Positions 1 to 64,000 of a DNA stretch of 64,000 bases are shown one piece after another. Below the pieces are notes generated by a model that was given only the letters and a program-made list of their open reading frames with translations, did not search any database and had not been told where the DNA came from. Positions within the stretch are counted from its first letter, which is position 1, and every line of letters begins with the position of its first letter. The position numbers and the translations under genes were made by a program. The stretch covers positions 1 to 64,000 of the forward strand of contig NZ_JAFFZE010000025.1 in assembly GCF_025165815.1 (NCBI RefSeq), given 5' to 3'. The stretch comes from Actinophytocola gossypii. Its GTDB lineage: Bacteria; Actinomycetota; Actinomycetes; Mycobacteriales; Pseudonocardiaceae.

Positions 1-1133
1 GTCGGACCCGGCTGCTGCGGCGGCAAAGCCTCACCAAACTTGTTCTCGTACTCCCCCAAATACGAATTCAACTCCTCATAAAACCTGTTCACCGCCTCCG
101 CGGCGTCATCACACGTCTGCGTGAAAGTCTCATACAAAGAATCATGCAAATCAACATTAAACGAATCACGAATCCACGCCTTACACTCCCGCCGCACATA
201 CTCCTTGTTCTCATCATTCAAATCACAGTCATCCGAACGAATCCGCCCCTCCAAATCCGTCCCACACTGCGAATCCACCCACGCCGCAACCTCAAGCACC
301 CGATCATGATCATCCTCACCAAGATCAGCACTCGCCAACTCCACAACCTTACGAGCCATATCCGGCGTCGCACTACCCACCGTCGGCGAATACAACCCCA
401 TCACCGTATCCGCCTTCGCCTTACACTCAGCGAACACATTCTCCACCAACGCCGTAATCATCCCCGGCGCCGCCGACAAAAAATCAACCAAATCCGACGA
501 ATTCGGATCAATCTCCTGCGAATAAAACCGATACGACGCATTCGCCGCCGGACCCGACCACGACCCATACACCGTGTTCAACTCCGACTCCGTCGACGAC
601 CGCAACCCCGACAACACCCCATGCGCCGCCCGCAACCGCTCCGCATCCTCCAAAAACTTCCGAAACCCAATCCCCAACTGCTCATCAAACCGAGTACGAA
701 CATCCTCCATACTAATCCGACCATGCCGACCCAAAGAATCCCCCGGCACCACATCATTCACCGGAATAAAATTCTCAAACACCCGCAACGCCGGACGCGC
801 CAACTCAAACAACTCATCCGACTTCTCCACCCCAGCAGAAGACGACGTCGGCGCACTCAACCCATCCAAATCCGCCGTATTCCGATCCAACTCATCCTGA
901 ACCAGCCGATGACTGTAACCACCCTCCTCAGACTCCGCCTGCGCATCCGCATACACATCGTCGAGGGACCCCATCGGAACAAACTCACCACGATCCAAAT
1001 ACTGATCGTGGTACCCCCGCATCTCCTCAGGCATATCCTCCGCGTCGGCATACCCGAGCCCGCCATACCCATTGTCCTGCAAATAGGCCGCATACAACCG
1101 CTGCTTCGTGTCCGCATCGACGAACGGATCGTC
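1..1133. repeat. Direct duplication, copy A (pairs with 5823-6955)
   Basis: Positions 1-1133 match 5823-6955 at a constant offset of 5822, with no difference found in the lines I compared and identical translations in several frames. The match stops abruptly at 1134/6956, inside codons 12-13 of the two WXG genes. It probably continues past the left edge. Both copies have the same orientation, so recent duplication or gene conversion is implied. Confidence 0.9.
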
Positions 1134-1172
1134 CAGCAGCGCCCTGACCTCGTCCCACGACCTGTCGCTCAT
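1..1172 (-). CDS. Large WXG-domain ESX-associated protein, second copy (C-terminus beyond window)
   Basis: This is the N-terminal part of a protein whose gene runs off the left edge. It starts MSDRSWDEVRALLDDPFVD; the ATG (1172-1170) overlaps the TGA of the ketosynthase-beta gene as ATGA, so the two are probably translationally coupled. After about 13 codons the sequence becomes identical to the gene at 4157-6991. It has a helical region with a YGSWSGPAANASY (W-x-G) turn typical of WXG/PPE-like ESX substrates, followed by several Cys residues. By analogy with its twin it should continue into Pro/Gly-rich linkers and beta repeats. Codons end mostly in G or T, unlike the C/G-ending codons of its neighbours. 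The role as a secreted ESX substrate or partner is inferred from the WXG turn and the operon; no enzymatic domain is visible. Confidence 0.75.
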   Translation of the reverse strand, partial: MSDRSWDEVRALLDDPFVDADTKQRLYAAYLQDNGYGGLGYADAEDMPEEMRGYHDQYLDRGEFVPMGSLDDVYADAQAESEEGGYSHRLVQDELDRNTADLDGLSAPTSSSAGVEKSDELFELARPALRVFENFIPVNDVVPGDSLGRHGRISMEDVRTRFDEQLGIGFRKFLEDAERLRAAHGVLSGLRSSTESELNTVYGSWSGPAANASYRFYSQEIDPNSSDLVDFLSAAPGMITALVENVFAECKAKADTVMGLYSPTVGSATPDMARKVVELASADLGEDDHDRVLEVAAWVDSQCGTDLEGRIRSDDCDLNDENKEYVRRECKAWIRDSFNVDLHDSLYETFTQTCDDAAEAVNRFYEELNSYLGEYENKFGEALPPQQPGP

Positions 1173-2206
1173 CGAACTCCCCTAACACCGAGCAGCCGAA
1201 CCACCACGGAACCGACCATGCCGTCCCGATCCACGGCGGTGGCCACGGCCACCCGCCCGTGCGCGTCGTCGGACCGCTCCGCGAGCGCGAACAGCCCGGT
1301 CAGCCCGAACACGCCGCCGACAGCGCCGGTGTCCCCGACGAGCCGCCCCGGCGCGACCACCCGGTCTATCCGCGTTCCCAACACCTCTCGCACCGCGTCG
1401 CTCTCCATCGTGTCCATCCCGGACACCGCGAGCCCCCACACCTCGTCCGGCGCCACCCCGACCAACGTCTGCCGCAGGCACTCGACCAGCGCGCGCCGGA
1501 CCTCCCCGTCCGCCGCGAGCCGCGTGCCCGTGGCTACGACCTCCGCCACCGCCGATCGGTTCCCGTTCGACGCCGGTCGCAGGAACAACACCGCGGCGCC
1601 CTCGCCCAACCGGGCGGTGTTACCCACCTCGCGTTCCAGCAGCGCACGGGCCCCGCTGTGCTCCTCGACCGCGCCGGCGAACACCCCGCTCGCCCGGCGG
1701 GCTCGCAGCAACCGTCCGGCGTATCGCAGCACCGCGACGCCCGACAGCCTGCCGGCGGCCAGCGTCGTGTTCGGACCGGTCAACCCGTGCCAGCCGGCGC
1801 TGCGCGCGGCGGCGGAGTTCATCAGCGCGAACGGCATCTGCGCCGGGTTCACGAAGTACGGCCTGCGCCGGGTCAGCGAGTCCGCGGTGAAGCCGAACTG
1901 GGTGAGCGTGCTCCCGCTGGTGGTGCCGAGCACGACGCCGGTGCGCCCGTCGGCTCCGACCTCCGCGCGCAGCAGCCCGACCGTGTGCACGGCGAGCGCG
2001 GTACCGCGGTCCATCGAGCCGGTTCCCTTGCGCCCCAACACGTCCTCGATGTCGAAGTCGGGCACCAGGTGCGCCGGTTCCGGCTCGGGGAACCAGTCGT
2101 CCGCGCCGCGGACCGCCGGAGCGGGCACACCAGAGCGCACGCCGTCGGCGAACGCGCCGGCGCCGCGCCCGTACGGGGAGGTCGTGGCCCAGCCGGTGAT
2201 GATCAC
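1169..2206 (-). CDS. Ketosynthase-like partner subunit (KS-beta / chain-length-factor-like, no catalytic Cys)
   Basis: A 345-residue thiolase-fold protein that reads VIITGWATTSPYG at its N-terminus, like the start of ketosynthases. The GTG start overlaps the stop of the upstream ketosynthase (GTGA), the classic KS-alpha/KS-beta coupling of type II systems. The nucleophile region reads GPNTTLAAGRLSGVAV, where active synthases have an A-C-[AS]-[AS]-G motif, so the catalytic cysteine is missing. No HGTGT or GHT histidine motif can be found either. It is shorter than a normal chain-length factor (about 400 residues). The expected role is a non-catalytic heterodimer partner of the KS at 2203-3390. 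The substrate and product are unknown. Confidence 0.75.
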   Translation of the reverse strand: MIITGWATTSPYGRGAGAFADGVRSGVPAPAVRGADDWFPEPEPAHLVPDFDIEDVLGRKGTGSMDRGTALAVHTVGLLRAEVGADGRTGVVLGTTSGSTLTQFGFTADSLTRRRPYFVNPAQMPFALMNSAAARSAGWHGLTGPNTTLAAGRLSGVAVLRYAGRLLRARRASGVFAGAVEEHSGARALLEREVGNTARLGEGAAVLFLRPASNGNRSAVAEVVATGTRLAADGEVRRALVECLRQTLVGVAPDEVWGLAVSGMDTMESDAVREVLGTRIDRVVAPGRLVGDTGAVGGVFGLTGLFALAERSDDAHGRVAVATAVDRDGMVGSVVVRLLGVRGVR

Positions 2207-3390
2207 GGTGCCCTGCCGAACAGCACGACCGAGTTGTTGCCGCCGAACGCGAGCGCGTTGTTTTGCACCACCCGCAGGTCGGCCGCCACCGCCTCGTTCG
2301 GCACGCAGTCGACGCCGCACTCCGGGTCGGTCTCGACGTGGTTGATCGTCGGCGGCACGAACCCCTCGGCCAACGCGATCGAGCACGCGGCGGCCGACAG
2401 CGCGCTGGCCGCGCCCATCGTGTGCCCCAGCATCGACTTGACCGACACCGTGCGCGGCGGCGTCGCCCCGAACACGTCGCGGATCGCACCGCACTCGGTG
2501 ACGTCGTTGGCCTTCGTCCCGGTGCCGTGCGCGGAGACCAGGTCGACCTCGCCCGGTTCCACCCCGGCGTCGTCAAGCGCGAGACGCATGCACCTGGCGA
2601 CCGAGCTGCGGTCCGGCGCGACCGGGTGTCCGGCGTCGCAGTTCAGCCCGTACCCCAGCACCTCGGCATAGATCCGGGCCCCTCGGGCGAGCGCGGTGTC
2701 GAGCGGTTCGAGCACCAGCACGCCCGCGCCCTCGCCGGTCAGGATGCCCTGGCGGTGCGTGTCGAAGGGCCGGCACCGCTCCGGGTCGACCGCGCCGAGC
2801 CGGTAGAAGCCGGTGAACGTCATCCGGCACATGGCGTCCGCGCCCCCGCACAGCGCCACGTCCACGTCCCCGGCGGCGACCGCGTCGAACCCGTCGCCGA
2901 TCGCGTAGTTCCCCGCGGCGCACGCCGTGGCCACAGTGGACACCTCGGCGCCGGCCAGTCCCAGTTCCCGGGCGACGCCCACCGACAGCAGCGCCGCCGG
3001 CACCCGCGCGGCCTCGCCCGCCGGCACACCCGCACCCCGCACGACGGCCTCCGCGATCCGCTCGCCGCGGTCGCCGCCGCCGTCCGTGGTGCCGACGGAG
3101 ACCATGGTGCGGGCGTCACCGAGCCCGTCCAGGCCGGCGTCGCGCACCGCCATCGTCGCGGCCGCGACCGCGAACTGTCCCGCACGCGGCAGGGTCTCCG
3201 GCCGGGTCAGCCACCGCTCCGGCTCGAACCCGACGACCTCACAGCCCGTGGCGTGCGCGAACCCGGTGGTGTCGAACGCACCGATCGGCCGGGCCCCGCT
3301 GCGCCCGGCCCGCAACCCGGCGGCGAACTCACGCGCGCCGACCCCGATGCTCGACACGACGCCGAGCCCGGTGACCGCCACCCGCCGCAC
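2203..3390 (-). CDS. Beta-ketoacyl-ACP synthase (KS-alpha, FabF-like)
   Basis: A 395-residue condensing enzyme, the usual FabF/KS-alpha length. The N-terminus MRRVAVTGLGVVSSIG is typical. The catalytic cysteine is Cys157 in VATACAAGN. The two histidines lie in SAHGTGTKAND and GHTMGAAS, so the Cys-His-His triad is complete. The C-terminus has the NALAFGGNNS loop. The family performs decarboxylative Claisen condensation of malonyl-ACP with an acyl starter. The GTG start is 4 bases after the ACP stop, and its own stop overlaps the next KS-like gene. With ACP and KS-beta it forms a minimal type II synthase set. There is no acyltransferase, ketoreductase or cyclase nearby, so it must borrow them from primary metabolism or do only one condensation. 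Location in an ESX operon is unusual. Confidence 0.9.
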   Translation of the reverse strand: MRRVAVTGLGVVSSIGVGAREFAAGLRAGRSGARPIGAFDTTGFAHATGCEVVGFEPERWLTRPETLPRAGQFAVAAATMAVRDAGLDGLGDARTMVSVGTTDGGGDRGERIAEAVVRGAGVPAGEAARVPAALLSVGVARELGLAGAEVSTVATACAAGNYAIGDGFDAVAAGDVDVALCGGADAMCRMTFTGFYRLGAVDPERCRPFDTHRQGILTGEGAGVLVLEPLDTALARGARIYAEVLGYGLNCDAGHPVAPDRSSVARCMRLALDDAGVEPGEVDLVSAHGTGTKANDVTECGAIRDVFGATPPRTVSVKSMLGHTMGAASALSAAACSIALAEGFVPPTINHVETDPECGVDCVPNEAVAADLRVVQNNALAFGGNNSVVLFGRAP

Positions 3391-3394
3391 GCCG

Positions 3395-3646
3395 TCACCC
3401 GTCCAGCGCGTTGCTCAACACGTCGTAGACGCCGTCGAGGGAGACGAGCCGCTCGAACTCGGCGGAGTCCACCTCGACGTCGAACTCGATCTCCAGGTTC
3501 GCGAGCAGTTCGATGAGCTTCATGGAGTCGGCGCCGAGGTCGTCGACGAAGTGGTCGGCCGGCCCGACCGCGTCCTCGTCGACCTCCAGCACCCGGGCGA
3601 CCACGGCCTTGATCTCGGCGGCCCGCGCGGCGATCAGCGCGTTCAC
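3395..3646 (-). CDS. Acyl carrier protein
   Basis: An 83-residue acidic four-helix carrier protein with the phosphopantetheine motif GADSMKLIELL, in which Ser41 is the attachment site. The downstream IEFDVEVDSAEFERLVSLDGVYDVL matches helices III and IV of ACPs. I place the start at the GTG whose bases overlap the stop of the upstream gene (GTGA), which gives normal ACP length. A TTG at 3661 would add five residues. The gene is 4 bases from the KS-alpha start. It is expected to carry the growing acyl chain in the cytoplasm for the adjacent KS pair. The context suggests that the acyl product serves the ESX-associated proteins encoded on either side, but this is inference. Confidence 0.9.
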   Translation of the reverse strand: MNALIAARAAEIKAVVARVLEVDEDAVGPADHFVDDLGADSMKLIELLANLEIEFDVEVDSAEFERLVSLDGVYDVLSNALDG

Positions 3647-4143
3647 TGCCGGTTCATCCAACTCGACTGGTTGGAGAAGTCGTCCTCGTCGTCGAGCACC
3701 TCGGTCGGACGGGCCGGACGACGCACCGGTGGCGGCGGCTGGACGGGCTTCTGCACCGGCTTCGGCGGTTCCGGGGCCGGCGCGGGCGTGTCGTCCTCGA
3801 TGGCGCCGAGCCCGCCGGGCGGCGGCTCCTCGCGCGGCCGGGTTGCCCGGAACACGAACTCCGGTTTGGCCTCGGCGTCCTCGCCGCCGAAGCCCATGAT
3901 GTAGTCCTTGTCCCGCTCGGTGCTCTCGGTGGCCCAGCCACCGGCCTGCGCGCGACGGCGGCCGAGCTCACCCATGTGCTTGGCGACCTGCTCGGCGACG
4001 GGGCCCTGCTTGCTCAGGGCCTCGGCGGCGCGTTCGCGGGCCGCGCGGGCGTTGCGGGTGCGCAGCGCGCGGCGTTCGGCCATCTCCCGGCGGACCTGAT
4101 CCATCCGCGCCCGCGCCTTGGCGGCCTTGTCGTGAGCGCTCAT
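3643..4143 (-). CDS. Basic coiled-coil ESX-operon protein with DDFS..SW tail
   Basis: A 166-residue protein with no recognised family. Residues 1-70 are a highly charged, Arg/Ala-rich helix (MSAHDKAAKARARMDQVRRE) that should form a coiled coil. The middle is acidic, then Pro-rich (KPVQKPVQPPPPVRRP). The tail reads EVLDDEDDFSNQSSWMNRQ. The same overall design and the same type of tail (DDLSGSSWLR) occur in the protein at 7533-8717, and DEDFS occurs twice in 15494-15925. It lies 13 bases after the large WXG gene and overlaps the ACP start. A chaperone or adaptor role for the large WXG protein is possible but unproven. Confidence 0.7.
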   Translation of the reverse strand: MSAHDKAAKARARMDQVRREMAERRALRTRNARAARERAAEALSKQGPVAEQVAKHMGELGRRRAQAGGWATESTERDKDYIMGFGGEDAEAKPEFVFRATRPREEPPPGGLGAIEDDTPAPAPEPPKPVQKPVQPPPPVRRPARPTEVLDDEDDFSNQSSWMNRQ

Positions 4144-4156
4144 CTTTCCTTCCCTC

Positions 4157-6991
4157 CTACCGGCCGCCCTCGCCGAAGGCGCTGCGGACCTGGGCGTCGG
4201 TGACGTCGTCGAACAGGTCGCCGGTGGTGCGCCACTGGGAGCCGGCTCGTTCCTGGTCGCCGCCACCCGCGCCACCGCCGCCGGCCCCACCGGCCATCAT
4301 CGGCATGCCGCCGGCCATGCCGTGCTGGCTTTGTCCGCCGCCGCCGCTGCCGCCGCCGTCGCTGGTGTCACCACCGTCGCCCCCGTCCGCGGCGGACGCG
4401 AGCCCCGCTTCGCCCGGAGCGTCGGACGGGGTGCCGGTGTAGTTGCTGGAGTCGGGAAGGCCGAAGGAGCCGGCCTCACCGGTGGCATCACTCGGATCGG
4501 CGAAGAACGAGCCACCGGCGACACTGGACTGGGCGGAGGTGCCGCCGTGCTCGGGGTTGACGGCGAACTGGCCCTGCGGGTCGGGCAGGTTCCCCGGACC
4601 GAACTGCTCACCAGGAGCGAACTGACCACGCGGATCCGGCAAGCCACCCGGACCACCGAACTGCTCACCAGGAGCGAACTGACCACGCGGATCCGGCAAG
4701 CCACCCGGACCACCGAACTGCTCACCAGGAGCGAACTGACCACGCGGATCCGGCAGGCCTCCCGGACCACCGGCGGGTGCCTCGCCCGGCGCGAACTGAC
4801 CTCGAGGATCCGGCAGGCCTCCGGGACCACCGAGTTGCTCACCGGGAGCGAACTGTCCACGCGGGTCAGGCGGACCACCTGGCCCACCACCCATCTGCTC
4901 GCCAGGGGCGAACTGACCACGCGGATCGGGCAGGCCTCCCGGACCACCGAACTGCTCACCAGGAGCGAATTGACCACGCGGATCCGGCGGACCACCTGGC
5001 CCACCACCCATCTGCTCACCCGGAGCGAACTGACCACGCGGATCCGGCAAACCGCCCGGGCCACCGCCCACCTGGTCACCCGGGACGAACTGACCATGCG
5101 GGTCGTTGCCGACGAGGCCCGCCGGTGTGGCCGGCGCTTCGGCGGGTAGGGGGCGCGGCTGGGGAGTGGCGGTGGGGCCCTCCTCGCCGGAGTAGTCGAG
5201 GTCGTAGGTGACGGGTTCGCCGGTGCCGTCGTCGACGGTGACCACGACGGTGTCGGTGGAGCCCTCGGGACGCTCGGCGGTGATGGTCAGGTCGCCGTCC
5301 TCGATGACGCAGGTGCCGTCGGGGCCCGCTTGGATCGGCTGACCCGGTTGGTTCGGCTGACCCGGTTGGTTCGGCTGGCCGGGCTGGCCGGGCTGGGTCG
5401 GTGAGGTGGGCTGGGTACCGTCGGCGCCGGGGCCGGTGGGGGTGGCTTCGTCGAAGTTCAGCGTGTACGTCTTCGGCTGGCCCGAGCCGTCGTCGACGGT
5501 GACCGTCACCTGGCCCTGGCCGTCCGGGCTGGTCACCGAGATCGAGCGCTCGCCGTCGTCGATCGTGACGGTTTCCTGTTCGCCCGGGGTGTTCGGGAGC
5601 AGGTTGCTCTGGTCGCCCGGGGTGGGCGCGTCCGGGAGTGGGGTGTCCTCCGGACCCGGCATCTCGGGCACTGAGGGTGGCGGGGGCGGAGCGGGCGGGG
5701 GCGGCATGGACGGGCCCCCGGGTCCACCGGGGCCGCTCGGACCACCGGGGCTTCCCGGGCCGGTCGGGCCGGGACCCGAGGGACCGGGACCGGTCGGACC
5801 TGGGCCAGTCGGGCCGGGACCGGTCGGACCCGGCTGCTGCGGCGGCAAAGCCTCACCAAACTTGTTCTCGTACTCCCCCAAATACGAATTCAACTCCTCA
5901 TAAAACCTGTTCACCGCCTCCGCGGCGTCATCACACGTCTGCGTGAAAGTCTCATACAAAGAATCATGCAAATCAACATTAAACGAATCACGAATCCACG
6001 CCTTACACTCCCGCCGCACATACTCCTTGTTCTCATCATTCAAATCACAGTCATCCGAACGAATCCGCCCCTCCAAATCCGTCCCACACTGCGAATCCAC
6101 CCACGCCGCAACCTCAAGCACCCGATCATGATCATCCTCACCAAGATCAGCACTCGCCAACTCCACAACCTTACGAGCCATATCCGGCGTCGCACTACCC
6201 ACCGTCGGCGAATACAACCCCATCACCGTATCCGCCTTCGCCTTACACTCAGCGAACACATTCTCCACCAACGCCGTAATCATCCCCGGCGCCGCCGACA
6301 AAAAATCAACCAAATCCGACGAATTCGGATCAATCTCCTGCGAATAAAACCGATACGACGCATTCGCCGCCGGACCCGACCACGACCCATACACCGTGTT
6401 CAACTCCGACTCCGTCGACGACCGCAACCCCGACAACACCCCATGCGCCGCCCGCAACCGCTCCGCATCCTCCAAAAACTTCCGAAACCCAATCCCCAAC
6501 TGCTCATCAAACCGAGTACGAACATCCTCCATACTAATCCGACCATGCCGACCCAAAGAATCCCCCGGCACCACATCATTCACCGGAATAAAATTCTCAA
6601 ACACCCGCAACGCCGGACGCGCCAACTCAAACAACTCATCCGACTTCTCCACCCCAGCAGAAGACGACGTCGGCGCACTCAACCCATCCAAATCCGCCGT
6701 ATTCCGATCCAACTCATCCTGAACCAGCCGATGACTGTAACCACCCTCCTCAGACTCCGCCTGCGCATCCGCATACACATCGTCGAGGGACCCCATCGGA
6801 ACAAACTCACCACGATCCAAATACTGATCGTGGTACCCCCGCATCTCCTCAGGCATATCCTCCGCGTCGGCATACCCGAGCCCGCCATACCCATTGTCCT
6901 GCAAATAGGCCGCATACAACCGCTGCTTCGTGTCCGCATCGACGAACGGATCGTCGAGGAGGGTTTTTACCTCGTTCCAGGAATGGCTCAC
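4157..6991 (-). CDS. Large WXG-domain ESX-associated protein with beta repeats and GQFAPGE repeats
   Basis: A 944-residue protein that starts at the GTG (VSHSWNEVKTLLDDP) overlapping the stop of the upstream gene as GTGA. Domains in order: helical N-terminal region to about residue 385 with a YGSWSGPAANASY W-x-G turn; collagen-like GPTGPGPTGPG stretch and a PPPPAPPPPP linker; two beta repeats (ISVTSPDGQGQVTVTVDDG and LTITAERPEGSTDTVVVTV); ten copies of a repeat of the form DPRGQFAPGEQFGGPGGLP; a Gly/Met-rich stretch (GGMPMMAGGAG); and the tail ERAGSQWRTTGDLFDD. The tail resembles the Gly-Met then R.T.(L/W)..D.(V/L)(W/F) ends of PPE-like ESX substrates. Secretion through the ESX machinery is inferred. 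The first 1.1 kb is identical to copy A and is AT-richer than the rest of the gene. Confidence 0.8.
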   Translation of the reverse strand: MSHSWNEVKTLLDDPFVDADTKQRLYAAYLQDNGYGGLGYADAEDMPEEMRGYHDQYLDRGEFVPMGSLDDVYADAQAESEEGGYSHRLVQDELDRNTADLDGLSAPTSSSAGVEKSDELFELARPALRVFENFIPVNDVVPGDSLGRHGRISMEDVRTRFDEQLGIGFRKFLEDAERLRAAHGVLSGLRSSTESELNTVYGSWSGPAANASYRFYSQEIDPNSSDLVDFLSAAPGMITALVENVFAECKAKADTVMGLYSPTVGSATPDMARKVVELASADLGEDDHDRVLEVAAWVDSQCGTDLEGRIRSDDCDLNDENKEYVRRECKAWIRDSFNVDLHDSLYETFTQTCDDAAEAVNRFYEELNSYLGEYENKFGEALPPQQPGPTGPGPTGPGPTGPGPSGPGPTGPGSPGGPSGPGGPGGPSMPPPPAPPPPPSVPEMPGPEDTPLPDAPTPGDQSNLLPNTPGEQETVTIDDGERSISVTSPDGQGQVTVTVDDGSGQPKTYTLNFDEATPTGPGADGTQPTSPTQPGQPGQPNQPGQPNQPGQPIQAGPDGTCVIEDGDLTITAERPEGSTDTVVVTVDDGTGEPVTYDLDYSGEEGPTATPQPRPLPAEAPATPAGLVGNDPHGQFVPGDQVGGGPGGLPDPRGQFAPGEQMGGGPGGPPDPRGQFAPGEQFGGPGGLPDPRGQFAPGEQMGGGPGGPPDPRGQFAPGEQLGGPGGLPDPRGQFAPGEAPAGGPGGLPDPRGQFAPGEQFGGPGGLPDPRGQFAPGEQFGGPGGLPDPRGQFAPGEQFGPGNLPDPQGQFAVNPEHGGTSAQSSVAGGSFFADPSDATGEAGSFGLPDSSNYTGTPSDAPGEAGLASAADGGDGGDTSDGGGSGGGGQSQHGMAGGMPMMAGGAGGGGAGGGDQERAGSQWRTTGDLFDDVTDAQVRSAFGEGGR
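4561..5105 (-). repeat. In-gene tandem repeats, about 54-57 bp unit (GQFAPGE repeats)
   Basis: Ten in-frame copies of a unit coding for DPRGQFAPGEQFGGPGGLP or close variants (EQM, EQL, EAPA forms). Unit length varies by one or two codons (GGG/GG variants). The outermost copies are the most diverged (DPHGQFVPG and DPQGQFAVN), as expected for a repeat array that grows and homogenises in its middle. Confidence 0.9.
5823..6955. repeat. Direct duplication, copy B (pairs with 1-1133)
   Basis: The internal copy of the 1.13 kb duplication. It covers nearly all of the N-terminal WXG region of the gene at 4157-6991 and ends at 6956, about 12 codons inside the start. GC content is visibly lower than the flanks and the plus strand is poor in G. 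Confidence 0.9.
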
Positions 6992-7368
6992 AGCCCACTC
7001 CCGGGCGTGGTCACCGTGCTGGTGGCACCCGTGTCCGTGCTCTCGTAGGACTGCCCGGCGCCCCCGAGCTGGCCGGCGAAGGACATGATGTTGGTGCACA
7101 TCGCGGTGGCGCCGGCGCCGATCTGCTCCATGGCGGTGGAGTAGTCGGCATGCCATTCGGTGTGCGCCTTGCCGAAGTCGGCGGCGGCGACCTCGGTCGT
7201 CTGGAGGTCGTCGACCTCGCCCTGCGCGTCCTCGGCGGCGTTGCTGATGTTGCGGCCGGACGTGGACATCTGGCCGGTATCGGTGGTGTAGCCGTCAGGA
7301 GGCGCGACCCCGCTGGACCCCGGATCGTTGGTGGTGTTCGAGGTGGTGCTGGGCGGTGGCGTGGTCAT
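6988..7368 (-). CDS. Small EspC/WXG100-like ESX protein
   Basis: A 126-residue, largely helical protein. After a Ser/Thr/Pro-rich start (MTTPPPSTTSNTTNDPGSSG) it has two predicted helices around EWHADYSTAMEQIGAGATAM and a Tyr near the end (GAGQSYESTD), the arrangement of EspC (DUF2580) and WXG100-type ESX substrates, though there is no strict W-x-G. It is the first gene of the operon running to the left edge; its TGA overlaps the GTG of the large WXG gene. The same small-then-large order is repeated at 10836-11144 and 8719-10839, so the pair may be co-secreted. The family assignment is by architecture only. Confidence 0.65.
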   Translation of the reverse strand: MTTPPPSTTSNTTNDPGSSGVAPPDGYTTDTGQMSTSGRNISNAAEDAQGEVDDLQTTEVAAADFGKAHTEWHADYSTAMEQIGAGATAMCTNIMSFAGQLGGAGQSYESTDTGATSTVTTPGSGL

Positions 7369-7532
7369 GGTCCGAAATCCCCCTTTTGGAGCAAGAGGCC
7401 ACTGGAGTGCGTGACTCCCCGTTAGGACGCACCGAGGCGACGGCCGGTGCCAACCAGAATGTACCTATCCGCAGGTGACGGCGGTGCGGGCACCAGGAAT
7501 TTGCTTCCCCAAACGTTGCGCGGCTCGCAACT
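7369..7532 (-). promoter_or_regulatory. Intergenic region upstream of the left ESX/ACP-KS operon
   Basis: 164 bases between two minus-strand operons; this must hold the promoter of the genes at 7368-1. It contains an inverted repeat GTTGCG-CGGCT-CGCAAC at 7515-7531, directly after the stop of the preceding gene. This could be a terminator or an operator: a GTTGC...GCAAC element also lies upstream of the WXG100 pair at 15464-15477. No clear -10/-35 pair can be assigned. Confidence 0.4.
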
Positions 7533-8717
7533 TCAGCGCAGCCAGGAGCTGCCGGAGAGGTCGTCGGGTTCGTCGGTGGGCGAGGTCGGGCGGCGGGGCG
7601 GGGCCTGGCGAGGTTGGGGTTCGGGGGTTGCCTCGCGGTCCTCGGGTGCGCCCAGCTTGAGGGTCTTCCGCGGGGCGGGACGGGACGGCGGCTGCGAGGT
7701 CCTGCCGGCCGCGGATGCTGTGTCACCGGCGGGTCGTGGCGGGTTCGGCTCAGCACGCCGAGGCTCGTCGGACTGTGACCGTGTGGGTTGCCGGCGCTGG
7801 TCGGCCCGCGCGGTCCGGTCGGCCTGCACGGTCGGGGACTGCCGCTCGGCCCGATCGCCGGGTGAGCGCGCGAACCGCCGACTCTGCTCGGCTCGATCGA
7901 CCGGTGACTTCAGGGTCTGGCTGCTCCGCTCGACCCGGTCAGCCTCCGCACTCGTGAACGGCCGGCTCTGGCCAGCGGGCTCACCTCGGCCAACCTGTGA
8001 AGGCCCTAGCTGACCACTCCGCTCGACCCGGTCAGCCGCCGCATTCGTGAACGGCCGGCTCTGGCCAGGACGCTCGCCCCGGGCAGCCTCCGCGCTCGTG
8101 AACGGCCGGCTCTGGCCAACACGCTCGACCCGATCAGCCTCCGCAGAGGATTGCCGACTCTGGGCGGCACGTGCGGCTCGGTCAACCTGTGCGTTCATCG
8201 GCTGGCGGCTCTGCTCAGCACGCTGGGATCGGGCGGCTTGGGGCTGCACGGGCTGTCGGTTTCGTGCGCTTTGCCCGTCTGTCGAGTCCTGGCCGGGCCA
8301 GATGCCTTGCCCGCCGGTGACACCTCGCCGGGTCTGCCCGTCCAGATGGCCGGCGGCCCCCGACTCGCCGCTGCGCGCACCGGACGGAGTGGCGCGCGCG
8401 GGCGCGGAGCGCTCGACCGGCCTGCCTCGCCGGTCGGGCTCGCGGGTCGTCCGGAACTCGTCGGCGCCGAGGGCGAGGGTGGCGGGTTTCGGGGGGACGC
8501 GGGTGGGTGGCTCCGGCTCGGCGGGTTTGGCCTGGGCGATGCGCTCGTCCATCGCCTGCTTTTCGCGTTCGCGGCGTTCGAGCAGGTCCTTGACCTGCTT
8601 GTCGATCGCCTCGGAGCGGGTGGCGGTCTCGCCCAGTGCGCGCAGGCCCGCGGCGGCGGTGGCCTCGATGCGGCGGCGGGTCGCGTCGGGATCGAGCTCG
8701 TACAGGGACACGCTCAC
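7533..8717 (-). CDS. Basic, repeat-rich coiled-coil ESX-operon protein with DDLS..SW tail
   Basis: A 394-residue protein of unknown function. The N-terminus (MSVSLYELDPDATRRRIEA) leads into a charged coiled coil up to about residue 70 (RREREKQAMDERIAQ). Then come long Arg/Gln/Ser-rich imperfect repeats around SAEADRVERVGQSRPFT, two copies of an L.LGA.E.R motif (TLALGADEFRTTRE, TLKLGAPEDRE) and the tail DEPDDLSGSSWLR. It is a longer paralogue of 3643-4143 and occupies the same place, after a large WXG gene, in the second module. GTG starts lie at 8717 (1 base after the upstream stop) and 8711. The disordered, basic composition suggests a scaffold or adaptor, but nothing proves this. Confidence 0.65.
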   Translation of the reverse strand: MSVSLYELDPDATRRRIEATAAAGLRALGETATRSEAIDKQVKDLLERREREKQAMDERIAQAKPAEPEPPTRVPPKPATLALGADEFRTTREPDRRGRPVERSAPARATPSGARSGESGAAGHLDGQTRRGVTGGQGIWPGQDSTDGQSARNRQPVQPQAARSQRAEQSRQPMNAQVDRAARAAQSRQSSAEADRVERVGQSRPFTSAEAARGERPGQSRPFTNAAADRVERSGQLGPSQVGRGEPAGQSRPFTSAEADRVERSSQTLKSPVDRAEQSRRFARSPGDRAERQSPTVQADRTARADQRRQPTRSQSDEPRRAEPNPPRPAGDTASAAGRTSQPPSRPAPRKTLKLGAPEDREATPEPQPRQAPPRRPTSPTDEPDDLSGSSWLR

Positions 8718-8718
8718 C

Positions 8719-10839
8719 TCACTGGGACTTGAGATCGTCCTCGCCGAGCACGCCGTGCATGCTGTGGACGGGATCGCCGGAGTCGAAGAGGTCGCCGTGC
8801 ACGCTCCAGCCGGTGCCGGCGCGGCCGACGGTCTCGGTGTCGCCGTTGACTCCGGAGCCGGCCGCGCCCGCCGCGGCCATCACCGGCACGGCGGAACCGG
8901 TCGCGCCGGCCGGCTCGCCGTCGGCGGCGCTGGCCAGGCCCGCCTCGCCGGGCTCGGGCGGGTCGGACAGCAGTACGCCGGACAGGCGGCCGCTGGGGTC
9001 ACTCTGGGTGGCGGTTGCCTCAGCGGTGCTCGAGTTGGCGGGGGCTGTCGTGTTGACCGGCGGCGAGTCGGGAGCGGGTGGATCGGAGACGTCGGTGGGC
9101 GACGTCTCGGCGGGGTTCGCGGGTTCCGTGGGCGCGGAGCGTGCGGGGTCGGGGTCGGGGTCGGTGGAATTCCTGGCGTCGGGTGTGGAGTCGGGGGAAT
9201 CCGGATCCGCGGACCGCGGCGCGCCGGGAACGGGGTCTACGGCATCCGGAACAGCGGACTCCACCGCGCCGGGCACGGAACTCTCGGCATCCGGAACCGC
9301 GGGCTCCACCGCGCCGGGCACGGAACTCTCGGCATCCGGAACAGCGGACTCCACCGGGCCACGCACGGAACTCTCGGCATCCGGAACAGCGGACTCCGCC
9401 GAGCCCGGAACCTCCACGGGCTCCTCCGAGACAGGTGCGGAACCCGTGGCCCTCGAGTCGGGAGCGGAGTCCGCGGAGGCCGGTGGCTCGGGCTCGGCGG
9501 TGAAGTCGACTGTGTACGTGGTCGGCTTGCTGGTGCCGTCGCCGACGGTGACGGTGATGGTGTCGGCGTCGAACAGGGACCGTTCGGCGATGATGGTGAC
9601 CTGGCCGTCCCGGATGACGCACTTGCCGTTGGTTCCGGCGGGAACATGCTCGGTGTCGGGGAGCGGCTCGGCCGCGGGCGTCAGGCCACTCGCGGCGTCG
9701 AAGTCGAGCGTGTAGGACCTGGTCTCGCCCGCCGGGGTGTCGACCGTGATCTTGATCTGGCCCTCATCGGTGGGGTTGTTCACCGCGATGGTTCGGTCGG
9801 CGTGCTTGATCTCCACCGACTCGGGCTTCGGTTCGGGAGCCTCGGACGCGGGCGACGGGACTGGTTCGGGAGCCGACTCGGGTGCTGGTGGCGGGGCGGA
9901 CGGGATCGGGGCCTGGCTCGGGGTCGCCGGAGCGCCACCGGCGGGCGGGCCGGCGTCCACTATCGACAGCGTCTGGAACGGCTTGGTCTCGGCGATGATC
10001 CGCAGGGTGTCCAGGGCGTCGGCGAGGAGCTTGTCCACATCGGAACGGAGCTGGTCGGTCGCCTCGTACCAGTTGTTGATCTTGCCGCTGATCGCCGAGC
10101 GTTCCTCGTCCGCCCAGCGGGTGATCTGCTGGTACTGGCCGATGACCAGGCCGGCGTTGTCCTGGCAGAGCCAGCCGGCCACGTCGTCGTAGTTCTGCTG
10201 GGTGATGATCCGGCCGACGATGTACGACTTCTGCTCGTCGTTGTTCTTCAGGCACCCCGAGGCGAACCCGTGCAGGGTCTCGTCGCAGCGGTCGGCGAAG
10301 TGTTCCACGTCGGCGTCGTCGACCTTGCGCCACGAACCCGGCTCGGTGAGGCCGGTGAACTTCAGGTGGGTGTTCACCGCGTCGTCCCGGTACGTCGCGT
10401 ACTCGGTGCGGATGGCGGACAGCGCCGCCTCCAGGTTGCCGGCCGCGCCCCGTACGGCACCCGCGTAGTCGTCGAGGGTGCGCTCCACCTTCTCGATCGA
10501 CGTGCGGAACGCGTCGTACGCCTCGCCCTTCCAGTCGTGGGCGAGACGCTCCCGGCCGGCCCGCACCACACCGGCCACGTTCTCGATCGCCGCCGCAAGG
10601 CCGTGGAGGCGGGCGGCGTCCTTGCCGATCCTGCCCCAGTGCAGGCCGGCGACCTCCAAGCGCTTGTCCTCGGGGGCGGGCGCCAGGTCCAGCTCGAGCT
10701 TGCGGCCGTACTCGGGCGCCACCTCGCCCACGGCGTGGTCCAGCGGCGCGCCGATGACGTCCCACGCCTCGCCGTCGGCACCGGCGGCGGCCACCTTCTC
10801 GTTCATCGCGGAGGTGGCGTCGGGGAGCTCGAACCTCAT
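8719..10839 (-). CDS. Large WXG-domain ESX-associated protein with beta repeats (paralogue)
   Basis: A 706-residue protein. Residues 1-300 are helical with a DWKGEAYDAF W-x-G turn near residue 100. A Pro/Ser-rich linker follows, then two beta repeats (IAVNNPTDEGQIKITVDTP and VTIIAERSLFDADTITVTV) matching those in 4157-6991. A long Ser/Pro/Asp-rich segment with repeats of VPDAESSVPGAVE-type units comes next, and the tail GTGWSVHGDLFDSGDP. The ATG overlaps the stop of the small upstream gene (ATGA). It keeps ordinary high-GC codon use, unlike its paralogue's N-terminal domain. It is likely an ESX substrate or surface protein; no catalytic domain is seen. Confidence 0.75.
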   Translation of the reverse strand: MRFELPDATSAMNEKVAAAGADGEAWDVIGAPLDHAVGEVAPEYGRKLELDLAPAPEDKRLEVAGLHWGRIGKDAARLHGLAAAIENVAGVVRAGRERLAHDWKGEAYDAFRTSIEKVERTLDDYAGAVRGAAGNLEAALSAIRTEYATYRDDAVNTHLKFTGLTEPGSWRKVDDADVEHFADRCDETLHGFASGCLKNNDEQKSYIVGRIITQQNYDDVAGWLCQDNAGLVIGQYQQITRWADEERSAISGKINNWYEATDQLRSDVDKLLADALDTLRIIAETKPFQTLSIVDAGPPAGGAPATPSQAPIPSAPPPAPESAPEPVPSPASEAPEPKPESVEIKHADRTIAVNNPTDEGQIKITVDTPAGETRSYTLDFDAASGLTPAAEPLPDTEHVPAGTNGKCVIRDGQVTIIAERSLFDADTITVTVGDGTSKPTTYTVDFTAEPEPPASADSAPDSRATGSAPVSEEPVEVPGSAESAVPDAESSVRGPVESAVPDAESSVPGAVEPAVPDAESSVPGAVESAVPDAVDPVPGAPRSADPDSPDSTPDARNSTDPDPDPARSAPTEPANPAETSPTDVSDPPAPDSPPVNTTAPANSSTAEATATQSDPSGRLSGVLLSDPPEPGEAGLASAADGEPAGATGSAVPVMAAAGAAGSGVNGDTETVGRAGTGWSVHGDLFDSGDPVHSMHGVLGEDDLKSQ

Positions 10840-11144
10840 GCGCCGGTCGCCTTCAGGTCGCCCAGCGCCGTGGTGTCGGCGGTGACGATCAGGTCCGTGC
10901 CCTGGTTCAGCTTGCCCGCCACCTCGGCCAGGCCGGTCGTCAGGTTGCCCAGGTCCTCGGCCAGCGCCGCGATGTACGACTCGAAGTCACTGCCGTGCTC
11001 GGCCCAGGAGGTGCCGAAGTCGGCCCGCTTCGCGCTGGTGTCGGCCAGGGTCGCCGTCACCCGCTCGAGCTGGGTACTCGCCTGCTCGAAGACCTCGGCG
11101 TAGGCCCGGATGGCCTCCGGGTCGTACTCGAACCCTGCCGGCAT
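10836..11144 (-). CDS. Small EspC/WXG100-like ESX protein (paralogue)
   Basis: A 102-residue helical-hairpin protein (MPAGFEYDPEAIRAYAEVF) with a TSWAEHGSDFESYIAAL segment between two helices, similar to EspC/WXG100-type substrates. It lacks a strict W-x-G. It is the promoter-proximal gene of the 11144-7533 operon and overlaps the large WXG gene by 4 bases. The 66 bases between it and the convergent-side neighbour glmM (same strand) hold no obvious terminator. Confidence 0.65.
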   Translation of the reverse strand: MPAGFEYDPEAIRAYAEVFEQASTQLERVTATLADTSAKRADFGTSWAEHGSDFESYIAALAEDLGNLTTGLAEVAGKLNQGTDLIVTADTTALGDLKATGA

Positions 11145-11210
11145 TACCGACCCCCTGGCTAGTCAGCGCTGAAACACAGACACGGATCGTACGCCCGGGA
11201 TGACCCCCCG

Positions 11211-12545
11211 TCAGCCCGCCGTGGCGACGATTCCAGCGAGCCGCCGCACCGCCGCCTCGGCCTCCTCCTGCGACGGGGCCTCCACCATCACCCGCACCAG
11301 CTGCTCGGTCCCGGACGGGCGGAGCAGCACCCGGCCGGTGTCGCCGAGTTCCGCCTCCACCGCGGCCACCGCCTCGTTGACCGTCACCGACGTCGCCACC
11401 GCGGCCTTGTCGCCCACCTTCACGTTCACCAGCACCTGCGGCAGCCTGGTCATCACGGCCGCCAGGTCCGCCAGCGACCGGCCGCTCGACGCCATCCGCG
11501 ACATCAGGCGCATCGCGGTCAGCAGGCCGTCGCCGGTGGTGGCGTGCGCGGGGAGCACCAGGTGGCCGGACTGCTCGCCGCCCAGCGACAGGCCGCCCGC
11601 GCGCAGCTCCTCCAGCACGTACCGGTCGCCGACCGCCGTGGTCCGCAGGGTCACGCCGTGCTCGCGCATCGCCAGGTGCAGGCCCAGGTTGCTCATCACG
11701 GTCGCGACCAGCGTGTCCTCGGCGAGCTCCCCGGACTCCTTCATCGCCAGCGCCAGCACCGCCATGATCTGGTCGCCGTCGACGACCTCGCCCGACGCGT
11801 CCACCGCCAGGCACCGGTCGGCGTCGCCGTCGTGCGCGATGCCCAGGTCGGCGCGCTCGGCCAGCACCGCCTCGCGCAGGGCGTCGAGGTGGGTGGAGCC
11901 GCAGCCGTCGTTGATGTTCTCGCCGTCCGGCAGCGCATGGATCGCGATGACCTCGGCGCCCGCCTCCCGGTACACCTGGGGTGCGGCCGCCCACGCTGCG
12001 CCGTTCGCGCAGTCGACCACCACGCGGAGGCCGTCGAGCCGGTGCGGCAGGGCCTTGAGCAGGTGCGCGATGTACCGGTCGAGCGCGTCGGAGATGTCGT
12101 AGACGCGGCCGATGCCGGCACCGGTCGGGCGGTCGGCCACCACGCCCACGGCGGCCTCGATCTCGTCCTCGATGGTGTCCGGCAGCTTGTGCCCGCCCGA
12201 GGCGAACAGCTTGATGCCGTTGTCCGGCATGGGGTTGTGCGACGCGGAGATCATCACGCCGAAGTCCGCGTTCAGCTCGCCGACCAGGTGCGCGACCGCC
12301 GGCGTCGGCAGCACGCCGACCTGCATGACGTCGGCGCCGGCCGAGGTGAGCCCGGCCGCGACGGCCGCCTGCAGCATCTCCCCGCTCGCGCGCGGGTCGC
12401 GGCCGACGACCGCGACCGGCCGGTGCGAGCTGTCGTGCTCGGCCAGCACGCGGGCGGCAGCGGCGGCGACGGACAGGGCCACCTCGGGACCGAGGTCGCC
12501 GTTGGCGAGTCCGCGAACTCCGTCGGTGCCGAACAGGCGCGCCAT
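11211..12545 (-). CDS. glmM: Phosphoglucosamine mutase
   Basis: GlmM interconverts glucosamine-6-phosphate and glucosamine-1-phosphate for UDP-GlcNAc and peptidoglycan synthesis in the cytoplasm. The 444-residue product starts [15 protein letters not shown]. The phospho-serine is Ser102 in [13 protein letters not shown], the metal loop is DGDADRC and the sugar loop is GEQSGH; length matches the family. The ATG at 12545 is chosen because the GTDGVRG motif normally begins within ten residues of the start. It follows rplM-rpsI, the standard actinobacterial order next to the ESX-4 locus (Rv3441c-Rv3443c in M. tuberculosis). Confidence 0.97.
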
Positions 12546-12581
12546 CGTGGGGAACCTCCAAAAGGGGGGGCGAAAAGCAGC

Positions 12582-12624
12582 GAACGCCACGCCCCGTGCA
12601 TCGTTCGCACAGAGCGTGGCGTTC
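12582..12624 (-). terminator. Hairpin between rpsI and glmM
   Basis: An inverted repeat GAACGCCACGC (12582-12592) / GCGTGGCGTTC (12614-12624), 11 paired bases with a 21-base loop, starting 12 bases after the rpsI stop on the minus strand. It probably terminates or attenuates ribosomal-protein transcription before glmM. Confidence 0.65.
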
Positions 12625-12636
12625 ACCGCACTGGAT

Positions 12637-13086
<450 letters not shown>

Positions 13087-13117
13087 TGGTCCTCAATTCG
13101 TGCTGGTGGCTGGCCTG

Positions 13118-13561
13118 TTAGCGGCTGACCTTGGCGATCTCGAACGGCTTCGGCTGCTGGGCGGCGTGCGGGTGGTCGGGACCCGCGTAGACCTTGAGCT
13201 TCTTGCCCTGGGCGCGGCCGAGCTTGTTCTTCGGGAGCATGCCCTTGACGACCTTCTCCAGCAGCCGCTCCGGCTTGGTCTCCAGCAGCTCACCGAAGGA
13301 CTGCTTGCGCAGACCGCCCGGGTAGCCGCTGTGCCGGTAGGCGAAGGCCTGGTCGCGCTTGTTGCCGGTCAGCACGACCTTCTCGGCGTTGACGATGACC
13401 ACGAAGTCGCCGGTGTCCACGTGCGGCGCGAAGGTTGGCTTGTGCTTGCCGCGCAGCAGCGTGGCGACGTTCGACGCGAGCCGGCCGAGCACCACGTCCT
13501 CGGCATCGATGACATGCCAGGTGCGGTCGACCTCGCCGGGCTTCGGGCTGTACGTGCGCAC
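13118..13561 (-). CDS. rplM: 50S ribosomal protein L13
   Basis: A 147-residue protein containing [32 protein letters not shown] and the L13 signature around [17 protein letters not shown]. It starts with GTG. It is the first gene of rplM-rpsI. The 166 bases upstream (13562-13727) separate it from a divergent lipoprotein gene and should carry both promoters; I could not pick out convincing boxes. Confidence 0.97.
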
Positions 13562-13727
13562 GGATCTACCTCGTCGTCAATCGTCTGGGTGCCTGCGCGG
13601 GCGTCAGCGGGCAGCAGCCCGCGCCGCGCAACAACACAGAAAGATACCCGCCGCCCACGAGCAGGGTCAAAGCGGCCCCCCACACACCCGGGACGCTACC
13701 GTGCACGCGGGTTATCAGGAGGGTGCG

Positions 13728-14603
13728 ATGGCGATCCGACGAGTCATCGCCGGCCTGCTCGCCGTGGGCGTGCTGGCCGGTTGCGCGCGACCGACGGCCG
13801 GGACGCCGTCGCCGGACCGGGCCGAGGCCGACCGGATCGCGCGGGAGACCGCGATCACCGCGTTCCAGGAGCACTTCAAGAACCTGGGCGACGAGCACGC
13901 GCGGGTCCACAACTTCCTCAACCACGGCGACACCCGGATCACCACGGTGCACGAGTCGTACAAGTACGGCGACCCGCCGATCACGCTGCTGATGCGCCAG
14001 CAGGACGAGGACGCCGACCAGTCGGCGATCCTGCACCCGCCGGACTCGCCGCTGGACTACGTGCGGCTCGACGAGCGGCACGCGGACCTGGCGCCGACGC
14101 CGTGGGTGTCGGTGCCGACCCTGTACCAGGGCGGGTTCAACACCTGCTTCCTGCTGACCGCGTGGGTGGCCTGCCACCTGGACAACGCGCTGGCGCAGAC
14201 GAAGCTCGAGGCACCGGACCGGCTGCCGAACGAGGTCGTGCGGACCGACGACGGCGTCGAGGTGACGACCGGCGCGCTGCTCGGGCTGATGATCGACGAG
14301 GGCTTCATCTCGATCCCGGAGGAGCAGCGGGACGAGGTCACCGACGACATGCTCGACCAGGTGGTGCCGGTGACGATCCAGCTGGACCGGAACATGGACT
14401 TCACCGGGTTCGAGATCCGGGGCAAGGTCTCCGACGGCGAGGCGACGCCGCTGGAGCTGCAGATCGGCTACGAGGTGCTCGGCGAGGCGACCGAGGAGGA
14501 CTTCCCGGAGGTCCCCGAGGCGGACGACCTGACCGACATCACCGACCCGGCGAAGGTGGACGCGTTCTGGGCGGCGTTCAACTCCAGAGACACGGACGAG
14601 TAG
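13728..14603 (+). CDS. Lipoprotein of unknown function
   Basis: A 291-residue protein with a short lipoprotein signal peptide, MAIRRVIAGLLAVGVLAGCA, in which LAGC is the lipobox, so it should be anchored outside the membrane. The mature part is acidic and shows no family I recognise; it includes NTCFLLTAWVACHLDNAL and a beta-rich C-terminal half (TPLELQIGYEVLGEATEED). An AGGAGGG ribosome-binding site precedes the ATG. It sits divergently between rplM and the ESX-4 WXG100 pair, which suggests but does not prove an ESX link. Confidence 0.8.
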   Translation: MAIRRVIAGLLAVGVLAGCARPTAGTPSPDRAEADRIARETAITAFQEHFKNLGDEHARVHNFLNHGDTRITTVHESYKYGDPPITLLMRQQDEDADQSAILHPPDSPLDYVRLDERHADLAPTPWVSVPTLYQGGFNTCFLLTAWVACHLDNALAQTKLEAPDRLPNEVVRTDDGVEVTTGALLGLMIDEGFISIPEEQRDEVTDDMLDQVVPVTIQLDRNMDFTGFEIRGKVSDGEATPLELQIGYEVLGEATEEDFPEVPEADDLTDITDPAKVDAFWAAFNSRDTDE

Positions 14604-14611
14604 CGAAGACA

Positions 14612-14650
14612 GCGGCGGGGCCCGGGAATCGATCTCCCGGGCCCCGCCGC
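14612..14650. terminator. Bidirectional terminator between convergent genes
   Basis: A perfect 16-base inverted repeat (GCGGCGGGGCCCGGGA, 14612-14627, and its complement 14635-14650) with a 7-base loop. It lies between the stop of the lipoprotein gene (14603) and the stop of the WXG100 gene (14675), so it can serve both strands. Confidence 0.85.
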
Positions 14651-14674
14651 TCGTGTTCGCTGTGGCGCGTCAGC

Positions 14675-14959
14675 TCACCAGCGGCCGGCGTTGTTGCGCT
14701 CGCCGTCGCGGTAGTCGTCGGCGGCGCGCTGCACGGCGGTACCGATCGCGGCCAGGACCTGCTGCAGGTCGGCGGCGGCGGTGTCCCACTGGCGCTGGTG
14801 GTTCTGGTAGGCCTCGGACGCCTCACCGGTCCAGGTGGCGACCAGCGGCTGCAGGTACGACTTCAGGTCGTCCAGCGAACCCTGGACCTTCTGGGCGTTC
14901 GACGTGATGCTCGCCGAGGCGGCCTCGAGGCCACCGAATGTAACCTTGATCTCCGACAT
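14675..14959 (-). CDS. WXG100 protein (EsxT position)
   Basis: A 94-residue helical hairpin with the W-T-G turn in LVATWTGEASEAYQNHQRQW, the defining feature of WXG100 secreted proteins. It ends DDYRDGERNNAGRW; the Y-x3-[DE] type export signal after helix 2 is present as YRDGE. It is the downstream member of a pair with 15011-15325, as EsxT/EsxU are next to ESX-4 in mycobacteria. It is expected to heterodimerise and be exported by EccC. Confidence 0.92.
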   Translation of the reverse strand: MSEIKVTFGGLEAASASITSNAQKVQGSLDDLKSYLQPLVATWTGEASEAYQNHQRQWDTAAADLQQVLAAIGTAVQRAADDYRDGERNNAGRW

Positions 14960-15010
14960 TTCAATCCCCTTGGTGCTTGGTCTTCAGGTGGTCAGTGGAA
15001 AGAAGCGCGC

Positions 15011-15325
15011 TCAGCCGTCCAGCTGCGCGGACAGACCGCCGAAGACGTCCTGCTGCGAGGCTTCCTTCTCGTCGTAGGTGGAGCCCGCGGCCATCAGCTG
15101 CTCGGCGATCGCCTCGAGGGCGGCGTTGAGGTTCTTGGCGTTGTTGTCGAACCGCGTCATCATGTTCGTGAACGCGGTGGCCGCCTGGCCCTTCCACTGC
15201 CCCTGCAGGCCCATGACCGTGTCCCACACCTGCTTGAGGGTCGCCTCGACGTCCTCCTTGACACCCACGGTCTTCTGGTGGGCGTTGGTGAACTCTGCAA
15301 CTGTCCCTGTGTAACCGTCAGCCAT
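15011..15325 (-). CDS. WXG100 protein (EsxU position)
   Basis: A 104-residue helical hairpin (MADGYTGTVAEFTNAHQKTV) with the W-K-G turn in LQGQWKGQAATAFTNMMTRF and the tail YDEKEASQQDVFGGLSAQLDG. The ATG at 15325 is preferred over an in-frame upstream start at 15406 because WXG100 proteins are about 100 residues. It is 51 bases upstream of its partner. The upstream region carries a striking repeated operator-like sequence (15442-15477). Confidence 0.92.
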   Translation of the reverse strand: MADGYTGTVAEFTNAHQKTVGVKEDVEATLKQVWDTVMGLQGQWKGQAATAFTNMMTRFDNNAKNLNAALEAIAEQLMAAGSTYDEKEASQQDVFGGLSAQLDG

Positions 15326-15441
15326 TGGGAGTTGCCCCCTTCTTGTCTTTGGATCGAGCCGTACGTTTCTTGGTTCGTACGCCTCCTGCGACGTAGACCC
15401 TGCCATGTCCGGTTCCGCGTTGTCGCCACCTGATCAGAGGT

Positions 15442-15477
15442 CGTTGCTAGCGTGAACGCCTCCGTTGCTAGCGCAAC
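15442..15477. promoter_or_regulatory. Tandem CGTTGCTAGCG operator-like repeats upstream of WXG100 pair
   Basis: CGTTGCTAGCG occurs at 15442-15452 and again at 15463-15473, 21 bases (two helical turns) apart. The second copy forms an inverted repeat GTTGC-TAGC-GCAAC (15464-15477). The site is about 120-150 bases upstream of the esxU-like start and just after the convergent-strand end region of 15494-15925, both on the minus strand. A dimeric transcription factor bound side by side is plausible. The factor is unknown. Confidence 0.45.
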
Positions 15478-15493
15478 CCTGGCGAATGCGTGA

Positions 15494-15925
15494 CTACCTG
15501 GGGTTTTCCGGTTCCGGGAGCTCGAAGATGCCGGTTCCCAACGATTCCGGGCGGTAGTGCTCGTCCGTCACGTCGAACAGAACTCGCTGCCGGGAGAAGT
15601 CCTCGTCGTCGCGGGTCGGGGCGGTTTCCGGCTCGGGTTCCGGTTCCGGTTCCGTCCGGTCGGGTTCCGGTTCCTCGCGCGGCGCGGCGTCGACCATGAT
15701 CTGGTGCTGGGAGAAGTCCTCGTCCTCCGGCTCCGGAACGGGCGCCGGCTCCGGCTCGCGTGGGCGGCCGGAACGCGCCCGCTCGGCGAGTTCGGCGGTG
15801 TCGCGGCGGAACTCCCCGGACTGGGCTCTGGCCTCGCTGGCCGCGCGCCGGGCTCTGGTCAGCGCGGCCTCCACCTCAGCCGAAAAACGCGCCGCCGCCC
15901 CGCGGAAACCGTCCTGCCCGGTCAT
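15494..15925 (-). CDS. ESX-4 locus protein with two DEDFS motifs
   Basis: A 143-residue protein of unknown function. Residues 1-55 are an Ala/Arg-rich helix (AARFSAEVEAALTRARRAA). The rest is acidic and Pro-rich with two copies of a motif, EDEDFSQHQIMVD and DDEDFSRQRVLFD. Related D-D/E-D-F/L-S tails occur in the coiled-coil proteins at 3643-4143 and 7533-8717. An ideal GGAGGT site seven bases upstream selects the ATG at 15925 over the GTG at 15934. It sits between the WXG100 genes and the Rv3446c-like gene, so a chaperone or docking role in ESX-4 is a reasonable guess. Confidence 0.7.
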   Translation of the reverse strand: MTGQDGFRGAAARFSAEVEAALTRARRAASEARAQSGEFRRDTAELAERARSGRPREPEPAPVPEPEDEDFSQHQIMVDAAPREEPEPDRTEPEPEPEPETAPTRDDEDFSRQRVLFDVTDEHYRPESLGTGIFELPEPENPR

Positions 15926-15961
15926 GTCGGCCACCTCCGGGCCCGAGCGTATCGGCGAAGG

Positions 15962-17782
15962 TCAGCCGATGACGGTCAAACTGCGCACAACGGTCTCGCA
16001 CGCGGCGTCGACCGGCTCGCGCCTGCCGTCGGTGCCGTACTGGCAGCCGACACTCACCTGTGCGCGACCGTCGAAGATCACGTACCAGCGCACGAGGGCG
16101 TCGGACAGCTGCTCGCGGTAGTGGATCACGTCCCGGCCGGCGAACCGCGCGTCCTCGTCGAAGCCGGTGAACCGGCCGTCGGACCGCTCGTAGTCGGCGC
16201 GCAGCCCGCCGACCGCGCGGGCCCGGTCCTCGGTGCTGTCGAACGCGAGCCGCTTCTGCTCGACCAGCAGCCGGTCGGCCTCGCGTTCGCGGCCGACCGG
16301 TTTGAGCTCGGTGCGCAGCAGGTCGCCGTCGCCGCCGGTCTGCCGCCAGCCGTCGGGCAGCGCGAACTGGTACTCGTACTGCGCGATCACCCGGCTCGGC
16401 CGCTGCGGCGGCTGCGTGGAGGTGGTCGGCGTGGCTCGCCGGACCGGGTCGTCGTCGCTGGTGAGCGCCAGCACCGCCACGGCGACCGTGGCCGCGACGA
16501 CCAGCAGGGCGCCGGCGGCCAACAGGCGGCGGACGCGCGGGGTCGGGCCGGGTGGCGGCGGTGGCGGAGCGGGCGCGGGAGGCGGCGGCGGGGGTGGTCT
16601 CGTCGGTCGGGCCGGCTCGGCGGGCGCCGAGGTGTCGGCCGTGGCGCGCAGGGCGCCTCTGGCCACCACCGTCTCCGGCTGGTCGAGCGTGGTCGGCACG
16701 ACGCCGGTGCGCTGGTGCACCAGGCGCGACACCAGCGGGATCCGGCTCGATCCGCCGACCAGGAAGATCCCGGCGAGGTCGGGCGGCCGCACCCCGGACT
16801 CGCGGATCGTGGCCGCGGTCAGCTCGGCCGCCCGGTCGACCGACGGGCCGATGAGCCGCTCCAGGTCGTCCCGGGTGACGTGCACGTCCGGGAACGGCGG
16901 CGGCATCGGGACGTCGGTGTAGGCGTGCCGGGACAGGGTCTCCTTGGCGCCGCGCACGTCCTGGTGGATCACCCGCCGCCGGCGCCGGTCGGGCAGCTCG
17001 CGGCCCTCGATGAGCGCCCGCCACGCGTCGTCGTCGACGCCGCCGACCACCGAGCCGACGTGGTCGAGGAGCAGCTGGTCGACGTCCGCGCCGCCGAAGT
17101 GGGGGTCGCCGCGGGTGGCGAGCACCTGGAACGCCGGCGTCCGGGTCGCGCCGGGCGGGCGGGGGACGGCGCGGACCACGGAGACGTCGACGGTGCCGCC
17201 GCCGACGTCGAGCACGGCGAGCGCGAACGGGGGACTCGCGGGACGGGAACGTACGACTCGCGGGTCGGGAGCGTACGACTCGCGCGACGGGAAGGTACGG
17301 CTCGCGGTGTGGAAGACGGTGTGGAAGACGGCGGCGGCCACGGGTTCGGGGATGAGGGTGGTGCGGTGGGCCAGGGCGACGGCGGACTGGCGGAGGACCT
17401 GGGTGCGGACGCCGCCCCAGTCGGCGGGGTGGGTGAGGACGAGCTGGTCGACCTCGGCGCCGCCGGCGAACCGGCGGGCCTCGGCGACGGCACGGGTGAG
17501 TACGGCGCGGATCGCGTCGCGGGCCGGGACGACGCTGGCGCCGAGCAGGAGCTCCCGCTCGTCGATCCGCCGCTTCGGGTGCGGCTCGTAGCGGGACGGG
17601 TCGACCGCGGCGTGCCGGTCGGCCTCCTGCCCGACGAACAGCGTGCCGTCGACGTCCGCGTACACCGCCGAGGACATCAGCGGGTGGCCGTCGACCGCCA
17701 CGACCTGCGGGTCGCGGCCGTGTACCGAGACCGCGACACAGGTGCTGGACGTGCCGAAGTCGACGGCCACCCGCAGTGTCAT
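15962..17782 (-). CDS. Type VII secretion-associated Hsp70-fold membrane protein (Rv3446c-like)
   Basis: A 606-residue protein. Residues 1-380 have the actin/Hsp70 ATPase fold: phosphate-1 loop RVAVDFGTSSTCVAV, phosphate-2 loop LAVLDVGGGTVDVS, and the adenosine motif IFLVGGSSRIPLV. A Pro-rich linker, one membrane helix (LLAAGALLVVAATVAVAVLAL) and an extracytoplasmic domain (residues 430-606) follow. This layout matches the type VII secretion-associated protein encoded between the WXG100 genes and eccC4 in mycobacteria. It starts 12 bases after eccC. A 22-bp tandem repeat inserts about 25 residues before the phosphate-2 loop (see 17233-17330). Confidence 0.85.
   Translation of the reverse strand: MTLRVAVDFGTSSTCVAVSVHGRDPQVVAVDGHPLMSSAVYADVDGTLFVGQEADRHAAVDPSRYEPHPKRRIDERELLLGASVVPARDAIRAVLTRAVAEARRFAGGAEVDQLVLTHPADWGGVRTQVLRQSAVALAHRTTLIPEPVAAAVFHTVFHTASRTFPSRESYAPDPRVVRSRPASPPFALAVLDVGGGTVDVSVVRAVPRPPGATRTPAFQVLATRGDPHFGGADVDQLLLDHVGSVVGGVDDDAWRALIEGRELPDRRRRRVIHQDVRGAKETLSRHAYTDVPMPPPFPDVHVTRDDLERLIGPSVDRAAELTAATIRESGVRPPDLAGIFLVGGSSRIPLVSRLVHQRTGVVPTTLDQPETVVARGALRATADTSAPAEPARPTRPPPPPPPAPAPPPPPPGPTPRVRRLLAAGALLVVAATVAVAVLALTSDDDPVRRATPTTSTQPPQRPSRVIAQYEYQFALPDGWRQTGGDGDLLRTELKPVGREREADRLLVEQKRLAFDSTEDRARAVGGLRADYERSDGRFTGFDEDARFAGRDVIHYREQLSDALVRWYVIFDGRAQVSVGCQYGTDGRREPVDAACETVVRSLTVIG
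17233..17330. repeat. In-gene 22-bp and 12-bp tandem repeats
   Basis: A unit of the form GACTCGCGGGACGGGAACGT(AC) starts at 17233, 17255, 17277 and partially 17299, an exact 22-base period. It is followed by two identical 12-base units GTGTGGAAGACG (17307-17318, 17319-17330) coding for VFHT twice. Three 22-base units total 66 bases, so the reading frame is kept only at multiples of three units. Confidence 0.85.
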
Positions 17783-17794
17783 GTCGCCGTCATG

Positions 17795-20700
17795 TCACTC
17801 TGGCTGGATCCAGGCCACCTGCATCAGCTGCTGGCCCGACTTGCGGCTGACCAGGGTGCCCCGGCCGGGCGGCAGCACCTTCGGCCGGACGGTGCCGATC
17901 AGGACGCCCTCGTCCTTGCTGCCGGAGCCCTGCAGCGCGGGGCTCGCGATCTCCTTCAGCTTGCCGAGCACCGGGTCGTACATCGCGCGGCCGGCACCAC
18001 CGGTACGCCGGGTGGCGACGATGTGCAGGCCGACGTCCTTGGCCTGCGGGATGAACTCGGCGAGCGGCTGGAGCGGGTTGTTGCCCTGCGGACAGACCAG
18101 GTCGTAGTCGTCGACGACGACGAACAGCTCCGGGCCCTTCCACCAGGACCGGTTGCGCAGCTCCTCCTGGGTGACGTCCGGGCCGGGCAGGCGCTTGCGC
18201 ATCGACCCGGTGATCTCCTTGACCATCCCGCCGAGCTGGTTGCTGGACACCGCGTAGCCGAGCAGGTGGTCGGTCTTGATGAAGCCCAGCATCGTGCGCC
18301 GGTAGTCGATCAGCAGGATCAGGGCTTCCTTCTTCGTGTACCGGTCGCAGATGCCCTGCACGATCGTGCGCAGCAGGTTCGTCTTGCCGGACTCGCCGTC
18401 CATCAGCGCGAAGAAGTGCGGGTCGGCGTCGAAGTCGAGGTACACCGGTGCCAGCGCGTCCTCGTTGACCCCGATCGGCACCCGCCGGGTGCCCCGCTGG
18501 TCGTCCTGGGCGATCAGCTCCTCGTAGGGCAGCGTGTCCGGCAGCAGCCGCACCTGCGGCGCTCGCCTGCCCCGCCACGCGCCGCCGACCTTCGCGATCG
18601 CGTCCTGCACGCCGGCGGCGACGTCCTGGTCGTTGCTGGAGCCGTCGATGCGCGGCAGGCCGACGAGGAAGTGCAGCTTGTCCCTGGACAGGCCGCGGCC
18701 TGGCTGGCCGGCCGGCACGTTGACCGCGACGCGGCGGTCGACCTCGGACTCGCTCGGGTCACCGAGACGCAGCTCGAACCGGGTGCCGAGCAGGTCCTTG
18801 AGCGCCGGGCGGATCTCCGCCCACCGGTTGGCCGACACCACGAGGTGCACGCCGTAGGACAGGCCCTGCGCGGCGAGGTTGAGCACCTGCGGCTCGACGG
18901 CCTCGAACTCCTGGCGGAAGTTCAGCCAGCCGTCGACGATCAGGAAGACGTCACCCCACTTGTCCTCCTGCAGCTCGCCGCGCCGCTTGCGGTTGCGGAA
19001 GTCGGTCATCGAGTCGATGCCCTTGTCCCGGAACAGCTGTTCGCGCTCGGTCATCAGCGCGGAGACCTCGGCGACCATGCGGCGCACCTTGTCCGGGTCG
19101 AGCCGGCCGGCGACGCCACCGACGTGCGGCAGGCCCTGCAGCGACGCCATGGTGCCACCGCCGAGGTCGATGCAGTAGAACTGCACCTCCTCCGCGGTGT
19201 GCGTGAGCGCCATCGACATGATCAGCGTGCGCAGCAGCATCGACTTGCCGGACTGCGGACCGCCGGCGACCGCGGCGTGGCCCGCGGCACCGGAGAAGTC
19301 GGCCCACAGCAGGTCGCGGCGCTGCTCGAACGGCTTGTCGATCAGGCCGAGCGGCGGCTGCAGGCGGCCGTTGCCGAAGAAGCCGACCGGCGAGAGGCCG
19401 CGGTCCTCGGTGGGCTGCAGCGGCGGCAGCAGGGTGTCCAGCGAGTTCGGGGTGTCCAGCGGCGGCAGCCACACCTCGTGCGCGGGCGGGCCCTGACCGA
19501 TCAGCCTGCTGACGATGACGTCGAGCTCGCTCGGTTCGGTCGGGTTGTTGCCCTCCGGCTTCGGCGCCTCCTTGGGCTGCTCGACCGGCTTCTCCGGCTC
19601 CTTGGGGATCTCCACGAAGTCGGGCACGAACAACTTCGCGCGCCGGTCGCCGCTGATCGGCGCGGCCGGGCCGACCGCGGCCTGGATGCCGGCCGGGCGG
19701 TAGGCGCCGGAGACGTAGGACGCCTTGAACCGGACCATCGTCGAGGTGTCGAACTTGAGGTAGCCGGAACCGGGGATGGACGGCAGCTCGAACGCGTCCG
19801 GCACGCCGATGGCCGCGCGGGACTCGGCGGCGGAGAACGTCTTCAGACCGATCCGGTAGGACAGGTGCGAGTCCAGGCCGCGCAGCTTGCCCTCCTCGAG
19901 CCGCTGCGAGGCGAGCAGCATGTGCATCTGCAGCGAGCGGCCGAGTCGGCCGATGGCGACGAACAGGTCGATGAAGTCCGGCTTGGCCGACAGCAGCTCG
20001 GAGAACTCGTCGACCACGATGAACAACGCGGGCAGCGGGTCGAGGTCGGCGCCGTTCTCGCGGGCCTTCTCGTACTCCCAGACGTTCTTGAAGTTGCCGC
20101 CGTTCTTGAGCGCCTCCTGGCGCCGGTTCATCTCGCCGGCCAGGGCGTCCTTCATGCGGTCGACCAGGGTCAGCTGGTCCTGCAGGTTGGTGATGGTCGC
20201 GGCCACGTGCGGCGCGGAGTCCAGTCCGAGGAACGTCGCGCCACCCTTGAAGTCGACGAGCACGAAGTTCAGCGTCGACGACGAGTGCGTGGCCAGCATG
20301 CCCAGCACGAGCGTGCGCAGGAACTCGGACTTACCGGAACCGGTGGCGCCGATGCACAGGCCGTGCGGGCCCATGCCCTCCATCGCGGCTTCCTTGATGT
20401 CCAGCTCGACCGGCTGACCGAACTCGCCGACACCGAACGGCACCCGGTAGCGGTCGCGGATCGGCCGGGGCCGCCACGCCTGCTGCACGTCGAAGGTCAT
20501 CGGGTCGCCGGGGATGCCGAGCAGCTCAAGCAGCGTCGGGTTGGACAGCAGCGGCTCGTCGCCGCCCTCGTCGGCGGACGCCGCGCCGAGCCGGTACGGC
20601 GAGAGCTTGCGGGCCAGCGCCTCGGCCTCGGCGATCGTCATCGTGTCCGGCTTGGCGAACCACTCGACGCCGCTGGCGCTGCGGGCACCGAGCCGGTCCC

Positions 20701-21796
20701 GTTCGACGACCAGCCGCAGGCCGCGGCGGGCGGTGAGGTTGCCGAGGCTCTCGGACAGGTCCATCAGCGTGACGCCGACCAGACCCTCCTCCAGGATGAT
20801 CTGCTCCTCGCGGGTGACCTCGCCGTCGTCGAGGACGATCAGCACCTGCGGCTGGTCGGGCTGCGGCGGGGCGTTGCGGGTGAACCGCTGCCGGTCGCGC
20901 AGCTCCTCGTCGAGCCAGGCCTCCACCTGGGCGAGCGAGCCGGCCATCATCCGCAGCGCGCCGATGCCGTCGACCATCGTCGGGTGCTGGGTGTGCGGGA
21001 GCCACTTGGCCCACTCCCACTCCTCCTTGGCCCGGCCGGAGGTGACGACCGCGATCAGCACGTCGTCGGGGGTGTGGAAGGTGACCAGCTGGGCGATCAG
21101 CGCCCTGGCCAGGCCGCGGGTCAGCTCCTTCTCGCCGGTCAGGCCGACCGCGGCGAACCCGCGGACGGCGACCTGGATCGGCAGCTCGGGCACGATCGAG
21201 TGGGCGCGGACGAACCGGCGCAGCGCCAGCGTGGCGATCGGCTCCAGCTCGTCGACCGGGCCGGTCTGCGGCGGCACCAGGCGGGTGGCGAGGCGCTGGG
21301 AGCCCCGGCCGGCGCGCAGGTGGCAGAAGTCGGGGTCGGACTGGCGGCGCTCCCACATCCGGCGGCTGGTGGCGATCGACCACAGCGCCTGCGGGTCGGG
21401 GTGCACCCACTCCAGGGCGGCGCGCTGGTCGAGGGAGGCCTCGCGGGCGCGGTCGCGCATCTGGCCGAGGTAACGCAGGTAGTCCTTGCGGTCCTCGTTC
21501 ATCTCGGCCTTCTTCTGGCCGCCGCCGCGGTTCTGGCCCATCATGCCGACCATCGAGAACATCATCATCATGGGGAACAGCAGCGTCATCGGGCTCCGGC
21601 CGATCGCGCCGCCCGCGGTGAACAGCAGCGCCATCATGCCGAGCATCGCCACGACCATCACGACCGGCATCAGCTTCATCAGGATGTTGCCGGGGATGAC
21701 GCGGGGTACCTCGGGCGGCGGCTCGAGGTGGACCTCGCCGCCGGGCTGGCGAGGCGCCGCCAACCGCGGTGACCGCTTGAACTGAAGCGTGCTCAC
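17795..21796 (-). CDS. eccC: ESX secretion ATPase EccC (ESX-4 type)
   Basis: The motor of the type VII secretion system, a membrane-anchored FtsK/SpoIIIE-family ATPase that recognises WXG100 substrates. The 1333-residue protein has two membrane helices (about residues 38-88, including a Met-rich hairpin LLFPMMMMFSMVGMMG) and three ATPase domains. Walker A motifs are GATGSGKSE (about 482), GGPQSGKSM (about 843) and MDGESGKTN (about 1131). Walker B in domain 1 is LFIVVDEFSE and in domain 3 LFVVVDDYD. In domain 2 it reads VFLIVDGWLN, without the second acidic residue, as expected for the degenerate middle domain. It starts with GTG and is divergent from eccD. Confidence 0.97.
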   Translation of the reverse strand: MSTLQFKRSPRLAAPRQPGGEVHLEPPPEVPRVIPGNILMKLMPVVMVVAMLGMMALLFTAGGAIGRSPMTLLFPMMMMFSMVGMMGQNRGGGQKKAEMNEDRKDYLRYLGQMRDRAREASLDQRAALEWVHPDPQALWSIATSRRMWERRQSDPDFCHLRAGRGSQRLATRLVPPQTGPVDELEPIATLALRRFVRAHSIVPELPIQVAVRGFAAVGLTGEKELTRGLARALIAQLVTFHTPDDVLIAVVTSGRAKEEWEWAKWLPHTQHPTMVDGIGALRMMAGSLAQVEAWLDEELRDRQRFTRNAPPQPDQPQVLIVLDDGEVTREEQIILEEGLVGVTLMDLSESLGNLTARRGLRLVVERDRLGARSASGVEWFAKPDTMTIAEAEALARKLSPYRLGAASADEGGDEPLLSNPTLLELLGIPGDPMTFDVQQAWRPRPIRDRYRVPFGVGEFGQPVELDIKEAAMEGMGPHGLCIGATGSGKSEFLRTLVLGMLATHSSSTLNFVLVDFKGGATFLGLDSAPHVAATITNLQDQLTLVDRMKDALAGEMNRRQEALKNGGNFKNVWEYEKARENGADLDPLPALFIVVDEFSELLSAKPDFIDLFVAIGRLGRSLQMHMLLASQRLEEGKLRGLDSHLSYRIGLKTFSAAESRAAIGVPDAFELPSIPGSGYLKFDTSTMVRFKASYVSGAYRPAGIQAAVGPAAPISGDRRAKLFVPDFVEIPKEPEKPVEQPKEAPKPEGNNPTEPSELDVIVSRLIGQGPPAHEVWLPPLDTPNSLDTLLPPLQPTEDRGLSPVGFFGNGRLQPPLGLIDKPFEQRRDLLWADFSGAAGHAAVAGGPQSGKSMLLRTLIMSMALTHTAEEVQFYCIDLGGGTMASLQGLPHVGGVAGRLDPDKVRRMVAEVSALMTEREQLFRDKGIDSMTDFRNRKRRGELQEDKWGDVFLIVDGWLNFRQEFEAVEPQVLNLAAQGLSYGVHLVVSANRWAEIRPALKDLLGTRFELRLGDPSESEVDRRVAVNVPAGQPGRGLSRDKLHFLVGLPRIDGSSNDQDVAAGVQDAIAKVGGAWRGRRAPQVRLLPDTLPYEELIAQDDQRGTRRVPIGVNEDALAPVYLDFDADPHFFALMDGESGKTNLLRTIVQGICDRYTKKEALILLIDYRRTMLGFIKTDHLLGYAVSSNQLGGMVKEITGSMRKRLPGPDVTQEELRNRSWWKGPELFVVVDDYDLVCPQGNNPLQPLAEFIPQAKDVGLHIVATRRTGGAGRAMYDPVLGKLKEIASPALQGSGSKDEGVLIGTVRPKVLPPGRGTLVSRKSGQQLMQVAWIQPE

Positions 21797-22031
21797 AGGT
21801 CCGCCTCCCCGGAATCAACCCTGTCCGCCTCGCAGGCTCGGTGTCGCCGCTCGCGGTCGCCCTGCGTCAGTGGTTCGCTCGCAAGCGCGCTCACCTTAAT
21901 GTGCCCCCGTACGTCTTCAGACCGTTTCTTGCGGAACCCGCGCACGCGCCGGAACCGGTACGGCCATACTAGGGGCCGCCACCGACGGCAAGAGGTGGTT
22001 ATCGAAGTACGGGACAGTGAGGGGGCTCGCG
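21797..22031. promoter_or_regulatory. Divergent promoter region eccC / eccD
   Basis: 235 bases between the divergent starts of eccC and eccD. It must contain promoters for both secretion operons. A TACTAGG stretch near 21967 could be the -10 of eccD, but no -35 at standard spacing is convincing. No repeat or riboswitch-like structure was seen. Confidence 0.4.
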
Positions 22032-23435
22032 GTGGCAACCGGGACGACGGTGTTCAGCCGAGTGACGGTGGTGGCGCCGAGAACACGGATCGACGTCGCG
22101 CTGCCCGCCGGGGTCGCGGTGGCCGACCTGCTGCCGATGCTGCTGGAGATGGCCAAGGAGACCACCCCGGACGGCGGCGCGCGGCACGGGGGCTGGTGCC
22201 TGGCCAAGCTGGGCGACAACCCGCTGGACCCGAGCCGGACGCTGGCCTCGCTCGGTGTGGTCGACGGCGAGCTGCTGCAGCTGCGCAAGCGCGCCGAGAA
22301 CCCGCCGCCGCCGCTGTACGACGACGTGGTGGACGCGATCGCGGAGTCCTCTCCGGACAGCTACCGGCCGTGGACCAAGCAGACCGCGAACCGCATCGGC
22401 TACATCGCCGGGGCGCTCGCGCTGGTGGTGGCCGCGGTCACGGTGCTGATGGCCGGCCCGATGTTCGGCGGCTCACATGTCGGCGCCGCGGTCGCCGCGG
22501 GGGCGACGGCCGTGGTCGCGGTCGCGCTCGGTGCGGTGATCGCCCGCGCGTACCAGGCCCAGACCGCGGGCGTGCTGATCGCCGCGGCGGGCGGACTGCC
22601 GATGGCGTTCGTCTCCGGCCTCTACATCGTGCCCGGCGCGACCGGACGGGCGAGCCTGCTGCTCGCGAGCGCGCTGGTGCTGATCGTGGCCTCCGCGTCG
22701 ATCATGGTGATCGGCGCCGGGGTGACCGCGTTCGTCGCCGCCGGAACGGCCGCGCTGATCGGGGTGATCGCCTTCGCGATCGCGACCCTGATCGCGCACC
22801 CGGCACCGGGCATCGCCGCCGGCACCACCGCGGTCGCGCTCGCCGGGTTGTCGGTGCTGCCCCGGCTGACCATCCAGCTGGCCAGACTGCCGCTGCCGAA
22901 CGTGCCGGGCAGCGCCGAGGACCTCAAGGAGGACACCGGCTTCCCGGACTACCGCTCGATCGAGCGGCGTGCGGGCCTCGCGCACGAGTACATGACCGGA
23001 ATGATCATCGGCTGCGGCACGGCCTCGGCCATCGGCGCGATCATCACCGCCGGCAAGGGCGACTTCTGGGCGATCGCGATGGCGATCGCGGCCACCCTGG
23101 TGCTGTTGCTGCGGGCCCGCACCTACGCCAACGGCAGCCAGGCGATCGCGCTGCTGGCGACCGGCATGTTGTCCGCGGCCGGCATCCTGGTCGGCTGGAT
23201 CCTCAGCATGGACACCGTCGGGCGGCTGCTGTGGGTGTTCGGCACGCTGGTGCTGATCGGGGCCGCGGCCCTGGTGCTCGGCGTGATCTTCCCCGAGCAG
23301 CGGTTCTCGCCGCCGCTGCGCCGCACGGTGGAGATCATCGAGGCCATCTGCATCGCGGTGCTGCTCCCGCTCGCGCTGGCGGTGATGAACCTCTACGCCG
23401 TGCTGCGCAGCGTCAACATCCTGCCGAGCCAGTGA
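22032..23435 (+). CDS. eccD: ESX membrane channel protein EccD
   Basis: A core membrane component of the ESX complex. The 467-residue protein has a ubiquitin-like N-terminal domain (FSRVTVVAPRTRIDVALPAG to about residue 95, ending ELLQLRKRAENPPPP) and then about 11 membrane helices. These fit the EccD/YukD family and its usual length. The GTG at 22032 follows an AGGGGG ribosome-binding site by six bases and is preferred to the GTG at 22017. Its stop overlaps the mycP start (TGATG), so the two are coupled. Confidence 0.95.
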   Translation: MATGTTVFSRVTVVAPRTRIDVALPAGVAVADLLPMLLEMAKETTPDGGARHGGWCLAKLGDNPLDPSRTLASLGVVDGELLQLRKRAENPPPPLYDDVVDAIAESSPDSYRPWTKQTANRIGYIAGALALVVAAVTVLMAGPMFGGSHVGAAVAAGATAVVAVALGAVIARAYQAQTAGVLIAAAGGLPMAFVSGLYIVPGATGRASLLLASALVLIVASASIMVIGAGVTAFVAAGTAALIGVIAFAIATLIAHPAPGIAAGTTAVALAGLSVLPRLTIQLARLPLPNVPGSAEDLKEDTGFPDYRSIERRAGLAHEYMTGMIIGCGTASAIGAIITAGKGDFWAIAMAIAATLVLLLRARTYANGSQAIALLATGMLSAAGILVGWILSMDTVGRLLWVFGTLVLIGAAALVLGVIFPEQRFSPPLRRTVEIIEAICIAVLLPLALAVMNLYAVLRSVNILPSQ

Positions 23436-24877
23436 TGGCACGGGGCCGACTGACCGCCCGCCTGCTCGCGGCCGCGCTGCTGGCCGTGCTGGTGCCGGCC
23501 GCCCCGGTGGCGAACGCGCAGCCGGACGACGCCACCGACCCGACCCCGGCCGGCCCGCAGCCCCCGCCGCTCGGCGACGACCGCGCGGTTCCCGACGACG
23601 ACGGCAAGCCCGACCTCACCTACACCAGGACCGACGAGGGCTGTGTGCAGGCCCTGGACGGCAGCGTGGAGTTGGAGGACAAGGCCTGGGGCCAGGACGT
23701 GCTGCAGTTCGGGGAACTGCAGCAGTTCGCGACCGGCGCGGGCCAGACCGTCGCGGTGATCGACACCGGGGTGAACGCGCACGACTACCTGGCCGGCCGG
23801 CTCAAGGGCGGCGGCGACTACGTGGCGGACGGCGGCGACGGGCTGGACGACTGCGACGGCCACGGCACCCAGGTCGCCGGGATCATCGCCGCCAAGCCGA
23901 CCTCCGACAACATCGGCTTCCGGGGCATCGCGCCGGACGCGACGATCCTGAGCATCCGGCAGTCCAGCGAGTACTACGAGTTCAAGCCGCCGGAGGGCTC
24001 CAACCTGCCGGAGAAGCCGTCGGCCGGCAGCCTGAAGACGCTGGCCAAGGCCGTGGTTTCGGCCGCGAACCAGGGCGCCGACGTGATCAACATGTCGGTG
24101 GACAGCTGCCGCCCGGCGACCGCGCCGATCACCGAGGACGAGCGCAACCTCCAGCGCGCGCTGCGGTACGCGGTCGAGGACCAGAACGCCGTGGTCGTCT
24201 CGTCGGCCGGCAACATCCCCTCCAAGGACTGCCCCGACCAGAACAGCTCCGACCCGACGAACCCGGACTACATCGTCACCCCGCCGTGGTTCTCCGAGTA
24301 CGTGCTCTCGGTGGCCGCCGTGGACAAGCAGGGCAACCCGGCCGACTTCTCCATGCACGGGCCGTGGGTGAGCGTGGCCGCGCCGGGCACCGAGATCATC
24401 TCGCTGAACCCGGGCGACCCCCGCGGACTGGTCAACGTGACCGCGGGAGCGGGCGGCCAACAGCCGAGCCTCATCCGAGGCACGAGCTTCGCCGCGCCCT
24501 ACGTGGCGGGGCTCGCGGCACTGGTCGCGGAGCGGTTCGAGAAGCTCGGCGAGCCGCTGACCGCGAAGCAGATCATGGATCGGATCAAGGCCACCGCGGC
24601 CCACCCGGCGGCCGAGGGCGGGCGCAACGTCCAGATCGGCTACGGCATGGTCGACCCGGTCGCCGCGCTGACCAGGATGCTTCCGTCCGAGGAGGGCATC
24701 CCGGCGGACGAGGCCATCGAGGTGCCGTTCCAGATGCCGCCGCCGCACGAGCGGAACTGGGTGCCGGTGCAGGTCGCGGTGATCGGCGCCGCGGGCGGGG
24801 TCGGGCTGCTGCTGCTGACGCTGTTCATCGTGCACACCGTCCGCCGCCAGCGGCGCGACCCCTCGGACATGATGTAG
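23435..24877 (+). CDS. mycP: Mycosin, ESX-associated subtilisin-like protease MycP
   Basis: A membrane-anchored serine protease needed for ESX complex stability. The 480-residue protein has a signal peptide (cleavage near VANA, about residue 29), the catalytic triad Asp110 (VIDTGVN), His143 (DGHGTQVAG) and Ser351 (GTSFAAPYVAG), and a C-terminal membrane helix with a basic cytosolic tail (LLLLTLFIVHTVRRQRR). Two Cys pairs typical of mycosins (EGCVQ, DDCDG, DSCRP, KDCPD) are present. It overlaps eccD by one base. In mycobacterial ESX-4 eccB4 lies next; here a PPE'/EspG' remnant ends 4 bases away on the other strand. Confidence 0.96.
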   Translation: MARGRLTARLLAAALLAVLVPAAPVANAQPDDATDPTPAGPQPPPLGDDRAVPDDDGKPDLTYTRTDEGCVQALDGSVELEDKAWGQDVLQFGELQQFATGAGQTVAVIDTGVNAHDYLAGRLKGGGDYVADGGDGLDDCDGHGTQVAGIIAAKPTSDNIGFRGIAPDATILSIRQSSEYYEFKPPEGSNLPEKPSAGSLKTLAKAVVSAANQGADVINMSVDSCRPATAPITEDERNLQRALRYAVEDQNAVVVSSAGNIPSKDCPDQNSSDPTNPDYIVTPPWFSEYVLSVAAVDKQGNPADFSMHGPWVSVAAPGTEIISLNPGDPRGLVNVTAGAGGQQPSLIRGTSFAAPYVAGLAALVAERFEKLGEPLTAKQIMDRIKATAAHPAAEGGRNVQIGYGMVDPVAALTRMLPSEEGIPADEAIEVPFQMPPPHERNWVPVQVAVIGAAGGVGLLLLTLFIVHTVRRQRRDPSDMM

Positions 24878-24880
24878 GGC

Positions 24881-25715
24881 TCAGCGGCTCCGCGCCGCCA
24901 GTCGCCGGAGTTCGGCGCGGAGGGCGGCGTGGGGCAGCGGGTTCACGCTGACCCAGTCCGCGTCGGCGGTCAGCCGCAGCCGGCCGTGTCCGGTGTCGAG
25001 CCAGCGCAGCTCGTCGCCGTCCCGCCGCCACTGGGCCGAGGAGTCGTCGCGGCGGGCGTTGCCGGCCTGGCCGTTGCCGAGCACGGACCCGAGCAGCGAG
25101 ACCATCCGTCGGGCGACCCGGTCGTCGACCTCCTCTTCGCCGTCGAGCGCGCGCCGGGGCAGGTGCGACGGCGCGGTCGTCGGCGCGTCCAACCGGGGAA
25201 CCAGGGTCGTGAGGTCGTCGGCCGCGCCCATCCGCAGCACCCGGTCGGGGCCGGCGAGGTCCTGGGTGGCCGCTGGTCAGGGCGCCGATGGCCGCGCCGA
25301 GGCCGCCGCCGGTCACCAGCCCGGCCGCGGCGGCCGCGCTCGCGGTGACGAGCAGGTCGAGCGCCGGCACGCCGGGCATCGTGGTGCGCGCGGACTGCAG
25401 GGCGCCGCCGGCGTCCTGGACCGGCTCGGCCGTCTGGCCAGCGGTGGCGGCGAGCTCGTCGATCCTGGTCACGGCGTCCTCGACCGCCAGCACCGCGCGG
25501 TCGGCGGGGGAGCCGGACCAGTACCCGGTCAGGGTCGCGAGCGAGTGGCGCAGGTCCTCGGCGAGGCGGGTGAGGGAGCTGGCGCGGTGGGTCCACTCGT
25601 CGGCGAGCGCGTCGAGCTGGGCCGGGTCGGCGTGCTCGACGACCATGACGATCAGGGTGTCGAGGGGGTAACCGGCGCAGTGGACGCCGCCGGTGACGTA
25701 GCGGTCGTGCTGCAC
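24881..25715 (-). pseudogene. Decayed PPE'-EspG' fusion
   Basis: Two broken halves in different frames. From 25715 to about 25265 the frame codes for a PPE-like N-terminal domain: RYVTGGVHCAGYPLDTLI and LTGYWSGSPADRAV align with YVSGGVNWAGFTLAELV and MNYWTGTSADKARH of the intact PPE gene at 27824-28978. From about 25264 to 24881 another frame codes for the C-terminal half of EspG: VLGNGQAGNARRDD and DELRWLDTGHGRLRLTADAD align with VVGNGQAGLATRGG and DEIRWLDTERGRLQLVAGED of EspG at 25764-26552. The first frame continues open as nonsense and the second has an upstream TGA. A deletion of the middle of a PPE/PE/EspG set that joined its ends out of frame explains this best. Confidence 0.65.
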
Positions 25716-25763
25716 GGATTCGGCGTTAGGGACGGCGGTCCTGCGCGGGCAGGGGAAGTTTCC

Positions 25764-26552
25764 TCAGGCGCGGAGCGCTCCGGCCAGGCGGCGCAGGGCG
25801 GTGGCGAGGTCGGCGGCGTGCATCGGGTTGACGCTGGTCCACTCGGCGTCCTCGCCGGCGACGAGCTGGAGGCGGCCGCGTTCGGTGTCCAGCCAACGGA
25901 TTTCGTCGCCGGCGCGCTGCCAGGCGTTGGCGTAGCCACCTCGGGTGGCGAGGCCGGCCTGCCCGTTGCCGACGACGGGCTGGAGGTGGGTGACGAGCCG
26001 GCGGGCGAGCCGGTCGGTGACGCCGTGCGCGGCGAGCAGTTCGTCCCACGCGGTGGGGCGGCGGCGGGCGTCCTGGTAGACGCGGCCGAGCAGCCCGGTG
26101 GGGAGGGAGAACGGGGAGGTCAACGCGGCCTCGCGCGGGGGGACGACGGCGATCAGCTCGTCCACGGCGTCGTCGAGGGGAAGCTCGGCCATGGCGACGG
26201 TGTCGTCGTCGCCGGTCAGCCGCTGGGTGACGAGGACGGCCAGGTCCCGCCGGGCGAGGAGGACGACGGCGAGCACGTCGGTGCCGGTGGACAGGAGCAG
26301 GTCGAGAACCCGCGCGGAGTCCTGCAGCAGGTAGGCGAAGGCCTCGGCGACGCCCAACGGGCCGCGTTCGTCGGCGAGGCCGCGGGCGGCGAGCTGCTCG
26401 CCGGCCTGACGGAGCACGACCCGCCGCTCGGCGACGCTCGTGCCGTGGGTGGGGACGCGGAGGGGGTAGGGCGGCGAGGAGTCGGCGGTCGCGCAGAGCA
26501 GGTCGACCTCGGCCACGGTCAACGGCACCGCGGAACGAGCGCTGATGGACAT
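25764..26552 (-). CDS. espG: ESX chaperone EspG
   Basis: A 262-residue member of the EspG family (ESX secretion-associated protein), cytosolic chaperones that bind PE-PPE pairs and hand them to the secretion machinery. It starts VPLTVAEVDLLCATADSSPPYPLRVP after a short leader, has RRVVLRQAGEQLAARGL in the first half and the C-terminal GDEIRWLDTERGRLQL region. The ATG follows the stop of the PE-like gene with no gap, so PPE, PE-like and EspG form one transcript. EspG is not part of mycobacterial ESX-4, which makes this placement notable. Confidence 0.85.
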   Translation of the reverse strand: MSISARSAVPLTVAEVDLLCATADSSPPYPLRVPTHGTSVAERRVVLRQAGEQLAARGLADERGPLGVAEAFAYLLQDSARVLDLLLSTGTDVLAVVLLARRDLAVLVTQRLTGDDDTVAMAELPLDDAVDELIAVVPPREAALTSPFSLPTGLLGRVYQDARRRPTAWDELLAAHGVTDRLARRLVTHLQPVVGNGQAGLATRGGYANAWQRAGDEIRWLDTERGRLQLVAGEDAEWTSVNPMHAADLATALRRLAGALRA

Positions 26553-27788
26553 CTACGCGGGCTGGCCTTCGGTGGCACGTCCCAGCTCGGACTCCTGGTC
26601 GCGGTCGCCGGAGCGCTCGTTGCCGGGCTGGCCCCCTGGCTCGCCGCCGGCTTGACTCTCGTCGGGCCGCTGGTCCGGGCGCTCGTCCGGGTCCTCACCC
26701 GGCCACGGGCCGTGGTTCTCGCCGGGGTTCTGGCCCTCGTCCGGGTGTTCGCCCGGTGGATCGTCGCCGTCGCCGCCCGGTCCTGTGCCACGGCCCTGGT
26801 CGTGGCTCTGGTCGTGGCCACCGTCCTGGCCACCGTCCTGGCCACCGTCCTGGCCACCGTGGCCGTCGTGCGGCCGGTCCTCGTGGCCCTCGCCCGGCTT
26901 GTCGTCCTGGCCGCCGTCGTGGTCGCCGTCCTGGCCGTTCCCGTGGCCGCCGTCCTGGCCGCCCTCGTGACCGGACTCGTGGCCGCCCTCGTGGCCACCG
27001 TCCTGGCCGTTCCCGTGGCCGCCGTCGTGGTCGCCATGGCCACCGTCGTGGTCGTCGTGGTGGTCCTCGTCGTTGTCGTCGTGATGATCGCCGTGGCCAT
27101 GATCATCACGATGGTCGTCGTCCCAGTCGTGGTCCCAATCGTGGTCCCAATCGTGGTCGTCGTCGCCGTACCTGCCGTAGTCGTCGTACCGGTAGTCGTC
27201 CTTCTCCGGCTCCTCGGCGGAGTCCGGGGAGTCCGGGGAATCCGGCGCGTCCGAGGAGTCCGGGGAGTCCGGTGAGTCGGGCTTGTCCGGCTTGTCCGGG
27301 GAGCCGCCCAGTCCCAGGCCCGATCCGATCTCGCTGACCACGTCCGTCAACAGCCCCCCGACGTCCGGGAGGATGCCGTCGTAGGACGCCCGCGCGGTCT
27401 CGTCCATCTCCTCGTACGACCGCGCCGCCGCCTCCGCGCTCGCCACGAAGGTCTGCATCCGGCGCATGGCCTCCTCGAGCATCGCCCGCAGGCCGTACGC
27501 GGAGTTGAGCCGGTCGTCGAACTTCTTGGCCAGCTGCTGGCCCACCGGGCTCGTGCCGAGCTGCGGAGTGAGCTCCGCGCCCTGCATCCGCTCCACCTTC
27601 ATCTGCACGGCGTCCAGGTACGACCGCGCCCTGGTGACCGCGTCGGCGAACGCGCGTACCCGGTCGGTGTCCACGGCCCAGCCGTAGGACGGCTCGGACG
27701 GCTCGGCCGGAGCCGCCATCGCCGTCGGCATCGCCTCCGGCATCGGTGGCGGCGGCACCGTGGCCTGGGTGAGCTGCTCCTGCTCCAT
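26553..27788 (-). CDS. PE-like ESX substrate with His/Asp/Gly-rich tail
   Basis: A 411-residue protein. The N-terminal 150 residues are helical (YGWAVDTDRVRAFADAVTR, AMLEEAMRRMQTFVASAEAA), occupying the PE position between PPE and EspG. The rest is low complexity: a DSPDSPDSS repeat, a YRYDDYGRYGDDD stretch, three DHDW repeats, and about 120 residues dominated by H, D, G and Q (HGHGDHHDDNDEDHHDDHDGG, GGHEGGHESGHEGG), roughly residues 200-330 (DNA about 27190-26800), followed by an acidic Pro/Gln tail. Such His/Asp arrays bind Zn, Ni or Cu in other proteins. Metal capture or buffering at the cell surface is therefore an inference. It touches espG and is 35 bases after the PPE gene. Confidence 0.75.
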   Translation of the reverse strand: MEQEQLTQATVPPPPMPEAMPTAMAAPAEPSEPSYGWAVDTDRVRAFADAVTRARSYLDAVQMKVERMQGAELTPQLGTSPVGQQLAKKFDDRLNSAYGLRAMLEEAMRRMQTFVASAEAAARSYEEMDETARASYDGILPDVGGLLTDVVSEIGSGLGLGGSPDKPDKPDSPDSPDSSDAPDSPDSPDSAEEPEKDDYRYDDYGRYGDDDHDWDHDWDHDWDDDHRDDHGHGDHHDDNDEDHHDDHDGGHGDHDGGHGNGQDGGHEGGHESGHEGGQDGGHGNGQDGDHDGGQDDKPGEGHEDRPHDGHGGQDGGQDGGQDGGHDQSHDQGRGTGPGGDGDDPPGEHPDEGQNPGENHGPWPGEDPDERPDQRPDESQAGGEPGGQPGNERSGDRDQESELGRATEGQPA

Positions 27789-27823
27789 GACGCTCCCTTG
27801 GTCCCGCGCTGCGGCTCAGCTGG

Positions 27824-28978
27824 TCAGAGGCCGATCACCGGTGGCGACGCCTTCTGCCCGGTGTCGAACGGGTCGTCGGCGTCGAAGGGGAACCTTCTGC
27901 GGTGCGGCTGGGTCGCGTTGCCCATACCCATTCCGGCTCCCATCGGCGCGGCCATCGGACCGTAGTGCCCGCCGGCCGAGCCGCCGCCCGGGCCGCCGAT
28001 CACCGCGCCGGCCGGACTGGTCGGCATCCCCCGGCCGGGCAACCCGCCCAGCTCGGGCCGGCCGCCGGTGCGCAGGCCGGTCCGGCCGCTCCCCGGGCTC
28101 ATCGGGAGCGCGCCGACCCCGACGCCGCCGCCCGATCCCGTCCCGCCGAGGCCGCCGCTGCCGTACGAGCCGTAGCCACCGCTGCCGTCGAAGCCGCCGG
28201 TGAAGCCGCCGCCCGGGTACGGGGCGCCGCTGCTCGGGTCGGTCACGCCGGTGAGCAGCTGCCAGCGCAGGTCGACGCCGGAGGTCTGGCTGATCGTGCT
28301 GATCCAGACCGACTCGCTCGGCTCCACCTCGACGTCGTCCGGGTCGGGCCGCAGCTCGGTGTCCTGCCCGAGGAACCGCGGCGTGGTGCGGTCGATGCCG
28401 ACCGCGGCGGTCTCGAACCGCTGCATGGTCTCCACCGCGATCCGCTTGAGCTCCTCCTGCCGCGCCTGGGCGGTCAGCCCGCTGCTGGTGCCCTCCGCCG
28501 ACGCCGCGATGGCTGCGCCGAGCGGGCTGCCGGTCAGCTGCGACATGTCGGCGGCGGCCCGCGGCGCGGCGCCGGGGACGAACGCGGCTGTCTCGGCCGG
28601 GGTGTCGGTGGGGAGCGGGGGCATCGCCTCCTGGGCGGCCTTTAGCGCGCCGGCGGCCTCCTCGATCGGACCGGACATCTCGCGTGCGGTGGTGCCGAGG
28701 TCGGACACCCACTGGGCGTTGAGCGCGACGACGTGCCTGGCCTTGTCCGCCGAGGTGCCGGTCCAGTAGTTCATCAGGTCGTCGAGCGCGTCGGCGAGGT
28801 AGTCGGACGCGGCGACCACGCCCTCGCCGGTCTCCCGCCAGTCCTGTGCGAGACGTTCGAGCTGCGGCACGCTCGCCTGGTTGTCGACCATCGCCACCAG
28901 CTCGGCGAGGGTGAAGCCGGCCCAGTTGACTCCGCCGCTGACGTAGTAGTCACTGGAGTCGCTCGTCTGCCCCACCAT
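27824..28978 (-). CDS. PPE-like ESX substrate
   Basis: A 384-residue protein with a helical N-terminal domain carrying a W-T-G turn (DLMNYWTGTSADKARHVVAL), a Gly-rich middle (GGFTGGFDGSGGYGSYG) and a tail rich in Gly/Met followed by RRRFPFDADDPFDTGQKASPPVIG. This tail (basic/aromatic, acidic, then (A/S)PPVIG) is the usual end of PPE-like proteins in non-mycobacterial ESX loci. It should pair with the PE-like product downstream and be guided by EspG. It is divergent from the metallophosphoesterase gene; the 137 bases between hold both promoters. Confidence 0.85.
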   Translation of the reverse strand: MVGQTSDSSDYYVSGGVNWAGFTLAELVAMVDNQASVPQLERLAQDWRETGEGVVAASDYLADALDDLMNYWTGTSADKARHVVALNAQWVSDLGTTAREMSGPIEEAAGALKAAQEAMPPLPTDTPAETAAFVPGAAPRAAADMSQLTGSPLGAAIAASAEGTSSGLTAQARQEELKRIAVETMQRFETAAVGIDRTTPRFLGQDTELRPDPDDVEVEPSESVWISTISQTSGVDLRWQLLTGVTDPSSGAPYPGGGFTGGFDGSGGYGSYGSGGLGGTGSGGGVGVGALPMSPGSGRTGLRTGGRPELGGLPGRGMPTSPAGAVIGGPGGGSAGGHYGPMAAPMGAGMGMGNATQPHRRRFPFDADDPFDTGQKASPPVIGL

Positions 28979-29115
28979 TCGTGTCAGCGCTCCCTCTGCA
29001 TCCCCGACAGTCGTACCTGAGGGTAATGGGTGACGCCTGGCAACGGCACTAGCCCGAGTGGACGCCTGTATGCGCTGCCATTGGCCGCGTCCGATCGGGC
29101 CGTACGCTTGCCGGT

Positions 29116-29793
29116 GTGCGCAAGGTGCTCACCGTCGCGGACGAGATCGTCGACTCGTTGTGGACCGACTGGATCCACAAGCGGGCCGGCGACGTCGACC
29201 TGGTGCTCGCGGCCGGCGACCTGCCGTTCGACTACCTCGAGCACCTGTCCGACGCGCTGGACCGGCCGTGTGTGTTCGTGCCGGGCAACCACGACGTCGA
29301 CCTGTCCGGCTACTCCCGCTCGCGGGGGTTGTCGGTGCGGGACGGGCTGCCGGCGGAGTACCCGGGCCCGGCGGGCTGGGTGAACGCGGACGGCCGGGTG
29401 GTCGACGTGGCGGGTGTGCGGATCGCCGGGCTGGGCGGTTCGATCCGGTACAACGACGGCCCGAACCAGTGGACCGAGCGGCAGCAGGCCCGGCGCGCGG
29501 CGAAGGTGACACGGTCGGCGGCCCGGCGCGCGCGCCGCGACGGCCGGCGGGTGGACGTGCTGCTCACCCATTCCCCACCGCTCGACCTCGGTGACCGGGA
29601 CGACCCGCCGCACCGCGGCTTCGCCTGCCTGCGTACCGCGATCGAGCGGATGCGGCCCGGCCTGATGCTGCACGGGCACATCCATCCGCACGGCCAGCCG
29701 GTGCCCGACCGCGTGCTCGGCGACACTCGGATCGTGAACACCGTCGGGCACCGGATCCTGGAACTGCCGGGAGGAGGCGACGATGAACCGTGA
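29116..29793 (+). CDS. Calcineurin-like metallophosphoesterase
   Basis: A 225-residue phosphoesterase with the family's motifs: GDLPFDYLE, GNHDVDLSG, LTHSPPLD and HGHIHPHG, which bind two metal ions. The usual first D-x-H motif is replaced by VADEIVDSLW, so the first metal ligand is atypical. The substrate cannot be told from sequence. It starts with GTG and overlaps the ParB-like gene by 11 bases, indicating joint expression. Confidence 0.85.
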   Translation: MRKVLTVADEIVDSLWTDWIHKRAGDVDLVLAAGDLPFDYLEHLSDALDRPCVFVPGNHDVDLSGYSRSRGLSVRDGLPAEYPGPAGWVNADGRVVDVAGVRIAGLGGSIRYNDGPNQWTERQQARRAAKVTRSAARRARRDGRRVDVLLTHSPPLDLGDRDDPPHRGFACLRTAIERMRPGLMLHGHIHPHGQPVPDRVLGDTRIVNTVGHRILELPGGGDDEP

Positions 29794-30628
29794 CACCGGG
29801 TTCCCGCGCGCGGACGCGGAGAACGACTTCCTGCGCGCCCGCCGCCAGCAGGTGCTGTCCCGGCTGGCCGGGTGGATGCGGCGCGCGCCGGACGACGTGA
29901 ACATCATGCTGCCGTTCGACGAGGTGGTGGCCGCGCTCGGCCGCGCGGGCGAACGACGGCTCGGCCTCGAGGTGATCGCGCTGGACTCGATCGTCGGCAG
30001 CGTGGACCGCGACCGCGAGTTCGACCGCCGGTTCCGGCCGACCTCCGGGCAGGTCCGGGAGCGGTGGCAGCGGCTGGCGCTGGCGCAACGCCGCGGCGAG
30101 TCCATTCCCCCGATCGAGGTATATCGAGTGGGTGACATGCACTTCGTGCTGGACGGGCACCACCGGGTGTCGGTCGCGCTCGCGCTCGGCCTGCGGACGA
30201 TCGACGCCTTCGTCACCGAGGTGCTGACCCGGCTGTCCCCCGAGGGCGTGCGCTACCGGGGCGACCTGCTGGTCAAGGACTACCGGCGGATCTTCCTGGA
30301 GCGGGTTCCGCTGACCGGCGACGCGCGCCGGGCGATCATGCTGACCGAGCCGGAGAACTACGGCGAACTCGCGGAGGCCGTCGAGGCGTGGGGCTTCCGG
30401 CTGATGCAGGACGAGGGCGTTTTCCTGGACCGGGCGACGGTGGCGCGGCGCTGGTACGAGGAGGAGTTCGTGCCGGTGGTGCGGATGCTGCGGCAGGCGG
30501 CGCTGATCGAGACCCAGACCGAGGCGAAGGCGTACATGTCGGTGGCGTGCGAGCGCTACCGGCTGATCCGCAGCCACCGCTGGGACGACGACGTGATCAA
30601 CACGATCCAGGAGACGAAGCGCAGATAG
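29783..30628 (+). CDS. ParB-like domain protein
   Basis: A 281-residue protein. Residues 105-145 (ESIPPIEVYRVGDMHFVLDG, then HHRVSVALALG) match the ParB/sulfiredoxin-like nucleotide-binding fold, where GHHR replaces the GERR box of true ParB proteins. It lacks the helix-turn-helix and spacing of a chromosome-partitioning ParB. A GGAGG site lies eight bases before the ATG. Together with the upstream metallophosphoesterase it forms a two-gene unit with unknown function. CTP or other nucleotide binding is a guess from the fold. Confidence 0.75.
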   Translation: MNRDTGFPRADAENDFLRARRQQVLSRLAGWMRRAPDDVNIMLPFDEVVAALGRAGERRLGLEVIALDSIVGSVDRDREFDRRFRPTSGQVRERWQRLALAQRRGESIPPIEVYRVGDMHFVLDGHHRVSVALALGLRTIDAFVTEVLTRLSPEGVRYRGDLLVKDYRRIFLERVPLTGDARRAIMLTEPENYGELAEAVEAWGFRLMQDEGVFLDRATVARRWYEEEFVPVVRMLRQAALIETQTEAKAYMSVACERYRLIRSHRWDDDVINTIQETKRR

Positions 30629-30647
30629 CAAGCCCGTCCCGCCGATC

Positions 30648-30684
30648 TGTGGACAACTCCCCCTCCCGCACTGCCTGTGGACAA
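30648..30684. promoter_or_regulatory. Pair of DnaA-box-like sites (TGTGGACAA x2)
   Basis: TGTGGACAA occurs at 30648-30656 and 30676-30684, both in the same direction in the 138-base gap after the ParB-like gene. The complement TTGTCCACA is the DnaA-box consensus of high-GC actinomycetes. No AT-rich unwinding region is present, so this is not an origin. Confidence 0.5.
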
Positions 30685-30766
30685 CTGGTTGGCTCCCCTC
30701 GCGCCTTCCCACGATCCTCGAAGCAGCCGGCCAACAGGGCCGACACTTCGAGGAAAGGAAAGCACG

Positions 30767-31141
30767 ATGTGGAGCACCGTCCTGCGGGCACTCGGAATCG
30801 CCGCCGTCGTCGCCGCGCTCGTCGGCGCGGCCGGAGTGGCCGGAGCCGAGCCCGAAACCCGGAGACCGTGCGAACGGGGAGAGTTCTGTCTCTGGCCGGC
30901 CGAGCACTACGAGGGCGACGTGTACCGGGTGGCGCTGGAGAACACGAACCCCGGCGAGTGCGCGCCGTTGCCGGACGGGTTCGACGCGCGGTCGTTCGTC
31001 AACCGGTCGACCCGTCCGGTCACCGTCTACCAGGGGCGTGGCTGCGCCACCGAGGGCGAGTTCGACACCTATCCCGGCGGCGGCACGTTCGTGCCGGCCG
31101 CGCCGTACGTGGTCCGGGGGGTGCAGATCTGGGCATACTGA
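30767..31141 (+). CDS. Small secreted protein (peptidase inhibitor I36-like)
   Basis: A 124-residue protein with a signal peptide (MWSTVLRALGIAAVVAALVG, cleavage near VAGA). The mature part starts with CERGEFCLWPAEHYEGDVYR and has further Cys residues in GECAPL and GRGCATEG, giving two likely disulphides. The C-E-x-G-x-[FL]-C-x-[WY] start is typical of the I36 peptidase-inhibitor/SMPI-like family of small secreted actinomycete proteins. An AGGAAAGGA site precedes the ATG. Inhibitor activity is inferred only. Confidence 0.8.
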   Translation: MWSTVLRALGIAAVVAALVGAAGVAGAEPETRRPCERGEFCLWPAEHYEGDVYRVALENTNPGECAPLPDGFDARSFVNRSTRPVTVYQGRGCATEGEFDTYPGGGTFVPAAPYVVRGVQIWAY

Positions 31142-31221
31142 GGCCCCTCTCAGCTCCGGTGCGGGAATCTGTTGCCGGTCTCGGACGTTGACCGGTCACG
31201 AGGCGAACCGGTTGGGGAGCG

Positions 31222-31413
31222 ATGGGCGGGGTTGGTGACGGCGTTCCGGGTGTCCCGGGTTTCGTGCGGCGCGCGCTGGACGGACTTGAGATCCTGGTGA
31301 GGAAGGCCCGCGCAGTAGGCCGCCTGCGGGGCGCCTTGCTACTGCCCGACCCGTCCCACCCGCCCTACGACGCCCGTGACCGTCCGCGGCCAGTGAGAGC
31401 CGAGGTCACCTGA
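31222..31413 (+). CDS. Small ORF coupled to the DMT permease gene
   Basis: A 63-codon ORF (MGGVGDGVPGVPGFVRRALD) with a GGGGAG ribosome-binding site four bases before the ATG and mostly G/C third positions. Its TGA overlaps the ATG of the permease gene (TGATG). It could be a small basic protein or a leader that couples translation to the permease. No family is recognised. Confidence 0.45.
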   Translation: MGGVGDGVPGVPGFVRRALDGLEILVRKARAVGRLRGALLLPDPSHPPYDARDRPRPVRAEVT

Positions 31414-32318
31414 TGGTCGCGCTCGCCATTACGTTCGCCGTGCTCGGTGCGTTGTGCAGTGCGATCGGCGCGCAGCTCCAGCACCAGGGCGTCCAGACCG
31501 AGACGAAGGACCGCGACCTCGGCCTGCGTGGGATCGGCCGGCTGGTGCACAACCGCAAGTGGCTGCTGGGCGTCGGCGTGCTGACCGCGTGCGCGATCCT
31601 GCAGATCCTGGCGCTGGCGCTGGCCCCGGTGACCGTGGTGGCGCCGATCGTGGTGCTCGCGCTGCCGGCGGTGGCGCTGCTCAACGCGCGGGCGTCCGGC
31701 ACCAGGCTCGACACCCCCGCCACGATCGCGGTCGTGGCGAGCACCCTGGGCGTCGCGGTGTTCGTGGCCCTGGCGTCCGGTCCGGCGACCGCGGTGGCGT
31801 TTCCCGACTCGTCGATCCTGCTGGCCTGCCAGCTGGTGGGTGGGGTGGTGCTGCTGTTCGGGATCGTCGGTGCGCTGCGCAGCGGCATCGTGCGCTGCGT
31901 GGTGCTCGCCACCGGCGCGGGTGCCGCGTACGGCCTGGTGTCGATCCTGGTCCGGGACGTGACGTACACGTTCCAGACCTCGGGTTTCGCCGGCGTCTCC
32001 CCGCTGTCGGCGACGGGTTTGGTGGCCACGTTCGCGGTCGGTTCGTGGTTCATCCAGCTCGCCTACGCCAGCGGACCCCCGGACGTCGTGGTCGGCTGCC
32101 AAACGGTCCTGAGCCCCATGGTCGCCACCGCGATCGCCATCGGCCTGCTCGACGAGACCGAGGAAGCGGGTGGCTGGATCGGCCTGGGCCTGGTGGCGGG
32201 TGCCCTGACAGCCGTCGTCGGCGTGCTCCTCCTGGCCCGCCACCATCCGGAGGCCACGTCCCGGGCGACGCCACACTCCGCGGAGCGTCGCCTGTTCCGC
32301 ACCGCCTCGCGTCACTGA
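31413..32318 (+). CDS. DMT/NIPA-like membrane transporter
   Basis: A 301-residue integral membrane protein with about nine hydrophobic helices and two internal EamA-like halves (AITFAVLGALCSAIGAQLQH at the start, LSPMVATAIAIGLLDETE in the last third). This resembles the NIPA/DMG036-type transporters of the drug/metabolite superfamily. The substrate is unknown. It overlaps a small upstream ORF by one base. Confidence 0.8.
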   Translation: MVALAITFAVLGALCSAIGAQLQHQGVQTETKDRDLGLRGIGRLVHNRKWLLGVGVLTACAILQILALALAPVTVVAPIVVLALPAVALLNARASGTRLDTPATIAVVASTLGVAVFVALASGPATAVAFPDSSILLACQLVGGVVLLFGIVGALRSGIVRCVVLATGAGAAYGLVSILVRDVTYTFQTSGFAGVSPLSATGLVATFAVGSWFIQLAYASGPPDVVVGCQTVLSPMVATAIAIGLLDETEEAGGWIGLGLVAGALTAVVGVLLLARHHPEATSRATPHSAERRLFRTASRH

Positions 32319-32404
32319 CCCCGGACGACCGGAGTGGCCCGGAGCCGTAGCGGCGCGGTCGCGGCTTGGTAGCGTCGGAAGCCGAACGCGAGAAGGAGCG
32401 CCGG

Positions 32405-34150
32405 GTGGACTTCCGGATCCTCGGCCCGCTCGAGGTGTGGCACGACGGAGCACACGTGCCGGTCACCGCGCCGATGCAGCGGGCCGTGCTCGCCACCCTG
32501 TTGGTCCGCCCGGGACACACCGTGTCGGTCGACTCGATCGTCGATCAGTTGTGGGGGCCGCAGCCGCCGCATACGGCGCAGGTCACCATTCGCAACTACG
32601 TTCAGCGGCTGCGGCGCGTGCTGCCCGAGCCGGTGCTGGAGACCGTGGCTCCGGGCTACCGGTTGGCCGTGCTACCGGACCAGGTCGACGCGAGTCGGTT
32701 CGCCGGGCTGGTGGAACAGGCACGTACCGTCGCCTCCCCCAACCCGGTCCGGGCCGCGCAGCTGTTCGACGAGGCTCTCCATCTCTGGCGCGGGAGCCCG
32801 CTGGCCGATCTGGGCGACGTGCCGATGCGGCTGGTGCACGCCCCGCGGCTGGAGGAGCTGTACCTCGGCGCCCTCGAGGAGAGCTTCGAGGTCGGCCTGC
32901 GCCTGGGCTGGCACGCGCGGCTGATCCCCGAGCTGACCGCCCTCACCAACACCTACCCGCTCCGCGAACGCCTCTGCCGCCAGCTGATGATCTCCCTCTA
33001 CCGCACCAGACGCTCGGCCGAGGCGCTCACGCACTACCAGCACATCCGCGCTCGGATGATCGCCGAGCTGGGGGTGGAGCCCGGGCCGGAGCTGCGCCGC
33101 CTGCAGGAGTCGATCCTCCGCGAGGACCTGACCCTGTCGGTGCCGTTCATCCGGGTCAACGCGCCGGCCGAGCGCCCGGCCGCCGATCCGCCGCCGCGGC
33201 TGGCGACGTTCACCGGGCGGGACGCCGAACTCACCGAACTGCGCGAACGCTTCGCGGCGCCCGGGCCGGTGGTCTTCTTCGTGCACGGCCCCGCCGGCGT
33301 CGGCAAGTCCACCCTCGCCGCCCAGTTCGCGCACGAGCTGGCCGCCCGCTTCCCGGACGGCACCCTGTACGTGGACCTGGCCGGCAACCAGCCCGGCGCC
33401 CCGGCCACTCCCGCCGCCGTTCTGACGGCCTTGCTGGGCAGCCCGCACTCGTCGCCCGGCTCCGCGGAAGCGGCGGTCCGGGCGTACCGGGCGCGGTTGC
33501 GGGGTCGTCGGGTGCTCGTGGTGCTGGACAACGCGACCAGCGCGTCCCAGGTGCTTCCCGCGATCCCGGACGAAGACGGCTGCGCGGCCATCGTCACCAG
33601 CCGGCGTCCCGTCGCGGGGCCGGACGGCACCGTTCACCTGCACGTCGACGCGTTGTCCACCAAGGAGTCCGTCGACCTGCTGGGGCGCATCGTCGGGCCG
33701 AGGAAGGTGGACGGGGAGCCCGAGGCCGCGGCCGAACTCGCCGAGCTGTGCGCGAACAACCCGCTCGCGCTGCGCACCATCGCCACCCGCGCGGCGAGCC
33801 GGCCGCACTGGTCACTGGCCGCCTGGGTGGAACTGCTCACCGATCCCGGCCGCAGGCGCACCGAACTCGCCGACGTGCTCGGCGGCCTCCGGGTCAGCGT
33901 CGACCAGCTCGCACGCGGCGGGACCGAGGCCGAGCAGACGGCCGCCGAGCTCCTGCCGCGCCTCCAGCACGCCACCGAACTGACCCCGGCCGCGGTGGCG
34001 GACCTGACCGGGTGGCCGGAAACGCTGGTCGGGCAGGCACTCGAAGAACTCGTCGACGCACAGCTGCTCTACAGCCCGACCCCGGGCGGCTACGCGCACT
34101 ACGGGCTCACCGCCCTGCTGGACACGGAAACGCCCGCCACGCCCGGGTAG
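32405..34150 (+). CDS. SARP-family transcriptional regulator (AfsR/SARP with NTPase)
   Basis: A 581-residue regulator. It has an OmpR-type winged-helix DNA-binding domain (residues 1-95, VDFRILGPLEVWHDG), a bacterial transcriptional activator domain with TPR-like helices (95-245, RLCRQLMISLYRTRRSAEAL) and a STAND/NB-ARC NTPase (from about 270) with Walker A HGPAGVGKSTLA and Walker B VLVVLDNATS. It ends shortly after a winged-helix segment, without the C-terminal TPR array of full AfsR. The GTG at 32405 follows AAGGAG by seven bases. SARPs usually activate secondary-metabolite or developmental genes; no biosynthetic cluster adjoins it, unless it controls the ESX/ACP-KS genes. Confidence 0.9.
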   Translation: MDFRILGPLEVWHDGAHVPVTAPMQRAVLATLLVRPGHTVSVDSIVDQLWGPQPPHTAQVTIRNYVQRLRRVLPEPVLETVAPGYRLAVLPDQVDASRFAGLVEQARTVASPNPVRAAQLFDEALHLWRGSPLADLGDVPMRLVHAPRLEELYLGALEESFEVGLRLGWHARLIPELTALTNTYPLRERLCRQLMISLYRTRRSAEALTHYQHIRARMIAELGVEPGPELRRLQESILREDLTLSVPFIRVNAPAERPAADPPPRLATFTGRDAELTELRERFAAPGPVVFFVHGPAGVGKSTLAAQFAHELAARFPDGTLYVDLAGNQPGAPATPAAVLTALLGSPHSSPGSAEAAVRAYRARLRGRRVLVVLDNATSASQVLPAIPDEDGCAAIVTSRRPVAGPDGTVHLHVDALSTKESVDLLGRIVGPRKVDGEPEAAAELAELCANNPLALRTIATRAASRPHWSLAAWVELLTDPGRRRTELADVLGGLRVSVDQLARGGTEAEQTAAELLPRLQHATELTPAAVADLTGWPETLVGQALEELVDAQLLYSPTPGGYAHYGLTALLDTETPATPG

Positions 34151-34162
34151 GCGTGGCGGGCG
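34131..34162. terminator. Bidirectional terminator between SARP gene and sugC
   Basis: A 13-base perfect inverted repeat CGCCCGCCACGCC (34131-34143) / GGCGTGGCGGGCG (34150-34162) with a 6-base loop that contains most of the SARP stop codon. It lies between two convergent genes 24 bases apart. Confidence 0.85.
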
Positions 34163-34174
34163 GAAACCGTCGAC

Positions 34175-35356
34175 TCAGCCGGCGTAGGTCAGGTTCTTCC
34201 CCGACGACGGGTCGAACAGCTGCACCTTGTCCGCGTCGAACCACACGTCGGCGGGCTGGCCCTCCACCGCGGTCGAGGCCGCGGACAGCCGCGTCACCAG
34301 CTGCGCACCGCTGTCACCGGTCTCGGTCGAACCCGAGTCCGCCGCCAGCTCGGCCAGCTCCTGGGACGTCGCCGTCTCGCCCTCCACGGTGAAGTAGGCG
34401 AACTTGTCCGAGCCCATCGACTCCAGCACGTCCACCGTCGCGGTGAACGTGGTGCCGCCGGCCTTCGCGGACTCGTCCATCAGCTTCGCGTCCTCGAAGT
34501 GCTCCGGCCGGACACCGGCGATCACCTCGCGCGGGGCCTTCGCCTCCTCCGCGAGCGTGCGCACCCGGTCCGACAGCGCGAGCGTGCCGAGGCCGGTGGA
34601 CAGCTGGCCGTTCTCCAGCGTGCCGGGCAGGAAGTTCATCGCGGGCGAGCCGATGAACCCGGCCACGAACAGGTTCGCCGGGTTGTCGTACAGGAACTGC
34701 GGCGAGCCGACCTGCTGCACCAACCCGCCGCGCAGCACCACGACCCGGTCGCCGAGGGTCATCGCCTCGGTCTGATCGTGGGTGACGTACACCGTCGTCG
34801 TGGCGAGCTGCTTCTGCAGCTTCGACACCGACGTGCGCATCTGCACCCGGAGCTTGGCGTCCAGGTTGGACAGTGGCTCGTCCATCAGGAACGCCTTGGG
34901 GTTGCGGACGATCGCCCGTCCCATCGCGACCCGTTGACGCTGCCCGCCGGACAGGTTCGCCGGCTTGCGCTCCAGGTGCTGCGTGAGATCCAGGATCTTC
35001 GCCGCCTCGTCCACCTTGGACTTCACGGTCGCGTCGTCCACCTTGGCCAGCCGCAGCGGGAACGCCATGTTCTCCCGGACGCTCATGTGCGGGTACAGCG
35101 CGTAGGACTGGAACACCATCGCGATGTCCCGGTCCTTGGGCGCCTTCTCGTTCACCCGCTGGCCGTCGATACGCAGCTCGCCGGAGGAGATGTCCTCCAG
35201 CCCGGCGATCATGTTCAGCATCGTCGACTTCCCGCAGCCGGACGGGCCCACCAGGATGATGAACTCGCCGTCCGCGATCTGGATGTCCGCCTCGGACACC
35301 GCGAGGGCACCGTCTGGGTACCGCTTGGTCACCTTGTCGAGGATGATTTCTGCCAT
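34175..35356 (-). CDS. sugC: Trehalose ABC importer ATP-binding protein SugC
   Basis: A 393-residue ABC ATPase of the MalK/UgpC/MsmK type. Motifs: Walker A GPSGCGKST, Q-loop MVFQSYALYPHM, signature LSGGQRQRVAMGRA, Walker B AFLMDEPLSNLD and switch VTHDQTEAM. A C-terminal TOBE/OB regulatory region (residues 240-393) is longer than usual, with an added Ser/Glu-rich segment. It powers uptake of trehalose released from mycolate or cell-wall turnover when paired with SugA, SugB and LpqY, whose genes lie immediately upstream in the lpqY-sugA-sugB-sugC order of M. tuberculosis. Confidence 0.95.
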   Translation of the reverse strand: MAEIILDKVTKRYPDGALAVSEADIQIADGEFIILVGPSGCGKSTMLNMIAGLEDISSGELRIDGQRVNEKAPKDRDIAMVFQSYALYPHMSVRENMAFPLRLAKVDDATVKSKVDEAAKILDLTQHLERKPANLSGGQRQRVAMGRAIVRNPKAFLMDEPLSNLDAKLRVQMRTSVSKLQKQLATTTVYVTHDQTEAMTLGDRVVVLRGGLVQQVGSPQFLYDNPANLFVAGFIGSPAMNFLPGTLENGQLSTGLGTLALSDRVRTLAEEAKAPREVIAGVRPEHFEDAKLMDESAKAGGTTFTATVDVLESMGSDKFAYFTVEGETATSQELAELAADSGSTETGDSGAQLVTRLSAASTAVEGQPADVWFDADKVQLFDPSSGKNLTYAG

Positions 35357-35360
35357 TTGC

Positions 35361-36203
35361 TCAGCCCTTCACGGCACCGGACGTCAGCCCCGCGACGATG
35401 CGGCGCTGGAAGAACAACACGAACACGATGATCGGGATCGTGATCACCACGGCGGCCGCGGAGATCGACCCGACCGGGGCCTCGAACTGGGACGCCCCGG
35501 TGAAGAACGCCAACGCCGCCGGCACCGTCCGCGACGCCTCGGTGGACGTCAGCGAGATGGCGAACAGGAAGTCGTTCCAGCAGAAGATGAACACCAGGAT
35601 CGCGGTGGTGAACACGCCCGGCGCGGCCAGCGGCGCGATCACCCGCCGGAACGCCTGCGCCGGCGTCGCCCCGTCCATCTTCGCCGCCTTCTCCAGCTCC
35701 CACGGGATCTCGCGGAAGAAGGCCGACAGCGTGTAGATCGCCAGCGGCAGCGCGAAGGTGATGTAGGGCAGGATCAGGCCCGGCCAGGTGTCGAACAGCC
35801 CGAGCTGGCGCTCCATCTCGAACAGCGGCGACACCAGCGACACCTGCGGGAACATCGCGATCAGCAGCGACACCCCGACCAGCGCCTGCTTGCCGGGGAA
35901 GTCGAGCCGGGCGATGGCGTAGGCGGCCATCGTGCCGAGCACCACGGCGATGAGCGTGGCGATCAGCGCGATCCCGATCGAGTTCACCAGTGCCCGGACG
36001 AACTGGTCGGTGGTGAAGATCGCCTTGTAGTTGTCGAACGTCCACTCGCTGGGGAAGAAGTTCTTGTCGGTCTGGGCTTCCGCGGTCTTGAACGACAGCG
36101 ACATGGTCCACAGCACCGGGATCAGCGCGTAGGCCACGACCGCGATGTCGACGAACGTCCACCTGGCCTTGCGGCCCGTGGTACTGCCTCCGATGACGGC
36201 CAT
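35361..36203 (-). CDS. sugB: Trehalose ABC importer permease SugB
   Basis: A 280-residue permease with six membrane helices and the EAA loop [20 protein letters not shown] that contacts the ATPase. It is the MalG-like member of the pair. The ATG overlaps the sugA stop by one base (TGATG) and the gene ends 4 bases before sugC, so the four genes form one operon. Confidence 0.94.
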
Positions 36204-37159
36204 CAGCGCCTTCCTTCCTGGTCGCTACCGGGCGCTGAGGCACCGAAGAGCTTGACGAAGATGAACGCGATGATCGCCACCGCGATGAAGATCAACACCG
36301 ACATGGTGGACCCGATCCCCAGGTTCAACCCCTTGATCAGGTTGTTGTAGGTGATCATGGACACCGACGACGTGTCGTTCGCGCCCTTGGTGAGCACGAA
36401 GATGTTGTCGAAGATCCGGAACGCGTCCAGCGTCCGGAACAGCAGCGCCACCAGGATCGCCGGCTTCATCACCGGCAGCATCACCTTGGTGAACCGCTGC
36501 CACGCGGTCGCGCCGTCCATCGACGCGGCCTTGAGCAGGTCGTCCGGCACCAGCGCGAGCCCGGCCATCAGCAGCAGCGCCATGAACGGCGTGGTCTTCC
36601 ACACCTCGGCGAGGATGATGATGAGCAACGACGGGATCTGCTCGGTCAGCGGCGCCTGCGCCCCGAACATGTCGGCGAGGTAGCCGGTGTCGGCGTTCCA
36701 CGCGTAGAACCAGGAGAACGCGGCGACCACGGTCACGATCCCGTACGGGATCAGCGACACCGTGCGCACCAGACCCCGGCCGACCAGCGTCCGGTGCATC
36801 ACCAGCGCCAGCAGCATGCCCAGCACCAGCTCGATCGCCACCGACACCACGGTGAGCAGCACGGTCACCCCGAACGCGGTCCACCAGTAGCCGTCGGACA
36901 GCACGGCGACGTAGTTCTCCAGGCCGACGAACTCCCGCTGGTCCGGGAACCGCAGGTCGTAGCGCTGCAGCGACAGCCACACCGAGTAGATGATCGGCCA
37001 GCCGGTCACCGCGAGCATCACGATCGCGGCCGGCGCGCAGAGCAGCCAGCCGAGCCGGCGCTCGGCCCGCTTGCCCTCGCTCAGCGCCGGCTTTCCCTTG
37101 CGCGGCGCCGGTTCCGCCGGCGTCGCCGCCGGTCCACTCTCGACAGTCTGCTGACTCAC
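36203..37159 (-). CDS. sugA: Trehalose ABC importer permease SugA
   Basis: A 318-residue MalF-like permease with six membrane helices after a Pro/Lys-rich cytosolic N-terminus ([20 protein letters not shown]). The EAA-type loop reads [20 protein letters not shown]. The GTG start overlaps the lpqY stop (GTGA). Confidence 0.94.
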
Positions 37160-38478
37160 GGCAGCACTCCCTTCGATTCGAGTGCCTTCTGCAAGCCGTC
37201 ACGCAGTTCCTGCGCGGTCTCCTCGACGTCGATCTCCGCCGGCGGGGACAGCACCTTCGCGGTGATCGTGGACAGGTTCTGGTACACCGGCGTCAGCGGC
37301 CGCACCGCGGCGTCCTCGAGCTCCTCGAGGATGACCTCCTTCATCGGGTACGCGGTCGCCATGCTCGGGTTGTTCGCCGCGTCCTCCGGCTGGTCCGGGT
37401 CGAGCGGGGTCTCGTCGGTGTAGACCGACTCGATGGTCGGCGGCACGCCGTCCTTGATGGCGGAGAACTTCTGGCTCTCCGGGCTGCGCAGGCACAGCGC
37501 GGCCTCGAACGCCTCCGGCTTGTGCTGCGAGTACTCGCTCACCGCGAGGTTGTACCCGCCGACGGTGACCCGGCTGGGACCGTCGATGCCCGGGTAGCGG
37601 GCCCACGCGAGGTGCTCGGCGCGCTCCGGGTTCGCCTCCTGGATGGCGGCGTAGACGTACGGCCAGTTCAGCTCGAACGCCGAGTTGCTGTCCGGCGCCT
37701 CGAACGCCTGCTGGACCTGCTGCTCCTGCGCGTTGGTCAGCGACGGGTCGGTGATGCCCGAGCTGGCGACCTCCTTGAGCAGCTCCAGCGCGTCGATGGC
37801 GCCCTGGTCCATGACGACCTCGGTGCCGTCGTCGGACAGGATCTTCCCGCCGGCGGAGGAGACGAGGGTGTTGTAGGTGACCACCAGGCCCTCGTACTGC
37901 GCGCCGGTGAACAGGATCTCGTACGGCTCACCGCGCGACTTGAGGTCCTTGGCCATGTCGATCATCTCGCGCCACGTCTCCGGTGGTTCCGGGGTGACGC
38001 GCTCGTCGTACCAGAGCAACTGGACGTTGGTGTTCTTGGTGGCCGCGTAGAGCTTGCCCTCCCACATGGCGGTCGACAGGGGCCCCTCCAGCACGCCCGC
38101 CTCCGCGTCGGACCGGTTCTCCCCGGTCCACTCCTCGAGCCACTGCGCCTCGGCGAACTCCGGCACCCACGTGACGTCCAGCCCGAGGATGTCGAGGTCG
38201 GAGTCCTCGGCGGCGAGGCGCCGCACCATCTGCTCGCGCTGGCCGTCGGCGTCCCGGGGCAACGTGCGGTAGACGATCTCGTAGCGGTCGCCCGCCTGCT
38301 CGTTGCACTTGTCGATGACGCTCTGGAAGTTCTGCTCCGGCGCGTAGTACACGTTGATCTGTATGCCGTCCTCGGACCCGCAGGCCGCGATGGTCGGCGC
38401 GGCGACGAGCGCGGCACAGGTCGCGGCGGCGGCACGCCACCGGACCCCGCTTCGGCCGCCCGTCCGGGTACTGCCCAT
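37156..38478 (-). CDS. lpqY: Trehalose-binding lipoprotein LpqY
   Basis: A 440-residue solute-binding lipoprotein. The signal peptide ends in the lipobox PTIAACGS. It matches mycobacterial LpqY along its length by recall: RYEIVYRTLPRDADGQREQM, DLDILGLDVTWVPEFAEAQW, FELNWPYVYAAIQEAN and AAVRPLTPVYQNLS all have direct counterparts. It delivers trehalose to SugABC for recycling. The ATG at 38478 (MGSTRTGG) is used since it gives a normal signal peptide. The 188 bases upstream carry a GTGTG-N6-CACAC inverted repeat. Confidence 0.94.
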   Translation of the reverse strand: MGSTRTGGRSGVRWRAAAATCAALVAAPTIAACGSEDGIQINVYYAPEQNFQSVIDKCNEQAGDRYEIVYRTLPRDADGQREQMVRRLAAEDSDLDILGLDVTWVPEFAEAQWLEEWTGENRSDAEAGVLEGPLSTAMWEGKLYAATKNTNVQLLWYDERVTPEPPETWREMIDMAKDLKSRGEPYEILFTGAQYEGLVVTYNTLVSSAGGKILSDDGTEVVMDQGAIDALELLKEVASSGITDPSLTNAQEQQVQQAFEAPDSNSAFELNWPYVYAAIQEANPERAEHLAWARYPGIDGPSRVTVGGYNLAVSEYSQHKPEAFEAALCLRSPESQKFSAIKDGVPPTIESVYTDETPLDPDQPEDAANNPSMATAYPMKEVILEELEDAAVRPLTPVYQNLSTITAKVLSPPAEIDVEETAQELRDGLQKALESKGVLP

Positions 38479-38557
38479 CAAAATCCTGCCTTCCCTCCCG
38501 CGCGGCACGGGAGGGGAGCGTCGTGGACAGCCGCACCTCGACGTGCCTCGGGAACGC

Positions 38558-38573
38558 GTGTGATACGCCACAC
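38558..38573. promoter_or_regulatory. Candidate operator upstream of lpqY
   Basis: A perfect inverted repeat GTGTG-ATACGC-CACAC about 80 bases upstream of the lpqY start. Spacing between TGTG and CACA is six, two less than the classic CRP site, so a LacI- or GntR-type regulator is as likely as CRP. Confidence 0.4.
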
Positions 38574-38666
38574 CTGATGCGTCGGTGCAATGAACCTAGG
38601 CCTCATGATCACGGGCCGCAAGCGACTCGCACAACGATTCAGACAAGGCGTGTAACGCGGGAGAAG

Positions 38667-39188
38667 TCAGTCCGTACGGGGGCGCATCGCGAGCTTCGCC
38701 AGCAGGTCACGGCCCTTTTCGGCGTTCCTCGGTTGGGCCAGGACATCGTACCGGCCGGCGACGAGCTGGCTGGCCGAGGCGATCTCCCGTCCGGCGCTGC
38801 GGGTGGTGGCGTAGCCGACCGCGGCGAACACCAGCCCGAACACGACCCCGGCCCCGAGCCCGACCAGGATCGGCGCGAACGACATCGGTTCGGGGCTGAA
38901 CAACCCGAGCAGCAGGCCGACGAACAGGCCGAACCAGGCGCCGGACAGCGCCCCGGTGCCGAGCACCTTCGGCCAGCTCAGCCGCCCGATGACCCGCTCG
39001 ACGAGCATCAGGTCGACCCCGACGATCGTGACCTCCTGCACGGGGAACTCGTTGCCGGCCAGGTACTCGACGGCCCGGTGGGCCTCCTTGTAGGTGTTGT
39101 AGGACCCGATCGGCCAGCCCGACGGAGGCGTCGGCACCTTGGGAAGACCCTGACTCCCTCGTCCCGCGCCGGAGAACGCACCGGTCAC
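38667..39188 (-). CDS. General stress protein 17M-like membrane protein
   Basis: A 173-residue protein. Residues 20-70 (GWPIGSYNTYKEAHRAVEYL) match the general stress protein 17M-like domain. Two membrane helices follow (SGAWFGLFVGLLLGLF and ILVGLGAGVVFGLVFAAVGY), and a short alpha/beta tail (YDVLAQPRNAEKGRDLL). Size and place next to lpqY fit Rv1234 of M. tuberculosis from memory. Function is unknown. Confidence 0.75.
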   Translation of the reverse strand: MTGAFSGAGRGSQGLPKVPTPPSGWPIGSYNTYKEAHRAVEYLAGNEFPVQEVTIVGVDLMLVERVIGRLSWPKVLGTGALSGAWFGLFVGLLLGLFSPEPMSFAPILVGLGAGVVFGLVFAAVGYATTRSAGREIASASQLVAGRYDVLAQPRNAEKGRDLLAKLAMRPRTD

Positions 39189-39258
39189 CGTTGCTCACCT
39201 CGTTCTGCAGTTGACACCATCCTGCCAACAACCGACACGCGCCGCTAATACCGCGGGG

Positions 39259-40140
39259 TCAGCGGTCGTCCATGGCCACGTCGAAGAGCACGTCCTCGAA
39301 GTCGTCCGAGTAGTAGGTGACCATGCCGGCACCGTTGTGGTGCCCGACGGTCTCCAGCCCGCCCACCGGGAGCGGCCGCCACCAGTACACCCGCGAACTG
39401 AGCTGGTGCGGGCTCTCCGCGTGGCACTCGGCGACGAGCTGTCCGACCTGGTCCAGCGCCGCCAGCACCCCCTCGGTGCCGCCCGGGCCGATGACGTGGA
39501 AGATCAGCTGGTCGCGGGCCGGCAGGGCGACCAGCGCGCCGTGCGGCGTCTCGGTCATGCCGGTGACGGCCTCGATCACCCACGGGATGATCAGCACCAG
39601 GGAGGCGACGTACTCCGAGCCCTGCAGGAAGTACACGCCGTCCTTCTCCCGGTACTGGTCCGGGAGCTGGGTGGTCAGGTTCTGCGTGCCGGCGTCGTAG
39701 AGCAGGTCGATCCCGTGCCGGGCCACGTCCTCGTCGCGCATGACCGCGATCGCGTCGGGCAGGTCGAAGGCCAGCACCCGCTGCAGGCCGGGCACGAGCT
39801 CGTCGGCGTACGACGCGATGGCCGACACGTCGGGGTCGGTCGGGACGACGCGCGCGTAGGTGCGCGGCAGCACGTCCTCGGTCGGCCCCTCCAGGTCGGA
39901 CCGGTCCTCGGTGCCGGCGGCGATCACCATCCGCAGGTAGTCGTCGACCAGGTCCGGCCACTGCCCGGACGGCGCGGCGGCGAGGATCGCCGACAGCGAC
40001 TCGTACCCGAGCACGAGCTGCTCTGGCTGGGTGACCTCGACGTGGTCGTCGTGGACGACGATCCGCATGCCGACGAACGCGGGGCTGCGCCGGACCAGGT
40101 GCCGCATCCGGTCCCGCTGGGCCGTGGTGAGAAGGTGCAC
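39259..40140 (-). CDS. Conserved-looking protein of unknown function
   Basis: A 293-residue soluble alpha/beta protein (MHLLTTAQRDRMRHLVRRSP after a GTG start) without membrane segments or a signal peptide. It has no family I recognise. Notable stretches are VHDDHVEVTQPEQLVLGYES, QLPDQYREKDGVYFLQGSEY and VYWWRPLPVGGLETVGHHNG. It lies 23 bases after the acyl-CoA dehydrogenase and is probably cotranscribed. The ribosome-binding site is weak, so the true start could be slightly upstream. Confidence 0.7.
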   Translation of the reverse strand: MHLLTTAQRDRMRHLVRRSPAFVGMRIVVHDDHVEVTQPEQLVLGYESLSAILAAAPSGQWPDLVDDYLRMVIAAGTEDRSDLEGPTEDVLPRTYARVVPTDPDVSAIASYADELVPGLQRVLAFDLPDAIAVMRDEDVARHGIDLLYDAGTQNLTTQLPDQYREKDGVYFLQGSEYVASLVLIIPWVIEAVTGMTETPHGALVALPARDQLIFHVIGPGGTEGVLAALDQVGQLVAECHAESPHQLSSRVYWWRPLPVGGLETVGHHNGAGMVTYYSDDFEDVLFDVAMDDR

Positions 40141-40163
40141 CGCGAGGACGGTACAAGTTCGGA

Positions 40164-41360
40164 TCAGGACTTCGTGCGGTATTCGCGCAGCAGGCCCCGG
40201 CTGATGATGGTCTTCTGGATCTCGCTGGTGCCCTCGCCGATCAGCAGGAACGGGGCCTCGCGCATCAGCCGCTCGATCTCGTACTCCTTGGAGTACCCGT
40301 AGCCGCCGTGGATCCGGAAGCTCTCCTGGGTCACCTCGACGCAGTACTCGGACGCGATCAGCTTCGCCATGCCGGCCTCGACGTCGTTGCGCGCGCCGGA
40401 GTCCTTGAGCCGGGCGGCGTTCACCATCATCAGGTGCGCGGCCTCGACCTTGGTCGCCATCTCCGCGAGCTTGAACGCGACCGCCTGGTGCTCGGCGATC
40501 GGCTTGCCGAACGTGTGCCGCTGCTGGGCGTAGTCGACGGCGAGCTCGAACGCGCGGATCGCGATGCCGCACGCGCGGGCGGCGACGTTCACCCGGCCGA
40601 CCTCGACACCGTCCATCATCTGCGCGAAGCCCTTGCCGGGAGCCTCGCCGAGGACCTTGTCCGCGCCGATCCGGTAGCCGTCGAACACCGCCTCGGTGGT
40701 GTCGACGCCCTTGTAACCCATCTTGTCGATCTTGCCGGGGATGGTCAGGCCGGGCGCGACCTCGCCGAAACCCGCCGGCTTCTCGACCAGGAACGCGGTC
40801 AGGTTCTGGTGCGCCTTCGCCGCGCCCTCGTCGGTCTTCACCAGCAGGGCGATCAGGTTCGAGCTGCCGCCGTTGGTGAGCCACATCTTCGCGCCGTCGA
40901 CCACGTAGTCGTCCCCGTCGCGCCGCGCCCTGGTCTTGATCGCCGCGACGTCGGAGCCGAGGTCGGGCTCGGACATGGAGAACGAGCCGCGGACCTCGCC
41001 GGTCACCATCCTCGGCAGCAGGTCGCGCTTCTGCGCGTCGGTGCCGTGGTGGCGGACCATGTGCGCCACGATGAAGTGGGTGTTGATCACGCCGGAGACG
41101 CTCATCCAGCCCCGGGCTATCTGCTCGACCACCAGCGCGTAGGTGAGCAGGGACTCGCCGAGCCCGCCGTACTCCTCCGGGATGGTGAGGCCGAACAGGC
41201 CCATCTCCCGCATCCCGTCGACGATGTCCTGGGGGTAGGCGTCGTCGTGCTCCAGGTGCTGGGCGTGCGGGATGATCTCCTTGTCCACGAAGTCGCGGAC
41301 CGTCGCGAGGATCTCCTGCTGGATGTCGGTCAGTCCGGCGGTCTGGGCAAGGCGGGCCAT
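40164..41360 (-). CDS. Acyl-CoA dehydrogenase
   Basis: A 398-residue flavoprotein that oxidises acyl-CoA to enoyl-CoA. It has the two family signatures, in FSMSEPDLGSDVAAIKTRAR and the C-terminal QESFRIHGGYGYSKEYEIER. The catalytic base should be the Glu of LLIGEGTSEIQ. The substrate chain cannot be told. It is in the accessory block that interrupts the Rv1211-Rv1238-like gene order. Confidence 0.93.
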   Translation of the reverse strand: MARLAQTAGLTDIQQEILATVRDFVDKEIIPHAQHLEHDDAYPQDIVDGMREMGLFGLTIPEEYGGLGESLLTYALVVEQIARGWMSVSGVINTHFIVAHMVRHHGTDAQKRDLLPRMVTGEVRGSFSMSEPDLGSDVAAIKTRARRDGDDYVVDGAKMWLTNGGSSNLIALLVKTDEGAAKAHQNLTAFLVEKPAGFGEVAPGLTIPGKIDKMGYKGVDTTEAVFDGYRIGADKVLGEAPGKGFAQMMDGVEVGRVNVAARACGIAIRAFELAVDYAQQRHTFGKPIAEHQAVAFKLAEMATKVEAAHLMMVNAARLKDSGARNDVEAGMAKLIASEYCVEVTQESFRIHGGYGYSKEYEIERLMREAPFLLIGEGTSEIQKTIISRGLLREYRTKS

Positions 41361-41468
41361 GGCGGGCGCTCCCTCGGCGGAGTCACGGACAACTGGTTAC
41401 CGGCCAGTATCACGTGGTCGACGTCCTGGTGCGGGCCGAAGGTGGGCGGCGCCACTCGCTTGCACGGT

Positions 41469-41642
41469 TCAGCCGACGCGGGCCTCCACGCGGGTGCCGC
41501 AGCCGCGGCAGTCATTGGCGAGCACGTAGACGTCCTGGCCACAGTGGTCGCAGGACTTGAAGCTCCGCTCGAACAGGTCATCACGGGAGGCGCGGCCGAA
41601 CAGGCCTCTTCGCCCCTCCTTGCTGATCCGGTGCTTTGCCAT
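41469..41642 (-). CDS. Small zinc-ribbon protein
   Basis: A 57-residue basic protein (MAKHRISKEGRRGLFGRASR) with a zinc ribbon C-x2-C-x11-C-x2-C (CDHCGQDVYVLANDCRGCG). The ATG at 41642 is preferred over an upstream TTG-type extension. A nucleic-acid-binding role is possible. It is divergent from the alginate lyase gene. Confidence 0.65.
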   Translation of the reverse strand: MAKHRISKEGRRGLFGRASRDDLFERSFKSCDHCGQDVYVLANDCRGCGTRVEARVG

Positions 41643-41694
41643 GGCCACACTCTCACCCGAAGAGGTGGCCAAACGCCAAGGAATCGCCGTTATC

Positions 41695-41710
41695 TGTGCG
41701 TTATATCACC
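41695..41710. promoter_or_regulatory. Candidate CRP-type site upstream of alginate lyase
   Basis: TGTGCGTTATATCACC fits the actinobacterial CRP/GlxR pattern TGTGA-N6-TCACA at 7 of 10 conserved positions. It is about 98 bases upstream of the alginate lyase start and 53 bases from the divergent zinc-ribbon gene, in a locally AT-rich stretch. Confidence 0.4.
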
Positions 41711-41807
41711 GCAACCTTCGCGTATTGTCACGGCATCTTTCCGCTGCGTACGGGGAGGTGGCAGGAAGGCGACAACGGGTATCCACTCGACCACGGCGGT
41801 CACCACC

Positions 41808-43163
41808 ATGACGGGCATGAAACGGGTTGGAGTGTTCGTAGCCACCGGCGTGGTCGTGACGGGTGCACTGGTCGGGGTGTCGCTCCTGGCCACCCAGTCC
41901 CAGCAGGCCCCGGCGACCGAGGACGGCGCGCCGGAGGGGCAGGTGATCCAGGCCATGCGCGCGGGAGCCGCGGCCTGTGACCTGCCGTCCCAGGTGCTCG
42001 ACCTGAGCAACTGGAAGATCCAGCTGCCGATCGGCGAGGAGGAGAGCCCGGACGAGGTCACCCAGCCGGAGCTGGACGGCTACCGGGTGGACCCGTGGTT
42101 CGTGCCGAACCCCGCCTGCGACGGCGTCCGGTTCCGGTCCGCGGTGAACGGGGTGACCACCGGCGGCTCCAACTACCCGCGTTCCGAGCTGCGCGAGATG
42201 AACGGCGGTGAGGAGGCGTCCTGGTCGTCCTCCGACGGGACGCACAGCATGACCATCGACCAGACCGTCACCCACCTCCCCAACGACAAGCAACACCTGG
42301 TCGTCGGCCAGATCCACGGCGGTGACGACGACGTGTCGGTGTTCCGGGTGGAGGGCACGAACCTGTACGTCACCAACGGAGACGACGCGAACTACCAGCT
42401 GGTGACCGACGACTTCCAGCTGAACACGCGGTTCCAGGTGCGGTTCGAGGTGTCCGACGGCACGATCAACGCGTTCTACAACGGCCAGCCCGCGGCCACC
42501 CTGAAGGTGGACTTCAGCACCGGCTACTTCAAGGCGGGCGCGTACACGCAGGCCAACTGCTCGAACTCGAGCCCGTGCGACGAGAGCAACTACGGCGAGA
42601 CCATCATCCACAACGTGACGCTGAACGGCAGCGCCCCGCAGCCGCCGCCGAGCGATGCTCCGGCCCCGCCGACCAGCAGTGCCCCGGCGCCGACCAGCGA
42701 CGCTCCGGCCCCGCCGCCGGTCGAGAACCCGGCCCCGCAGCCCCCGCCGGTCGAGAACCCGGCCCCGCCCGCGGCCGGCCCGCTACCGGTCGCCACGGTG
42801 GCCGCGAGCGGCCACGACGGCAACGAACCGGAGAACACCCTGGACGGCGACCGCGACACCCGCTGGTCCGACGAGGGCGACGGCGTGTGGATCGGCTACG
42901 ACCTGGGCGCGGTCAAGAAGGTCGGCTCGGTGCGCCTGGCGTGGCACAAGGGCGACACTCGGCACCACACGTTCCAGATCCGGACCTCGACCAACGGAAC
43001 CGACTGGACGACGAGGTTCACGGGCAGGAGCGGCGGCACCACGTTGCGGTCGGAGACCTACGACCTGGCCGACGCCAACGCCCGGTACGTGCTCGTGGTC
43101 GGCTTCGGCAACACCGGCAACGACTGGACCAGCATCACCGAGACCGCCATCTACCCGGCCTGA
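41808..43163 (+). CDS. Secreted alginate lyase (PL7) with F5/8 type C carbohydrate-binding domain
   Basis: A 451-residue secreted enzyme that cleaves alginate by beta-elimination. After a signal peptide (MKRVGVFVATGVVVTGALVG) the PL7 domain (about residues 50-270) shows the three classic motifs: NYPRSELREM, VVGQIHGGDDDV (Q-I-H) and YFKAGAYTQANC. A Pro/Ala linker with repeats of VENPAPQPPP follows, then a discoidin (CBM32) domain from about residue 325 (PENTLDGDRDTRWSDEGDGV, GTDWTTRFTGRSGGTT). ATG codons at 41808 and 41817 are both possible. A Q-I-H motif implies preference for polyguluronate or mixed blocks. Confidence 0.92.
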   Translation: MTGMKRVGVFVATGVVVTGALVGVSLLATQSQQAPATEDGAPEGQVIQAMRAGAAACDLPSQVLDLSNWKIQLPIGEEESPDEVTQPELDGYRVDPWFVPNPACDGVRFRSAVNGVTTGGSNYPRSELREMNGGEEASWSSSDGTHSMTIDQTVTHLPNDKQHLVVGQIHGGDDDVSVFRVEGTNLYVTNGDDANYQLVTDDFQLNTRFQVRFEVSDGTINAFYNGQPAATLKVDFSTGYFKAGAYTQANCSNSSPCDESNYGETIIHNVTLNGSAPQPPPSDAPAPPTSSAPAPTSDAPAPPPVENPAPQPPPVENPAPPAAGPLPVATVAASGHDGNEPENTLDGDRDTRWSDEGDGVWIGYDLGAVKKVGSVRLAWHKGDTRHHTFQIRTSTNGTDWTTRFTGRSGGTTLRSETYDLADANARYVLVVGFGNTGNDWTSITETAIYPA

Positions 43164-43465
43164 CTTGTCCACAACCTGACCAGTTGTCCACATGTCGATC
43201 TTCGTACCCAGCCCCGTGACCTTCGACCGATAGACTGGCAAGGCGGGACGCCCCCTGGGTCTGGGTGGGGGTTTGTGTAGGGGCTGGGGCGAGGCGAACA
43301 GTGCTGTGGGAGCGGGCGCGGTCTCGTGCTGATCGCTCGGGGCCGCGCCTGCGTGGTGGTCGTGGGAGGGGCTGCGCGTTCACGTGATCGTGGCGGCGAG
43401 CGACGGCCTGTGACGGGGGCACGGATGCTCGCCCGCGTTGTTCGGCATCGACGGGTTCGGGCACG
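43164..43465. other. Convergent intergenic region with two DnaA-box-like sites
   Basis: 302 bases between the stops of the alginate lyase and citE-like genes. It starts with TTGTCCACA at 43165-43173 and 43184-43192, 19 bases apart and in the same direction. The rest is G-rich on the plus strand with no ORF of coding character and no clear hairpin terminator. Confidence 0.5.
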
Positions 43466-44323
43466 TCAACTGGGGTTTGGGCTCGCGTTGGACACGGCTG
43501 CGGCCAGGGCCAGTACGCGGCGGGCGTTGTCCACGTGCAGGTTCTCGATCATGCGGCCGTCCACGGTGGCCACGCCTCGACCCTCGGACATCGCGGTGTC
43601 GAAGGCTTCGATGACCCGGTTGGCGTGGGCGACGTCCTCGGCGGACGGGGCGAAGATCTCGTTGCACGGGGCGAGCTGGCCGGGGTGGATCAGGGTCTTG
43701 CCGTCGAAGCCGAACGCGCGGCCCTGCCGGCACTCGTCGGCGAAACCGTCCGGGTCGCGGACGTCGTTGTAGACGCCGTCGAGGATCGCCTTGCCGGTCG
43801 CGCGGGCGGCGAGGACGCAGGTCGAGAGCGCACCGAGGAGGGGCGCTCGGCCGGGGACCTGCCCGGCACGCAGCTCGTTGACCAGGTCGTTCGTGCCGAG
43901 CACCAGGACGGTCAGCCGGTCGCTCGCGGCCGCGATCTCCGCGCAGCGCAGTACCGCGGCCGGAGTCTCGATCATGGCCCAGATCGCGATGGGCTCGGGT
44001 AGGGCGTCCTCGATCGCGTGTACCTCGGCGGGCGATCCCACCTTCGGCACGACCACGGCGGCGGGGCGGGCTTCGGCGACCGCGCGGAGGTCGTCGGCGT
44101 GCCAGGGGGTGCCGGCGGCGTTCACCCGGATGGTGACCTCGTGAGCGCCGTAGTCACCGGACGTCACCGCGGTGCGGACGCGGTCGCGGGCGGCCGGCTT
44201 GGCGTCGGGGGCCACGGCGTCCTCGAGGTCGAGGATCAGCGCGTCGGCGGGCAGTGTCTTCGCCTTCTCCAGTGCGCGCTCGTTCGCGCCGGGCAGGTAG
44301 AGGGCGGAGCGGCGGGGCCTCAT
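43466..44323 (-). CDS. HpcH/HpaI aldolase / citrate lyase beta-like protein (short form)
   Basis: A 285-residue CitE-family lyase ([20 protein letters not shown]) with the motifs [32 protein letters not shown] and [12 protein letters not shown] that bind Mg and the acyl-CoA. Members cleave malyl-CoA, citramalyl-CoA or related thioesters. Its ATG overlaps the stop of the second lyase gene (ATGA). The tandem pair suggests the two form a hetero-oligomer or act in sequence, as in ethylmalonyl-CoA/glyoxylate metabolism. Confidence 0.88.
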
Positions 44324-45378
44324 GCCTTGGCCTCCTCGTAGGCGGCGGCGAGTTCCGGGTCGCGGGCGGCGAGGTCGTCGGCGAGGGTGGCGATGACCTG
44401 GCACTGCTTGACGGTGGCGTCGTCCTGCATCTTGCCGTCGAGCATCACGGCGCCGGTGCCGTCGCCCATCGCGGCGATCACTCGGCGGGCCCAGGCCACC
44501 TCGCCCGGGTCCGGGGAGAAGACCTTCCTGGCGATGGCGATCTGTGCCGGGTGCAGGCTCCACGCGCCGACGCAGCCGAGCAGGTAGGCGTTGCGGAACT
44601 GGTCCTCGCAGGCGACCGTGTCCCGGATGTCGCCGAACGGGCCGTAGTAGGGCAGGATGCCGGCCGCGACGCAGGCGTCGACCATCCGTGACACCGTGTA
44701 GTGCCACAGGTCCTGCTGATAGGTGACGCGTCCCTCGGAAAGGTCGTCACCCACCGGATCGGTGCGGACGAGGTAACCGGGGTGGCCGCCGCCGACCCGG
44801 GTGGTCTTCATCCGCCTGCTCGCGGCCAGGTCGGCCGGGCCGAGGGAGATGCCCTGCATCCTCGGGCTCGCCAGCGCGATCTCCTCGACCCGCGCCACCC
44901 CGCTCGCGGTCTCCAGGATCGCGTGCACCAGCAGCGGTCTGGTCAGGCCGGCACGGGCCTCGAGCTGGGCGAGCAGCCGGTCGACGTAGTGGATGTCCTC
45001 CGGCCCCTCGACCTTCGGCACCATGATCACGTCGAGCTTGTCACCGACCTCGGTGACCAGCGTGATCAGGTCGTCCAGCACCCACGGCGAGTCGAGGCTG
45101 TTCACCCTGGTCCACAGCTGGGTGTCGGCGAAGTCGACCTCGCGGGCGATGCGCACCAGCCCGGCGCGGGCGGCCTCCTTGCGGTCGGCGGCGACCGCGT
45201 CCTCGAGGTTGCCGAGCAGCACGTCGGCCTTCGGCACCATCTCGGGCACCTTCGCGGCCATCCGCTCGTTGCCCGGATCGAAGAAGTGGATCATCCGGGA
45301 CGGGCGGAACGGGATCTGCCGCACCGGTTCCGGCGCCCCGACCGCGAGCGGCGCGAAGAAGTCCTTCGGTGAGCGCAT
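44320..45378 (-). CDS. Malyl-CoA lyase-like CitE-family protein (long form)
   Basis: A 352-residue CitE-family lyase starting [20 protein letters not shown]. Key motifs are [54 protein letters not shown] and [20 protein letters not shown]. The extended N-terminus and length resemble (3S)-malyl-CoA/beta-methylmalyl-CoA lyases. It is the upstream member of the pair. No other ethylmalonyl-CoA pathway gene is in the window. Confidence 0.88.
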
Positions 45379-45499
45379 CGTTGCCTCCAACCCTGGGCTA
45401 CTTGCCGGTAACCCTAGGGCGCGTCCGGTCCGGTCGCCGTGCTCGTGTCGCGAAGGCCACGCCGGGTGGGCGGGCGCCGGGACGGATAGCCTGATCGTC

Positions 45500-46789
45500 G
45501 TGGGTGCCGGGAACAGGGTGTTCGTCGCGCAGCTGACCGGCCTGCCGGTGTACGGGCCGGACGGCGAGTCGATCGGCAAGATCCGCGACGTCGTGGTCAC
45601 CCTGCGGCCCGACCACCAGCCGCCCCGAGTGCTCGGCACGGTCGTGGAGCTGGCCACCCGACGCCGGATCTTCGTGCCGATGCTGCGGGTGACCTCGATC
45701 GACGCCACCGCCGTGACGCTCGCCACCGGCTCGGTCAACCTGCGCCGGTTCACCCAGCGCCCCAACGAGGTCCTCGTGGTCGGCCAACTGCTCGACGCCC
45801 GCGTCACCATCACCGAGGACGGTGCGAACGCGGTCGTCGTCGACGCAGCCATGGAGCTGGCCCGCACCCGCGACTGGCTGCTCGGCCGGGTCGCGGTGCA
45901 GTCCCGCAACGGCCGGCTCGGGCGGCTGAGCCGGCGCGGACCGGTGCGGGTGCTGCGCTGGGAGGAGGTACGCGGGCCCGGGGTGACCGACCTGGCCCGG
46001 CTTCCGCAGGGCACCGCGCAGCTGCTGGCCGTGTTCGACTCCATGCGCGCGGTCGACGTCGCCGCCGCGCTGCGCGAGCTGCCGGCCAAGCGCCGCTACG
46101 AGGTGGCCGACGGCCTGGACGACGAGCGGCTGGCCGACGTGTTCGAGGAGCTGTCGGAGGACGACCAGAAGGACCTGCTCGCCCATCTCGACGAGGAGCG
46201 CGCGGCCGACATCCTGGGCGCGATGGACCCCGACGACGCCGCCGACCTGCTCGGCGAGCTGCCCGAGGACGACAAGGACCGGCTGCTGGAACTGATGGAG
46301 GCCGAGGAGTCCGACCCGGTCCGGCGGCTGCTGGCGTACTCGGCGGACACCGCGGGCGGGCTGATGACGCCGGAGCCGATCGTGCTGTCCCCGGACGCCA
46401 CGATCGCCCAGGCGCTGGCAATGGTGCGCAACCCGGACATCACCCCTGCGCTGGCGAGCATGGTGTTCGTCTGCCGGCCGCCGTCGGCCACGCCGACCGG
46501 GCGTTACCTGGGCTGCGTGCACCTGCAGCGGCTGCTGCGCGAACCGCCGGGCGAGCTGGTCGCCGGCGCGCTGGACACCGAGCTGGCCCGGCTGCCGCCG
46601 ACCGCGACGCTGACCGACGTCACCCGGTACTTCGCCGCCTACGACCTGGTGTGCGCGCCGGTCGTGGACGACGCGGACCACCTGCTCGGCGCGGTCACCG
46701 TGGACGACGCGCTGGACCACCTGCTGCCGTCCGGCTGGCGCGACGAGGGGCTGTGGGAGCCGCACGGCCCGACCGAAGGCGAGGCCTGA
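45500..46789 (+). CDS. MgtE N-terminal/CBS domain protein with PRC-like start
   Basis: A 429-residue cytosolic protein. The first part ([20 protein letters not shown]) is a PRC-barrel-like domain. The middle ([40 protein letters not shown]) is the helical MgtE N-terminal domain. Two CBS domains follow ([40 protein letters not shown]). There is no membrane channel part, so it is not a full Mg transporter and may sense Mg or nucleotides. Rv1232c has the same make-up and place. The GTG at 45500 lacks a strong ribosome-binding site. It precedes DUF1003 by 2 bases. Confidence 0.85.
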
Positions 46790-46791
46790 CG

Positions 46792-47310
46792 ATGCCCGAA
46801 CCCCGCCGGCGGCTCGACCAGCCGCGATCGACCCGACGGCTGCGGCTGCGGGTGTCGGTCGACCCGGAACTGGTCGGCCAGGTGTCCGAGCGGCTCGCCC
46901 GGTTCCTGGGGACCGGGAGGTTCCTGTTCTGGCAGACACTGCTCGTGATCACCTGGATCGCGTTGAACCTGTTCGCGGTCACCCTTCGGTGGGATCCGTA
47001 CCCGTTCATCCTGCTGAACCTGGCGTTCTCGACCCAGGCGGCGTACGCGGCGCCGCTGATCCTGCTGGCGCAGAACCGCCAGGACAACCGGGACCGGGTG
47101 TCGCTCGAGGAGGACCGGGCGCGGGCCGCGCAGACCAAGGAGGACACCGAGTTCCTCGCCCGCGAGCTCGCCGCGCTGCGGTTGGCGGTCGGTGAGGTCG
47201 CCACCCGCGACTACCTGCGCGGTGAGCTCGAGAAGCTCCGCAAGGACCTGAAGCGGCGGCCGACGCCGGAGTCGATCCGCGAGGACGCCCGCTGGGCGGA
47301 TTCGCCCTAG
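46792..47310 (+). CDS. DUF1003 membrane protein
   Basis: A 172-residue protein with two membrane helices (LFWQTLLVITWIALNLFAVT and PYPFILLNLAFSTQAAYAAPLI) and the DUF1003 hallmarks DPYPFILLNL and APLILLAQNRQ. The tail is a charged coiled coil ending ESIREDARWADSP. It is coupled to the MgtE-N/CBS gene, a pairing seen in other actinobacteria. Confidence 0.85.
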   Translation: MPEPRRRLDQPRSTRRLRLRVSVDPELVGQVSERLARFLGTGRFLFWQTLLVITWIALNLFAVTLRWDPYPFILLNLAFSTQAAYAAPLILLAQNRQDNRDRVSLEEDRARAAQTKEDTEFLARELAALRLAVGEVATRDYLRGELEKLRKDLKRRPTPESIREDARWADSP

Positions 47311-47326
47311 TCGGCCCTGGTCGGCC

Positions 47327-47779
47327 CTAGTCGGACAGCCGGGCGCACAGCTCGCCGAAGGCGGCCAGCTCCTTGTCGTCGAAGTGGTCGATGAAGTGCC
47401 GGACCACGCCGGACAGGTGCGTACGCGCGGCGTCACGGAGCGTGTCCACGCCCTTCGTGGTGAGCACCGCGACGATCCCCCGGCCGTCGCCGGTGAACCG
47501 TTCCCGGGTGACCATGCCGGCAACCTCGAGTCTGTCGACCAGTCGAGTGACACCCGATCGCGACAGGAGTACGGCGTCGGCGAGCTCGGCCATCCGAAGC
47601 CGGCGTTCGGGTGCCTCGGCGAGCTGGACCAGCACGTCGTAGCCGCCGAGGGAGAGCGGGTGCTCGGCGACGAGCTCGGTCTCCAGGACACGGATCAGCC
47701 GCGCGTGGGCGCGCAGGAAGGCACGCCAGGCCTCGAGTTCGCTGCTGTTCGGCAACCGGTTCACGGCTGGGTCCGCCAC
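47327..47779 (-). CDS. MarR-family transcriptional regulator
   Basis: A 150-residue winged-helix regulator. The DNA-recognition helix region is LRMAELADAVLLSRSGVTRL and the wing follows in RERFTGDGRGIVAVLTTKG. It starts with GTG, 93 bases from the divergent mrp start, and could control it or itself. The ligand is unknown. Confidence 0.88.
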   Translation of the reverse strand: MADPAVNRLPNSSELEAWRAFLRAHARLIRVLETELVAEHPLSLGGYDVLVQLAEAPERRLRMAELADAVLLSRSGVTRLVDRLEVAGMVTRERFTGDGRGIVAVLTTKGVDTLRDAARTHLSGVVRHFIDHFDDKELAAFGELCARLSD

Positions 47780-47871
47780 GATCGTGATGTTACGGAATGC
47801 GTCTGTCCACCCGCATGACGACGATCGCGGTCACCGGACCGACTGTAGAGGATTGCCCGTAGCATGAGGGT

Positions 47872-49017
47872 GTGACGACCAGCGAGCCAACTCGGGTTCC
47901 CGCCGTCGAGGCCGTGCGTGCGGCGCTGGCCACGGTGCAGGACCCCGAGATCCACAAGCCCATCACCGATCTCGGCATGGTCAAGGACGTGACCATCGGC
48001 GAGAACGGCACCGTTCACGTGGAGATCTTCCTGACGGTGTCGGGCTGTCCGCTCCGCGACAAGATCAACCGAGATGTGACCACAGCGGTCTCGGCTGTCG
48101 AGGGTGTGCGCCATGTCACTGTCGAGATGGACGTGATGAGCGACCAGCAGCGCACCGAACTCCGTCGGAAACTGCGCGGCGACGCCGAGGAGCCGAAGAT
48201 CCCGTTCGCTGAACCGGGGTCACTCACTCGGGTGTACTGCGTGGCGTCCGGCAAGGGCGGTGTCGGCAAGTCCAGCGTGACGGTCAACCTGGCGGTCGCG
48301 ATGGCCGCGCGGGGCCTGTCGGTGGGCGTGGTCGACGCGGACATCTACGGCCACTCGGTGCCCAGGATGCTCGGCGCCGACGGCCGGCCGACGCGGGTGG
48401 AGAAGATGATCCTCCCGCCCGAGGCCAACGGCGTGAAGGCCATCTCGGTGGCGATGTTCACCCAGGGCAACACCCCGGTCGTGTGGCGCGGGCCGATGCT
48501 GCACCGCGCGCTGCAGCAGTTCCTGGCCGACGTGTTCTGGGGCGACCTCGACGTGCTCCTGCTGGACCTGCCCCCGGGCACCGGTGACATCGCGATCTCT
48601 GTCGCGCAGCTGATCCCGAACGCGGAGATCCTGGTGGTGACGACTCCGCAGCAGGCCGCGGCGGAAGTCGCCGAGCGGGCCGGGTCGATCGCCCTGCAGA
48701 CGCGGCAGCGCGTGGCGGGCGTGATCGAGAACATGTCGTGGCTGGAACTGCCGGACGGCACCCGGATGGAGCCGTGGGGATCGGGCGGCGGCCAGACCGT
48801 GGCCGACTCGCTGTCGCGGTCGGTCGGCGCGGAGGTGCCGCTGCTGGGCCGGGTACCGATGGACCCGAGGCTGGTCGAGGCCGGTGACCATGGCACCCCG
48901 CTGGTCACGTCGGTGCCGGACGCCCCGGCATCGGAGGTCCTGACCGAGATCGCGACGAAGCTGTCCACTCGTGCCCGCGGCCTGTCGGGCCGAATGCTGT
49001 CGGTCTCCCCCGCCTGA
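47872..49017 (+). CDS. mrp: Mrp/ApbC-type iron-sulfur cluster carrier
   Basis: A 381-residue P-loop protein that binds and transfers Fe-S clusters. The N-terminal MIP18/DUF59 domain (residues 1-95) has TVSGCPLRDKINRD. The ATPase has the deviant Walker A ASGKGGVGKSSV, the switch VDADIYGHS, VVWRGPMLHRAL and LLLDLPPGTGD. The usual C-x-x-C pair of the cluster site is not evident: the region reads IENMSWLELPDGTRMEPWGS, without cysteines, as in several actinobacterial Mrp proteins. It starts with GTG. Confidence 0.92.
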   Translation: MTTSEPTRVPAVEAVRAALATVQDPEIHKPITDLGMVKDVTIGENGTVHVEIFLTVSGCPLRDKINRDVTTAVSAVEGVRHVTVEMDVMSDQQRTELRRKLRGDAEEPKIPFAEPGSLTRVYCVASGKGGVGKSSVTVNLAVAMAARGLSVGVVDADIYGHSVPRMLGADGRPTRVEKMILPPEANGVKAISVAMFTQGNTPVVWRGPMLHRALQQFLADVFWGDLDVLLLDLPPGTGDIAISVAQLIPNAEILVVTTPQQAAAEVAERAGSIALQTRQRVAGVIENMSWLELPDGTRMEPWGSGGGQTVADSLSRSVGAEVPLLGRVPMDPRLVEAGDHGTPLVTSVPDAPASEVLTEIATKLSTRARGLSGRMLSVSPA

Positions 49018-49503
49018 GCCGGCCGTCCCGCGCCTCGACCCCGAGCGACCCCGCGGCGACGGGCGACTGAACGTACGGGCTCGCCGGCCGGCCACGAGGT
49101 GGGACCGGTGCTCCGGGCACACCGCTCCGGCCGGACACGACGGATCCCGACAGTCCATTGCGATCGCAAATTACCCACGTCAGACCGCCCCCTCAGCCGC
49201 AAGGGGGACCCCTGGCTTTACCTTACCGGCGAACACCGACGAACTGGATCACGCGGAGCCATTCCTGTGGACAACTCCGCATGGTTGTGGACAACTAGGG
49301 TCGGCTACTGGTTTGACCAGCATGGCGTGCATTGGGGAACCGCTGACTCCCGAGTGCGGATCCGAGGACGCGGCACGGAAACCGAGAACCCCACAGGCCC
49401 GGGTCGAGCACCCACCGCACGGCGGCCTCGGGCTTACCCAGCCCCGAACGGGAGACGCGTGGCTCGATCACCGCGGGCGACGGGTCCTGAAGCGAAACCC
49501 GCG
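49018..49503. other. 486-base convergent intergenic region with dispersed element A
   Basis: Lies between the mrp and tatB stops. It holds palindrome TTGCGATCGCAA (49158-49169), GCCGCAAGGGGGACCCC (49196-49212), and TGTGGACAA at 49266-49274 and 49286-49294. The first three occur in the same order and spacing at 60454-60566 in reverse. The remainder shows no ORF with coding character. Confidence 0.65.
49158..49294 (+). repeat. Dispersed intergenic element, copy A
   Basis: TGCGATCGCA, 27 bases, GCCGCAAGGGGGACCCC, 53 bases, TGTGGACAA(CT). The reverse-complement copy at 60454-60566 has spacers of 26 and 51 bases. A second TGTGGACAA follows only in this copy. Confidence 0.6.
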
Positions 49504-49899
49504 TCAGGTGGCGTCGGGGTCGAAGGGGGCGGACTTTTCGCCGGCGGTGGGTTGGGGTGGGGTGTCGCGTTTGGGGGTCGACGGGGGTGGCGGGGTGTGG
49601 CCGTTGGGCTTGGTGTGGCCGTTGCCGGAGTCGACGTCGTCGAACAGGTGGCGGGTGACCGCGCGCCTCGGGTCGAAGTTGCGGAGTTGCTGCAGGTCCT
49701 CGAGGGGCTTGCGGAGCTCGTCGAAGTCGTCGCCCATTTCGTTGCGGAGTTGGTCGCGGGCGCCGGTCGCGTACTCGCGAACCTTGCGGACGTTGCGGCC
49801 CAGCCACGCCGCCGCGCCGGGCAGGCGTTCCGGACCGAGGATGAACAACCCGGCCACGATGATGATGAGGATCTCGGCCCAGCCGATGCTGTCGAACAC
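49504..49899 (-). CDS. tatB: Twin-arginine translocase subunit TatB
   Basis: A 131-residue protein with the TatA/B N-terminal membrane helix and hinge [20 protein letters not shown] then [12 protein letters not shown], an amphipathic helix and a long Pro-rich cytosolic tail. It forms the Tat substrate receptor with TatC. The GTG at 49899 is used since the family starts two residues before the membrane helix. It is 49 bases after htrA, as in the sigE-rseA-htrA-tatB order of mycobacteria. Confidence 0.93.
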
Positions 49900-49947
49900 T
49901 GTGGCCTTCCTCCGCCGCGCGTACCTTCTCGGGACCAGGGTAGCCAA

Positions 49948-51465
49948 TCAGTCGGACTGCAGGGTCACCTGAACGGTCAGCTCACGTCCGCTGCGCGCGA
50001 GCACCACCGGTACCCGCTCTCCGACCTCGTGTTTGCGGACCGCCACGATCAGTTCCGCCGCGTCGGCGATCTCGCGGTCCCCGACCTTGCGGATCACGTC
50101 GCCCTGGCGGATACCCGCCTTCTTGGCGGCACCGTCGTCGCGGACGTTCTGCACGCGTGCGCCGTCCGCGGTCTCCGCCGACACCGACGCCACGTTGACG
50201 CCCAGGTCGGCGTGGCTCACCTCGCCGTCGCGGATCAGGGCCTCGACGATGCCCCGTGCGTCGTCGATCGGGATGGCGAAGCCGAGGCCGATGCTGCCGG
50301 TGCTGTTCCCCGCCGGGAGGATCGAGGAGTTGATGCCGACCAGCGCACCGGCCGAGTCGACCAGGGGGCCACCCGAGTTGCCCTGGTTGATCGCCGCGTC
50401 GGTCTGGATCGCGTCGTAGACGGCCGGCTCGCCGTCCTCCTCGCCGGCCAGGACCGGGCGGTTGAGCGCGCTGACGATGCCCTCGGTGACCGTGTCGGTC
50501 TGCCCCAGCGGGGAGCCGACCGCGAGAACCGTGTCGCCGACCTCGAGGTCGGACGAACGGCCCAGCTGGATCACCGTCGGGTTCTGCACGTCGACCTTGA
50601 TCACGGCCAGGTCGGTCTTCGCGTCCCGGCCGACCAGCTCGGCCTCCGCGCGGGTGCCCTCGTTGAACAAGACCGTGATCTCCTGGCCGGTGGTGACCGT
50701 GCCACCCGCCGTCACCACGTGCTCGTTGGTCACGATGTAGCCGTTGCTGTCGATCACCGCGCCGGAGCCGGACACGGCGTTCTGCCCGAACCGCACCTCG
50801 ATCGTCACGACCGCGGGGCGCACCCGCTTCGCGATGTCGGAGATCGAGCCGGCCGGGCGCTCCTTGCCTGGCGACACCTGCGCCAGCGTGACGTCCTGGT
50901 TCAGCCGCTCGCCGCCTCGGCCGAGGTAGTAGCCGGCCACCCCGCCCGCCACGCCGAGCAGCACCGCCACCAGCACGAGCGTGAGCAGCGCGGTCACCTT
51001 CACCCGGCGCCCGAACAGCAGCTCGGGCAGGCTGAGCTGCTCCCCGGCCGGGCGCTTGGCCTTCCGGTCGCCGTCCCGGTCGTCGTTCTCGGCGCCGATC
51101 GCGGGCGGGCCGATCACCGCCCCGGTCCCCGGGTCGCGCCACGGGTCGGCTGCGGCCTCGTCGTCCCACGGGTCGACGCCGTTCGGCGATTCCTCGCGGG
51201 GCGGGCGCTGGAGCAGCTCGGTGGTGCCCTCCGGCCGGCCGAACGCGGTCGCGAGCGACTCGGGGGCCGGCGGCGCGGTCCTGAGCTGGTCGAACGCGGC
51301 CCGCGTGCCCGCCGTTCCACCCGGCGGCGGGGAGAACGCGCCCTCGACACCGTCGGGCCGGCCGAACGCCGCCGCGCTGGACGGGTCGACCTGGGGCCGG
51401 TGCAGCGGACGTGGCCCCAGCCTCGGCCGGTCGTTCGACGGCTCGGGGGTCTGCTGGTCGTTCAT
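49948..51465 (-). CDS. htrA: HtrA/DegP-like membrane serine protease
   Basis: A 505-residue envelope-stress protease. The cytosolic N-terminal 155 residues are Pro/Arg-rich with three AFGRP[DE]G-type repeats. One membrane helix (VTALLTLVLVAVLLGVAGGV) leads to a trypsin-like domain with the triad His249 (TNEHVV), Asp285 (KTDLAVI) and Ser364 (GNSGGP), and a C-terminal PDZ domain (DLGVNVASVSAETADGARVQ). It corresponds to mycobacterial HtrA (Rv1223), encoded with sigE and rseA, and is expected to process RseA or misfolded envelope proteins. Confidence 0.95.
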   Translation of the reverse strand: MNDQQTPEPSNDRPRLGPRPLHRPQVDPSSAAAFGRPDGVEGAFSPPPGGTAGTRAAFDQLRTAPPAPESLATAFGRPEGTTELLQRPPREESPNGVDPWDDEAAADPWRDPGTGAVIGPPAIGAENDDRDGDRKAKRPAGEQLSLPELLFGRRVKVTALLTLVLVAVLLGVAGGVAGYYLGRGGERLNQDVTLAQVSPGKERPAGSISDIAKRVRPAVVTIEVRFGQNAVSGSGAVIDSNGYIVTNEHVVTAGGTVTTGQEITVLFNEGTRAEAELVGRDAKTDLAVIKVDVQNPTVIQLGRSSDLEVGDTVLAVGSPLGQTDTVTEGIVSALNRPVLAGEEDGEPAVYDAIQTDAAINQGNSGGPLVDSAGALVGINSSILPAGNSTGSIGLGFAIPIDDARGIVEALIRDGEVSHADLGVNVASVSAETADGARVQNVRDDGAAKKAGIRQGDVIRKVGDREIADAAELIVAVRKHEVGERVPVVLARSGRELTVQVTLQSD

Positions 51466-51582
51466 CGCTGCTCAGCCTGCCTGATGACCGGTGAAGTCGG
51501 CGTAGCGGGGAAAACGAGGACGACGCCTCCCTCGCGCCGCGCGCGGGAAAGGCGTCGTCTGGAAACGAGTTCTCGGACCGGC

Positions 51583-52167
51583 TCAGCGGCCGGTGGTGTG
51601 CAGCACGTAACCGGCCTGCTGGATGTGGTCGGCCACGCGCGGGCGCTCCGGTTGCGGGCTCGCGGGTGCCGGATGCTCGTCGCTGTTCGTGGTGACCAGG
51701 GCCAGCGCGCCGAGCACGAGGCCGGACACGACCACGCCGGCGCCCTGTGCGGTGCGGCGGCCGGGCCGCCGGCCGAGGACCGCCTGGCCCTCACCGAGCT
51801 TGGCGGAGGAGCCGAGCGGCGGGCTCGACCCGAAAGGGGTCGGCATGCGCTCCGGCTTCTGCACCACCACCAGCTGGCCGTCGTCGGTCATCGCCAGGCC
51901 GTCGGGGGCGGCTGGGGTTTCGACCTGCTGGGGGATGGCGCGCAGGGTGGCGAGCAGACCGGCCGGCACGGACGGCGAGTCGGCGGACTGGACCGCGGAC
52001 GCGGCCTGCCGCTGCGCCACGATGTCGGCCAGACACTGCGGGCACCGCGCCATGTGGGACGACGCCCGGTCGTGCGCGGTGGCCGACAGTTCGCCGTCGA
52101 CGAACGCCACCACCACGTCCGGCAGAAGGTGCTGTTCGGACAGACCCCAACCGCGCTCGTCGGTCAC
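51583..52167 (-). CDS. rseA: Anti-sigma factor RseA (zinc-binding, SigE-specific)
   Basis: A 194-residue anti-sigma factor with the zinc-binding motif H-x3-C-x2-C in [15 protein letters not shown] and a conserved helix [16 protein letters not shown] single hydrophobic stretch ([19 protein letters not shown]) near the C-terminus could be a membrane helix. Its GTG overlaps the sigE stop (GTGA), so regulator and sigma factor are made together. Confidence 0.92.
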
Positions 52168-52814
52168 GACCTACCCTCCCGTACCAGTTCCCGGCGCCGC
52201 TCGAGCGACGCGCGCAACGCCTGCCGCCCACGGTGGATCCTGCTTCGGACAGTACCCAACTTCACGCCGAGGGTGGCGCCGATCTCCTCGTAGGAGAGTC
52301 CCTCCACGTCACACAGCACGACCGCGGCACGGAACTCGGGCGGCAGCTCGTCCAGCGCGGCCTGCAGGTCGGGGTCGAGATGGGTGTCGACATAGACCTG
52401 CTCCGGGCTCGGGTCGTCGCCCGCGAGCCGGTCGGTGTCCTCGGGCAGGCCCTCCATGCGCAGCCGGGACCGGCGGCGGGCCATGTCGAGGAAGAGGTTG
52501 GTGGTGATGCGGTGCAGCCAGCCCTCGAAGGTGCCCGGCTTGTAGTTCGACAGCGAACGGAACACCCGGATGAAGGTCTCCTGGGTGAGGTCCTCGGCGT
52601 CGTGCGCGTTGCCGGTCAGGCGGTAGGCGAGCCGGTACACCCGGTCGGCGTGCTCGCGCACGACCTCGTCCCACGACGGCGGGGTCCAGTTGGCCTCGTC
52701 GAGCTGAACTGGCTCGGCAACAGCGGTGCCGGTCGACTGGGTCTGCATCGGGCGGGTTGCCACCTCCTCGGGGCGCTCTGCCCCACTGCCATGCACAACG
52801 TCCGTGGCGCTCAT
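52164..52814 (-). CDS. sigE: ECF sigma factor SigE
   Basis: A 216-residue ECF sigma factor that directs envelope-stress transcription. Region 2 ([54 protein letters not shown]) and region 4 ([40 protein letters not shown]) match mycobacterial SigE nearly residue by residue from memory. I use the ATG at 52814; an upstream in-frame GTG would add an N-terminal extension, and alternative SigE starts are known in mycobacteria. The 182-base gap to the divergent methyltransferase gene should hold an autoregulated promoter. Confidence 0.95.
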
Positions 52815-52996
52815 CGTGTTCCCCACCCCTGCCGTTCCGGTCCAGGCACTGACCTGTACCGCCTGATCGTCCCCGTCAAACCTGATTCTGGATGCCTCCG
52901 ATATGAAGGTAGTGAGAGCCGGCTGAGAGGCGGCTGAGAAACCGGCGGGCGGTACGTGCACCCGATTTCGCCCGGACAACGCTAATCTCACACGTC

Positions 52997-53647
52997 GTGG
53001 CATCCGATACGCCGACGATCGACTCGGACGCGCTCAACGCCTACGTCGAGGGCTACCTGTCGGAGGACGACGCCCTGACCGGCGCGCGGGCCAGGGGCGT
53101 CGAGCTCGGGTGCTCGCCGATCTCCTGCGGCGGCGGGGCGGCGCTGCGGTTCCTCGCGACCACGCTGCGGGCAAGAGCGGTGGTCGAGATCGGCACCGGA
53201 TCCGGCGTCAGCGGCCTGTACCTGCTGCGTGGGATGGCCCCGGACGGCGTGCTGACCTCGATCGACGTCGAGCCGGAGCACCAGCGCGCCGCCAAGCGCA
53301 CGTTCGCCGACGCCGGCTTCGGGCCGGGCCGCGCGCGCTTGATCATGGGCCGGGCGCTGGACGTGCTGCCGAGACTCACCGACGAGGGCTACGACCTGCT
53401 GTACGTCGACGGGGCCAAGGCGGAGTACCCGGCCTACCACGAGCAGGGCGTGCGCCTGCTCCGCCCGGGCGGCGTGCTCGCGTTCGACAGCGTGCTGTGG
53501 GCGGGGCGGGTGGCCAACCCGGCCCGCCGCGACGCCGAGACCGTCGCCCTGCGCGAGGTCGCCCGCGCCGTCCGCGACGACGACCGCCTGGTCCCGGTGC
53601 TGCTCCCGCTCGGCGACGGCCTCCTGATCGCGGCCAAGGTGCCCTGA
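52997..53647 (+). CDS. O-methyltransferase (family 3, Rv1220c-like)
   Basis: A 216-residue SAM-dependent methyltransferase. The SAM site is [19 protein letters not shown]; the metal/catalytic region has [20 protein letters not shown] and [15 protein letters not shown]. It resembles caffeoyl-CoA-type enzymes. It is divergent from sigE, as Rv1220c is. The acceptor is unknown. It starts with GTG; its stop lies inside a palindrome shared with the next gene's end. Confidence 0.9.
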
Positions 53648-53663
53648 AGGTGACCTTCAGGGC
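53641..53663. terminator. Bidirectional hairpin between convergent genes
   Basis: GCCCTGAAGGT (53641-53651) and its complement (53653-53663), 11 paired bases around one central base. It includes the methyltransferase stop codon and ends 2 bases before the stop of the convergent gene. The very short centre suggests a palindromic repeat unit that doubles as terminator. Confidence 0.65.
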
Positions 53664-53665
53664 GC

Positions 53666-53959
53666 TCAGCTGCTCTCCGAGGCCACGAACGCCCCCACGG
53701 CGAACCCCGCGGCCAGGCCCATCACCAGGATCGCCCAGCCACCGCCGCTCCACGACGACTCGCCCTGCCACCAGCCCCACACGGCCGTGGTGACCAGCGC
53801 GAACGGCATCAGGGTGACCACGCCGCCGATGATCCCGGCGCCGAGACGCAGGCTGCTCCTCCGGCGCGCGGCCGGGCCGCCCGCCCGCGCGTCGGAGACC
53901 GGGGACATCTGCCACATGGCGCGGTACGGGTCCTGCTCGGGCGGCGGTTGCGGCTGCAT
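53666..53959 (-). CDS. Small membrane protein of unknown function
   Basis: A 97-residue protein with a Pro/Gln-rich cytosolic start (MQPQPPPEQDPYRAMWQMSP) and two membrane helices (LGAGIIGGVVTLMPFALVTT and GWAILVMGLAAGFAVGAFVA). No family is recognised. It is 35 bases downstream of glgC in the same direction. Confidence 0.7.
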   Translation of the reverse strand: MQPQPPPEQDPYRAMWQMSPVSDARAGGPAARRRSSLRLGAGIIGGVVTLMPFALVTTAVWGWWQGESSWSGGGWAILVMGLAAGFAVGAFVASESS

Positions 53960-53994
53960 ACGTCAACGGTATGCGCCCACGGCGGGAAGGGAAC

Positions 53995-55212
53995 CTACTT
54001 GGCACGTTCTCCCTTGCCGAGTACCACGACCCCGCCCGGGCTGACCGTGTACCGCTCGCGGTCGACGGCCAGGTCGACCCCCACCTGGGCGCCGTCGAGC
54101 ACCGCCACGTTCTTGTCCAGGATCGCCCGGCGCACCACCGCGCCCCGGCCCACCCGCACGCCGGGCAGCAGCACACTGCCCTCGACCACGGCGCCGTCGG
54201 CGACCTGCACGTCCGAGCTGATCACCGAGTCCTTCACCGACGAGCCGGAGACGATCGAGCCCGGCCCGACGATCGACTCCACCGCCGACCCCGTGTTCAC
54301 GAACTTCGCCGGCGGCAGCGGCGGCGTCGCGGTGCGAATCGGCCAGCGCTGGTTGTAGAGGTTGAACACCGGGTGCACCGACACCAGATCGATGTGCGAC
54401 TCGTAGTAGGCGTCCAGCGTCCCGACGTCGCGCCAGTACCCTCGGTCGCGCTCGGTGGCGCCGGGGACCTCGTTGTCGTCGAAGTCGTAGACCATCGCGC
54501 CGCTCTCGGCGACCAGCATCGGGATGATGTCGCCGCCCATGTCGTGCATCGACTCGGGGTTCGCCGCGTCCGCGCGCAGGGCGTCGAGCAGCACCTCGGT
54601 GCGGAAGACGTAGTTGCCCATCGACGCGAACGTCACGTCCGGGTCGTCCGGCACGTGCGGCGGCTCCGCCGGCTTCTCCAGGAACCGGGTGATCCGCCCG
54701 TCGGCGTCGGAGTCGATGCAGCCGAACGCCTTGGCCTCGGTGCGCGGCACCCGGATCCCGGCGACCGTCACGCCCGCGCCGGACTCGACGTGCTGGGCCA
54801 CCATCTGCGACGGGTCCATCCGGTACACGTGGTCGGCGCCGAACACCACGATGTGGTCCGGGCTCTCGTCGTACACCAGGTTCAGCGACTGGAAGATGGC
54901 GTCCGCGCTGCCGGTGTACCAGCGGGGGCCGAGCCGCTGCTGGGCCGGCACCGGGGTGATGTACTGCCCGAGCACGCTGGACAGCCGCCAGGTGGTGGAG
55001 ATGTGCCGGTCCAGCGAGTGCGACTTGTACTGGGTCAGCACGCACAGCCGGTGGTAGCCGGCGTTGACCAGGTTCGACAGCACGAAGTCGATGAGCCGGT
55101 AGTTGCCCCCGAACGGGACGGCGGGTTTGGCCCGGTCGGCGGTCAGCGGCCAGAGCCGCTTCCCCTCACCACCGGCGAGCACGATCGCGAGCACATGTGG
55201 CTGGGCCTTCAC
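53995..55212 (-). CDS. glgC: Glucose-1-phosphate adenylyltransferase
   Basis: A 405-residue enzyme that makes ADP-glucose from ATP and glucose-1-phosphate. The nucleotidyltransferase domain has [35 protein letters not shown] and GADHVYRMD; the C-terminal part is a left-handed beta-helix ([20 protein letters not shown]). ADP-glucose feeds the divergent glgM for maltose-1-phosphate/glycogen synthesis. It starts with GTG, 47 bases from the glgM start. Confidence 0.96.
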
Positions 55213-55259
55213 GTGCCGACCCTAACCGCGCGCCGTCGCTCCCGGCTACCGTGACGGGC

Positions 55260-56420
55260 GTGCGTATCGGCCTGTTGACCCGAGAATGGCCGCCTGAGGT
55301 CTACGGCGGCGCCGGCGTGCACGTCGAGTACCTGGTGCCGGCGCTGCGCGAGCTGGTGGACGTGGACGTGCACGCGTTCGGCGCGCCCCGCTCGGCGGAG
55401 GGGGTGCACTCGCACGAGGCGGCGCCCGGGCTCGAGCACGCCAACCAGGCGCTGCGCACGCTGTCGGTCGACCTGTCGATCGCGGCCGCGGTCGACGGCG
55501 TGGACCTGGTGCACTCGCACACCTGGTACGCCAACCTCGCCGGGCACCTGGCGAAGCTCCTGCACGGGGTGCCGCACGTGGTCACCGCGCACTCGCTGGA
55601 GCCCCGCCGGCCGTGGAAGGCCGAGCAGCTCGGCGGCGGGTACCGGCTCTCGTCCTGGGTGGAGCGGACCGCCTACGAGGCCGCGGACGCGGTCATCGCG
55701 GTCAGCGAGGGCATGCGGGCCGACGTGCTGTCCTGCTACCCCGCCCTGGACCCGGCGCGGGTGCACGTGGTGCGCAACGGCATCGACTCGGCCGCGTACC
55801 ACCCGGTGACCGAGGACGACGCGCTGCGGCACTACGGGGTCGACCCGGACCGGCCGTTCGTGGTGTTCGTGGGGCGGATCACCCGGCAGAAGGGCGTCGG
55901 TCACCTGGTCGCGGCGGCGCACCAGTTCGACCCGTCGGCGCAGCTCGTGCTGTGCGCCGGCGCGCCGGACACGCCGGAGATCGCCGAGGAGACCCGCGCG
56001 GCGGTGTCCGAGCTGGCGGCCGCGCGGCAGGGCGTGGTCTGGATCCAGAAGATGCTGCAACCGGCCGAGGTGCGGCAGCTGCTCAGCCACGCGGCGGTGT
56101 TCGTCTGCCCGTCGGTGTACGAGCCGCTGGGCATCGTGAACCTGGAGGCGATGGCGTGCGGGACGGCGGTCGTCGCGTCGGACGTCGGCGGCATCCCGGA
56201 GGTCGTCGCGGACGGTGAGACCGGGCTGCTGGTGCACTACGACGAGGCCGATGAGTCAGCCTTCCGGGTGAACTTGGCGGACGCGGTGAACACGCTGCTC
56301 GCCGACCCCGCGCGGGCGCGCGCGATGGGCACGGCCGGCCGGGCGCGGGCGGAACGCGAGTTTTCCTGGGCCGGCGCGGCCACCAGGACGGTGGACGTCT
56401 ACCGGTCGATCCAGCCCTGA
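55260..56420 (+). CDS. glgM: Alpha-maltose-1-phosphate synthase / GlgA-type glycosyltransferase
   Basis: A 386-residue GT4-type glycosyltransferase starting MRIGLLTREWPPEVYGGAGV, nearly the same as mycobacterial GlgM (Rv1212c). Further motifs are VVFVGRITRQKGVGHLV and the E-x7-E region VYEPLGIVNLEAMACGTAVV. In mycobacteria it joins ADP-glucose with glucose-1-phosphate to give maltose-1-phosphate for GlgE. The GTG at 55260 is chosen by fit to the family; a GTG at 55251 adds three residues. Confidence 0.92.
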   Translation: MRIGLLTREWPPEVYGGAGVHVEYLVPALRELVDVDVHAFGAPRSAEGVHSHEAAPGLEHANQALRTLSVDLSIAAAVDGVDLVHSHTWYANLAGHLAKLLHGVPHVVTAHSLEPRRPWKAEQLGGGYRLSSWVERTAYEAADAVIAVSEGMRADVLSCYPALDPARVHVVRNGIDSAAYHPVTEDDALRHYGVDPDRPFVVFVGRITRQKGVGHLVAAAHQFDPSAQLVLCAGAPDTPEIAEETRAAVSELAAARQGVVWIQKMLQPAEVRQLLSHAAVFVCPSVYEPLGIVNLEAMACGTAVVASDVGGIPEVVADGETGLLVHYDEADESAFRVNLADAVNTLLADPARARAMGTAGRARAEREFSWAGAATRTVDVYRSIQP

Positions 56421-56498
56421 TCTCTTCCGGGCGGACTCCGGGTGATCTCGGGGTGATTCCTGAGAGCGCGTTCAGCGAACCAGGACTAGCTTGGCGTT

Positions 56499-57005
56499 GT
56501 GGCTGAGACATCGACGACGTCCCGACTCCGGATCCGCTTCGCGCGGTTCACGGTGGCGTCCGCGATCGCCACCGGCATCAGCCAGGTGGTGCTGCTGACC
56601 GTGTACTGGGTGGGCTGGAGCGAGGACGCGGCGGCGGCGAGCACCATCGCGTTCCTGGCCGGCTCGGTGCCGCACTTCCTGATGGTCCGGTACTGGGCCT
56701 GGCGCGACACCGACCCCGGCCGGTTGCGCCACCAACTGACCACGTACTTCACCGTCACGCTGATCAGCGGGATGGCGTCGATCGGCCTCACCACGGTCGC
56801 CGAGCAGGCCTTCTTACCCCTGGTGTCCGACCAGGGCTGGCGCGCGGTGATGCTCGTGGCCAGCTACCTCGCGGCGAGCGGCCCGGTGTTCCTGGTCAAG
56901 TTCGCCCTGTTCGACCGGGCGTTCGCTCACCGCTCGTACCCGGCGACGAGCTCGACCAGGGTGCGCGCGGCGAACCCCGTGGCGCCGGCCGTCACCTCGT
57001 CGTAG
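56499..57005 (+). CDS. GtrA-like membrane protein
   Basis: A 168-residue protein with four membrane helices (FARFTVASAIATGISQVVLL at the start) of the GtrA family, which are flippase-like proteins for lipid-linked sugars. The last 79 bases overlap the 3' end of the convergent pepA gene. The final 25 residues (TSSTRVRAANPVAPAVTSS) are hydrophilic and beyond the family core. Confidence 0.85.
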   Translation: MAETSTTSRLRIRFARFTVASAIATGISQVVLLTVYWVGWSEDAAAASTIAFLAGSVPHFLMVRYWAWRDTDPGRLRHQLTTYFTVTLISGMASIGLTTVAEQAFLPLVSDQGWRAVMLVASYLAASGPVFLVKFALFDRAFAHRSYPATSSTRVRAANPVAPAVTSS

Positions 57006-58444
57006 GTGCTCTCGGCCCTGGCCGGGCCGGCGATGTCCAGGTGCGCCCATGGCAGGCCGTCGGTGAACTCCCGCAGGAACATCGCGGCCGCGATCCCGCC
57101 GGGACCGTCGGGGCACTGCGAGACGTCCGCGAGGTCGCTGCGCAGGGTGTCGGCGAACTGGTCGTCGACGGTGTCGAGGTCCGACGCCAGCGGCATCCGC
57201 CACCAGCGCTCACCCGCCCGCGACCCGGCCGCCGAGACCCGGTCCCAGACCGCGTCCCGGCTGGCGAACGCGCCGCCGGTGCGCAGGCCGAGGGAGACCT
57301 TCATCGCGCCGGTGAGGGTGGCCACGTCGACGAGCAGGTCCGGCGACAGCCGCGTGACGGCGTAGGCCAGCGCGTCGGCCATGACCATCCGGCCCTCGGC
57401 GTCGGTGTTGGTGACCTCGGTGGTCCGTCCGCCGAAGTGCCGCACGACGTCACCCGGCCGGTACGCCGAGCCGGAGACGTGGTTCTCCGCACACGGCACG
57501 AGCCCGGTGACCCGCACGTCCGGTGCCAGCGCGGCCAGCGCCTCCATCGCGGCGATCACCGCCGCGCCGCCGGACATGTCGGTACGCATCAGGTGCATCC
57601 CGTCCGCCGGCTTGATCGAGATGCCCCCGGTGTCGAAGGTGATCCCCTTGCCGACCAGTACGACGTGCGGCGCCCCGTCCCGGCCGGCCAACGCCAACTC
57701 GACGAACCGCGGCGGCCGGCTCGACCCGCCGCCGACCGCGAGCACGCCACCGAAGCCCTGCTGGGCGAGCCACCGGTGGTCGCGCACGGTCACCCGCACG
57801 CCGGGGGCGCGCCCCGCCGTGCGTTCGGCCATCCGCGCGAGCCACGCCGGATCCTTGACGTTGGACGGCGTGTTCGCGAGATCCCGGGCCAGCGCGGTCG
57901 CCTTCGCCAGCACACTCGCCCGCCGCACCGCCGCCGCCAGGACACCCTCCTCCGCACCGGTGACCAGCTGGATCGTGCGCAGCCGTGGTGGTGCGGGCTC
58001 GCCGGTGACCACGTAGCCGTAGCCGCCGAGACGCAGCCCGAGCACCAGCTCACCGACCTCGTCCGCGCCGAGACCGGCGGGCAGTTCGAGCGCGAGCGTG
58101 CGCGCGACGACCTCCCGTCCGGCGTCCGCGTCGCGGGCGAGGGCGGCGTGCACCGCCCTGGTCAGCGCCGCGCCGGCGGTGCGCCAGTGACCGGGATCTC
58201 CCTCCCCGGCCCCGACGACCCACCGCACGGACGAACCGCCTGGTCCCGGCTGGACCTCGCCGGCCCGCCCGGTGAGGGCGACCGACTCCATCCACTCCCC
58301 GCTGAGCTCGGTCTCCCGGCCCGGCACCACCGGCGTGGGGTCACCGCTGTGAGCCACCACGGCCAGCGGTACGCCCCGCCGGACGGTGGCGCGGAGCTCT
58401 ACGTCGGGCAGTGCCGTCGGTAGTGCGGGTACCGACGTATGCAC
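56927..58444 (-). CDS. pepA: Leucyl aminopeptidase (M17)
   Basis: A 505-residue metallopeptidase that removes N-terminal residues from peptides in the cytoplasm. The C-terminal catalytic domain has VGKGITFDTGGISIKP (lysine and metal ligand), the signature NTDAEGRMVMADALAYA and ATLTGAM. The two-metal site is complete. Convergent overlap with the GtrA gene is 79 bases. Confidence 0.95.
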   Translation of the reverse strand: MHTSVPALPTALPDVELRATVRRGVPLAVVAHSGDPTPVVPGRETELSGEWMESVALTGRAGEVQPGPGGSSVRWVVGAGEGDPGHWRTAGAALTRAVHAALARDADAGREVVARTLALELPAGLGADEVGELVLGLRLGGYGYVVTGEPAPPRLRTIQLVTGAEEGVLAAAVRRASVLAKATALARDLANTPSNVKDPAWLARMAERTAGRAPGVRVTVRDHRWLAQQGFGGVLAVGGGSSRPPRFVELALAGRDGAPHVVLVGKGITFDTGGISIKPADGMHLMRTDMSGGAAVIAAMEALAALAPDVRVTGLVPCAENHVSGSAYRPGDVVRHFGGRTTEVTNTDAEGRMVMADALAYAVTRLSPDLLVDVATLTGAMKVSLGLRTGGAFASRDAVWDRVSAAGSRAGERWWRMPLASDLDTVDDQFADTLRSDLADVSQCPDGPGGIAAAMFLREFTDGLPWAHLDIAGPARAESTYDEVTAGATGFAARTLVELVAGYER

Positions 58445-58478
58445 ATGTCCTCCACTCTGGACAGCTGGACGGCAGGGG

Positions 58479-58646
58479 TCAGCCCGTGGTGGCCTTCAAC
58501 GCGTCCCCGAGAGCGCTCGCCTCCTCCGCCGACATCTCGACCACGAGGCGCCCACCACCCTCGAGCGGGACGCGCATCACGATGCCCCTACCCTCCTTGG
58601 TCACCTCGAGGGGACCGTCACCGGTCCGGGGCTTCATGGCCGCCAT
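58479..58646 (-). CDS. DUF3117 protein (Rv1211-like)
   Basis: A 55-residue protein: MAAMKPRTGDGPLEVTKEGR, then GIVMRVPLEGGGRLVVEMSA and DEASALGDALKATTG. DUF3117 is strongly conserved in actinobacteria and lies by glgM in mycobacteria. Function is unknown. It is 34 bases upstream of pepA on the same strand. Confidence 0.92.
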   Translation of the reverse strand: MAAMKPRTGDGPLEVTKEGRGIVMRVPLEGGGRLVVEMSAEEASALGDALKATTG

Positions 58647-58830
58647 AGCGTGCTCCCTCCGTCATAGCCTGCCTCTTCGCCCGGGGCCCACCCGCACGAA
58701 GACGGTGACATTCTCCCCTATGCCATCTCGGCGGTGAAATCGAACCGATCAACTGCGTGTCGATGACCGGCAATTATGCGCCGGGAACCCACTGGCGCGG
58801 GGCACGTACCGGCTGACAGACTCGAAAATC

Positions 58831-59631
58831 GTGCGAGCCAGGTCCGCGCTGTTCGACGTGTACGGCAGCTACCTCAGGGCGCGTGGCGGCGCTGCCGCCA
58901 TCGCGGCTCTGGTGCGCCTGCTCGAGCCGCTCGGCTTCGAGCCGCCGGCGATCCGCACGGCCGTGTCCAGAATGGTGCGTCAGGACTGGCTGCGCCCGGT
59001 CCGGCTCGCCGACGGTCCAGGATACGCGCTGACCAGCCGCGCGGAGCGACGGCTCGACGAGGCCGCGGCCAGGATCTACCGCACCGGTCCCTCCACTTGG
59101 GACGGTCGCTGGCAGGTGCTGGTGCTGGAGGAGCTGCCGACCCGGTCCGCGCGGGAGCGGCTCGACTCGTCGCTGCGGCTGCTCGGCTACGGCCCGCTCG
59201 GCCCGACGACGTGGGTGGCGCCCCGGCCGTCGGCCGCGCTGACCGAGACGCTGGCGGCCGAGGGTCTGGCCGGGCGGGTGTTCCTCGGCGCGCACGACGG
59301 CGACGACACCGAGCTCGCGGCCAGGGCGTGGGACCTGTCGGCGCTGGGGGCCGACTACGCGGCTTTCGTCACCGAGTGGTCACCCAGGGTGTCCGCTGTG
59401 GACGGTACGGTGCCGGCGCTGGCGTTCGCCGCGTCCCAGCGGCTGCTGCACGCGTGGCGCAAGTTCCTGTTCCGCGACCCGGGGCTGCCGGCGTCGCTGC
59501 TGCCGGCGGACTGGCCGGGCACGGTGGCGGCGGAGTTCTTCGACCGGGAGACCGCGCGGCTGGCGCCGGCCGCGGACGCCTTCCTCAACGACTGCCTGAC
59601 CAGAGGTACCCGCGCGCGATCGAGCGCCTGA
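58831..59631 (+). CDS. PaaX-family transcriptional regulator
   Basis: A 266-residue regulator (MRARSALFDVYGSYLRARGG) with an N-terminal winged helix (PPAIRTAVSRMVRQDWLRPV) and the PaaX central and C-terminal domains (WDGRWQVLVLEELPTRSARE, HAWRKFLFRDPGLPASLLPA). PaaX proteins repress phenylacetate degradation and respond to phenylacetyl-CoA. It starts with GTG and lies 19 bases before an enoyl-CoA hydratase gene, which supports that role. Confidence 0.9.
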   Translation: MRARSALFDVYGSYLRARGGAAAIAALVRLLEPLGFEPPAIRTAVSRMVRQDWLRPVRLADGPGYALTSRAERRLDEAAARIYRTGPSTWDGRWQVLVLEELPTRSARERLDSSLRLLGYGPLGPTTWVAPRPSAALTETLAAEGLAGRVFLGAHDGDDTELAARAWDLSALGADYAAFVTEWSPRVSAVDGTVPALAFAASQRLLHAWRKFLFRDPGLPASLLPADWPGTVAAEFFDRETARLAPAADAFLNDCLTRGTRARSSA

Positions 59632-59650
59632 CCATGTGGAGGTAGAAGCC

Positions 59651-60430
59651 TTGCCCGCTCTGCTTGTCGAGGACCGCGACGGGGTGCGCACGCTGACGCT
59701 GAACCGGCCGGAGGCGTTCAACTCGCTGACCGTGGAGCTGAAGGAGGCCCTGCTGGCGGCGCTGACCGAGGCCGGCGCGGCGTCGTCGGTGCGCGCGGTC
59801 GTGCTGACCGGGGCGGGCAAGGCGTTCTGCGCCGGCCAGGACCTCAAGGAGCACGTGGCCGCGCTGCGCTCGGACGACCCGGAGCCGTTCCGGACGGTGG
59901 CGGAGCACTACAACCCGATCGTGCGCGCGCTGACCGGGATGCCGAAGCCGGTGATCGCCGCGGTGAACGGGATGGCGGCCGGGGCCGGCGCGTCGTTCGC
60001 GTACGCGTGCGACCTGCGGGTGGCGGCGCCGTCGGCGAAGTTCCTGATGGCGTTCGCGACGATCGGGCTGACCGCGGACTCGGGGGCGTCGTGGACCCTG
60101 CCGAGGCTGATCGGCTACGGGCGGGCGATGGAGATGATGCTCCTGGCGAAACCGGTGACGGCCGAGGAGGCGCTGTCGCTCGGGATGGTCACCTCGGTGG
60201 CGGAGGACCCGCTGGGCGCGGCGCAGGAGTTGGCCGGCCGGATGGCGACGGGGCCGACGACGGGGTACGGCAAGATCAAGGAGACGCTGCTGGTGGGAGC
60301 GGGTGCGGACCTGGAGGCGGCGCTGGCGTGCGAGGGCGCGGGGCAGAACGCGCTCGGGCGGTCGCCGGACCACCGGGAGGCCGTGGACGCCTTCGTCGAC
60401 AAGCGCAAGCCGGTGTTCACAGGCCGGTGA
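59651..60430 (+). CDS. Enoyl-CoA hydratase/isomerase (PaaG-like)
   Basis: A 259-residue crotonase-fold enzyme. Oxyanion-hole segments are KAFCAGQDLKEH and NGMAAGAGASFAYACDLRVA. The pattern AKFLMAFATIGLTADSGASW, with Asp in place of a catalytic Glu, matches PaaG/PaaB-type isomerases. A GGAGGT site seven bases upstream selects the TTG start at 59651; the GTG at 59636 would overlap that site. It probably acts in phenylacetate or aromatic acyl-CoA breakdown with the upstream PaaX. Confidence 0.9.
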   Translation: MPALLVEDRDGVRTLTLNRPEAFNSLTVELKEALLAALTEAGAASSVRAVVLTGAGKAFCAGQDLKEHVAALRSDDPEPFRTVAEHYNPIVRALTGMPKPVIAAVNGMAAGAGASFAYACDLRVAAPSAKFLMAFATIGLTADSGASWTLPRLIGYGRAMEMMLLAKPVTAEEALSLGMVTSVAEDPLGAAQELAGRMATGPTTGYGKIKETLLVGAGADLEAALACEGAGQNALGRSPDHREAVDAFVDKRKPVFTGR

Positions 60431-60453
60431 CCAGGCGCGCGAGTGGCGCCCAG

Positions 60454-60566
60454 TTGTCCACAGGCACCGCGCACCCCCGCTCCCCCCACGTTTCACGCGC
60501 TAGTGTGGATCTTGGGGTCCCCCTTGCGGCGGCGGACACGTGTGGCGGCGGGTGTTTGCGATCGCA
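60454..60566 (-). repeat. Dispersed intergenic element, copy B
   Basis: The reverse-complement copy of 49158-49274: TTGTCCACA (60454-60462), 51 bases, GGGGTCCCCCTTGCGGC (60514-60530), 26 bases, TGCGATCGCA (60557-60566). It lies in the 245-base gap between the enoyl-CoA hydratase and xseB stops. Confidence 0.6.
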
Positions 60567-60631
60567 CTTGCCGGTTCGGGTTCCGCTCTGGTGCGACGAC
60601 GGAGACCTCCGTGGCACTCACGGCTCTACGC

Positions 60632-60680
60632 GATGAAGGCGTCCTTGGTGGCGCTCAGTGCGACGAAGGCGTCCTTCATC
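60632..60680. terminator. Repeat-containing hairpin at the xseB end
   Basis: GAAGGCGTCCTT occurs at 60635-60646 and 60664-60675, and the outer parts GATGAAGG / CCTTCATC pair to form a hairpin overlapping the xseB stop. It is similar in style to the palindrome at 53641-53663. Confidence 0.5.
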
Positions 60681-60906
60681 GCGTCGTGGGGTCGCCTTCG
60701 GACTCGGCGGCGGCCAGGGCGTTCTCGATGCGTTCGCGGGCGCCGGCCAGGTGGCGGTCGCAGAGTTTGGCCAAGGTCTCGCCGCGTTCCCACAGGGCCA
60801 GGGAGTCCTCCAGGGACAGGCCGCCCGCCTCCAGTTTGGTGACCACCTCGGCCAACTCGTCGCGGGCCTGTTCGTAGCCCAGGGTCTCGTCCAGGTCGTC
60901 GGTCAC
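60676..60906 (-). CDS. xseB: Exodeoxyribonuclease VII small subunit
   Basis: A 76-residue helical protein ([40 protein letters not shown]) of normal XseB length. It wraps XseA to form exonuclease VII, which degrades single-stranded DNA. The GTG start overlaps the stop of the preceding gene (GTGA). Confidence 0.94.
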
Positions 60907-61340
60907 GGAGCGGGGGTCTCCAATCGGCTGTGCGAGTTCACCAGCACCGTAGCCACCGCCTGGTCGTAGCCGACGAACGCCTCCGCGAAGTCCGCGCCGT
61001 CGCGTTCGGCCACCGCCTCCTCGATGCGCGCCAACGCGCTCGACAGCCGTTCGCGGTGCTGTGAGCCCCGGCCGAACCACCACCGCGTGCCGGCGTAGTC
61101 GGACGTCGCCTCGGAGAGCTCGCGGAGGCGGTTCGGCAGCGCGCGCCGGCCGGGGGCGTCGCAGCCTGCGCACAACGCCGCCCAGCATTCCGCGGCGGCG
61201 GCGTCGGCTCGGCGGGCCCGGTCGCGGACCCGCTCGGCCGGCGCGCGTAGGGTCGGGGTGCGGGCCGTGGCCGCCGCGACCGCGGACGTGGCGCTGATGG
61301 TCAACGGCAGGAAGGTCGGGTCACGCTCCAGTCTGGCCAC
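60903..61340 (-). CDS. Uncharacterised protein inside the xse operon
   Basis: A 145-residue helical protein ([20 protein letters not shown]) of unknown function between xseA and xseB. It has a Cys cluster in [15 protein letters not shown] and an aromatic patch [22 protein letters not shown] ribosome-binding site supports the GTG at 61340. It overlaps xseA by 20 bases and xseB by 4, so it is translated with exonuclease VII. In most actinobacteria xseA and xseB touch directly. Confidence 0.7.
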
Positions 61341-62583
61341 CGTTACCTCCACTCGCGCTCGGCTCGCGGGCGGACACCGTCGCGTGCACCGCGCCGTCCG
61401 CGACGCGCACCCGGAGGCGGGTTCCCTCCGGCGCCTCGTCGGTCGAGCGGAGCACCCGCGGGTCGCCGTCGGTGTCGACGCGCTGCACGACCGCGTATCC
61501 GCGGGCAAGCGTGGCGGCTGGCCCCAACGTCGTCAAGCGGGCCCGGGTGTGCGACAGGGCCGCCTCCTCGCCGGACACCATCGCGCGCACAGCGCGACGC
61601 GAGCGATCCACGAGCGCGCTGACCTGCGTGCTCCGCTGCGCCAGCGGCGTCAACGGATCACTCAGCACCGGCCGGGTCCGCAGCGCGTCGAGCAATCGCC
61701 GCTCCCGATCCACCCAACCGTGGAGGGCCCGGCGCGCCCGGTCCCGCAGCTGGCGGACCCGCGCGAACTCCTCGGCGATGTCGGGCACCACCCGCTTGCC
61801 GGCGTCGGTCGGGGTCGAGCAGCGCACGTCGGCGACGTGGTCGAGCAGCGGTGTGTCCTGTTCATGCCCGATCGCGGACAGCACCGGCGTGCGGCAGGCG
61901 GCGACCGCGCGGCACAGCGTCTCGTCGGAGAACGGCAGCAGGTCCTCGACGCTGCCGCCGCCGCGGGCGATCACGATCACCTGCACGTTCGGGTCGCGGT
62001 CCAGCGCGCCGAGGGCGTCGACGATCTGCGGCACGGCGAGCGCGCCCTGCACGGCGACGTTCTCCACCCGGAACCGCACCGCCGGCCAGCGCGCCCGCGC
62101 GTTGGTCAGCACGTCCTTCTCCGCGGCCGACGCGCGGCCGGTGACCAGGCCGACCGTGTGCGGCAGGAACGGTGGCCGCCGCTTGCGTCTCGGGTCGAAG
62201 ATGCCCTCGGCGGCGAGGAGCTTGCGCAGCCGCTCGATGCGGGCCAGCAGCTCGCCGATCCCGACCGCGCGGATCTCGTCGGCGCGCAGGGACAGCGTGC
62301 CTCGGCCGATGAAGAACGCGGGCCGCGCGTGCACGACCACGCGGGTGCCGTCGCGCAGCGGTTGGACCCGGAGCAGGTCGGTGGCGCAGGTCACGGTCAT
62401 CGACACGTCGGCGGCCGGGTCGCGCAGCGTGAGGAACGCGGTGCCGGTGCCCGGACGGTTCGAGATCTGGGTGACCTGGCCCTCGACCCAGATGTCGCCC
62501 AGCCGGTTGATCCAGTCGGCGATCTTGCGCGAGACCGTGCGAACCGGCCAGGGGTTCTCCGGTGTGGTGGCCGGCTCAGTCAC
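61321..62583 (-). CDS. xseA: Exodeoxyribonuclease VII large subunit
   Basis: A 420-residue catalytic subunit with an N-terminal OB fold ([20 protein letters not shown]) and the nuclease core ([60 protein letters not shown]). The D-x-H/G-H-E residues of the family are present. It starts with GTG and overlaps the upstream gene by 8 bases. Confidence 0.95.
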
Positions 62584-63196
62584 TGGTGTCGCGCAGGTTC
62601 GCGATCCGGCGGGTCAGCATGCCGACGAAGGACGGGCGGTTGCCGTGCGCGCGTTCGTGGGCGAGCAGCTCGGTGAGCTCGTCGATCGAGAAGCGGCGCA
62701 GGCGGGCGCGCAGCTGGGGCAGGGACAGCTGGTCGTAGCCGACCGCGGTGGGGAGGTCGGGCTCGTGGTTCTCGGTCTCCTCGGTCAGCGCGCGTTCCTC
62801 CGCGGCCCACGGGTCGGTGTCCGCGAGCGGGTCGCGGAACCCGTTGCGCCGGTCCGGCACGTCGTCCACGTCGTCCACGTCCTCCACGACCTGGTCGAAC
62901 GCGGACTGGCGCTGGGCGGTGTCCGGACGTGGGGCCGGTTCGGTGTCGTCGTCGAGGTCCTCGTCGAAGGTGGCCCACTCCGGGGTCTCCTCGACCGGGC
63001 GGAGGCCGGCGAGCACCTCGTCGCCGCGGATGGCCAGTTCCGTGACCTGCTGCTGGACCCGCATGGAGGCCTGTAACGCCTGACTCACCACGGTGACCGG
63101 CAGGCCCGCGAGTTTGGCGGGCAGGGTGCGGGCTTGCTCGACGGCGGTGACGGCGAGCCCGGCGGCCACGCGCACCGGGAGCGGGATCGACTTCAT
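62576..63196 (-). CDS. Lipid droplet-associated-type protein (Rv1109c-like)
   Basis: A 206-residue protein. The first 60 residues are amphipathic/hydrophobic helices ([40 protein letters not shown]), as in actinobacterial lipid-droplet-associated proteins; the middle is acidic and disordered; the end ([37 protein letters not shown]) is a conserved helical domain. The ATG at 63196 is preferred to the GTG at 63205. Its place between ispH and xseA equals that of Rv1109c. Lipid binding is inferred. Confidence 0.75.
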
Positions 63197-63262
63197 GGCG
63201 TCCACCCTGCCCGAGTCCGGGCGATCTGCCTACCGGCCGGTCCGGTCCGTACCCTGGACGGC

Positions 63263-64000
63263 ATGACCAAGCGAGTCTTGCTGGCCAAGCCACGCGGCTA
63301 CTGCGCCGGCGTCGACCGAGCGGTGGTGACCGTCGAGAAGGCGCTGGAGACGTACGGGCCGCCGGTGTACGTGCGCAAGGAGATCGTGCACAACAAGCAC
63401 GTGGTCGAGACCCTGTCCGAGCGCGGTGCGATCTTCGTCGAGGAGGCCGACGAGGTGCCGGAGGGCGCGCTGGTGGTGTTCTCCGCCCACGGGGTGTCGC
63501 CCGCGGTGCACGAGCAGGCCGCTGAGCGCGAGCTGCGGACGATCGACGCGACGTGCCCGCTGGTCACGAAGGTCCACCAGGAGGCGAAGCGGTTCGCCCG
63601 GGACGACTACGACATCCTGCTGATCGGCCACGAGGGCCACGAGGAGGTCGAGGGCACGGCCGGCGAGGCGCCGACCCACATCCAGCTGGTGGACACGGCG
63701 GAGGATGTGGACAAGGTCACTGTTCGCGACCCGGCCAAGGTGGTGTGGCTGTCCCAGACCACCCTGTCGGTGGACGAGACCCTCGAACGGGTGAACCAGC
63801 TCAAGGGCCGCTTCCCGGAGCTGCAGGATCCGCCGAGCGACGACATCTGCTACGCGACGCAGAACCGGCAGGTCGCGGTGAAGGCGATGGCGGCCGAGTG
63901 CGACCTGGTGCTGGTCGTGGGTTCCCGCAACTCGTCGAACTCGAAGCGGCTGGTGGAGGTGGCGCTGCAGGCGGGGGCGCGGGCGTCGTACCTGGTCGAC
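63263..64000 (+). CDS. ispH: 4-hydroxy-3-methylbut-2-enyl diphosphate reductase (partial, 3' cut)
   Basis: The first 246 codons of IspH (LytB), the last enzyme of the MEP isoprenoid pathway. The start [20 protein letters not shown] is typical. Cluster cysteines are in [17 protein letters not shown] and [11 protein letters not shown]; catalytic regions [16 protein letters not shown] and [14 protein letters not shown] are present. It continues beyond the right edge. It is divergent from the lipid-droplet-type gene, with 66 bases between. Confidence 0.96.

What the first reader, a model, noticed from the sequence alone, without database searches (positions are those of the whole stretch)
1169..3646. 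ACP / ketosynthase / ketosynthase-beta cassette inside an ESX substrate operon
Three genes of a minimal type II synthase (ACP with Ser41, KS with Cys157-His-His, and a KS-like partner) lie in one minus-strand run between two large WXG-domain genes. Overlaps are 4 bases at 3643-3646, 2203-2206 and 1169-1172, with a 4-base gap between ACP and KS. No acyltransferase, ketoreductase or cyclase is present. This suggests that an acyl or polyketide chain is made for, or attached to, an ESX-exported protein or its membrane partner. I know of no described type VII system with its own ketosynthase pair.
Basis: partly seen in the sequence, partly recalled or inferred. Interest (0 to 1): 0.85.

Follow-up and report, generated by a model that had tools for sequence, protein, structure and literature searches.

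The report
Acyl-chain makers tied to protein exporters
Genes that build or load a fatty chain sit inside the gene cluster of a bacterial protein export system, and related bacteria use a different chain-loading enzyme beside the same exported protein, which suggests that this export system handles proteins that carry a lipid.

Summary
In detail: an ACP (Ser41), a ketosynthase (Cys157/His288/His323) and a KS-like partner without these residues lie in one overlapping operon with a small WXG protein, a large WXG protein (A) and a coiled-coil protein (cc), at an ESX-4-type locus between glmM and glmS. The left edge is a contig edge; the next contig runs into est-glmS, so no PKS genes are hidden there. 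KS and partner are nearest to the highly reducing type II PKS pair 6kxd; the ESX-linked KS form one clade (16 of 16 rows), with members in Actinophytocola, Prauserella, Qaidamihabitans and Amycolatopsis arida. The new result is a swap: of 109 loci with the same large WXG protein, 20 have ACP-KS-KSbeta, 72 have a fatty-acyl-AMP ligase (FAAL) plus ACP just upstream, 2 ACP alone, 15 none. In 42 of the 72, FAAL-ACP-WXGs-A-cc stands apart from glmM/glmS with no other conserved gene. Two unrelated acyl-ACP makers are thus tied to one export unit. Coupling is well supported; transfer of the chain to an exported protein is inferred, and no acyltransferase was recognised. My searches of the held library found no description of it.

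The parts
1169..2206 (-). KS-beta (chain-length-factor-like KS partner without the catalytic residues)
   Evidence: partial ketoacyl-synt match; nearest solved chain 6kxd_B, profile 301.3 bits; no Cys/His at aligned catalytic places in 15 of 15
2203..3390 (-). Ketosynthase (KS), Cys157-His288-His323, Asp103
   Evidence: Pfam; 6kxd_A 613.8 bits; residues in 16 of 16 ESX-linked KS
3395..3646 (-). Acyl carrier protein, Ser41
   Evidence: PP-binding 8.9e-13; Ser kept in 15 of 15
3643..4143 (-). cc: coiled-coil-like protein with an acidic, Trp-containing C-terminal tail (DDEDFSNQSSWM)
   Evidence: no Pfam or NCBIfam match; tail pattern in 25 of 28 relatives
4157..6991 (-). A: large WXG protein, probable T7SS substrate
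   Evidence: W-x-G in 87 of 87 rows, at a turn between two long helices in the model of the P. cavernicola protein
6988..7368 (-). WXGs: small WXG100-like partner with C-terminal YxxxD/E
   Evidence: WXG100 E 1.5e-5, below cut-off; YxxxD/E in 27 of 27
3..1172 (-). A2: second large WXG gene, cut by the contig edge, continued in contig C19
1..1133 (.). Copy 1 of a 1133-base exact repeat (copy 2 is 5823-6955); the assembly breaks in it
5823..6955 (.). Copy 2 of the repeat (N-terminal half of A)
7533..11144 (-). Paralogous triplet: EspC-like 10836-11144, large WXG protein 8719-10839, coiled-coil-like 7533-8717; no acyl genes
   Evidence: Pfam EspC 9.1e-7 and weak WXG100; order
11211..13561 (-). 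glmM, rpsI, rplM: syntenic landmarks
   Evidence: Pfam
14675..15304 (-). Two WXG100 genes of the export locus
15962..24877 (.). Export machine genes: Rv3446c-type/Hsp70-like 15962-17782 (-), EccC 17795-21796 (-), EccD 22017-23435 (+), mycosin 23432-24877 (+)
   Evidence: NCBIfam

Best explanation
The ACP-KS-KSbeta set is a dedicated acyl-ACP supply module of a type VII (ESX-4-type) export unit made of a small WXG protein, a large WXG protein and a coiled-coil protein. Here KS and KS-beta build a chain on the ACP; in sister lineages a fatty-acyl-AMP ligase loads a ready-made fatty acid on an ACP. The acyl chain is then passed to the exported WXG pair (or to cc) before or during export, which gives a lipidated or lipid-carrying secreted protein. 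Shown by sequence: gene content, order, conservation, catalytic residues, and the swap of acyl enzymes beside the same proteins. Inferred: that the acyl-ACP serves these proteins (about 0.85) and that the chain ends up on or in the exported protein (about 0.5; as a covalent bond about 0.35-0.4). The KS has the residue that in Iga11 expels the chain after each condensation, so reduction and dehydration must come from enzymes encoded elsewhere, probably the fatty acid synthase (inferred).
For: 72 of 109 loci with A have FAAL-ACP directly before WXGs-A, 72 of 72 in that order; 20 have ACP-KS-KSbeta. 42 of the 72 have neither glmM nor glmS in range, and there no further gene family is shared by more than 20 of 42 loci, so the link is not owed to one chromosomal site. 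FAAL identity. Purifying selection on KS in three genome pairs (dN/dS 0.093/0.45, 0.097/0.54, 0.020/0.20). ACP Ser and KS catalytic residues kept. WXGs has the T7SS motif YxxxD/E in 27 of 27, cc as control 1 of 28. Overlapping stop and start codons through cc, ACP, KS, KS-beta, A2. No KR or DH motif in 14 of 14 ESX-linked loci.
Against: 15 of 109 loci have the WXG unit without acyl genes at the locus and 2 have ACP only; genome G019 has A, cc and est but no set (L159) and L160 kept only the ACP. No acyltransferase is recognised, and no acceptor residue is established. KS-beta relatives in other contexts are metabolite clusters (23 of 38 contexts opened). The 72 FAAL loci are not all independent: up to 20 of the 42 free-standing ones share flanks. 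The loci were taken from the top of a score list. The fold search of the A model gave no significant match. Nothing here measures expression, chains or secretion.
Confidence: 0.5

Rival explanations
1. The acyl-ACP feeds a small molecule or envelope lipid that the large WXG protein binds or escorts out of the cell; no protein is acylated.
For: KS and KS-beta belong to a metabolite-making family; no protein acyltransferase is present; A has a long Gly/Pro-rich tail and two small beta regions of unknown role.
Against: The free-standing FAAL cassette has no other enzyme that could finish or release a product; the ESX-linked KS loci lack the KR and DH motifs seen in 20 of 23 non-ESX loci.
Confidence: 0.25
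2. Acyl-ACP acts as a ligand or sensor that gates assembly or export of the WXG unit according to fatty acid supply, without transfer.
For: Two different ways to charge an ACP are kept with the same unit; one locus keeps ACP without KS (L160).
Against: A dedicated FAAL or KS pair would not be needed to read the general acyl-ACP pool; KS keeps its full catalytic set in 16 of 16.
Confidence: 0.1
3. Bystander: a highly reducing type II PKS remnant settled in the glmM-glmS interval and has nothing to do with export.
For: The KS clade is nested among metabolite-cluster KS; the glmM-glmS interval is kept in many genomes with or without acyl genes.
Against: Operon overlaps with the WXG genes, conservation across several genera with purifying selection, and the FAAL-ACP counterpart that goes with the same proteins in 42 loci outside that interval.
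Confidence: 0.07
4. Aromatic antibiotic minimal PKS whose other genes lie beyond the left edge.
For: The left edge is a contig edge.
Against: C19 overlaps there by 278 bases and shows est, glmS, nnrD, alr; relatives show the same order. KS scores 613.8 bits to 6kxd_A against 246.5 to actinorhodin KS 1tqy_A.
Confidence: 0.02

Closest known systems
Highly reducing type II PKS KS-CLF pair (6kxd; Iga11-Iga12 of ishigamide by recall)
   Same: Nearest solved structure for both KS (613.8 bits) and KS-beta (301.3 bits); catalytic residues and the Asp113 equivalent; ACP beside them
   Different: No KR or DH motif at the locus (0 of 14); sits in a type VII export operon
FAAL-ACP pairs (FadD32/FadD23/FadD28 type ligases)
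   Same: The alternative module: AMP-binding with DIP2-like C domain (6 of 6 scanned, one just under its cut-off); for the one searched, FadD32, FadD23 and FadD28 among the top matches
   Different: No PKS or NRPS follows; the next genes are WXGs, A and cc in 72 of 72
ESX-4 type VII secretion locus
   Same: EccC, EccD, mycosin, Rv3446c-type protein and two WXG100 genes beside rplM-rpsI-glmM
   Different: EccB lies elsewhere in the genome; large WXG-cc units and acyl genes are added
Acyl-ACP-dependent acylation of secreted proteins (RTX toxin / HlyC type; recalled, not tested)
   Same: Would work alike if the best explanation is right: acyl-ACP donor, secreted protein acceptor
   Different: No HlyC-like gene recognised; another secretion system; its own acyl-ACP makers

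Membership tests
Highly reducing type II PKS (biosynthetic cluster) | KS with Cys-His-His and partner without the catalytic Cys | tested here: met
   16 of 16 KS; 15 of 15 partners
Highly reducing type II PKS (biosynthetic cluster) | Asp at the Iga11 Asp113 place (expels beta-ketoacyl-ACP) | tested here: met
   D103 aligned to residue 113 of 6kxd_A; Asp in 16 of 16 ESX-linked, 4 of 4 g17, 13 of 20 nearer non-ESX KS, 0 of 4 other KS of this genome; role from passages of PMC8358021
Highly reducing type II PKS (biosynthetic cluster) | KR and DH genes in the cluster | tested here: not met
   motifs in 0 of 14 ESX-linked loci against 20 of 23 non-ESX loci with either; so the KS pair is a member of the protein family, the locus is not filed as such a cluster
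Aromatic type II minimal PKS | KS nearest to aromatic KS; cyclase/aromatase nearby | tested here: not met
   actinorhodin KS far behind 6kxd; no such family among the ten window genes scanned
ESX-4 type VII secretion locus | EccC, EccD, mycosin, two WXG100 genes, Rv3446c-type protein | tested here: met
ESX-4 type VII secretion locus | EccB in the locus | tested here: not met
   EccB matches only on contigs C51 and C6
T7SS substrate (WXG pair) | W-x-G at a helix turn; YxxxD/E tail motif in the pair | tested here: met
   87 of 87 A rows, 27 of 27 WXGs; model
T7SS substrate (WXG pair) | Secretion by the ESX machine | not testable with these tools
   needs culture
FAAL (alternative module) | AMP-binding with FAAL-type C domain, nearest to known FAALs | tested here: met
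   6 proteins; 1 protein
Acyl-ACP-dependent protein acylation (HlyC type) | HlyC-like acyltransferase gene | tested here: not met
   none among the window genes scanned by Pfam or NCBIfam and no further conserved gene in 42 free-standing cassettes

The most novel reading that the evidence does not exclude
A branch of type VII secretion exports lipid-modified proteins: a dedicated ACP is charged either by a FAAL or by a KS-CLF pair, and the chain is transferred to the WXG pair by one of the cassette's own proteins (large WXG, small WXG or cc), which would then be a new kind of acyl-ACP-dependent protein acyltransferase.
Probability: 0.35. Interest if true: 0.92.

Novelty: new variant of a known kind. 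Interest (0 to 1): 0.78.

Why it matters
By my recall, type VII substrates are not known to need fatty acylation, and the passages that I saw of PMC4791881 say that the function of ESX-4 had yet to be determined. A compact unit in which two unrelated acyl-ACP makers replace each other beside the same exported protein points to what this export system carries in many soil actinomycetes, and the five-gene FAAL form is small enough to move into a laboratory host and test directly.

Tried and rejected
Rejected: PKS genes past the left edge. Rejected: a pure glmM-glmS neighbourhood effect (42 free-standing FAAL cassettes). Rejected as part of the unit: est (PETase-like alpha/beta hydrolase); it lies before glmS with or without acyl genes and was found in none of the 42 free-standing loci. 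Undecided: whether the KS sets of genus g17 and of Actinophytocola/Prauserella came in once or twice; one clade is not rejected for KS (AU p 0.46) nor for A (p 0.416). Led nowhere: fold search of the A model (mean pLDDT 62.5; no match at E 0.001; PE25-PPE41 6vj5_B at rank 14 with E 0.34); profile search of A against solved structures (best cytochrome c E 0.055; ESAT-6 E 0.74 over the W-x-G hairpin; neither significant); Pfam and NCBIfam for A and cc; literature. Dropped: G/T-only third positions as a general trait of A genes; elsewhere such stretches look like wrong-frame readings of Gly/Pro-rich parts. Mended after checking: I had first read Ala or Gly in KS-beta at the Cys place; the joint alignment gives Arg, so I claim only the absence of Cys.

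Limits of the counts: the 109 loci are the ESX-linked KS loci plus loci taken down the score list of the A search, not a random sample; some genomes are in twice. Of 235 genomes with an A-like match, those with weaker matches (beyond about E 1e-77, where the printed list ends) were not opened. 110 loci went into; L033 (contig of 4.5 kb) had no A N-terminus. The A tree used 92 of 120 rows (free-standing FAAL rows thinned to one in three); one search dropped 5 more (L165_2, L177_2, L074_2, L169_1, L034_2). L078 was left out of the KS alignment and tree because its KS frame looks broken near the start; L092 (contig fragment) was left out of alignments and trees, L173 of those of KS and KS-beta. 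L040 is counted as non-ESX by absence of A, glmM, glmS and est matches; its genes were not called.
Full report
Observation. The three genes are present as described: KS-beta 1169-2206, KS 2203-3390, ACP 3395-3646 (minus strand), with 4-base overlaps and one 4-base gap. Pfam and NCBIfam recognise ACP and KS; KS-beta is recognised only over part of its length. Upstream in the operon are cc (3643-4143), the large protein A (4157-6991) and a small WXG-like protein, WXGs (6988-7368). Downstream a second A gene starts at 1172.

The left edge. Window base 1 is the first base of contig C7. C7:1-1133 equals 5823-6955 exactly, and the contig stops in this repeat. Contig C19 ends with 278 bases that match C7:1-278 with 2 mismatches and holds the C-terminal half of such a gene, then est on the other strand, glmS, nnrD and alr. 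The join is therefore very likely, though not proven, and no further PKS genes are seen on that side.

The locus. The window holds an ESX-4-type export locus: two WXG100 genes, an Rv3446c-type protein, EccC, EccD and mycosin, next to rplM-rpsI-glmM. That this is the place of ESX-4 in mycobacteria is recalled. EccB lies elsewhere in the genome. Between glmM and WXGs is another triplet of the same plan (EspC-like, large WXG, coiled-coil-like) without acyl genes.

Distribution of the KS set. KS-beta relatives were sought in 60 kin genomes (15 with a match at 1e-5) and in 390 genomes of the family (73 at 1e-50). I opened 38 contexts: 14 are ESX-linked (one, L033, a contig too short to show glmM or glmS), 1 is a contig fragment, 23 are of another kind with no A, glmM, glmS or est match. 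Of these 23, 20 have a ketoreductase-like or dehydratase-like motif (13 the latter); of the 14 ESX-linked, none. Single examples were confirmed by Pfam as FabA-like, short-chain reductase and DSBA. In the named collection 16 loci came up: four Actinophytocola, eight Prauserella, Qaidamihabitans albus, Amycolatopsis arida, a MAG fragment and a Streptomyces. The first fourteen carry cc-ACP-KS-KSbeta next to A (in L094 only the end of A is on the contig); the MAG contig is too short to say; the Streptomyces locus has no A match. In a tree of 51 KS rows the ESX-linked ones are one clade (16 rows, 100/97) nested among the cluster KS; four g17 rows form another (100/100), and a joint origin is not rejected (AU p 0.46).

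What the enzymes are. KS profile: 613.8 bits to 6kxd_A, then 420.8 (9s5h_B); actinorhodin KS 246.5. KS-beta profile: 301.3 bits to 6kxd_B, then 114.5 (9s5h_C). That 6kxd is Iga11-Iga12 is recalled; the library calls it Ketosynthase. The alignment puts Asp103 of the window KS on residue 113 of 6kxd_A, and passages of PMC8358021 describe Asp113 of Iga11 as the residue that helps release the beta-ketoacyl-ACP for reduction and dehydration. It is Asp in 16 of 16 ESX-linked and 4 of 4 g17 KS, in 13 of 20 nearer non-ESX KS, and in 0 of 4 other KS of this genome that were aligned. So the pair should make a chain that is reduced between condensations; no KR or DH is at the locus, hence the fatty acid synthase is the likely helper (inference). 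KS is under purifying selection in three genome pairs.

The swap. A search with the N-terminal part of A found a match in 235 of 390 family genomes at 1e-10, but in a draw of 394 genomes across the class only in 2, the window's own and one of the same family. I opened further A loci and classified 109. 20 have ACP-KS-KSbeta: 15 in the order A-cc-ACP-KS-KSbeta, L078 without a separate cc match, and four in genus g17 with the three genes on the other strand before WXGs. 72 have a large gene and an ACP directly before WXGs, in the order FAAL-ACP-WXGs-A in 72 of 72. In six of these the larger protein (529-567 aa) was scanned: AMP-binding in six, with the DIP2-like C domain in six (in L166 just under its cut-off). 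For one of them the best solved matches are 5d6j and 5icr (deposited as Acyl-CoA synthase), then FadD32, FadD23 and, further down, FadD28, far ahead of CoA ligases. Two loci have ACP only (L173 at a contig end, where KS follows) and 15 have neither. 30 of the 72 FAAL loci have glmM and/or glmS within range and 42 have neither; among these 42, WXGs, A, FAAL and cc are the shared called genes (42, 41, 39 and 39 loci; the ACP is too short for that clustering but is in all 42) and no other family exceeds 20. The shared flanks of up to 20 loci show that these copies are not all independent.

Reading. Two unrelated ways to charge an ACP are tied to the same WXGs-A-cc unit, at more than one place in the genome. 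The simplest account is that the acyl chain on that ACP is used by, or on, the exported unit. WXGs has the T7SS tail motif YxxxD/E (recalled) in 27 of 27 sequences, cc as a control in 1 of 28; A has W-x-G in 87 of 87, at a turn between two long helices in the model. The FAAL cassette leaves only WXGs, A and cc as acceptor or transferase. A keeps two cysteines across types (at 345 in 87 of 87 rows, at 307 in 81 of 87), but these may form a disulfide. Which protein takes the chain is not known.

Against. The WXG unit exists without acyl genes at the locus in 15 of 109 loci; four of these are second loci in genomes that have a FAAL set elsewhere (L167, L190, L193, L196). Genome G019 has A, cc and est but no set (L159), and L160 keeps only the ACP. 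The A model is weak outside its N-terminal domain, and neither fold nor profile search gave a significant match. Nothing here shows expression, chains or secretion.

Print. Searches for type VII secretion with ketosynthase and acyl carrier protein (2 papers), ESX-4 with acyl carrier protein and Amycolatopsis (0), type VII secretion with acyl carrier protein and WXG100 (8), FAAL with type VII secretion (11), ESX-4 with Pseudonocardiaceae (0), ESX-4/WXG/evolution terms (47, of which 12 listed), acylation terms (13) and WXG100 with chain length factor (0) gave no paper that, from the titles and abstract openings shown, describes such a locus. In PMC4791881, of which I saw passages, 'acyl carrier' and 'synthase' do not occur, and it says that insertions, deletions and rearrangements of ESX-4 are common outside the mycolic acid producers. 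The library lacks most subscription papers, so absence from print is not proven.

Noticed in passing
window 5823-6955 and 1-1133: The exact repeat has third codon positions that are almost only G or T (C 7%, G 58%, T 35%, A 0%), against about 50% C in neighbouring genes and in the A genes of three relatives; synonymous divergence to A. xinjiangensis is saturated there (pS 0.79 against 0.2-0.4 in neighbours). The stretch begins gradually about codon 60 and ends near codon 390. Unexplained.
   Followed up: partly
L167:10998-16490: A 1830-aa acetyl-CoA-carboxylase-type protein (biotin carboxylase, carrier and carboxyltransferase domains) lies directly before a WXGs-A-cc unit that has no FAAL; malonyl-CoA supply near an export unit is suggestive.
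   Followed up: no
L172, L235, L251, L252 (genus g17): ACP-KS-KSbeta lies on the opposite strand between cc and WXGs in four loci, a different arrangement of the same parts.
   Followed up: partly
L078 (G371) and L160 (G293): The KS frame of L078 looks broken near its start; L160 keeps the ACP but has no KS or KS-beta match. Described only.
   Followed up: no
window 7533-8717 and 3643-4143: The coiled-coil-like proteins of both triplets end in a similar acidic, Trp-containing tail (DDLSGSSWLR and DDFSNQSSWM), perhaps a shared binding or export signal.
   Followed up: no
L042, L082, L093, L049: Clusters with several KS and KS-beta-like genes, reductase and dehydratase genes, apparently highly reducing type II PKS clusters; not checked against known products.
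   Followed up: no
window 15962-17782: Rv3446c-type export protein with an Hsp70-like N-terminal half.
   Followed up: no
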